Part shown: positions 1 to 28,188 of the stretch, piece after piece | Layout: every line of letters starts with the position of its first letter | How positions within the stretch are numbered: the stretch's first letter is position 1 | Assembly: GCA_946482615.1 (NCBI GenBank) | Contig: CAMLSF010000030.1 | Location: 1-28,188 of the forward strand | Source of the DNA: an uncultured Chromatiaceae bacterium | GTDB taxonomy: Bacteria > Pseudomonadota > Gammaproteobacteria > Enterobacterales > Alteromonadaceae | Direction: 5' to 3' | DNA length: 28,188 nucleotides | The notes under the pieces: model-generated | What the model was told of the DNA's origin: nothing | Seen by the model: only the letters and a program-made list of their open reading frames with translations | The model's database searches: none | Made by a program: the position numbers and the translations under genes

Positions 1-324
1 CTGGGGTCTCGTTGGCTTGTGGCCTAGCCACAACATCAACTACTTTGGAGTTGGAATTTGAAGTTGGGTTTGAGTTTACCGGCCCTGAAATGAAAAAGCC
101 CATACAAAAGTGGTATGGGCTGAAGCAATAAAGCAAAAATGAAGCGGGGTAATTATGCAATATATCTGCATAGCTTCGCAACCCGGCTTTTTTAGATTTT
201 TTCATTTTTTTGCAATTACTGTCGCATTTACTGAATACTTAGTTAAAAAAACAGAATTTATCCAAAGAGTTGTAAGACCATTTCAAAGTACGATCCAAGA
301 TGTGATTAGAGACAGGAGTTATAA
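1..324. other. Left-edge stretch with no assignable complete gene
   Basis: No complete gene is visible. One plus-strand frame is open from base 2 to a TGA at 59-61 (ends NYFGVGI) and another from base 3 to a TAA near 129; either could be the 3' end of a gene starting outside the window, and I cannot choose between them. The rest is AT-rich. It holds a hairpin at 97-121 and, around 142-195, a more complex inverted structure (ATGCA/TGCAT inside an imperfect GCGGGGT/ACCCGGC) followed by TTTTTT, which could end transcription of an upstream plus-strand gene. The first convincing ribosome site is AGGAG before base 325. Confidence 0.4.
97..121 (-). terminator. Hairpin, terminator-like on the minus strand
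   Basis: AGCCCATAC (97-105) pairs perfectly with GTATGGGCT (113-121) around a 7-base loop. The A-run at 93-97 becomes a T-run after the stem on the minus strand, so the intrinsic terminator pattern fits minus-strand transcription. No minus-strand gene lies immediately to its right, so its role is uncertain. It may simply mark the end of the gene beyond the left edge. Confidence 0.3.
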
Positions 325-1209
325 ATGCAGGCCGCCAGTTTTATTCGTCTTTTCAGTTTGGCCGCGATCTGGGGCTCATCTTTTCTGTTTATGCGTATTG
401 CTGTTGGTAGTTTAGGGCCTGCAGCTTTAATGACGGGCAGGGTGCTGTTAGCTGCGTTGTTTTTAGGTTTGATGGGCTGGTTTTTGAAAAAACATCAGCT
501 GGATTTAAAAAATAACTGGAAGCATTTTTTTATTCTTGGTTTTTTTAACTCAGCTCTGCCGTTTTTGTTATTCGCTTATGCAGCTCAAACTTTAACGGCT
601 TCTGTGTTATCTGTCCTCAATGCTACTGCGCCTATCTGGGGGGCCTTGATTGGCATACTGGTGTTCCGGCAAGCTTTAACTTTGCGGATAGCGACAGGCT
701 TAGTGCTTGGTATCAGTGGTGTAGCTATTTTAGTGGGCTTTGACCCTGTTGTGCTGGAGCCCGGTGCTCTGGTGGCTGTATTTTGTGCCGCAGGAGCTGC
801 TTTTTGTTATGGCATAGCCACTCATTACACCCGCCTTGCAAAAACTGTAGCACCTTATGCCAATGCCCACGGCAGTATGTGGACCTCTGCTTTGATGCTG
901 GCTCCTGTCATACTGTTGTTTCCGATCCAGGCCGATATCAGTCTGAATGTGGCTGCTGCAGTCTTAGCCCTTGGTGTGATATGTACAGGTGTGGCTTATT
1001 TATTGTATTTCCGCCTGGTGCAGGATGAAGGTGCAACTCCGGCTTTAACAGTCACCTTTTTGATTCCGGTATTTGGTGTGTTCTGGGGCCATGTGTTTTT
1101 AAATGAAGCTTTAGGCTGGCACACTTTTGTCGGAGTCGCAGTGGTGATCACCGGCACTTCGCTGGTGACAGGTTTTAAACCTTCGTCGCTTTTTAAAGTC
1201 AAAGCGTGA
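325..1209 (+). CDS. EamA/DMT-family transporter (RhaT/YdcZ-like exporter)
   Basis: This is a 294-residue inner-membrane protein with about ten hydrophobic segments. It has the two-fold EamA (drug/metabolite transporter) layout: repeat one roughly residues 6-140, repeat two roughly 150-285. The opening LAAIWGSSFLFMRIA, the GLVLGISGVAILVG stretch closing repeat one, and the TPALTVTFLIPVFGVFWG segment in repeat two are typical of the family. The start is supported by AGGAG six bases before the ATG. EamA proteins export amino acids, metabolites or toxic compounds by proton exchange; the substrate cannot be read from sequence. The gene stands alone, with about 170 bases to the next gene. Family is secure, substrate unknown. 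Confidence 0.9.
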   Translation: MQAASFIRLFSLAAIWGSSFLFMRIAVGSLGPAALMTGRVLLAALFLGLMGWFLKKHQLDLKNNWKHFFILGFFNSALPFLLFAYAAQTLTASVLSVLNATAPIWGALIGILVFRQALTLRIATGLVLGISGVAILVGFDPVVLEPGALVAVFCAAGAAFCYGIATHYTRLAKTVAPYANAHGSMWTSALMLAPVILLFPIQADISLNVAAAVLALGVICTGVAYLLYFRLVQDEGATPALTVTFLIPVFGVFWGHVFLNEALGWHTFVGVAVVITGTSLVTGFKPSSLFKVKA

Positions 1210-1377
1210 AGGGGTGCAGATATTCAGAAGCTGTTCAGGCAATACTTGCTATAACCTGAAGCAAGCTGGTGATAAATGCATCAGTAGAGAAATTTTTGGA
1301 GTGTGGCGTCGGATCTCGCGACACTTTAACCTGTAGATCCGGGTTTTAGCGGCCACTTAATGTGGCAGGAGCTTAGA

Positions 1378-2904
1378 ATGCGTGCCCTGATGAAATGCTT
1401 ACCTTTGCTTTCAGTGGCTTTATTCCCAGCCTTGTTGGTTGCCCCTGTGGCAGCACAACAGACCGCCAGTGCCGGCAGCACTGTGCAAAGTTTTAGTCAG
1501 GCTGAGCTGGACTCCATGCTTGCTCCTATAGCTTTGTTCCCGGATACAGTGTTGTCGCATGTGCTGATTGCCTCGACTTATCCGCTGGAAATCATAAAAG
1601 CCAACAGGTGGGTGGAAGAACACCCAAATTACAGTGCTGAACAAGCGCTGGAGGAAGTTGAGGATGAAGATTGGGATCCAAGCGTAAAAGCTTTGGTGCC
1701 TTTTCCGCAACTGCTGGAGCGTATGAGCGATGATATCGACTGGACACAACGTTTAGGCGATGCGTTTTTAGGTCAGGAAGCACAAGTCATGACCAGTATC
1801 CAGACTTTGCGTAACAAAGCTTATGCTTCCGGGAATCTGGATAAACAAGAACATATTAAAGTGGTGAGACAGGAAAAAACCATCATCATAGAACCGGCTT
1901 CGCCAAAGGTTGTATACATTCCTTATTATGACCCTTATGTTGTTTATGGACCCTGGTGGTGGCACAGTTATCAACCTGTCTATTGGCATGTGCCTGTGGG
2001 TTATGCTGTGCATCGTGGTTTTTCCTGGGGTGTAGGTATTCAGATTGCACCAGGCTTTTATTTCAGCAGCTTTCACTGGCCACGTCGCCAGATTGTGGTG
2101 ATCGATCATCACCATCATTGGCGTGAGCCTTATTATTACCGCAGCCACCAGATCATTCACCATAAGAAGTCACATCACTGGCGCCATAACCCACATCACA
2201 GACGTGGCGTGAGCTACCATGCTGGTTATCAGCCAACCCGTGAGTTTAGTGGGAACCGTAGTTACCAGAATAAAGAGCAACAAAGGGAGTGGGCGGCGCA
2301 AACCCGCGAAAATAAGGGTTATGCTCCGGATCGCAAGTTTAATCATGAAAAAGAGCAACGTTTTGCGGAAAAAGATCGCCAGTTTGAACGCAATAAAAAA
2401 GGTGACGACCTGATCCGTCGCTCCAAAGAAGAGGGCCCGCGAGCTCAGGTAGAGCCAACCAATTCCCGTGAGTTCAGGGACAGGCAGCAGGAATTGCGTC
2501 AGGAACTGAAAAATAACAATCGCCAGGAGCCTGAGATAAACCGTGCGGTAAGGCAACCAAGGCCAGAGGTGGTTCGCCCTGAATCTACTTACCAAAGAAG
2601 AGAACAAGCTAAATTTGAACGTCCTGTGCAACAACCGAGAGTGGATACGGTACGACCAGAGCGTAGTTACCAGACTCCCCGTATTGAACAGCCCAGATTT
2701 GAGCAACCCAGGGTGGAGCGAAGCTACCAGCAACCCCGTGTTGAGCAGGCAAGGGTAGAACGCAGCTATCAGCAGCCTCGTGTTGAGTCGCCAAGGGTAG
2801 AACGTAGCTTTGAACAACCCAGGGTGCAGCAACCCAGGATGGAACAGCCAAGAGCACAAAGCAGAGAAATGCGCAGTCCGGAAGGTCGCCGACAAATCGA
2901 ATAA
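1378..2904 (+). CDS. Exported DUF3300 protein with His-rich middle and repetitive C-terminus
   Basis: I recognise the DUF3300 family: after a signal peptide (about residues 1-27, ending VAPVAAQQ) comes the conserved region of roughly residues 40-160, with LAPIALFPDTVLSHVLIAS and NRWVEEHP. The middle holds a VVYIPYYDPYVVYGPWWW stretch and an unusually His/Tyr-rich segment (HHHHW, HHKKSHHW, HHRRG). The last 250 or so residues are low-complexity Arg/Gln/Glu, ending in tandem VERSYQQPRVEQ-type repeats. I chose the ATG at 1378 rather than the in-frame ATG at 1360, because AGGAG at 1367-1371 sits six bases before it and the signal peptide then starts correctly. Function is unknown; envelope location and metal or polyanion binding are inferences from composition. 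An intrinsic terminator follows the stop. Confidence 0.85.
   Translation: MRALMKCLPLLSVALFPALLVAPVAAQQTASAGSTVQSFSQAELDSMLAPIALFPDTVLSHVLIASTYPLEIIKANRWVEEHPNYSAEQALEEVEDEDWDPSVKALVPFPQLLERMSDDIDWTQRLGDAFLGQEAQVMTSIQTLRNKAYASGNLDKQEHIKVVRQEKTIIIEPASPKVVYIPYYDPYVVYGPWWWHSYQPVYWHVPVGYAVHRGFSWGVGIQIAPGFYFSSFHWPRRQIVVIDHHHHWREPYYYRSHQIIHHKKSHHWRHNPHHRRGVSYHAGYQPTREFSGNRSYQNKEQQREWAAQTRENKGYAPDRKFNHEKEQRFAEKDRQFERNKKGDDLIRRSKEEGPRAQVEPTNSREFRDRQQELRQELKNNNRQEPEINRAVRQPRPEVVRPESTYQRREQAKFERPVQQPRVDTVRPERSYQTPRIEQPRFEQPRVERSYQQPRVEQARVERSYQQPRVESPRVERSFEQPRVQQPRMEQPRAQSREMRSPEGRRQIE
2710..2835 (+). repeat. Three tandem 42-bp units in the DUF3300 gene tail
   Basis: Units at 2710-2751, 2752-2793 and 2794-2835 each encode 14 residues on the pattern RVERSYQQPRVEQP. 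The third is more degenerate, and looser PRVE/PRFE motifs flank the array on both sides. The first two differ mainly at synonymous positions. Such arrays commonly vary in copy number between strains. Confidence 0.75.
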
Positions 2905-2921
2905 TGCTCTTCATTTCCCCA

Positions 2922-2945
2922 AAAAGGCAGCTTTGGCTGCCTTTT
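2922..2945 (+). terminator. Intrinsic terminator after the DUF3300 gene
   Basis: AAAAGGCAGC (2922-2931), loop TTTG, then GCTGCCTTTT (2936-2945): a perfect ten-pair stem whose arms supply A- and T-runs, so it could work in both directions. It begins 17 bases after the DUF3300 stop and separates that gene from the beta-lactamase. Confidence 0.85.
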
Positions 2946-2946
2946 G

Positions 2947-2952
2947 TATAAT
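2947..2952 (+). promoter_or_regulatory. Consensus -10 box (TATAAT) of the beta-lactamase gene
   Basis: A perfect TATAAT lies one base beyond the terminator stem and 29 bases before the bla ATG. The -35 position falls inside the terminator hairpin and shows no TTGACA-like hexamer, and there is no TGn extended -10. If this is the promoter it should be weak or need an activator. The upstream terminator argues that bla has its own promoter. Confidence 0.45.
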
Positions 2953-2981
2953 TAAGATAAACTTACAACAAGGACAGTCCG

Positions 2982-3908
2982 ATGAATGTCGTTACTAAAG
3001 GTGTTTTTATTGCTACAGCGCTGCTGATGTTGACCTTCAGTTCATTCAAAGCTTCAGCACAATCCCCGCTGTTAAAAGAGCAAATTGAAGCTATTGTGGC
3101 AGGTAAAAAAGCTACTGTAGGAGTTGCAGTATGGGGTCCTGATGATCTGGAGCCTTTACTGGTGAATCCTTTTGAAAAGTTTCCGATGCAAAGTGTATTT
3201 AAATTGCATTTAGCCATGCTGGTATTGCATCAGGTGGATCAGGGGAAGCTGGATTTAAATCAGTCCGTTACCGTCAACAGGGCTAAGGTTTTACAAAATA
3301 CCTGGGCTCCTATGATGAAAGAGTATCAGGGCGATGAGTTTACTGTCCCTGTGCAACAATTGCTGCAGTACTCTGTCTCACATAGTGATAATGTGGCCTG
3401 TGATTTGTTATTTGAACTGGTTGGTGGACCCGGAGTTTTGCATGACTATATTCAGTCTATAGGCATCACAGAGACGGCCGTGGTCGCAAATGAAGCACAA
3501 ATGCATGCGGATGATCAGGTGCAGTATCAAAACTGGACTTCGATGAAAGGTGCAGCTCAGATCTTAAAGAAGTTTGAGCAAAAAACGTTGCTGTCTGGAA
3601 CCTCTCAGGCTCTGTTATGGAAGTGGATGGTAGAAACCACCACAGGACCAGAGCGGTTAAAAGGCTTGTTACCAGCTGGCACTGTCGTGGCACATAAAAC
3701 CGGTTACTCTGGCATGAAAGCAGGAAAAACTGCGGCCACTAATGATATAGGTGTCATTATGTTGCCTGATGGACGGCCTTTGCTGGTTGCGGTCTTTGTG
3801 AAAGATTCAGCTGAATCAACACGCAGCAATGAAGCCATTATTGCGCAAATAGCTCAGGCTGCGTATCAGTTTGAACTGAAAAAGCTTTCTGCCGTCAGTC
3901 CAAATTAA
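2982..3908 (+). CDS. blaPER-like: PER-family class A extended-spectrum beta-lactamase
   Basis: A 308-residue periplasmic serine beta-lactamase with a signal peptide ending near SFKASAQ. The class A motifs are complete: SVFK with nucleophile Ser71 (Ambler 70), SDN at 135-137 (Ambler 130-132), the omega-loop Glu171 (Ambler 166) in NEAQMHADDQ, and KTG at 239-241 (Ambler 234-236). Gln before the active Ser, His at Ambler 170, and the shared stretches FPMQSVFKLHLAMLVL and WKWMVETTTGPERLKGLLP are PER signatures. By memory it matches PER-1 at most positions and has the same length; no alignment was run. Tyr242 follows KTG where I recall Thr in PER-1. The ribosome site is AGGA, seven bases before the ATG. 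No ampR-like regulator lies beside it. It hydrolyses beta-lactams and very likely oxyimino-cephalosporins, although Tyr242 makes the exact spectrum uncertain. Confidence 0.95.
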   Translation: MNVVTKGVFIATALLMLTFSSFKASAQSPLLKEQIEAIVAGKKATVGVAVWGPDDLEPLLVNPFEKFPMQSVFKLHLAMLVLHQVDQGKLDLNQSVTVNRAKVLQNTWAPMMKEYQGDEFTVPVQQLLQYSVSHSDNVACDLLFELVGGPGVLHDYIQSIGITETAVVANEAQMHADDQVQYQNWTSMKGAAQILKKFEQKTLLSGTSQALLWKWMVETTTGPERLKGLLPAGTVVAHKTGYSGMKAGKTAATNDIGVIMLPDGRPLLVAVFVKDSAESTRSNEAIIAQIAQAAYQFELKKLSAVSPN

Positions 3909-3981
3909 CAGAACATCAGGGCTATCAAAGCCGCTGACTATGGTTGTACACTGAAAGCATGATCTGAAAATGGAGTAGGTT

Positions 3982-4557
3982 ATGCAGTTATTAGGTTCAG
4001 TGGCGTCTCCTTTTGTACGTCGTTTACGTTTAGTACTGGCGGGGCAGCCTTATCAGTTTGTGGCTTTAAATATTTTTGAATCTGAAGGCCGGTCAGTGCT
4101 GGTGAAACACAATCCGGCGCGCAAAGTACCGGTGTTGGTGGATGATGGACAGGTCATTTTTGACTCAGGAGTGATTTATCGTTATCTGGCTCAGAAGTTA
4201 AAATTAAAACCATTAAGCTGGGATCAGGAAAACTGCCTGACCACTATTAATGCCTGTACAGACTCTCTGGTTGAACTACTGCTTTGCAAAAGATCTGGTT
4301 TTGATGTGACTGAAGATAAATTATTTTTTAATCTGCAACATGAACGTATTCAAGCCACGTTGGAAGCCCTGGAACAACAAATCCGGGCTGGGCAGTTTGG
4401 TGCCTGGGATTATCTGAGTATCAGTTTATTCACGTTAATAGACTGGATTTTATTCCGTGATTTGGTCGACTTAAAACCTTTCCCTGTGTTACTGCAGTTC
4501 AGAAACGAACATTTAAAACAGCCGCTGGTGGCTGAAACAGATCCCCGTTTAAGTTAA
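3982..4557 (+). CDS. Glutathione S-transferase-like protein (the gst that follows blaPER)
   Basis: A 191-residue cytosolic protein, slightly short for a GST. The N-terminal thioredoxin-like domain (about 1-75) shows MQLLGSVASPFVRRLRLVL, then HNPARKVPVLVDDG with the cis-Pro after Val, and DSGVIYRYL, which carries the usual Asp-Ser glutathione contact. The remainder is a helical GST C-domain, compact and weakly conserved. GGAG/AGG lies just before the ATG. It starts 73 bases after bla in the same direction, so the two may be co-transcribed. A gst-like gene directly downstream of blaPER is what I recall from mobile PER contexts. The real substrate is unknown, and a role in beta-lactam resistance is not implied. 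Confidence 0.85.
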   Translation: MQLLGSVASPFVRRLRLVLAGQPYQFVALNIFESEGRSVLVKHNPARKVPVLVDDGQVIFDSGVIYRYLAQKLKLKPLSWDQENCLTTINACTDSLVELLLCKRSGFDVTEDKLFFNLQHERIQATLEALEQQIRAGQFGAWDYLSISLFTLIDWILFRDLVDLKPFPVLLQFRNEHLKQPLVAETDPRLS

Positions 4558-4558
4558 A

Positions 4559-4579
4559 GCCAGAGCTGTTAGCTCTGGC
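4559..4579 (+). terminator. Hairpin after the gst gene
   Basis: GCCAGAGCT and AGCTCTGGC pair perfectly around GTT, two bases after the gst stop codon. No T-run follows on either strand, so it is either a weak terminator or an RNA-end-protecting hairpin. It lies between convergent genes. Confidence 0.45.
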
Positions 4580-4647
4580 CCAAAGGTTAGGATCCCAGGT
4601 GTTTTCAGGGACTTCTGACTGAAGCCTCAATAAACAGTCCGATATGT

Positions 4648-4670
4648 GGGTCAGAGCCAAGGCTCTGCCC
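4648..4670. repeat. Short REP-like palindrome between convergent genes
   Basis: GGGTCAGAGCC, AA, GGCTCTGCCC: a palindrome with one bulged T, six bases past the end of the ABC exporter gene. Its GGGTCAGAG arm is the same core as in the much longer palindrome after prc (27220-27266), which suggests a dispersed repeat family. It could also help terminate the exporter transcript. Confidence 0.45.
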
Positions 4671-4676
4671 CTGTGA

Positions 4677-6518
4677 TTATTCAACGCCAATAAAACCGCC
4701 GGTTTGATGTGCCCATAACTGAGCGTAAATCCCGCCTTTGGCGATCAGTTCCTGATGGCTGCCCTGCTCAACAATACGGCCTTGATCAAGCACTATCAGC
4801 CTGTCCATAGCCGCTATAGTGGATAAACGGTGTGCTATGGCTATTACTGTTTTGCCGACCATCAATTGAGTCAGGCTCTGCTGAATAGCGGCTTCTACCT
4901 CAGAATCCAGTGCTGAAGTGGCCTCATCCAGAATAAGGATCGGAGCGTTTTTCAACAGCACCCTGGCGATGGCAATACGCTGGCGTTGACCACCAGAGAG
5001 TTTTACACCCCGCTCGCCGACCTGAGCGTCGTATCCGCTGTTACCTTTGGGATCAGTCAGCTCCTGAATAAAAGTATCGGCTTCTGCTAAACGTGCCGCT
5101 GCAATCATTTCTGCTTCAGTAGCACCAGGGCGGCCATATAAAATGTTTTCCCGCACCGTACGGTGCAGCAAAGAGGTATCCTGCGTCACCATAGCTATAT
5201 GAGCACGCAGGCTTTCCTGTGATACGGTTTTAATGTCCTGACCATCTATTAAGATTTGACCTGAGTTGACATCATAAAAACGCAGCAGCAAGTTCACCAG
5301 GGTGGATTTACCTGCACCTGAGCGGCCCACTAAACCTACTTTTTCACCAGGTTTAATCGACAAGTCCAGACCATCGATCACCGGGCCGTGTTCGCCTGCC
5401 TTTTTGCCGTAGTTAAAATTCAGCTGTTTAAATTCAATCTGGCCTTGTGGCACTTCAATAGGTTTGGCTTCGGCTTTGTCCACTATCTGCTGAGGCTGAG
5501 AAAGTGTATCTATACCATCGGCCACAGTACCAATATTTTCAAACAGCGCGCTGACTTCCCACATGATCCATTGCGACATACCACTTAAACGCAGAGCTAA
5601 ACTGACCGCTATGGCGATAGCACCAACGGATACAGCATTGACTGTCCACAGCCAAATCGCCAATGCGGATATTGCAAATACCAGCAGATAGTTCAGGCTT
5701 TGCACCCAGACGTTCAGCCAGGTCGCCAGTCGCATTTGTTTGTAGACTGGCACCAGAAACAACTGCATGCTGTCGCGGGCATATTGTGATTCACGGGCCG
5801 TATGAGAAAACAATTTGATGGTGCTGATGTTGGTGTAACTGTCGACAATACGTCCCGTCATTTCTGAGCGGGCATCGGCTTGTTCTGTAGCCACCTGCTT
5901 CAGCCTCGGAACAAAATAAAACTGCAGACCAGTGTAAATCACCAGCCAGACAAGCATAGGCACCACTAAGCGCCAGTCCGCATCAGCGATCAGGTACAAC
6001 ATAGAACCAAAATACACCACCACATAGACCATAACATCCAGCAGCTTGGTCGCTGTTTCCCGCACTGCCAGTGCAGTTTGCATCACTTTAGTGGCGATCC
6101 GGCCGGCAAACTCGTTCTGGTAAAAGCCCAGGCTTTGTTTTAACAGGTAGCGGTGTGCTAACCAGCGGATCGACATGGGGTAGTTACCCAAAATGGTCTG
6201 GTGAATAAGAGCAGAATGCAAAAACACCAGTCCGGGTAAAATCAGCAGCATCACCACTGCCATAATGATCAAGGTGTCCTGTTCTTCCTGCCAAAAGGTT
6301 TCCGGATTCTTATTGACCAGCCAGTCAACCAGTTGTCCCATAAAACCAAATAAAGACACTTCCAGTGCGGCGAGTGACGCTGTAGCAATGGACATCAGGA
6401 TCAGCGGCAGCACCATACCTTGACTGTAGTGCAGACAAAAGGCAAACAGGCCCCGGGGCGGTTGAGTAGGCTCTTTATCAGGGAAGGGGTTGGTTAATCG
6501 TTCAAAAAAGCCCAGCAT
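4677..6518 (-). CDS. ABC transporter, fused permease and ATPase (ABCB/MsbA-type exporter)
   Basis: A 613-residue half-transporter. A six-helix exporter membrane domain spans roughly residues 35-325, then an ATP-binding domain from about 360. All nucleotide-binding motifs are present: Walker A GRSGAGKST at 398-406, Q-loop Gln446, signature LSGGQ at 507-511, Walker B ILILDE ending at Glu532, and switch His563 in AHRLST. It should act as a homodimer exporting lipids, peptides or drugs; the substrate is unknown. GAGGAA precedes the ATG. It converges on bla-gst, and it corresponds to the abct gene I recall downstream of gst in mobile PER contexts, apparently full length here. No accessory protein gene adjoins it. 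Confidence 0.93.
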   Translation of the reverse strand: MLGFFERLTNPFPDKEPTQPPRGLFAFCLHYSQGMVLPLILMSIATASLAALEVSLFGFMGQLVDWLVNKNPETFWQEEQDTLIIMAVVMLLILPGLVFLHSALIHQTILGNYPMSIRWLAHRYLLKQSLGFYQNEFAGRIATKVMQTALAVRETATKLLDVMVYVVVYFGSMLYLIADADWRLVVPMLVWLVIYTGLQFYFVPRLKQVATEQADARSEMTGRIVDSYTNISTIKLFSHTARESQYARDSMQLFLVPVYKQMRLATWLNVWVQSLNYLLVFAISALAIWLWTVNAVSVGAIAIAVSLALRLSGMSQWIMWEVSALFENIGTVADGIDTLSQPQQIVDKAEAKPIEVPQGQIEFKQLNFNYGKKAGEHGPVIDGLDLSIKPGEKVGLVGRSGAGKSTLVNLLLRFYDVNSGQILIDGQDIKTVSQESLRAHIAMVTQDTSLLHRTVRENILYGRPGATEAEMIAAARLAEADTFIQELTDPKGNSGYDAQVGERGVKLSGGQRQRIAIARVLLKNAPILILDEATSALDSEVEAAIQQSLTQLMVGKTVIAIAHRLSTIAAMDRLIVLDQGRIVEQGSHQELIAKGGIYAQLWAHQTGGFIGVE

Positions 6519-6888
6519 AAAATTCCTCAGCGGCGGCGAAAAGGCGGTTATTGTACGTCAAAGTTTAAAAAACAGATGTAACTATTTGACGAAAGCCCGT
6601 TTTATAGCGGCCATCTTAATTGACGCTCTGCAGCTCGTTATCTGTTTTTCAGCTGGACAGAACAACAGTTTGTTGAAAATAAATACAAAAAAATATGAAA
6701 AAACCAAAAACGGCTATCTCACGCTAACTCAGAAGCTTAGATTTATGTTTGTATCTGAAATGGGTAATTACCGAAAAATCTATAACTTAGCTTAAGTTTT
6801 CTGAGCTTGCAAAGGTTCTGATGCTTTCTACACTGAAGACACAGAGTACCCGAATCAGGGTGTTGTCTCGTCTTACAGGAGTGTTGAA
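6519..6888. other. 370-base intergenic region between divergent genes
   Basis: This AT-rich stretch must hold promoters for the ABC exporter (leftward) and the 209-residue gene (rightward). A tentative rightward promoter is listed separately. For the exporter I see TACAAT-like and TATAAA-like hexamers but no well-spaced -35 partner. Short open frames here lack ribosome sites and protein-like composition, and I do not accept them as genes. Confidence 0.5.
6807..6834 (+). promoter_or_regulatory. Tentative sigma-70 promoter of the 209-residue gene
   Basis: TTGCAA at 6807-6812 and TACACT at 6829-6834 are separated by 16 bases, about 55 bases before the ATG. Both hexamers match consensus at four of six positions. 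Confidence 0.4.
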
Positions 6889-7518
6889 ATGGATGCCAAA
6901 GAAATACTGGTCTATATGAAGCAAGCGGAATTGCAGGCAGAGTTAATAGTGGAGGCTGGTCAGCAACTGGACAGAGCCATCAAACAGTTGTATGACTGGT
7001 CTGAAGACTGGGATTGCCAGCGTCGTGCCTGTGAAGATATATACGATGCCGTGCATTTAATTTTGATCCATGCCTATCAGTTATCCCGGATATTCTGGCC
7101 AGCTAAATGCTGCGGGGAACAAGGGCTGGATATATGTCACAGGGCCATGGCTCTGCGCAGCGAAATCAATCTGCCTGACTTGAACCATCCACTGCGCAAT
7201 GAAGTGTTGTGGCGCCATGCGGCTGAGCTGGACCATTCAGTGAGGGACAATAATTCAATGCGTCGTTACAAAGCGCATCATTTAACCAGTTTTAATCAGG
7301 TCATTACCTGGATGGATAATGAAGCAATGTTTTGCTGGCTTGAACCTGCGAGTAAAATCTTTGTGTTTCACAGCGAAGAGTTTGCCCTGGAACCACTGTT
7401 AGACCTGGTGCAGCAGATTCAAAAGGAGATACAGCATTACCTAAAAAAGCAGCATCAGCCAAACTTAAGCTTGGCCAAACCTGCATTTTATCAGTATGAG
7501 AAGCAGTGGGCGAACTGA
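6889..7518 (+). CDS. Hypothetical protein, possible HEPN-like fold
   Basis: A 209-residue soluble, mostly helical protein. I do not recognise it with certainty. The start is supported by AGGAG ahead of the ATG. The first 50 residues are amphipathic helix, and HAYQLSRIFWP near residue 64 and PLRNEVLWRHAAELD near residue 105 stand out. The latter contains Arg-Asn, five residues, then His, which fits the R-x4-6-H motif of HEPN proteins. I recall bacterial hypothetical families combining a helix ending in FWP with an LRN...H motif, but this protein is not matched to one. HEPN proteins include RNases in toxin-antitoxin and defence systems; whether this one is catalytic is unknown. It ends 22 bases from a convergent gene, with a small GCGGC/GCCGC hairpin between them. 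Confidence 0.6.
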   Translation: MDAKEILVYMKQAELQAELIVEAGQQLDRAIKQLYDWSEDWDCQRRACEDIYDAVHLILIHAYQLSRIFWPAKCCGEQGLDICHRAMALRSEINLPDLNHPLRNEVLWRHAAELDHSVRDNNSMRRYKAHHLTSFNQVITWMDNEAMFCWLEPASKIFVFHSEEFALEPLLDLVQQIQKEIQHYLKKQHQPNLSLAKPAFYQYEKQWAN

Positions 7519-7540
7519 CAGATGCGGCCTTTCAGAGCCG

Positions 7541-7867
7541 CTACTTGGTCAGTCTGATAAAACCATAACTTTGAATATCCTGAACTTTGTTTTGTTGTAA
7601 GCTCTCTGCTACTTCCGCCTGAAAATCCTCTACATACAGATGTAAATCATCCTGAAATTGCTCATCCAGTTTTTTGCGTTTTTCCGCTTCGCTGGTTCTT
7701 TGCACATCAAATGCCTGCATGCAGAGTTTATGCGCTCTTTGCTCCATTTGTTGCGAAACCCGTTGCTCTATTTCCTTAACCGTTAAATGGCGGCATGTTT
7801 TTTTGTACCAAAACAGGCCACTGAGCAACAATAAGCCCATTACTGAAAGTGAGATAAATTCAATCAT
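7541..7867 (-). CDS. Small single-pass membrane protein with coiled-coil tail
   Basis: 108 residues: one N-terminal membrane helix (about residues 3-21, ISLSVMGLLLLSGLFWY), then a highly charged helical region rich in Glu, Lys and Gln (about 30-95) that should form a coiled coil. AAGGA precedes the ATG. The start overlaps the stop of the upstream membrane-protein gene by four bases (ATGA), so the two are probably translationally coupled. I know no family for it. It is the third gene of the unit that begins with the repeat protein. It might act as a membrane-anchored scaffold or partner of the upstream membrane protein, which is inference only. Confidence 0.65.
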   Translation of the reverse strand: MIEFISLSVMGLLLLSGLFWYKKTCRHLTVKEIEQRVSQQMEQRAHKLCMQAFDVQRTSEAEKRKKLDEQFQDDLHLYVEDFQAEVAESLQQNKVQDIQSYGFIRLTK

Positions 7868-8355
7868 AAAGCCATTCCTTTTTTATCAGCCCTGAAGTCC
7901 TTAATAAGCCAGAATACAGCAAAGGGCACTACGGAAATATTAATAGAGACAATGACATACTTGTAAACAGCTGCAAGCATATTGGTATCAAAAACTACTC
8001 TGTCGGCGTAACGCATAAATTGTAAAGTACAAAGGCTCAGAAAGCAGACCATCACGTAGCGGGTGAGTTTACTGGCTGGTATCTGGTACAGAGTATGGAT
8101 TTTATAAATGCTCCATAAACAAAGTATTTCTATTGAAGCCCAGGTAACATACCAAAATGAAGGCCCCGCCACTTTGTTGCTGGTTGCTACATCCATCACA
8201 TAAGGTTGGATCAAATCCATCAACAAGTTGCCTGTTACCCATACGCTTAAAGCAATTCTGAAAGAAAGATCCGACTTACAGATAACAGAAATACCCAGTA
8301 GCAGGAGGCAAATTAACCAAAATATCCTGTCTATGTTGTATGCAAAATCGCCCAC
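7864..8355 (-). CDS. Polytopic membrane protein of unknown function
   Basis: 163 residues with four or five hydrophobic helices (around 10-28, 33-50, 65-85, 98-115 and 128-148) and a short basic cytoplasmic tail DFRADKKG. The start is GTG, supported by AGGA eight bases upstream. It begins 16 bases after the stop of the repeat-protein gene and overlaps the next gene by four bases, so the three form an operon. I see no catalytic or transport motif, and no family is recognised. A role connected to the upstream repeat protein (export, anchoring or immunity) is suggested only by the arrangement. Confidence 0.65.
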   Translation of the reverse strand: MGDFAYNIDRIFWLICLLLLGISVICKSDLSFRIALSVWVTGNLLMDLIQPYVMDVATSNKVAGPSFWYVTWASIEILCLWSIYKIHTLYQIPASKLTRYVMVCFLSLCTLQFMRYADRVVFDTNMLAAVYKYVIVSINISVVPFAVFWLIKDFRADKKGMAL

Positions 8356-8371
8356 TAGAATAATCCTACAC

Positions 8372-8743
8372 TTACGCCTCTATCGGAGGTTCGTTTCCCG
8401 AACCGCTTCCAAGGGCTTTTGTGATTGGAGGTTCGTTTCCTGAGCCACTTCCAAGAGCTTTTGTGATTGGAGGTTCATTTCCTGAGCCACTACCTAAAGC
8501 TCTTGTGATTGGCGGCTCGTTTCCTGATCCGCTCCCCAAGGCTCTTGTGATTGGTGGCTCATTGCCTGAGCCGCTGCCTAACGCCTCCGCAGCAAATCTG
8601 GCTTTTGCTTCAGCAGATAATGTGACCTTATCCCCAGCCGCTGGAGTTGCTGCAGTGTTAGTTGTGGCAGGTGCTGCAGCAGGTGCAACAGTGGAGGTTG
8701 CGTATGCAGCTGCAGTGCCAGGGGTATTTAAATTGATTTGCAT
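8372..8743 (-). CDS. Small protein with five 14-residue Gly/Ser/Asn/Glu/Pro repeats
   Basis: About 123 residues in two parts. The N-terminal 55 are Ala/Thr/Pro-rich (MQINLNTPGTAAAYATSTV...) and end in GDKVTLSAEAKARFAAE. The rest is a tandem array of ALGSGSGNEPPIT followed by Arg or Lys, five units, the last ending in IEA. I prefer the ATG at 8743 because AGGGA sits five bases upstream; the in-frame GTG at 8764 has no ribosome site. There is no signal peptide, Cys or catalytic motif. A promoter and the two downstream membrane-protein genes make it the first gene of an operon. The repeat copies differ at third codon positions while the peptide stays almost fixed, which suggests selection for the peptide. 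Function is unknown; a multi-copy peptide precursor or a structural/binding tail are both possible. Confidence 0.7.
   Translation of the reverse strand: MQINLNTPGTAAAYATSTVAPAAAPATTNTAATPAAGDKVTLSAEAKARFAAEALGSGSGNEPPITRALGSGSGNEPPITRALGSGSGNEPPITKALGSGSGNEPPITKALGSGSGNEPPIEA
8381..8584 (-). repeat. Tandem 42-bp repeat array, four full units and one truncated
   Basis: In transcript order the units are 8543-8584, 8501-8542, 8459-8500, 8417-8458 and a truncated 36-base unit 8381-8416. All encode ALGSGSGNEPPI, followed by TR in the first two full units and TK in the next two. DNA differences between units are mostly synonymous. Confidence 0.9.
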
Positions 8744-8793
8744 AGGAGTCCCTACTGTTGTCACTAAATCAGAAAACCAATGTACACGAACTG

Positions 8794-8821
8794 TTTATAA
8801 AAAAGCCAATAGTTTTTACAA
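8794..8821 (-). promoter_or_regulatory. Sigma-70-type promoter of the repeat-protein operon
   Basis: Read on the minus strand, TTGTAA (8816-8821) and TATAAA (8794-8799) are separated by 16 bases. Transcription would start near 8787, leaving a leader of about 45 bases before the preferred ATG at 8743. Confidence 0.55.
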
Positions 8822-8875
8822 CAGAATGAAATTTGTAGGGAAATGTGGTTTTGAGTAGCGACAAATTTCAGGCAT

Positions 8876-8902
8876 AAAAAAACCTGCCATAAAAAGCAGG
8901 TT
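8876..8902 (-). terminator. Intrinsic terminator of tRNA-Pro
   Basis: On the minus strand, AACCTGC and GCAGGTT form a seven-pair stem around an eight-base loop, followed by a run of T. It begins eight bases beyond the encoded CCA end of the tRNA, as expected for a single-tRNA transcript. Confidence 0.85.
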
Positions 8903-8909
8903 AATTTAA

Positions 8910-8986
8910 TGGTCGGTACGAGAGGATTTGAACCTCCGACCCCTGACACCCCATGACAGTGCGCTACCAAGCTGCGCTACGTACCG
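8910..8986 (-). tRNA. tRNA-Pro (anticodon GGG)
   Basis: A 77-base cloverleaf. Acceptor stem CGGTACG/CGTACCG is followed by discriminator A and an encoded CCA. The D-arm is AGCGCAGCTTGGTAGCGC, the anticodon loop is ATGGGGT with anticodon GGG, and the T-arm carries GGTTCAAATCC. It closely resembles E. coli proL, including the non-canonical pair in the anticodon stem. It reads CCC (and CCU) codons. I see no duplicate of its 3' end elsewhere in the window, so there is no sign that it serves as an integration site here. Confidence 0.96.
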
Positions 8987-8995
8987 ACGTTGGGC

Positions 8996-9026
8996 CTTAT
9001 ACTACTGCTTTAACTTATAAATGCAA
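8996..9026 (-). promoter_or_regulatory. Probable promoter of tRNA-Pro
   Basis: On the minus strand TATAAG (8996-9001) lies ten bases before the tRNA 5' end and is followed by a GC-rich stretch (GCCCAACG), as in stringently controlled stable-RNA promoters. The candidate -35, TTGCAT (9021-9026), has a long 19-base spacer and is less certain. Confidence 0.4.
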
Positions 9027-9076
9027 TGCCCTATGGTTTGACTGCGTTTTTTTTGTTCGCTTTGGCACGTCTTGGG

Positions 9077-10012
9077 TTAATTTCCAAGCGCCAACTCTAC
9101 CCAATGCTGATAAACAGGAATAGCCAGCAGTACGTTGACCGGGAAGGTAATGCCTAAAGAGGCCAGCATCGCCAGGCCTATATTGGCATCCGGAATGCTG
9201 GCGCGCACTGCGGCTGGCGCTGCTATATATGAGGCGCTGGCGGCTAAAGTGGTCAGCACCAGTAACGAGCCCTGAGGTAAATCCAGCAGTAAACCAAAAG
9301 CCAAGCCTAAAGCGCCTAAAGCAAATGGTGCTAAAGCAGCAAACAGCATCAAACGCCAGTGTTGTAATGGTAGCGGGTTGCACACTTTGGCTGTACATAA
9401 CCCCATTTCTAATAAAAACAATGCCAGCATGGTTTTAAAACCACCAATAAGGGCAGGGGCTATAGGCTCTAAACCTTCAGGCCCATACAAATAACCAATG
9501 AATACACCACCGCCAAGCAACAGCACACCGCGGCTGGTTAAAGCCTCACGCCAGATCTGGGCTTGTTTACCCTGACCTTTAAGAGCGCCGTACAGGCCAA
9601 GCATAATGACTATCGCAGGTAGCTCGAGCATCACCAGATAAAGGGTGGTTTCAGGTAATAATGGTAAACCGGATTTCTCGGCAAGGGCCAGTACCACGGC
9701 AAAAGTACCGGCGCTGACGGAACCATAATGAGCGGCGATACTGACGGAGTCTGAGTTAGTCAATTGGATCAGGTAACGTAATACAGGATAAGCCAGCAGC
9801 GGAATAATTAAACCTAAAGCCGCAACTGCTAACAGATCCGGCAGCATACCGCTATGGGCCTGACCATGCAAAGCCATACCCCCTTTGAGACCCAGTACCA
9901 GCATCAGCAGAATAGAAAGGGTTTCGTAGATAGACTGAGGCACTTTTAAATCGGACTTTAATAAACCTGCAATCAGGCCAAAGGCAAAAAAGGCAATCAC
10001 AATATCAGGCAT
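9077..10012 (-). CDS. SbtA-like sodium-dependent bicarbonate transport family permease
   Basis: A 311-residue inner-membrane protein with eight to ten helices, recognised as the SbtA family (Na+-dependent bicarbonate permease). Supporting stretches are YETLSILLMLVLGLKGGMAL near the N-terminus, AHYGSVSAGTFAVVLA in the middle, and SASYIAAPAAVRASIPDA with GITFPVNV near the C-terminus. Length fits the compact bacterial members. GGAG precedes the ATG. In cyanobacteria SbtA feeds the carbon-concentrating mechanism together with SbtB; no SbtB-like gene adjoins this one, so in a heterotroph it probably supplies bicarbonate for carboxylation or transports another anion. It is divergent from the LysR regulator, which probably controls it. 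Confidence 0.85.
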   Translation of the reverse strand: MPDIVIAFFAFGLIAGLLKSDLKVPQSIYETLSILLMLVLGLKGGMALHGQAHSGMLPDLLAVAALGLIIPLLAYPVLRYLIQLTNSDSVSIAAHYGSVSAGTFAVVLALAEKSGLPLLPETTLYLVMLELPAIVIMLGLYGALKGQGKQAQIWREALTSRGVLLLGGGVFIGYLYGPEGLEPIAPALIGGFKTMLALFLLEMGLCTAKVCNPLPLQHWRLMLFAALAPFALGALGLAFGLLLDLPQGSLLVLTTLAASASYIAAPAAVRASIPDANIGLAMLASLGITFPVNVLLAIPVYQHWVELALGN

Positions 10013-10068
10013 GACTTCACTCCGTAGCTGTTATTGGCTGGCGATTGTGCCTGTCTTTGGGTATATTG

Positions 10069-10107
10069 GATAATTAATTGTTTACCACTTTACTATTGAT
10101 GATTATC
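10069..10107. promoter_or_regulatory. Possible LysR-regulator site between divergent genes
   Basis: GATAAT (10069-10074) and ATTATC (10102-10107) form a separated inverted repeat in AT-rich DNA directly before the regulator ATG. LysR proteins usually bind such dyads in the shared region of divergently transcribed targets. Spacing between the arms is wide, so this is only a candidate. The region lacks a clear ribosome site for the regulator. Confidence 0.3.
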
Positions 10108-10108
10108 T

Positions 10109-11083
10109 ATGGATGTGCGGCATTTAAGTTTCAGACTGTTGCAGGTCTATGTACAGGTGGTGCGGCTCGCATCGGTTTCCGCAGCAGCGCGGGTATTGCA
10201 TTTAACCCAACCTACGGTGTCTTTGCAGTTAAAAAAACTGGCAGATGAAGTGGGGCAACCTTTGCTTGAGTACCGGGAAGGTAAGGTGCATACCACCTAC
10301 CTTGGTGACGCATTATTTCAGGCGGCTTCTGATGTGCTGAGTCGTTTTGATGATTTTTCGTCCTTACTGGAAGAAGCCAAAGGTGGACGTAGTGGCACTT
10401 TAAGTTTAGGTATAGTCACCACCGCCAAATATGTGATGCCGACTATTCTTGGTGCTTTTGATAAAGCCAACCCCAAAATTGCCGTGACTTTAAATGTGGG
10501 CAACAGAGCTCATATTCTGAACCGCTTTGGCCATCAGGATGATGATTTGTATCTGTTCAGTCAGCCTCCCAGCGGCGAACTGGTGCAGGCTTGTCGTATT
10601 ATCAAAAATCCTCTGCAGCTGATAGCACCAGTGGATCACTGGGCCTCCCGTTATTGTGCAGAGGGCGGCGAGCTTGATTTTTCCGCCTTAAAAAATGAAC
10701 GGTTTTTAATGCGTGAGCCCGGCTCTGCCACCCGGATGCAGTTTGAATCCTGGTTGAGTAGTCAAGGGGTCGAGTTATCAAAGACGATGCAAATCGAAAG
10801 CAATGAGGCCATACGCTTAAGTGTAGCCAGTGGCCTGGGGCTGGCAGTGTTATCAACCTACACTTTAGATCAACACTCTGAGCAATTTAGTCTGTTGAAA
10901 GTCAAAGGTTTTCCACTGAACAGTCATTGGTATCTGGTGGCGCGCAAGGACAAAAGACTAAGTGCTTCAGCCAGGCGACTTATCCAGTTTATTGCTCAGC
11001 ATCTGACAGATTGTATTGAAGCGCAGTGGGTGGTTGACGATATTGCAGAGCTGCCGCAGCACTTTTTTCCCGGAGTTGATTAG
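10109..11083 (+). CDS. LysR-family transcriptional regulator, probable controller of the SbtA-like permease
   Basis: 324 residues. The N-terminal winged helix-turn-helix (about 5-64) is classical: VRLASVSAAARVLHLTQPTV then SLQLKKLADEVGQPLL. The effector-binding domain follows (about 95-300), with LSLGIVTTAKYVMP and SNEAIRLSVASGLGLAVLS typical of the family. It resembles the CbbR/CmpR branch, which regulates carbon-fixation and bicarbonate-uptake genes; that subgrouping is by general look only. Divergent placement, 96 bases from the permease, is the usual LysR-target arrangement and makes autoregulation likely. No strong ribosome site precedes the ATG, but MDVRHLSFRLLQ is a normal LysR start. 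Confidence 0.9.
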   Translation: MDVRHLSFRLLQVYVQVVRLASVSAAARVLHLTQPTVSLQLKKLADEVGQPLLEYREGKVHTTYLGDALFQAASDVLSRFDDFSSLLEEAKGGRSGTLSLGIVTTAKYVMPTILGAFDKANPKIAVTLNVGNRAHILNRFGHQDDDLYLFSQPPSGELVQACRIIKNPLQLIAPVDHWASRYCAEGGELDFSALKNERFLMREPGSATRMQFESWLSSQGVELSKTMQIESNEAIRLSVASGLGLAVLSTYTLDQHSEQFSLLKVKGFPLNSHWYLVARKDKRLSASARRLIQFIAQHLTDCIEAQWVVDDIAELPQHFFPGVD

Positions 11084-11085
11084 GT

Positions 11086-11116
11086 ATGCCGGAACAGCCT
11101 TCAGCTGTCCCGGCAT
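11086..11116. terminator. Hairpin between convergent genes (probable bidirectional terminator)
   Basis: ATGCCGG-A-ACAGC and GCTGT-C-CCGGCAT pair across a five-base loop with a single A/C mismatch. It fills almost the whole gap between the LysR gene and the catalase-like gene. No strong T-run follows on either side, so termination efficiency is uncertain. Confidence 0.5.
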
Positions 11117-11122
11117 CACCTC

Positions 11123-12106
11123 TTATTGCAGCCTACGGCCAAAACTGACCGAATAGGCGACAGGGCGGGTTTGCAGTACCGGATCTGCGGTAGCAGTAAT
11201 ACCTTTGGTTAACAGCAATGGGTTAAACATTTGTTTGTCCCAGGTTGCGGTGTCAGTGGGTACAGCATCCAGTTTAATGGTGCCCAGTTCAACAATGCGT
11301 CTGTCGTCCGGCCAGGTTTTACTGCCATCAAGTAAAGGATCGCCCTCGTTTGGTAACTGCGCCTGCAGGCTAAACTCCACAGGCGTTTTTGTTACCCTTT
11401 GTTTTATTTCTTCCATCAGGAAATCCGGTGCCATTTTTTTTGCCGCCTCATCGGTCAAAAAGTTGGCTCCGGCTTTTGGCACTATACGGTAGCGAAAATG
11501 CTGCTGTACGCCTTTGTCATTTTCAAAAATAAAGCTGTTTACACCAAAAAAGGACTGATTAGCAAAACTGGCTGGTACAGGTTTAGGTGTCTGGACAAAA
11601 GTTAAAGCTGCAGGGTGGCTTTGTAAAAACTTCTCCAGTTGAGTGGGTTTATTGGTGTCTGTTGCGTTGGTTTTTATCGCGGTTAACAGCTCCAGAAACT
11701 CTTCAGGTGTTGCCACAGGAAAACCGTTGTAGGAAATACTGACAATGTCGGTGGAGCTTTGATCCGGTAAAGTAAAGCGTATCGCCATGCCATTAGGCCG
11801 GGCATGAGGATCGGCGTCCGGCAAGTTTGGTACACCAGTGCCGTTGGAAAAACGCACTGTCACAGGCACTGTCTGGCTAAAATGAACGGCTGTGCTGTAA
11901 TTTTTTGCCTCTGCCGAAGGGGTGAAGCTGCCTGACACTATAGCCCCTTTGGCGTGATTGGAGCGAAAGCCTTTATGCGGTCCCTGAGCCAGCTCTGTTA
12001 ACGTATCCACTAATTTGACTGCCACATTGCCATTATCCTGTGCCAGAGATGGCATACAGCTGATAGCAATAAGGCTCAGAGTTCCTAATGTTAAACTTTT
12101 AGTCAT
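11123..12106 (-). CDS. Exported catalase-family peroxidase (SrpA-like)
   Basis: 327 residues from the chosen ATG, which gives a signal peptide MTKSLTLGTLSLIAISC...SLAQ and has an AAGG-type ribosome site; the in-frame extension upstream to 12259 does not look like protein. The body is a minimal catalase fold: FRSNHAKGAIVSGSF carries the distal His51, VTVRFSNGTG and RPNGMAIRF are haem-pocket segments, and RPVAYSVSFGRR at the C-terminus carries the likely proximal haem ligand Tyr318. At this length it lacks the domains of full monofunctional catalases, like SrpA-type catalase-related peroxidases. It probably uses haem to reduce peroxides in the periplasm. A signal-peptide Cys (Cys17) lies too early for a good lipobox. 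It converges with the LysR gene. Confidence 0.88.
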   Translation of the reverse strand: MTKSLTLGTLSLIAISCMPSLAQDNGNVAVKLVDTLTELAQGPHKGFRSNHAKGAIVSGSFTPSAEAKNYSTAVHFSQTVPVTVRFSNGTGVPNLPDADPHARPNGMAIRFTLPDQSSTDIVSISYNGFPVATPEEFLELLTAIKTNATDTNKPTQLEKFLQSHPAALTFVQTPKPVPASFANQSFFGVNSFIFENDKGVQQHFRYRIVPKAGANFLTDEAAKKMAPDFLMEEIKQRVTKTPVEFSLQAQLPNEGDPLLDGSKTWPDDRRIVELGTIKLDAVPTDTATWDKQMFNPLLLTKGITATADPVLQTRPVAYSVSFGRRLQ

Positions 12107-12558
12107 GACCTTAACCTTTTGAATGAAATGAACCTGCAGCAGTGTAAGCTTCGAATGAACATGGCTTATACTGCGGGTTCGGCTGATAACATGAGTAGTT
12201 GAGAGAAACTCAATCAAACAGCACTGTCTGCACTTCCTGTCGAACCACCTGAATTTCAATTTGAGTATGGTCAGAATTTCTCCGCCTTGCCATTTTCTGA
12301 TTGTGCCGTTTTGCCGCCGGCAGCCTCAGCGATTTTTTTATCCCTGCCCATACCTGTGTATGACTGCCGCATCGGATGGCGGTGGCGGTGATCAGGGCCT
12401 GGCTTTGAATGAAGTTACAAGGTAAATAAAATGTTTTTTATTTAAGTAATTTGTCACAAATATGAGCTAGTCTTGTTTTTCTCTGGTGGGAAAGCAGAGT
12501 TAAGATTGGGGGCAGGACGCAAATCCTCATCACATAACAAGAACTTACAGGATTTATA
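12107..12558. other. 452-base intergenic region between divergent genes
   Basis: It holds the upstream regions of the catalase-like gene (leftward) and the nuclease gene (rightward). Leftward, a TATAAG hexamer lies near 12165-12170 without a clear -35. Rightward, the last 130 bases are structured: CTCTG/CAGAG (near 12481-12498) and AGGA/TCCT around CGCAAA (near 12514-12527) form small hairpins in the leader. The ribosome site is AGGA before the ATG at 12559. I see no gene and no RNA family I can name. Confidence 0.5.
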
Positions 12559-13839
12559 ATGAAACAGATCACAACTATGTCACTGCTGGCGGGAGCGCTC
12601 TACAGTGTCAGCAGCTTTGCCAGTCTGCTGATCACCGAAGTGTTGTACGACTCGCCAAATAATGACAACACCGAAGAATTTGTTGAGCTGTACAACAACA
12701 GCTGTACTGCCATTAATCTGCAAGGTTACAGCCTGCAGGATAATGGTGGCAGCTTTAGTTTGTCTGGTACTGTAGCGCCGCGCAGTTATTTTCTGGTGGC
12801 AAAAAATACTGCAGCTATGCAAAGTTTGTATGGCAAAACCCCACAGCTTGCCGGTTTAACTCTGGCTTTTGGCAACAGCGGCGATTACGTTAAGTTAAAA
12901 AATGGCAGCATAGAAATAGATGCTGTCGGCTGGGAAAATGGCTTGTCCGGCTGGTCTATCAATGCGGTGGATAAATCCATTAGCCGTAATAAAACCACCG
13001 ACAGCAATCTGGTCTCTGACTGGGTGGTGTCAGGCAATTATGGTAACCCGGGCACTGGTGTCTTTACTGCAAGCTGCAGCGGTGGTGGTGATACAGGAGG
13101 TGGTACTGAACCTGTTGTGAATCAGCCCACTTATTACGCCGCTGCGCTGGGTAAATCAGGCTCTGAGCTTAAAGCCGCGCTTAACAGCATTTTACGGGGC
13201 CATGTGCGTTTAACTTACAGTCAGGTGTGGGATGCTATTTCCTATACAGATGAAGATCCAAACAATACCAATAATGTCATTCTGCTTTATGCAGGCCGCT
13301 CCGAAGCCAAAACCTTCCGTGCAGGCCAAACCAATTCGTTGGATGCCTGGAATCGTGAACATGTTTGGGCAAAAAGTCATGGTTTCCCTAATGAAAGCCA
13401 ATATGCCTATACAGATATCCATCACCTGCGCCCGGCTGATGTGTCTATTAACTCCAGCCGCGGCAATAAAGACTTTGACTTAGGCGGTACACCTCTGACG
13501 GAAGCGCCGGAAAATAAAACCGACAGCGACAGCTTTGAGCCCCGTAATGCGGTCAAAGGTGACGTTGCCCGTATGATGTTTTACATGGATGTACGCTATG
13601 AAGGCGGAGATGAAACAGGTACTCCCGATTTAGTGTTACGCAACTATGCACCAACCGGCAGCTCAGCGCCTGAAATGGGCAAACTCTGTGTACTGCTGCA
13701 ATGGCATATTCAGGATCCGGTCGATAGTTTTGAAAGCCGCCGTAATAACCGCATTTACGAATGGCAACAAAACCGCAACCCCTTTATCGACAACCCGCAA
13801 TGGGCGCAGTCGATTTATGGCGCCAGCTGTGGTTTATAA
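12559..13839 (+). CDS. Secreted nuclease: lamin-tail domain plus endonuclease I domain
   Basis: 426 residues. A signal peptide (about 1-21, ending SSFAS) is followed by a lamin-tail domain (about 22-135: LLITEVLYDSPNNDNTEEFV, INLQGYSLQDNGG), a Gly-rich linker (SGGGDTGGG, about 174-184), and an endonuclease I domain (about 200-420). The beta-beta-alpha-metal active site is NREHVWAKSHGF with His268, followed by DIHHLRPAD and FEPRNAVKGDVARMMFYMD. These enzymes cut DNA and RNA outside the cell, usually for nutrient scavenging or biofilm turnover. The lamin-tail domain probably anchors or targets the enzyme. The ribosome site is AGGA. It stands alone; a hairpin follows. Confidence 0.93.
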   Translation: MKQITTMSLLAGALYSVSSFASLLITEVLYDSPNNDNTEEFVELYNNSCTAINLQGYSLQDNGGSFSLSGTVAPRSYFLVAKNTAAMQSLYGKTPQLAGLTLAFGNSGDYVKLKNGSIEIDAVGWENGLSGWSINAVDKSISRNKTTDSNLVSDWVVSGNYGNPGTGVFTASCSGGGDTGGGTEPVVNQPTYYAAALGKSGSELKAALNSILRGHVRLTYSQVWDAISYTDEDPNNTNNVILLYAGRSEAKTFRAGQTNSLDAWNREHVWAKSHGFPNESQYAYTDIHHLRPADVSINSSRGNKDFDLGGTPLTEAPENKTDSDSFEPRNAVKGDVARMMFYMDVRYEGGDETGTPDLVLRNYAPTGSSAPEMGKLCVLLQWHIQDPVDSFESRRNNRIYEWQQNRNPFIDNPQWAQSIYGASCGL

Positions 13840-13857
13840 GGCTTGAGGCTTGTCCGG

Positions 13858-13881
13858 GCTGCTTTTGTAAGCAAAAGCAGC
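13858..13881 (+). terminator. Hairpin after the nuclease gene
   Basis: GCTGCTTTTG, loop TAAG, CAAAAGCAGC: a perfect ten-pair stem starting 18 bases after the stop codon. No T-run follows, so it may terminate weakly or protect the mRNA end. Confidence 0.5.
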
Positions 13882-13955
13882 TTGGAGTGTTTCAGGGGGC
13901 AAGCTAGAATGGGCCAACTTAAAAAAGCGTTGAAGCGCTAAAGAATGGAGCATCT

Positions 13956-15008
13956 ATGAAGCCTGAAGAGTTGTTGCAGCAATTGCAGCAGACCCCTGAT
14001 TTTTTAAAACTCAGCTTAGCCAACCCCGATTTTTTACCTTTCGCCAGCTACTCACTTCCAAACGGCACAGAGATCGAAATCTGGGATACAGGAGTGATCT
14101 ATTGCCAGCCAAAGCAGTTTGGTCAGCAGGATATAGTGCTGAGCAGCGGGGTACATGGTAACGAAACAGCTCCAGTTGAGCTGTGTTCAGAGCTGTTAAA
14201 CGACGTATTGACCGGTAAGTTGCTGCTGACTGAGCGGGTGCTGTTTTTATTTGGTAATCCGCCTGCCATCAATGCTGGTGTGCGGGAAATTCAGGATAAC
14301 TTAAACCGCCTGTTTTCCGGTCATCACAGCAAAGAACCTGGTGTAACCAGCGCAGAGCGGGAACGGGCTAAAAAGTTAGAAGCTTATGTGCTGAAGTTTT
14401 TTCAGGCGGCGCCGGAAGGTTTACGTGAGCGTAAACTATATGACTTGCATACAGCCATTCGGGGTTCACGTTTTGAAAAATTTGTGGTCTATCCGTTTTT
14501 GCATGGCGCAGACTGGAGTAAACAGCAGTTTGAGTTTTTAAAAGCCTGTGGTGCCAATACAGTGCTGTTAATGCAAACCCCGGCCAGTACCTTTAGTTAT
14601 TTTGCTGCTCAAAGCTGTAAGGCGCATGGATTTACTATTGAACTGGGTAAAGCGCGGCCTTTTGGCCAAAACGATATGAGCCGTTTTGCTGAAGCTGCAT
14701 CTGCACTCAGAGCCTTAATTTCTGGCGGCAAGCTTCATACAACCAAATTTAACGAAGCAGATTTTAACCTCTATGAAGTACGCCGCTCTATCAACAAAAA
14801 CACCGAAAGCTTTAAACTGCATTTTGCCGATAACATTGAAAACTTTACCACTTTTGAGGTCGGCACTGTGCTGGCCAGCGATGAAGGCGTGGAGTACAAA
14901 GTTGAAGTGGAAGGTGAAGCTATTATTTTCCCTAATCCTAAAGTAGCCATAGGGCAACGCGCTATGCTGATGGTAAAACCTGTTTCTGTGGCTGGCAAAG
15001 TGAGTTAA
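13956..15008 (+). CDS. astE: Succinylglutamate desuccinylase
   Basis: 350 residues, the usual AstE length. It is a cytosolic zinc hydrolase that splits N-succinylglutamate into succinate and glutamate, the last step of the arginine succinyltransferase pathway. Zinc ligands are His67 and Glu70 in SGVHGNETAP and His165 in YDLHTAIRGS. Glu229 in FTIELGKARPFG is the probable catalytic base. The DNLNRLFSG and RFEKFVVYPF stretches match the family well. The other ast genes (astCADB) are not in the window, so this copy stands alone. It has its own terminator. No clear Shine-Dalgarno is visible except a weak AATGGAG before the ATG. Confidence 0.93.
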   Translation: MKPEELLQQLQQTPDFLKLSLANPDFLPFASYSLPNGTEIEIWDTGVIYCQPKQFGQQDIVLSSGVHGNETAPVELCSELLNDVLTGKLLLTERVLFLFGNPPAINAGVREIQDNLNRLFSGHHSKEPGVTSAERERAKKLEAYVLKFFQAAPEGLRERKLYDLHTAIRGSRFEKFVVYPFLHGADWSKQQFEFLKACGANTVLLMQTPASTFSYFAAQSCKAHGFTIELGKARPFGQNDMSRFAEAASALRALISGGKLHTTKFNEADFNLYEVRRSINKNTESFKLHFADNIENFTTFEVGTVLASDEGVEYKVEVEGEAIIFPNPKVAIGQRAMLMVKPVSVAGKVS

Positions 15009-15047
15009 GCCACTGCTTTTTTCGTTTCCACAGTACAAAAACTCTGA

Positions 15048-15085
15048 CAGCTGGTCTCTGTTCACAAGATAGACCAGCTGTTTTT
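15048..15085 (+). terminator. Intrinsic terminator of astE
   Basis: CAGCTGGTCT (15048-15057) and AGACCAGCTG (15071-15080) form a perfect ten-pair stem around a 13-base loop, followed immediately by TTTTT. Between it and the dehydrogenase operon (15086-15295) I see no gene and no well-spaced promoter. Confidence 0.88.
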
Positions 15086-15295
15086 ATTTATGCATCAGGT
15101 TGCAATGCAGTTTACGTAAAGGTAAAGTTGCGGCCGAAAATAATAAGAAAACAGCTAAACTTATAAAGCACGTAAAACAAAAATAATGGTCAGGGCAAAC
15201 GGGGAAACGCAATTCACGAATAAAGAGTGGTCAGCAAGCCACCAGGCGTTCATATCGTTGCCACAGTCTGACGGATACAACCAAAAGAGACACCT

Positions 15296-16480
15296 ATGAC
15301 TAACCCCAATAACGCAACCATCTCTACAGTGCACACAGCTGAGTTTACCAGCGGTCACGCGTTACAAATTCCTACGCTGCGTATCCTGCAGGATGACGGC
15401 TCTTTATACCCAGGTGCCGAAGCGCCACAACTTGATAAAACCACAGCTCTGAAAATGTACGACAGCATGCAGTTTATCCGCATCCTGGACGAACGTATGC
15501 TGGCTGCTCAGCGTCAGGGCCGGATCAGTTTTTATATGCAGTGTTTAGGCGAAGAAGCCGCCACTGTTGGCAGTGCTGCTGCACTGGACGATAAAGACAT
15601 GATTATGGCGCAGTACCGTGAACAAGGCGCTTTGCGTTATCGTGGTTTTAGTCTGGAACAGTTTATGAATCAGCTGTTTTCCAACGAAAAAGACTTAGGC
15701 AAAGGTCGCCAGATGCCGGTGCATTACGGTAGCAAAGACATTTATTACATGACGATTTCATCACCGCTGGGCACACAAATTCCTCAGGCCAGTGGTTATG
15801 CGTATGCGCAAAAGTTACGCGGACTGAAAAACACCACCATTTGTTATTTTGGTGAAGGTGCAGCGTCCGAAGGTGACTTCCACGCCGGTTTAAATATGGC
15901 CGCTGTGCATAAAGCCCCTGTAATTTTCTTCTGCCGTAATAACGGTTATGCCATTTCAACTCCTGCCAACGAACAATTTAAAGGCGATGGTATTGCCTGT
16001 CGTGGTGTAGGTTATGGCATCAAAGCGATACGGGTGGACGGTGCGGATATTCTGGCTGTGTACAAAGCCACCCAGATGGCGCGCGACTACGCTCTGGAAC
16101 ATGAAGAGCCGATTCTCATCGAATCTATTGCCTATCGTTTAGGCGCGCATTCTTCTTCCGATGACCCAAGTGGTTACCGCTCGAAAGAAGAAGAAGAGCT
16201 GTGGCGAAAAAACGACCCAATTTCCCGTTTCCGTTTATGGCTGGTAAAACAAGGCTGGCTGGATGAAGAAGCTGACAAAACTAAACTGGATGCGCTGCGT
16301 CAGGAAATTCTGGATGCGCTAAAAGTAGCGGAAAAAGTGGCCAAACCTGGCATCGAACATCTGATGAGTGATGTATACGAAACACCTATTCCACTGTTGA
16401 ACGAACAATTAGAAGAACTAAAAGCACATATCAGAAAGTACCCGGATGCCTATCCGGTGACGGCGGGGAGATTTGAATAA
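15296..16480 (+). CDS. bkdA1: Branched-chain 2-oxoacid dehydrogenase E1 component, alpha subunit
   Basis: 394 residues. It is the thiamine-diphosphate-dependent subunit that, with the beta subunit, decarboxylates branched-chain 2-oxoacids from Leu, Ile and Val. [34 protein letters not shown] and [11 protein letters not shown] are hallmark BCKDH E1-alpha segments, distinct from pyruvate dehydrogenase. The thiamine-binding motif runs from GEGAASEGD (Gly186) to NN at 215-216. [20 protein letters not shown] is the phosphorylation-loop region of the family. It is the first gene of a three-gene operon and overlaps the next by one base (TAATG). The N-terminal 25 residues are variable, and the ribosome site AAGAGA is weak. 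Confidence 0.95.
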
Positions 16481-17457
16481 TGGCTAAGATGAATATGTTG
16501 CAGGCGATCAACAACGCCTTAGATTTAGCCATGGCCAAAGACGATGGTGTTGTGTGTTTTGGTGAAGACGTTGGCCACTTTGGTGGTGTATTCCGCGCTA
16601 CCAGCAAGTTGCAGGAAAAATACGGTAAAGCCCGTTGTTTCAATACCCCTTTAACTGAACAAGGCATAGCGGGTTTTGCTAACGGTATGGCGGCTCAGGG
16701 CATGAAACCTGTGGCTGAAATTCAATTTGCTGATTATATCTTCCCGGCCTTTGATCAGATTGTGAATGAAACGGCTAAGTTCCGTTACCGCTCAGGCAAT
16801 GAGTTTAATGTCGGTGGTTTAGTGTTCCGCACACCTTACGGTGGTGGTATTGCCGGTGGTCATTACCATAGCCAGTCGCCTGAAGCGTATTTTGCCCATA
16901 CTCCAGGTTTAAAAATTGTGGTGCCACGCGACCCGGCTCAGGCCAAAGGTTTGTTATTAGCCGCCATTAATTGCCCGGATCCGGTGATTTTCTTTGAACC
17001 TAAAAAGTTATACCGCGCCTCAGTGGGTGAAGTATCAGAAGACTATTACGAAATTCCACTGGGCAAAGCCGAAGTGTTGCAACAGGGCAAAGACGTCACC
17101 GTATTAGCCTGGGGCGCACAGATGGAAATTATCCAGAAGGCAGTGGAGATGGCAGAGGCCGAAGGCATCTCCTGTGAAGTGATTGACCTTCGCAGCATTC
17201 AGCCCTGGGATGTTGACACTGTGGCAGAGTCTGTGATGAAAACCGGCCGTTTAGTCATTAACCATGAAGCACCATTAACAGGTGGTTTTGCCGCTGAAAT
17301 CGCATCCACTATTCAGAAAAAATGCTTCCTGCATCTGGAAAGCCCTATTGAACGGGTTTGTGGTTTAGATATTCCATACCCGCTGGCACTGGAAAAAGAA
17401 TATGTGCCCGATCATCTGAAAACTTACGAAGCGATAAAACGCTCGGTGAACTTCTAA
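16480..17457 (+). CDS. bkdA2: Branched-chain 2-oxoacid dehydrogenase E1 component, beta subunit
   Basis: 325 residues, the normal E1-beta length. It forms the alpha2-beta2 E1 enzyme with the preceding product. Typical stretches are [31 protein letters not shown], and [20 protein letters not shown], which helps form the active site and bind K+. The C-terminal transketolase-like domain begins near residue 200 ([14 protein letters not shown]) and includes [19 protein letters not shown] in the end of the alpha gene serves as the ribosome site. It is followed by the E2 gene ten bases on. Confidence 0.95.
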
Positions 17458-17467
17458 GGAAAGCCAG

Positions 17468-19036
17468 ATGAAAAAAGATTTTATTCTGCCGGATATTGGC
17501 GAAGGCATAGTCGAGTGTGAAATCGTGGAATGGCTGGTGAAAGAAGGTGATCGTATCACTGAAGATCAGCCGGTTTGTGATGTGATGACCGACAAAGCTT
17601 TAGTGCAAATCCCTGCTGTGTACGACGGTGTGGTGACCAAACTTTATTACGCCAAAGGTGATATCGCCAAAGTGCATGCACCTTTGTTTGAAATGGATAC
17701 AGACGGCGCTGCGCCAGCTGTTGCAGCTCCATCTGCTCCGGCTCAAACTCCAGCCGCCGTAACCTCTGGCAAACAGCTGGAAGACTTTATCCTGCCTGAT
17801 ATAGGCGAAGGTATTGTTGAGTGTGAAATTGTTGAATGGCTGATCAAAGAAGGCGACGTGTTAGCCGAAGATCAACCGGTCTGTGACGTGATGACCGACA
17901 AAGCTTTAGTGCAAATACCGGCTAAATACGCAGGTAAAGTGGTGAAGCTGCATTACGCCAAAGGTGAAATCGCCAAAGTGCATAGCCCGCTGTTTCAACA
18001 GGAAATCGCCGGTGCTTCCACTGCTTCTCAGGCTGTTGTTGCAGCGCCAGTCGCCACAGCGGTTTGTGCTGCCAAAGCAGCCTCTGTTACCGCAGCTTCC
18101 ACTGCAGCTCCGGCAGGCAATGGCAAGGCTTTAGCCAGCCCTGCAGTGCGTCGTTTAGCCCGTGAACTTAGCATCGACTTATCCTTAGTACCAGGTTCCG
18201 GCGAAAAAGGCCGGGTCTATAAAGAGGATGTGAAAGCTTATGCCAATGGTGGTACAGCTTCTGCTGTAGCCAAAGCTGCTGCAACTCCAGTCAAAGCCGC
18301 TGTGGCCACTACAGTTGTGACCAGCACTGGCGGCAGCCGTGTTGAACCTATCAAAGGCATTAAAGCGGCTATGGCGCGTCAGATGCAGGATTCGGTATCG
18401 ACCATTCCGCATTTTACCTACTGTGAAGAAATTGATTTAACAGAGCTGATTGCACTTCGTGGCCAGCTGAAAGATCAATATGCCAAGCAGGGTATTAAGC
18501 TCACCTTGATGCCGTTTTTTATGAAAGCCATGTCGCTGGCCATTAAGCAGTTCCCTATTATGAACAGCCAGGTCAATAGCGACTGTTCAGAGCTGACCTA
18601 TTTTGACGACCACAATATTGGTATAGCGGTGGATTCTAAAGTGGGTTTACTGGTGCCAAATATCAAAGGTTGTCAGAACAAGTCGATAGTGCAAATTGCC
18701 CAGGAACTAACCAAGCTGACAGACGCCGCCCGAGAAGGCCGTGTCAGCCCGGCAGAGCTTAAAGGCGGTACTATCACTATTTCTAACATTGGCGCTATTG
18801 GTGGCACTGTGGCCACTCCTATTATCAATAAACCGGAAGTGGCGATAGTAGCGCTGGGTAAAACCCAATTGTTGCCACGTTTTAACGCCAAAGGTGAAGT
18901 GGAAGGCCGCTCTCTGATGCAAATCAGTTGGTCTGGAGATCACCGCGTGATAGACGGTGGCACCATAGCCCGTTTTACTAACCTGTGGAAAAGCTATCTG
19001 GAACAGCCATCTTCTATGCTGCTGTCTATGGTCTAA
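17468..19036 (+). CDS. bkdB: Dihydrolipoyl acyltransferase (E2) of branched-chain 2-oxoacid dehydrogenase, two lipoyl domains
   Basis: 522 residues. Two lipoyl domains (about 1-75 and 103-178) carry Lys43 and Lys145 in VCDVMTDKALVQIP. Each is followed by an Ala/Pro/Val-rich hinge. A peripheral-subunit-binding domain spans about 222-258 (ASPAVRRLARELSIDL), and the catalytic acyltransferase domain about 290-520 has the active-site HRVIDGG (His492, Asp496). It transfers the acyl group from E1 to CoA and forms the complex core. Many bacterial BCKDH E2 proteins have one lipoyl domain; the two here are nearly identical in protein and DNA, so the duplication looks recent or is kept homogeneous. AAGGA precedes the ATG. 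No E3 gene follows, so lipoamide dehydrogenase must come from elsewhere. A strong terminator ends the operon. Confidence 0.95.
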   Translation: MKKDFILPDIGEGIVECEIVEWLVKEGDRITEDQPVCDVMTDKALVQIPAVYDGVVTKLYYAKGDIAKVHAPLFEMDTDGAAPAVAAPSAPAQTPAAVTSGKQLEDFILPDIGEGIVECEIVEWLIKEGDVLAEDQPVCDVMTDKALVQIPAKYAGKVVKLHYAKGEIAKVHSPLFQQEIAGASTASQAVVAAPVATAVCAAKAASVTAASTAAPAGNGKALASPAVRRLARELSIDLSLVPGSGEKGRVYKEDVKAYANGGTASAVAKAAATPVKAAVATTVVTSTGGSRVEPIKGIKAAMARQMQDSVSTIPHFTYCEEIDLTELIALRGQLKDQYAKQGIKLTLMPFFMKAMSLAIKQFPIMNSQVNSDCSELTYFDDHNIGIAVDSKVGLLVPNIKGCQNKSIVQIAQELTKLTDAAREGRVSPAELKGGTITISNIGAIGGTVATPIINKPEVAIVALGKTQLLPRFNAKGEVEGRSLMQISWSGDHRVIDGGTIARFTNLWKSYLEQPSSMLLSMV

Positions 19037-19080
19037 ACCATTGATAAATAGCTGGTCATTGGCTTAGTTCTTTGCTACAA

Positions 19081-19112
19081 AACCCGGATGATCGAAACTC
19101 ATCCGGGTTTTT
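19081..19112 (+). terminator. Intrinsic terminator of the BCKDH operon
   Basis: AACCCGGATGA and TCATCCGGGTT pair perfectly over 11 bases around a seven-base loop, followed by TTTCGTTTT. It starts 45 bases after the E2 stop and isolates the operon from the kinase gene. Confidence 0.9.
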
Positions 19113-19141
19113 CGTTTTAAGGTCATTACGACGGGTAGTGC

Positions 19142-20968
19142 ATGGATAAACATCAGCTTCGTAACTTCTATATCCCCGAAGAGCAGTCGGTTTACCTGCT
19201 TAACGCTAACGATGCGAAAAAGCTCAAAGACTGGGTGGCGCTTTGTATCTCTGAACTGGAGAAACTGGGCTATCGCCAGATTGAGCTGGTGGGCAAGGGC
19301 GCTTATGGTTTTGTTTTTGCCGGCCTTGATCAAAAGCAGCAGGATGTGGTGTTTAAATTTTCCCGTATTAATTTACCGCCTCATATTCAGGAGCGATTAG
19401 CCGACGAAGGTTATATGTTGTCTCAGGCCGCGCATCCGAATGTGCCGCCATTTTTTACTTATCAGTTGGTAAAAAAGCAGGGCATTTTGATGATGGGCCG
19501 CGCCAAAGGGGTGGATCTGGAGCACTACAGCCTGAAACAGGGCCGTGTGCCGGTCAGGTTATTACTGGATATTGCCACTCAGCTTGCGAGTTTATTGCAG
19601 GCTTTGCGCCAGCATAAAAAAGACGGCGAAATTGCGCCTATAGTGCATGGCGATATTAAACCGTCCAATATTGTCTACGATGAGAGCACCAATCAAATCA
19701 GTCTGGTGGATTGGGGCTCTTCAGTCTTTGCTCAGCTGGACAGCGAAGGCCATTACATAGGCAACAATGTTATGCAGCTGATGTCGTCGGATTTACAAAC
19801 ATCCAATGCGCGTTTAGGTGATGTGTATTTTATTGGCCCTGAGCAGCGCTCTGGTGCTTTATCCAGCCCACGTTTTGATGAGCAGGGTGTGGCCAGTACT
19901 TTGTATGCGCTGGCGTCCGGCCAGTCCTGTCGTTTTGGCCGCAAGGCGATACCAGCACGCAGTCTGGGCTTGCCGATGGAATTTGCCACTATGCTCGACA
20001 GTATGCTGTCTGACGATTTACTGCTACGCCAGCAAGCCGGGGATTATTTCCTCAAAGCTATGCCACGATTACAGCATCTGGTGACACCTGATTTATCACT
20101 GCTCAGCACTGAAGCTGTATTGCCTGTCTGGACCAGTGATAAAACCCAGGAGCTGGATACTGTGGTTTATTCATCGCGTAAATCCTTTTTGCGTGAACAC
20201 AGTGATGAAGAAGGCATTCAGTACATAGACGATGTGCAGTTGGAACGTTATTACAAAAACTACCTGGAGGGCATGGGCGAAACTGAGAAAGCTTTTGTCG
20301 CCGCCGTCAGCCGTTTGGGCCGTTATCCTGTGGTGGGTGGTATAGCGATCCACTGGCAAAGCACAGGTGTTTATATCGACTCCAGCCTGAATTTGTTTGA
20401 CGAGAGCTTACAAAAAGCTTTTGCTGTGGCTGTCAATAACGTGGTGCAACTGGCGCGTGCTATCGCCAAAGTGGGTATTTTTAAAGCTTGTTTATTTGAT
20501 GCCCGCCAGACCATTCATATAGCGCGGGAGAGCACAGCTGAGCCTTTTGTTGTGCCGCCAGGCACTGTGCTTAAATACGAACTGGGTCAGAGCCAGCTGG
20601 ACGATCGCAGCGCTCAGCACAGTTACTTTGAAGATGGTAAAGACCCCGACGAGCAACTGGTATTGCCGGACGGCATAATGGACGATCTGGCTGCTTTGAA
20701 TTTAATCCGCCACACCGGCTGCATTATTTTTGAAGTCACGCCTTTGTATATGAAAATACATAACTATTACCGTTTACTTGAACCCGCAGCCGAAGCGCAG
20801 TTTGCCGCTTTGCTGCAAAGTATTCTGGCCAAAGTGCCGTTAATCAGCGGTGAAGGGGTCGGTGGTTTTATGAAGTTGCCACATAAAGATACCCGGCATT
20901 TCAGTCACCAGAGCCAGCAGGAACTTTGTTATTATCCTGCCAATCCTATGAATTTTATGAAGTCCTGA
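19142..20968 (+). CDS. Hanks-type serine/threonine protein kinase with unassigned C-terminal half
   Basis: 608 residues, no membrane segment, so probably cytosolic. The kinase domain spans about 45-325: Gly-rich loop GKGAYGFVF (51-59), ATP-binding Lys72 in VVFKFSR, catalytic loop HGDIKPSNI with Asp171 and Lys173, and DWG in place of DFG at 190-192. HGD for HRD means it is a non-RD kinase, probably not activated by activation-loop phosphorylation. The activation segment YFIGPEQR resembles the APE region. Residues from about 340 to 608 form a separate soluble region (ERYYKNYLEGMGETEKAFVA, VGGIAIHWQSTGVYIDSSL) that I cannot assign. The next gene, an exported aminopeptidase, starts 14 bases downstream, so the two are probably co-transcribed. 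Substrates are unknown. Confidence 0.88.
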   Translation: MDKHQLRNFYIPEEQSVYLLNANDAKKLKDWVALCISELEKLGYRQIELVGKGAYGFVFAGLDQKQQDVVFKFSRINLPPHIQERLADEGYMLSQAAHPNVPPFFTYQLVKKQGILMMGRAKGVDLEHYSLKQGRVPVRLLLDIATQLASLLQALRQHKKDGEIAPIVHGDIKPSNIVYDESTNQISLVDWGSSVFAQLDSEGHYIGNNVMQLMSSDLQTSNARLGDVYFIGPEQRSGALSSPRFDEQGVASTLYALASGQSCRFGRKAIPARSLGLPMEFATMLDSMLSDDLLLRQQAGDYFLKAMPRLQHLVTPDLSLLSTEAVLPVWTSDKTQELDTVVYSSRKSFLREHSDEEGIQYIDDVQLERYYKNYLEGMGETEKAFVAAVSRLGRYPVVGGIAIHWQSTGVYIDSSLNLFDESLQKAFAVAVNNVVQLARAIAKVGIFKACLFDARQTIHIARESTAEPFVVPPGTVLKYELGQSQLDDRSAQHSYFEDGKDPDEQLVLPDGIMDDLAALNLIRHTGCIIFEVTPLYMKIHNYYRLLEPAAEAQFAALLQSILAKVPLISGEGVGGFMKLPHKDTRHFSHQSQQELCYYPANPMNFMKS

Positions 20969-20982
20969 TTTCGGAGAAAAAA

Positions 20983-22809
20983 ATGCGTGTTGTTTTGCTG
21001 GTGCTGCTTATCCTTGCTGCCAAAGTGCAGGCGGCCGATCCTCATAGTTTCAGCAACTTTGCTTTGGTCAGTCACCCCAAACTGACACTGGATTTAACGG
21101 CTGATTTTGATAAGCAGCAACTCCATGGGTTTGTTGAGTTAGAGCTGGACTGGCATCATCCGGATGTGCGTGAACTGATTCTGGATAGCCGCGATCTGAG
21201 TATTAAAAAAGTCATGGGTCAATCTGCTGATGGCAAGTGGTTGCAACTAAGCCACAGTTTAGGAGAGAAATCGCCCACTCATGGTCAGGCGCTGCGTATT
21301 GAGTTCCCCTCCCAATGGCCCAAAGTGCGTATTTATTACCACACCAGCCCACAAGCTTCAGGCTTGCAGTGGCTGACGAAAGAGCAAAGCAGCGAAAAAC
21401 AACAGCCTTTTATGTACAGCCAGTCGCAGTCTATTCATGCCCGCAGCTGGATCCCGCTGCAGGACACGCCCGCAGTGCGGTTGAATTATCAGGCCCGTAT
21501 TCAGACCCCGAAAGAGTTGCTGGCAGTCATGGGCGCGGATAACAGCGCTAATACCGACAAAGACGGCGATTATTTTTTCCGTATGCCACAGGCTATTCCA
21601 TCTTATCTGATAGCGCTGGCGATAGGGGATTTGGAATTTAAAGCCATGTCAGAGCGCACCGGTGTCTATGCTGAAAAAGTCTGGCTGGATAAAGCTGTGG
21701 CTGAGTTTTCTGATACAGAGCAGATGATGCAAGTGGCAAGCAGCATCTATGGTGACTATCCATGGGGCCGTTATGATTTGCTGATTTTACCAGCCAGCTT
21801 TCCTTTTGGTGGTATGGAAAACCCACGTTTGTCTTTTATTACGCCTACTGTGATAGCAGGGGACAAAAGTCTGGTCAGTTTAATAGCGCATGAGCTGGCG
21901 CATTCCTGGTCTGGCAATTTAGTCACCAATGCTAGTTGGCACGAACTCTGGTTGAACGAAGGTTTCACCAACTATGTGGAAAACCGCATTATGGAGCAGG
22001 TATTCGGGCCTGAGCGTGCTTTGCTGGAACGCCAGTTGTCGGTTCAGGATTTAGAAAACGATCTGGACCAGCTTGATCCAAAAGATACGTTATTGGTGAC
22101 CGATTACACAGGACGGGACCCGGATGATGCTTTTACTCAGGTACCTTATGTCAAAGGCATGTTGTTTCTGCAGTTTTTAGAGCAACGTGTTGGCCGTGCT
22201 GTGTTTGATCCTTTTTTAAAAAACTATTTCCAGACTTTTGCTTTTCAAAGTATGGATACAGAAAAGTTTTTGCGTTACATGCGTAAAACCCTGCTGAATG
22301 ACCCGGACATTGTGTCTATGGGCGAAGTGCTGGAATGGTTGTACCAACCGGGGCTGGCCAGTACTTTTGTCGCGCCGGAGTCTGACGCCTTTAAACAGGT
22401 GGATCAGCAGCTGGCTTTATGGCAACAAAGCGGCAAGTTGACGGATTTACAGACAAACAGCTGGAGTATTCACCATTGGTTACATTTTATCGGCCAATTG
22501 GCTGCTACTGTCGACACTGCCCGGCTGCACCAGCTGGATCAGGGCTTTGGTTTAAGCCAGAGTCAAAATGCGGAAGTGGCAACAGCCTGGTTTAAAGTGG
22601 CGCTGGCAAAAAACTATACAGAAGCTTTACCTGCACTGGAGCAGTTTTTAATCAGAGTAGGACGGCGTAAGTTTGTGGTGCCTTTGTACCAACAACTCAG
22701 TCAAAACCCGCAAAGGTTAAGCTGGGCTCAGGTTGTGTATCAGAAAGCACGCTCGGGTTATCACCCTTTAACTCAGTCGGCTGTTGATAAGGTACTGAAG
22801 CTTATTTAA
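20983..22809 (+). CDS. Exported M1-family zinc aminopeptidase
   Basis: 608 residues from the ATG at 20983, chosen because GGAG lies six bases upstream and a signal peptide then follows (MRVVLLVLLILAAKVQA); an earlier in-frame ATG at 20926 lies inside the kinase gene. Catalytic features of M1 peptidases are all present: substrate-anchoring GGMEN at 276-280, zinc motif HELAH at 303-307, and the third ligand Glu326 in NEGFTNY, with 18 residues between His307 and Glu326. The N-terminal beta-saddle and helical C-domain resemble the leukotriene A4 hydrolase branch. It should remove N-terminal residues from peptides in the periplasm or outside. It sits 14 bases after the kinase stop. Confidence 0.93.
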   Translation: MRVVLLVLLILAAKVQAADPHSFSNFALVSHPKLTLDLTADFDKQQLHGFVELELDWHHPDVRELILDSRDLSIKKVMGQSADGKWLQLSHSLGEKSPTHGQALRIEFPSQWPKVRIYYHTSPQASGLQWLTKEQSSEKQQPFMYSQSQSIHARSWIPLQDTPAVRLNYQARIQTPKELLAVMGADNSANTDKDGDYFFRMPQAIPSYLIALAIGDLEFKAMSERTGVYAEKVWLDKAVAEFSDTEQMMQVASSIYGDYPWGRYDLLILPASFPFGGMENPRLSFITPTVIAGDKSLVSLIAHELAHSWSGNLVTNASWHELWLNEGFTNYVENRIMEQVFGPERALLERQLSVQDLENDLDQLDPKDTLLVTDYTGRDPDDAFTQVPYVKGMLFLQFLEQRVGRAVFDPFLKNYFQTFAFQSMDTEKFLRYMRKTLLNDPDIVSMGEVLEWLYQPGLASTFVAPESDAFKQVDQQLALWQQSGKLTDLQTNSWSIHHWLHFIGQLAATVDTARLHQLDQGFGLSQSQNAEVATAWFKVALAKNYTEALPALEQFLIRVGRRKFVVPLYQQLSQNPQRLSWAQVVYQKARSGYHPLTQSAVDKVLKLI

Positions 22810-22878
22810 TTTTTCAGTGGACGTTCAGCTCAGCAGAGTATTCTGTGCTGGAAAGATAGTATTTAACAGGATTTAAAA

Positions 22879-23559
22879 ATGAAAACAAAATTAGTCGCTC
22901 TTCTGGTCTCTAGCCTGAGTTTTGTCGCGTTGGCCGATGCTCCGGCGGTGAAAACTGTCACTGTATCCGGCTCTGCTGTGATGCAAGCCAAACCAGATGC
23001 CGTGCGTTTGAGTATGCAAATTCAGCAGACCTCTGAGAAAGTCAGTGATGCGAAACAAAAAGTAGACGATCAGGTGGCGGCTTTAAGTAAAGCGTTACGT
23101 AAGCTCGGAGTGAAAGACGACCAACTGAACAATGCGCCTTTGCGTATTCAACCGGATTATCAGCATGATCCGGAACGCAAATTACCACAGCGTTATCTGG
23201 TCAGTCGCGATATCACTGTGTCATTAAATGATTTATCCCTGTACAGCACAGTGCTGCAACAAGCAGCAGATTTAGGTGTGAATCAGATGAATCAGGCTGA
23301 ATTTTTAGTCAGTCAGTCGGATGAGTTGTATCAAAAAGCGCTGCAGCAGGCTTTTGCTCATGCCAAAACCAAGGCGGATTTATTAGCAAAAGCCAATGGT
23401 TTAAAGCTGGGTTCAGCGCAAAAAATCAATGAACAAGGTTATGCACCTGCTCCTGTAATGAAGATGGCCCGCGCTATGGCGGATGGTGCTGAAGTCAGCT
23501 TTGGTCAGACCGATATCAGAGCCGAAGTGTCAGTTGAGTTTGAAATGAACAGCCATTGA
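22879..23559 (+). CDS. SIMPL/DUF541 domain periplasmic protein
   Basis: 226 residues. A signal peptide (MKTKLVALLVSSLSFVALA) is followed by the SIMPL domain (about 25-225), recognised by VSGSAVMQAKPDAVRLSMQI, the VDDQVAALSKALRKLGVKDD helix, SRDITVSLNDLSLYSTVLQQ, and the end VSVEFEM. Family members include the E. coli oxidative-stress protein YggE and partners of an interleukin-1-receptor-associated kinase (the source of the name); the biochemical role is unclear. The ribosome site is AGGA. It follows the aminopeptidase by 69 bases in the same direction and may share its transcript. Confidence 0.88.
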   Translation: MKTKLVALLVSSLSFVALADAPAVKTVTVSGSAVMQAKPDAVRLSMQIQQTSEKVSDAKQKVDDQVAALSKALRKLGVKDDQLNNAPLRIQPDYQHDPERKLPQRYLVSRDITVSLNDLSLYSTVLQQAADLGVNQMNQAEFLVSQSDELYQKALQQAFAHAKTKADLLAKANGLKLGSAQKINEQGYAPAPVMKMARAMADGAEVSFGQTDIRAEVSVEFEMNSH

Positions 23560-23666
23560 TGCTTTATTGAACAAAAGGGGCTAAATCTTTTTCTGGCAGA
23601 GGTTTAAATTTCGCGACAAAACAAGTAATGTAGGGACCTTCGTAGTTATGGTAGAACCTATATTTC

Positions 23667-24140
23667 ATGCGTGAGCAAAAATCAGAATTTTATCAGCTGC
23701 TGCAACAGCAAGCTCAGTCTCTGATCGAAGACGAAACAGACCTGATTGCCAATATGGCAAACCTGAGTGCGTTGCTCTTTAATGAAATGCCTGATCTGAA
23801 CTGGTCAGGCTTTTATATTTTAAGGGATGACGTTTTAGTCTTAGGGCCGTTCCAGGGCAAAGTGGCTTGTGTCCGTATTCCTGTAGGCAAAGGGGTCTGC
23901 GGTACTGCAGTGGCTACTGGTGAAATCCAGTTGGTCAAAGATGTCCACGAGTTTCCGGGCCATATCGCCTGTGATGCCGCCAGCAATTCGGAAATTGTGT
24001 TGCCTGTGCGTCATAACGGCAAAATTATTGCGGTGCTGGATATTGATAGCCCAAGTCTGGCCCGTTTTGATTTGGATGATCAACAAGGTCTGGCCGGTTT
24101 GGTTCAGCTGTTTGAACAGCATCTGGCGCGGACTTTATGA
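23667..24140 (+). CDS. msrC: Free methionine-(R)-sulfoxide reductase, GAF domain
   Basis: 157 residues, a single GAF domain. It reduces free methionine R-sulfoxide using a Cys pair recycled by thioredoxin. Cys68, Cys78 and Cys102 have the same spacing (10 and 24) as the three Cys of E. coli MsrC, in VACVRIPVGKGVCGTAV and HIACDAASNSEIVLP. The substrate pocket segment LNWSGFYILRDD is also conserved. It overlaps the next small gene by four bases (ATGA). E. coli has the same neighbourhood, with proQ and prc downstream. The ribosome site is weak. Confidence 0.95.
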   Translation: MREQKSEFYQLLQQQAQSLIEDETDLIANMANLSALLFNEMPDLNWSGFYILRDDVLVLGPFQGKVACVRIPVGKGVCGTAVATGEIQLVKDVHEFPGHIACDAASNSEIVLPVRHNGKIIAVLDIDSPSLARFDLDDQQGLAGLVQLFEQHLARTL

Positions 24141-24445
24141 AAGATTTAGTCAATATTCAGGACTATTTATTCCAGGTGGCCGACGTAGGTGACTGGGAAG
24201 GTGAAGAAGAGATAGTCGCGGATCGGATTAACGCCATTTATCACGCTGTCTGGCGCCGTTTGCCTGAAGATATTTCAGCAGCCGAAATAGACCATCTACT
24301 TATTGCAATTTGGAACGAGCTACGAGGTAGTTTAGTTCTGTTAGAAGCAGATGAAGATGAATTGGTCGACTGGGCTATCTGTTACGTTAATAATCAATTA
24401 GAAGAAGGCATTAAATTAGACGATGCCGCTGATGAAGAAGAGTAA
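24137..24445 (+). CDS. Small acidic hypothetical protein between msrC and proQ
   Basis: 102 residues, strongly acidic, with the tail DDAADEEE. The sequence looks helical (VADRINAIYHAVWRRLPEDI, AEIDHLLIAIWNEL). It has no signal peptide, Cys or catalytic motif. The start overlaps the msrC stop as ATGA, and the stop lies six bases before proQ, so its translation is likely coupled to both neighbours. I recognise no domain. E. coli has no gene at this position as I recall, while related gammaproteobacteria may. A role linked to ProQ or oxidative repair is suggested only by position. Confidence 0.75.
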   Translation: MKDLVNIQDYLFQVADVGDWEGEEEIVADRINAIYHAVWRRLPEDISAAEIDHLLIAIWNELRGSLVLLEADEDELVDWAICYVNNQLEEGIKLDDAADEEE

Positions 24446-24451
24446 TTTTGC

Positions 24452-25174
24452 ATGACAACCCCAACTGAACAAATCCAAGCTCAACCTGCAGGCAAAGATG
24501 TGAAACAAATCCTCGCCGAACTTAGCGAAAAGTTTCCTCTGTGTTTTAGCCAAAGCGGTGAAGCTAAACCTCTGAAAATTGGTATTTTTCAGGACTTAGC
24601 ACAGCGGTTGTCTGAAGAAGATGGCATCAGCAAAACTCAAATTCGTCATGCCTTACGTCTTTATACGTCCAGTTGGCGTTATCTGGCTGGTGTCAAAGTG
24701 GGAGTTGCCCGTGTTGATTTAGATGGTCAGGCCGGTGATTTGATTGATGAACAACAAGCTGCGCATGCTGCTGAAACCTTGGAGCAAAGCAAAGCCAAAG
24801 CAGCTGAAGTTCGCAAAGCCAAAGCTGCAGCAGAACGAGCTAAACACAAAGAGCAGCAAAAAGAGCAGTCAAAAACAACTTCATCTGACAAACCTGCTTA
24901 CAAAAAATCTCAGCCAAATAAGGCCTCAGTGGCTGCAAAAGCGGCCAGACTGAACTCTAAGCCTCAGACCACAGAAAAAGTGGTGCAAGAGCAAGCGGTT
25001 GAACTTATTGCATTAAATACAGCCACATTAAAAGTTGGCAGTGCTGTGCAGTTAAAAGTAGGCTTAAAACCTGTGCCTGCTACTGTACTTGAAGTAGTTA
25101 AAAATGATGTTGTGGTGCAGCTTGCCTCAGGTATGGTGATTAAAACCCAAGGGGATAAGCTGTTCCAGGCTTAA
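24452..25174 (+). CDS. proQ: RNA chaperone ProQ
   Basis: 240 residues, close to the E. coli protein. The FinO-like RNA-binding domain (about 15-125) carries LSEKFPLCF, PLKIGIFQDLAQRLSE and RHALRLYTSSWRYLAGVKVG. A linker rich in Lys, Ala and Gln (about 110-180) follows, then a Tudor-like C-domain (about 190-240: LKVGSAVQLKVGLKPVPATV). It binds structured small RNAs and mRNA 3' ends. GAAGAAGAG in the end of the upstream gene probably acts as ribosome site. prc starts 16 bases after it, as in E. coli, where ProQ and Prc both affect osmoregulation and envelope maintenance. Confidence 0.96.
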   Translation: MTTPTEQIQAQPAGKDVKQILAELSEKFPLCFSQSGEAKPLKIGIFQDLAQRLSEEDGISKTQIRHALRLYTSSWRYLAGVKVGVARVDLDGQAGDLIDEQQAAHAAETLEQSKAKAAEVRKAKAAAERAKHKEQQKEQSKTTSSDKPAYKKSQPNKASVAAKAARLNSKPQTTEKVVQEQAVELIALNTATLKVGSAVQLKVGLKPVPATVLEVVKNDVVVQLASGMVIKTQGDKLFQA

Positions 25175-25190
25175 CAGAGACGAGTGTTCA

Positions 25191-27209
25191 ATGAAAAAAA
25201 TTTCCAGCTTAGCGGCGTTTTTTCTGGTTATAGGCAGCAGTGTTGCTGCGCCTGTTATTGCTCCTGTGCCGAATCTGGCACAAGAGCCACAGCATGCAAC
25301 GGCCAGTAAACGAATTACCAATTACTTTACCCGGGAGCATTATTTAGGCTTGCGCATTGATGACGAGTTATCGTCAAAAGTTTTTGACCGCTATTTAAAA
25401 AGTCTGGATTTTTTCCGTAACGTGTTATTGAAATCAGACGTCGACAGCTTCGAGCAATACCGCAAAGAATTTGATAACGGTTTGGCGAAAGGTCAGTTTG
25501 ACTTTGCATATCAGATGTTTAATTTAAGCATGACACGCCGGCTTGAACGTTATGACTATGCCATCAGTTTGCTGGATAAGCCGTTTGATTTCACTGCAAA
25601 AGATAGCTACGAATTTGAACGTGAAGACGCGCCCTGGGCTGCAGACGTATCGCATTTGAATGAGCTGTGGCGTCAAAAAGTAAAATTTGACGCATTGAAT
25701 CTGAAGCTGGCTGGTAAAACAGCAGAAGAGACCACCAAACTGCTGAAAAAGCGCTACGAAAACGCGAAAAAACGTTTATTACAGACAGAAAGCGAAGATG
25801 TTTTCCAGATTGTGATGAACTCCTACGCCCGCAGCATCGAAGCTCACACTTCTTATTTGTCTCCGCGCAACGCTGAACGTTTCCAGCAGGAAATGAACCT
25901 GTCACTGGAAGGTATTGGTGCTGTGCTGCAAAGTGATGATGATTTTACGGTCATTATGAGTTTGGTGCCCGGCGGTCCGGCTGATTTGACGAAAAAAATC
26001 AAACCCAAAGATAAAATCATTGGTGTGGCTCAGGGCGACGAAGAGTTTGTTGATGTAGTGGGCTGGCGTCTGGATGACGTAGTCGATCTGATCAAAGGTC
26101 CAAAAGGCTCTACGGTGCGTTTGCAGGTGTTAGTAGGTGGAGATGCTTCTAAAGGCGTACCGACCCAGATTTCTATAGTCCGGGATAAAATCCGTTTAGA
26201 GGACAGGGCCGCCAAAGCTGAAGTGCTGGAGCCTAAACTGAGTCCGCTGGGTAAAAAAATTGGTGTGATTAATATTCCAAGCTTTTACAACAACCTGACG
26301 GAAGATGTGAAAAAAGAAATTGCCAGCTTAAAGCAGCAGAATGTGGACGGTATTATCGTTGACCTGCGAGGCAACGGTGGGGGTTCTTTGCCGGAAGCTG
26401 TATCTCTGACCGGTTTGTTTATCGACAAAGGCCCTGTGGTACAAATTCGTGAAGCGGGTAACCGTATTGGCATCAGTCAGGATCAGGACGGCAGCGTATT
26501 TTATGATGGTCCTTTAACAGTGATGGTTGACCGTTATAGTGCTTCGGCTTCTGAAATTTTTGCTGCTGCTATGCAGGATTATGGTCGCGCTCTGATCGTA
26601 GGCGAACATACCTTTGGTAAAGGCACAGTGCAGCAACACCGTGGTTTAGGTCGGGTCTACGATATGTTTGAAGAGTCTTTAGGTTCAGTGCAGTTTACCA
26701 TCGCCAAGTTCTATCGCATCGATGGGGGCAGTACTCAGCATAAAGGGGTGATCCCTGACATTTTATTCCCTTCACCGATAGAACCGGGCGAGTGGGGCGA
26801 AAGCAAAGAAGAGAATGCTTTGCCTTGGGATAGTATTCCTGCTGCTCAGTACCAGGCCTCGGATGAGATTAAAAAGGCTCTGCCGGTTTTACAGAAAAAA
26901 CATCAGGAGCGTTTTAGTAAAGAGACTGAGTACAAATACCTGATGGACGATATTGCACTGTATAACAAAGAAAAAGATGAAAAGACTATTTCTTTAAATG
27001 AGCAGGAACGTCTGAAGAAAAAAGAGGAAAACACTGCCCGCGATTTAAAACGAGTCAACGAGCGTTTAGCACGATTGAAGTTACCGGCAGTAAAAAATCT
27101 GGATGATTTACCTGAAGTGTTAGAAAAGCTGGATCCGCTGCTGGAAGAAACAGCTCAGATCACAGCAGATATGTTAAGTCTGGGACATCTGGCAAAACGC
27201 GCAGAATAA
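25191..27209 (+). CDS. prc: Tail-specific periplasmic protease Prc
   Basis: 672 residues. After a signal peptide (about 1-23) comes an N-terminal helical domain, a PDZ domain (about 235-330, LSLEGIGAVLQSDDDFTVIM), and the S41 protease core. The Ser/Lys dyad is Ser452 in DRYSASASEIF and Lys477 in TFGKGTVQQ, matching the numbering I recall for E. coli Prc. IIVDLRGNGGGSLPEAV is the substrate-binding stretch. The C-terminal region is charged and helical (about 570-670). It degrades proteins with nonpolar C-termini and processes penicillin-binding protein 3 and murein hydrolases in E. coli. It ends the msrC-orf-proQ-prc cluster, and the palindrome after its stop supplies a terminator. Confidence 0.96.
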   Translation: MKKISSLAAFFLVIGSSVAAPVIAPVPNLAQEPQHATASKRITNYFTREHYLGLRIDDELSSKVFDRYLKSLDFFRNVLLKSDVDSFEQYRKEFDNGLAKGQFDFAYQMFNLSMTRRLERYDYAISLLDKPFDFTAKDSYEFEREDAPWAADVSHLNELWRQKVKFDALNLKLAGKTAEETTKLLKKRYENAKKRLLQTESEDVFQIVMNSYARSIEAHTSYLSPRNAERFQQEMNLSLEGIGAVLQSDDDFTVIMSLVPGGPADLTKKIKPKDKIIGVAQGDEEFVDVVGWRLDDVVDLIKGPKGSTVRLQVLVGGDASKGVPTQISIVRDKIRLEDRAAKAEVLEPKLSPLGKKIGVINIPSFYNNLTEDVKKEIASLKQQNVDGIIVDLRGNGGGSLPEAVSLTGLFIDKGPVVQIREAGNRIGISQDQDGSVFYDGPLTVMVDRYSASASEIFAAAMQDYGRALIVGEHTFGKGTVQQHRGLGRVYDMFEESLGSVQFTIAKFYRIDGGSTQHKGVIPDILFPSPIEPGEWGESKEENALPWDSIPAAQYQASDEIKKALPVLQKKHQERFSKETEYKYLMDDIALYNKEKDEKTISLNEQERLKKKEENTARDLKRVNERLARLKLPAVKNLDDLPEVLEKLDPLLEETAQITADMLSLGHLAKRAE

Positions 27210-27217
27210 ATGAAGCT

Positions 27218-27271
27218 AAGGGGTCAGAGTCAATGAGCTGCACAGACGTTCATTGACTCTGACCCCTTTTT
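27218..27271 (+). repeat. Long REP-like palindrome, also acting as prc terminator
   Basis: A 17-base arm at 27220-27236 (GGGGTCAGAGTCAATGA) is matched by its exact complement at 27250-27266, with a 13-base loop and flanking AA/TT, followed by TTTTT to 27271. This is an efficient intrinsic terminator shape. From memory, GGGGTCAGAGTC-type palindromes are dispersed in many gammaproteobacterial genomes, in some cases linked to REP-associated transposases; none of those genes is in this window. Confidence 0.85.
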
Positions 27272-27316
27272 ATAACAACAGAATTGGTGTTAACCAATCG
27301 AGATGAGAACAATTCC

Positions 27317-28188
27317 ATGGAACTACAAACTACACCACGCCAAATCAAAGCCCCCAGCTTTATAGATGCCAGTATTCCGTTACTGGTTCTGATCGTGCTG
27401 CTGGCTCTTGCTGTTTACTTATATGGCAGCGACTCTTCTTATGGAGCTAACCAGATCGCGTTATTTATTGCATCAGGTGTGGCTGTTATTATAGGTTTGA
27501 AAAATGGCTACAGCTGGAATGATATAGAGCAGGCTATGGTCAAAGGCATTTCGTTGTCTTTGGGAGCTTTGCTGATCCTGTTTTCTGTAGGTGCACTGAT
27601 AGGCACCTGGTTACTGGCCGGTACCGTACCTTCGCTGATTTATTATGGTTTGCAGCTGTTGGACCCTTCCTGGTTTTATGCCGCCAGCTGCTTGCTTTGT
27701 GCTGTAGTTGCATTAAGTATCGGCAGTAGCTGGACTACAGCAGCCACTATAGGGGTAGCCTTAATTGGTGTGGCCGCCGGTTTGGGGATGTCGCCAGCTA
27801 TTACTGCCGGTGCTATTGTTTCCGGCGCTTATTTTGGCGATAAAATTTCACCTGTCAGTGAAACCACTAACCTGGCTCCGGCTGTTGCAGGTTCAAACTT
27901 GTTTGATCATATCCGCCATATGACCTGGACTACTATTCCCAGTCTGATTTTGGCGCTGATTATTTTTGCTGTATTAGGTTTTAATGCCAATGCCGTGGCC
28001 GATGATTCGCAAATCCGTGCCATCAGCGAAGCCTTGCAGCAGCATTTTGTCATCAGTCCGCTGATGTTGGTGCCGTTATTAGTATTAATGGCTATGGCGG
28101 TTAAAAAAGTACCGGCTTTCCCCACCGTATTTATCGGTGCTTTGTTAGGTGGTGTCTGGGCTGTGGTGTTCCAGCCACAACTGATTGC
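27317..28188 (+). CDS. nhaC: NhaC-family Na+/H+ antiporter (5' part, cut by the window edge)
   Basis: The first 290 codons are present and open to the window edge. About seven membrane helices are visible: VLIVLLALAVYLYG, IALFIASGVAVIIGL, LGALLILFSVGALIGTWLL, ALSIGSSWTTAATIGVALIG, and others. The motif GSSWTTAATIG followed by GAIVSGAYFGDKISPVSETT is diagnostic of NhaC antiporters. They exchange Na+ for protons, or malate/lactate and Na+/H+ in some members. The GAGATGAG before the ATG is a fair ribosome site. The terminator after prc makes this a separate transcript. Partial only at the 3' side. Confidence 0.93.
   Translation, partial: MELQTTPRQIKAPSFIDASIPLLVLIVLLALAVYLYGSDSSYGANQIALFIASGVAVIIGLKNGYSWNDIEQAMVKGISLSLGALLILFSVGALIGTWLLAGTVPSLIYYGLQLLDPSWFYAASCLLCAVVALSIGSSWTTAATIGVALIGVAAGLGMSPAITAGAIVSGAYFGDKISPVSETTNLAPAVAGSNLFDHIRHMTWTTIPSLILALIIFAVLGFNANAVADDSQIRAISEALQQHFVISPLMLVPLLVLMAMAVKKVPAFPTVFIGALLGGVWAVVFQPQLI

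What the first reader, a model, noticed from the sequence alone, without database searches (positions are those of the whole stretch)
2982..6518. Chromosomal source-type locus of the PER beta-lactamase: bla - gst - ABC exporter without mobile elements
Directly seen: a full PER-like class A enzyme, a GST-like gene 73 bases downstream, and a convergent, apparently intact ABC exporter, set among ordinary genes with no insertion sequence or integrase in 28 kb. From the literature as I remember it, mobile blaPER in clinical isolates is followed by gst and an ABC transporter fragment, and PER has been traced to Pararheinheimera/Rheinheimera. Inference: this is the ancestral locus or a close relative, showing what flanks the mobilised fragment. 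The small differences from PER-1 suggest a related species rather than the direct donor.
Basis: partly seen in the sequence, partly recalled or inferred. Interest (0 to 1): 0.85.

Follow-up and report, generated by a model that had tools for sequence, protein, structure and literature searches.

The report
Native chromosomal PER beta-lactamase locus
This looks like the ordinary chromosomal home of a PER-type beta-lactamase gene in a Rheinheimera-group bacterium, the already published reservoir from which relatives of this gene moved into hospital bacteria; this species appears to be a cousin of the donors, not the donor.

Summary
In detail: bla (2982-3908), gst (3982-4557) and a convergent intact ABC exporter (4677-6518, minus) are present, and no transposase or integrase was recognised nearby. 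bla passes NCBIfam's PER cut-off and is 88.3% identical to PER-1.
Added here: (1) Not a sampled donor: PER-1's element carries 5.66 kb colinear with R. tangshanensis (95.9%), PER-2 is nearest R. faecalis (87-89%); the window matches both at 81-86% (73% over one 202-base end piece). (2) The PER-1 capture runs past the ABC gene to about window 8785. (3) PER sits in 12 of 22 genus genomes; gst and ABC in all 22; the other ten have a clean 43-139-base gap. (4) Natural PER enzymes are dimorphic at Ambler 237: Tyr here and in 4 of 12 genomes, Thr in 8 of 12 and in all 9 plasmid copies read (of 97 found). Tyr also occurs in distant relatives. (5) PER-1 and R. tangshanensis bla share a near-identical 0.5-kb middle between diverged ends, suggesting recombination in the reservoir. 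Interest is modest.

The parts
1360..2904 (+). DUF3300 protein gene, the conserved left neighbour of the bla slot; its last part is repetitive
   Evidence: Pfam PF11737, 306.6 bits; homologue of its first 345 residues in 21 of 22 genomes of the genus, the miss being G010, whose contig ends in bla. A DNA search of the plasmid collection with this gene found 4 partial matches of at most 15% coverage, in Paraburkholderia and Cupriavidus records
2921..2952 (+). Intergenic hairpin (terminator-like: GGCAGC/GCTGCC stem with A and T runs) directly followed by TATAAT at 2947-2952, a possible -10 element for bla
   Evidence: Sequence; RNA fold -17.7 kcal/mol, z -3.64, 0 of 200 shuffles as good; L003's is weaker, z -2.85, 2 of 200. 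Hairpin seen in 9 of 10 chromosomal upstream regions printed (window, L001-L008; not L009); exact TATAAT in 7 of these 10 (variants in L001, L006 and L009). Hairpin also in the plasmid copies printed. The consensus scan listed neither a promoter nor a terminator here
2982..3908 (+). bla: PER-family class A beta-lactamase, 308 aa, with Tyr at Ambler 237 (residue 242)
   Evidence: NCBIfam NF000389, 661.8 bits, cut-off 650; S70, K73, S130, N132, E166, K234 present; dN/dS 0.059-0.108 to the 7 chromosomal orthologues with finite dS (L006 saturated; L008 and L010 not used)
3982..4557 (+). gst: glutathione S-transferase-like protein, 191 aa
   Evidence: Pfam GST_N; in 22 of 22 genomes of the genus
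4677..6518 (-). ABC exporter (fused permease and ATPase), intact, convergent to gst
   Evidence: NCBIfam MsbA-like match below cut-off; in 22 of 22 genomes
6889..7518 (+). 209-aa ORF without family match; lies inside the segment carried by PER-1 plasmids such as pXBB1-9
   Evidence: PER-1 plasmid L011 matches window 4649-7510 at 83.2%; no Pfam or NCBIfam match
2921..8785 (.). Projection on this window of the segment captured with PER-1 (plasmid pXBB1-9; 5,663 bases there)
   Evidence: L011 8005-13667 is colinear with R. tangshanensis L002 9940-15628 at 95.9%; L011 13469-13667 matches window 8585-8785 at 73%. Identity to L002 stops at both ends

Best explanation
This is the native locus of a PER-family class A serine beta-lactamase in an unnamed species of the Rheinheimera/Pararheinheimera group. 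The enzyme most likely works as PER enzymes do: Ser70 is acylated by the beta-lactam and Glu166-activated water releases it. Motifs are shown; activity is inferred. bla is a lineage-specific gene set between a DUF3300 gene and gst, behind a terminator-like hairpin with a TATAAT at its foot, so it is probably transcribed weakly on its own (inferred). The same slot in relatives supplied the PER-1, PER-7 and PER-2 segments, now beside ISCR1 or ISPa12 with different left break points. This species is not one of the donors seen in these calls.
For: PER cut-off passed. Catalytic residues kept. bla dN/dS 0.059-0.108. Homology through both flanks with the contigs. Of 101 plasmid records matching window 2700-6900, 52 cover at least 80% of it in one place. 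PER in 12 of 22 genomes of the genus, gst and ABC in 22 of 22; 10 of 10 PER-less genomes have a 43-139-base gap and no bla remnant but one tblastn hit at E 8.2. PER-1 segment 95.9% to R. tangshanensis; PER-2 pieces 87.4-88.7% to R. faecalis; window 81-86% to both, 73% over a 202-base piece. Left ends differ: about 61 (PER-1), 75 (PER-7) and at least 97 (PER-2) bases before the start codon. Published: PER listed from Pararheinheimera (PMC7782503, passages); 5.7-kb ISCR1-linked region with gts, abct and four ORFs (PMC3934969, passages).
Against: No whole genome is held for the window, so chromosomal location rests on synteny. Activity, expression and substrate range are untested. Tyr237 departs from the Thr of the mobile PER copies read. 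The promoter scan found no sigma-70 site before bla, and the terminator scan did not list the hairpin.
Confidence: 0.93

Rival explanations
1. The locus is a back-transfer: a mobile bla-gst-abc segment re-inserted into an environmental chromosome.
For: Mobile segments occur in Acinetobacter (28 of 101 records), Vibrio (12) and Aeromonas (2), some from sewage or shrimp.
Against: No mobile-element remnants recognised. Homology to relatives runs on through both flanks. The window matches the mobile copies at 81-86%, 73% over the short end piece, no closer than it matches native loci.
Confidence: 0.02
2. This species is the direct donor of one of the known mobile PER genes.
For: Same order and similar length of the segment.
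Against: 84.9, 83.2 and 73.3% DNA identity to three parts of the PER-1 segment, 81-86% to PER-2, 84.4-84.6% to PER-7, while other species reach 95.9%, 87-89% and 95.0%.
Confidence: 0.02
3. The Tyr237 enzyme has moved away from cephalosporin hydrolysis and serves another role, such as a narrow penicillinase or a cell-wall enzyme.
For: In LRA-5 Thr237 contacts the ceftazidime carboxylate, and its link to Arg220 is noted also for PER and KPC (PMC12777564, passages); Tyr cannot place its hydroxyl in the same spot (inference).
Against: All other catalytic residues and Arg220 are kept. Tyr occurs at this place in 18 of the 61 listed relatives at 42-50% identity, so it is a common natural state.
Confidence: 0.12

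Closest known systems
PER beta-lactamases and their reported Pararheinheimera reservoir (Ebmeyer et al. 2018, not read, known from PMC7782503)
   Same: PER-family gene in a native setting with conserved neighbours; relatives mobilised with ISCR1 or ISPa12
   Different: About 16-17% away in DNA from R. mesophila and R. tangshanensis over this locus; Tyr237 in place of Thr237; not a donor seen here
ISCR1-bla(PER-1)-gts-abct-4 ORF region of pXBB1-9 (PMC3934969)
   Same: Colinear bla, gst, ABC, 209-aa-ORF homologue and a match near window 8585-8785
   Different: Flanked by ISCR1 and a second sul1 segment; 95.9% to R. tangshanensis but 83-85% (73% at its end) to this window; Thr237
R. tangshanensis CGMCC 1.6362 locus (L002)
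   Same: Same order, Tyr237
   Different: 88.3% bla protein identity to this window; nearest of the ten fetched chromosomal loci to PER-1 and PER-7
Subclass A2 class A beta-lactamases, some from Bacteroidota
   Same: Subclass A2 model passed (406.6 bits, cut-off 320); Tyr237 also occurs among relatives at 42-50%
   Different: 42-50% identity in the capped listing; the few of these with a named organism are Bacteroidota

Membership tests
PER beta-lactamase family | Score above the curated NCBIfam blaPER cut-off | tested here: met
   661.8 bits, cut-off 650
PER beta-lactamase family | Class A motifs S70-x-x-K73, S130-D-N132, E166, K234-T-G, with His170 and Arg220 | tested here: met
   All present in the window's protein. 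In the 73-row set one row has His132, one Arg234, and one or no gap per position; the rest agree
PER beta-lactamase family | Thr at Ambler 237, as in the mobile PER copies read | tested here: not met
   Tyr here; the PER set has T 46, Y 25, S 1, gap 1 of 73 rows. Not part of the curated cut-off, so membership stands
PER beta-lactamase family | Extended-spectrum cephalosporin hydrolysis | not testable with these tools
   Needs enzyme assays
Native chromosomal PER locus (reservoir) | Conserved neighbours in several species and no mobile elements recognised | tested here: met
Direct donor of a mobile PER gene | Near-identical DNA to a mobile segment including its flanks | tested here: not met
   81-86%, with 73% over a 202-base end piece, to PER-1, PER-2, PER-3 and PER-7 segments; all 97 bla-bearing plasmid records 80-90%

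The most novel reading that the evidence does not exclude
In the reservoir, bla(PER) is a recombining, balanced gene: Tyr237 and Thr237 forms recur across species and move in 3' blocks, while capture into clinical plasmids has sampled only Thr237 forms because these protect better against clinical cephalosporins. The present locus would be a Tyr237 form that clinical selection passes over.
Probability: 0.15. Interest if true: 0.55.

Novelty: new member of a known kind. Interest (0 to 1): 0.3.

Why it matters
It adds a further species to the known PER reservoir and shows what flanks the mobilised piece. The gene fills a slot that genus relatives leave empty, the PER-1 block is colinear with 5.7 kb of Rheinheimera chromosome, and this species is a cousin of the donors. 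The Tyr/Thr split at position 237 and the mosaic of PER-1 against R. tangshanensis turn 'PER came from Rheinheimera' into a question that can be tested: which natural forms were taken up, and why.

Tried and rejected
Tyr237 as a unique or degenerate state: rejected, since it occurs in 25 of 73 PER rows and in 18 of the 61 listed relatives at 42-50% identity (a capped list, 120 of 969 hits).

Tyr-to-Thr change after mobilisation of PER-1: not needed. The sister proteins P0012, P0015 and P0017 carry Thr, so Thr in PER-1 may be inherited or have come in with the diverged 3' block.

Clinical sampling of Thr only: 9 of 9 plasmid copies read have Thr, out of 97 records with bla, and they stem from perhaps three captures. 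With about two thirds of natural forms Thr, this is not significant (own estimate).

Coupling of position 237 with 240 or 280: strong by raw counts, but there are only 3 independent pairs on supported branches, so no test was possible.

The neighbouring gst as a FosA/FosZ-type fosfomycin enzyme: rejected. FosZ is a 136-residue protein of the metal-dependent FosA kind (PMC12888890, passages); this one has GST_N domains.

A megablast match in complete E. coli genomes: none (near mode only).

The first try at reading residue 237 in L014-L025 returned nothing because of a wrong pattern; it was repeated correctly.
Full report
What is there. The window holds a complete PER-family gene at 2982-3908, a gst at 3982-4557 (73 bases on) and a convergent 613-aa ABC exporter at 4677-6518 on the minus strand. 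The bla product scores 661.8 bits with NCBIfam's blaPER model (cut-off 650) and 406.6 with the subclass A2 model. It is 88.3% identical to mobile PER-1, 87.3% to PER-2 and 88.0% to PER-7. Flanking genes look ordinary by their best family matches, some below cut-off: a drug/metabolite-type transporter, DUF3300, a LysR regulator, a bicarbonate transporter, catalase, endonuclease I, an E1/E2 dehydrogenase complex, a protein kinase, an M1 peptidase, ProQ and a tail-specific protease. One tRNA-Pro lies at 8910-8986. No transposase or integrase was recognised in the 24 distinct proteins scanned; five had no Pfam match, and short overlapping ORFs and the window's ends were not scanned.

Where it comes from. 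Ten contigs in the genome collection encode a relative at 76-90%, eight titled Rheinheimera and two unnamed gammaproteobacterial MAGs. DNA homology runs on through the flanks, at 80-87% with the longer pieces of R. mesophila, R. tangshanensis and R. faecalis. The nearest protein, P0001 at 99%, is on a 1.4-kb ENA contig.

The slot. In the 22 genomes that the tool groups as the genus, a PER relative of 76% or more occurs in 12; two more have only a 40-41% relative on another contig. gst is in 22 of 22, ABC in 22 of 22 and the DUF3300 gene in 21 of 22; the miss is a contig that ends inside bla. The 12 PER-bearing genomes have gst at 89-96% to the window, the 10 others at 58-66%. In those ten, the DUF3300 stop and the gst start are 43-139 bases apart, and a tblastn of bla found only one hit at E 8.2. 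So bla was perhaps gained once at the base of one group or lost once at the base of the other. Gain is the better guess: of 295 genomes drawn from the family, 12 had a match at E 1e-60, eight at 76% or more, all already in the genus set, and four at 41-43%; the draw missed four PER-bearing genomes of the genus. This is inference, as no species tree was built. That lineages of Pararheinheimera-like genera may have acquired such genes long ago is already suggested in PMC7782503 (passage).

Constraint. NG86 dN/dS of bla between the window and seven chromosomal orthologues is 0.059-0.108 (an eighth, L006, had saturated dS; L008 and the partial L010 were not used). For gst it is 0.022-0.056 and for ABC 0.023-0.037, over eight orthologues each; many dS values exceed 1 and are rough. 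bla is thus constrained, though less tightly than its neighbours. The catalytic residues are kept.

Upstream signal. Between DUF3300 and bla lies a hairpin with a GGCAGC/GCTGCC stem flanked by A and T runs (-17.7 kcal/mol, z -3.64; in L003 z -2.85), followed at once by TATAAT (2947-2952). The hairpin is seen in 9 of 10 chromosomal upstream regions printed, the exact TATAAT in 7 of 10, and the hairpin also in the plasmid copies printed. The consensus scan listed neither a promoter nor a terminator there. Weak native transcription with boosting by an incoming element is inference. That insertion elements upstream can supply a promoter for blaPER-1 is recalled; the title of one such paper was seen in a reference list.

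Mobile copies. Region 2700-6900 matches 101 plasmid records, 100 at 80-90%; in 52 one place covers at least 80% of it. bla alone matches 97, all at 80-90%. On pXBB1-9 (L011) bases 8005-13667 are colinear with R. tangshanensis 9940-15628 at 95.9% over 5,690 aligned columns, and identity ends at both sides. This fits the published 5.7-kb region with gts, abct and four ORFs (PMC3934969, passages). It lies between ISCR1 and a second sul1 segment. PER-7 (L013) is 95.0% to R. tangshanensis and stops inside the ABC gene. The PER-2 copies (L012, L051, L053) are 87.4-88.7% to R. faecalis L003, with the MAG L010 next at 86.8-87.8%. In L053 the ABC gene is annotated whole and ISPa12 lies upstream of bla. 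In L051 it is split by a Tn3-family transposon near window 5317-5325, and the chromosome-like DNA goes on to about window 8166. Left ends lie about 61 (PER-1), 75 (PER-7) and at least 97 (PER-2) bases before bla. These look like separate captures, as PMC7782503 illustrates for PER-1, PER-2 and PER-6 (passages). The window itself matches these copies at 81-86%, 73% over the last 202-base piece, so it is not the donor.

Position 237. The window reads KTG-Tyr where the mobile PER copies read KTG-Thr. Of 73 PER rows (window, 10 loci, 3 mobile, 59 proteins) 46 have Thr, 25 Tyr, 1 Ser and 1 a gap. The rows include duplicates and 90% cluster representatives: P0003 stands for 160 members whose own residue was not read. 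By genome, 4 of 12 have Tyr. Nine plasmid copies read all have Thr, of 97 with bla. On a careful tree of 71 rows (P0059 and L010 left out) without that column the fewest changes are 6, with 3 forced by well-supported branches; recombination may inflate this. Among the 61 listed relatives at 42-50% identity, Tyr occurs in 18, Thr in 20, Ser in 13 and others in 10. In LRA-5 Thr237 touches the ceftazidime carboxylate, and a Thr237-Arg220 link is noted for PER and KPC (PMC12777564, passages), so a difference in substrate range is plausible, untested. A search for papers with T237Y, A237Y, S237Y, Tyr237 or Thr237Tyr found 109 and listed 25; none of the 25 concerned beta-lactamases by title, and the other 84 were not seen.

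Mosaic. PER-1 and R. tangshanensis bla differ at 8 of the first 71 bases, 1 of the next 495 and 23 of the last 361. The longest run without a difference spans 323 bases, a gap not reached in 20,000 random placements; for PER-7 the gap is 284, p 0.0001. That control ignores uneven rates along the gene. In the 3' block, which holds residue 237, PER-1 has 4 residue differences to P0017 and 8 to R. tangshanensis; in the middle it has 13 and 1. Which lineage is the recombinant cannot be told from these data.

Verdict. The origin is published (Ebmeyer 2018, known here only through PMC7782503), hence the modest interest. The empty slot with its measured gap, the 237 dimorphism and the mosaic are the parts I did not find stated in the passages I read; the Ebmeyer paper itself was not seen, so they may be in it. 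A search for papers with blaPER and Rheinheimera found two.

Noticed in passing
L055 6982-9018 (LC521852.1, pKP17_NDM1): A 2.0-kb tail of the PER-1-type captured segment (97.7% to R. tangshanensis) sits behind blaNDM-1 and ble; no bla(PER) or gst is listed in the 14.9-kb stretch fetched, as if an ISCR1-linked exchange left a scar.
   Followed up: partly
L053 (NZ_MH475146.1, pCf164_LMB-1): By its name this plasmid also carries LMB-1; PMC7782503 lists LMB-1 as from Rheinheimera pacifica, so two Rheinheimera-derived beta-lactamases may share one plasmid.
   Followed up: no
L011 and L013 bla against L002 bla: In PER-1 a 495-base middle tract with 1 difference lies between ends that differ at 11% and 6%; PER-7 shows a similar pattern.
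   Followed up: partly
window 7541-8785: A stretch of small ORFs without Pfam matches before tRNA-Pro (8910-8986). DNA homology breaks here with L001, L002 and L010 but runs on to about 8300 or beyond with L003-L009; the PER-1 and PER-2 captures both end in it.
   Followed up: partly
window about 2580-2860: The end of the DUF3300 gene is built of repeated short units and aligns raggedly with relatives.
   Followed up: no
L026 (G016:C16:41589-42461): A 41% class A relative with one in-frame stop in a genome of the genus that lacks PER.
   Followed up: no
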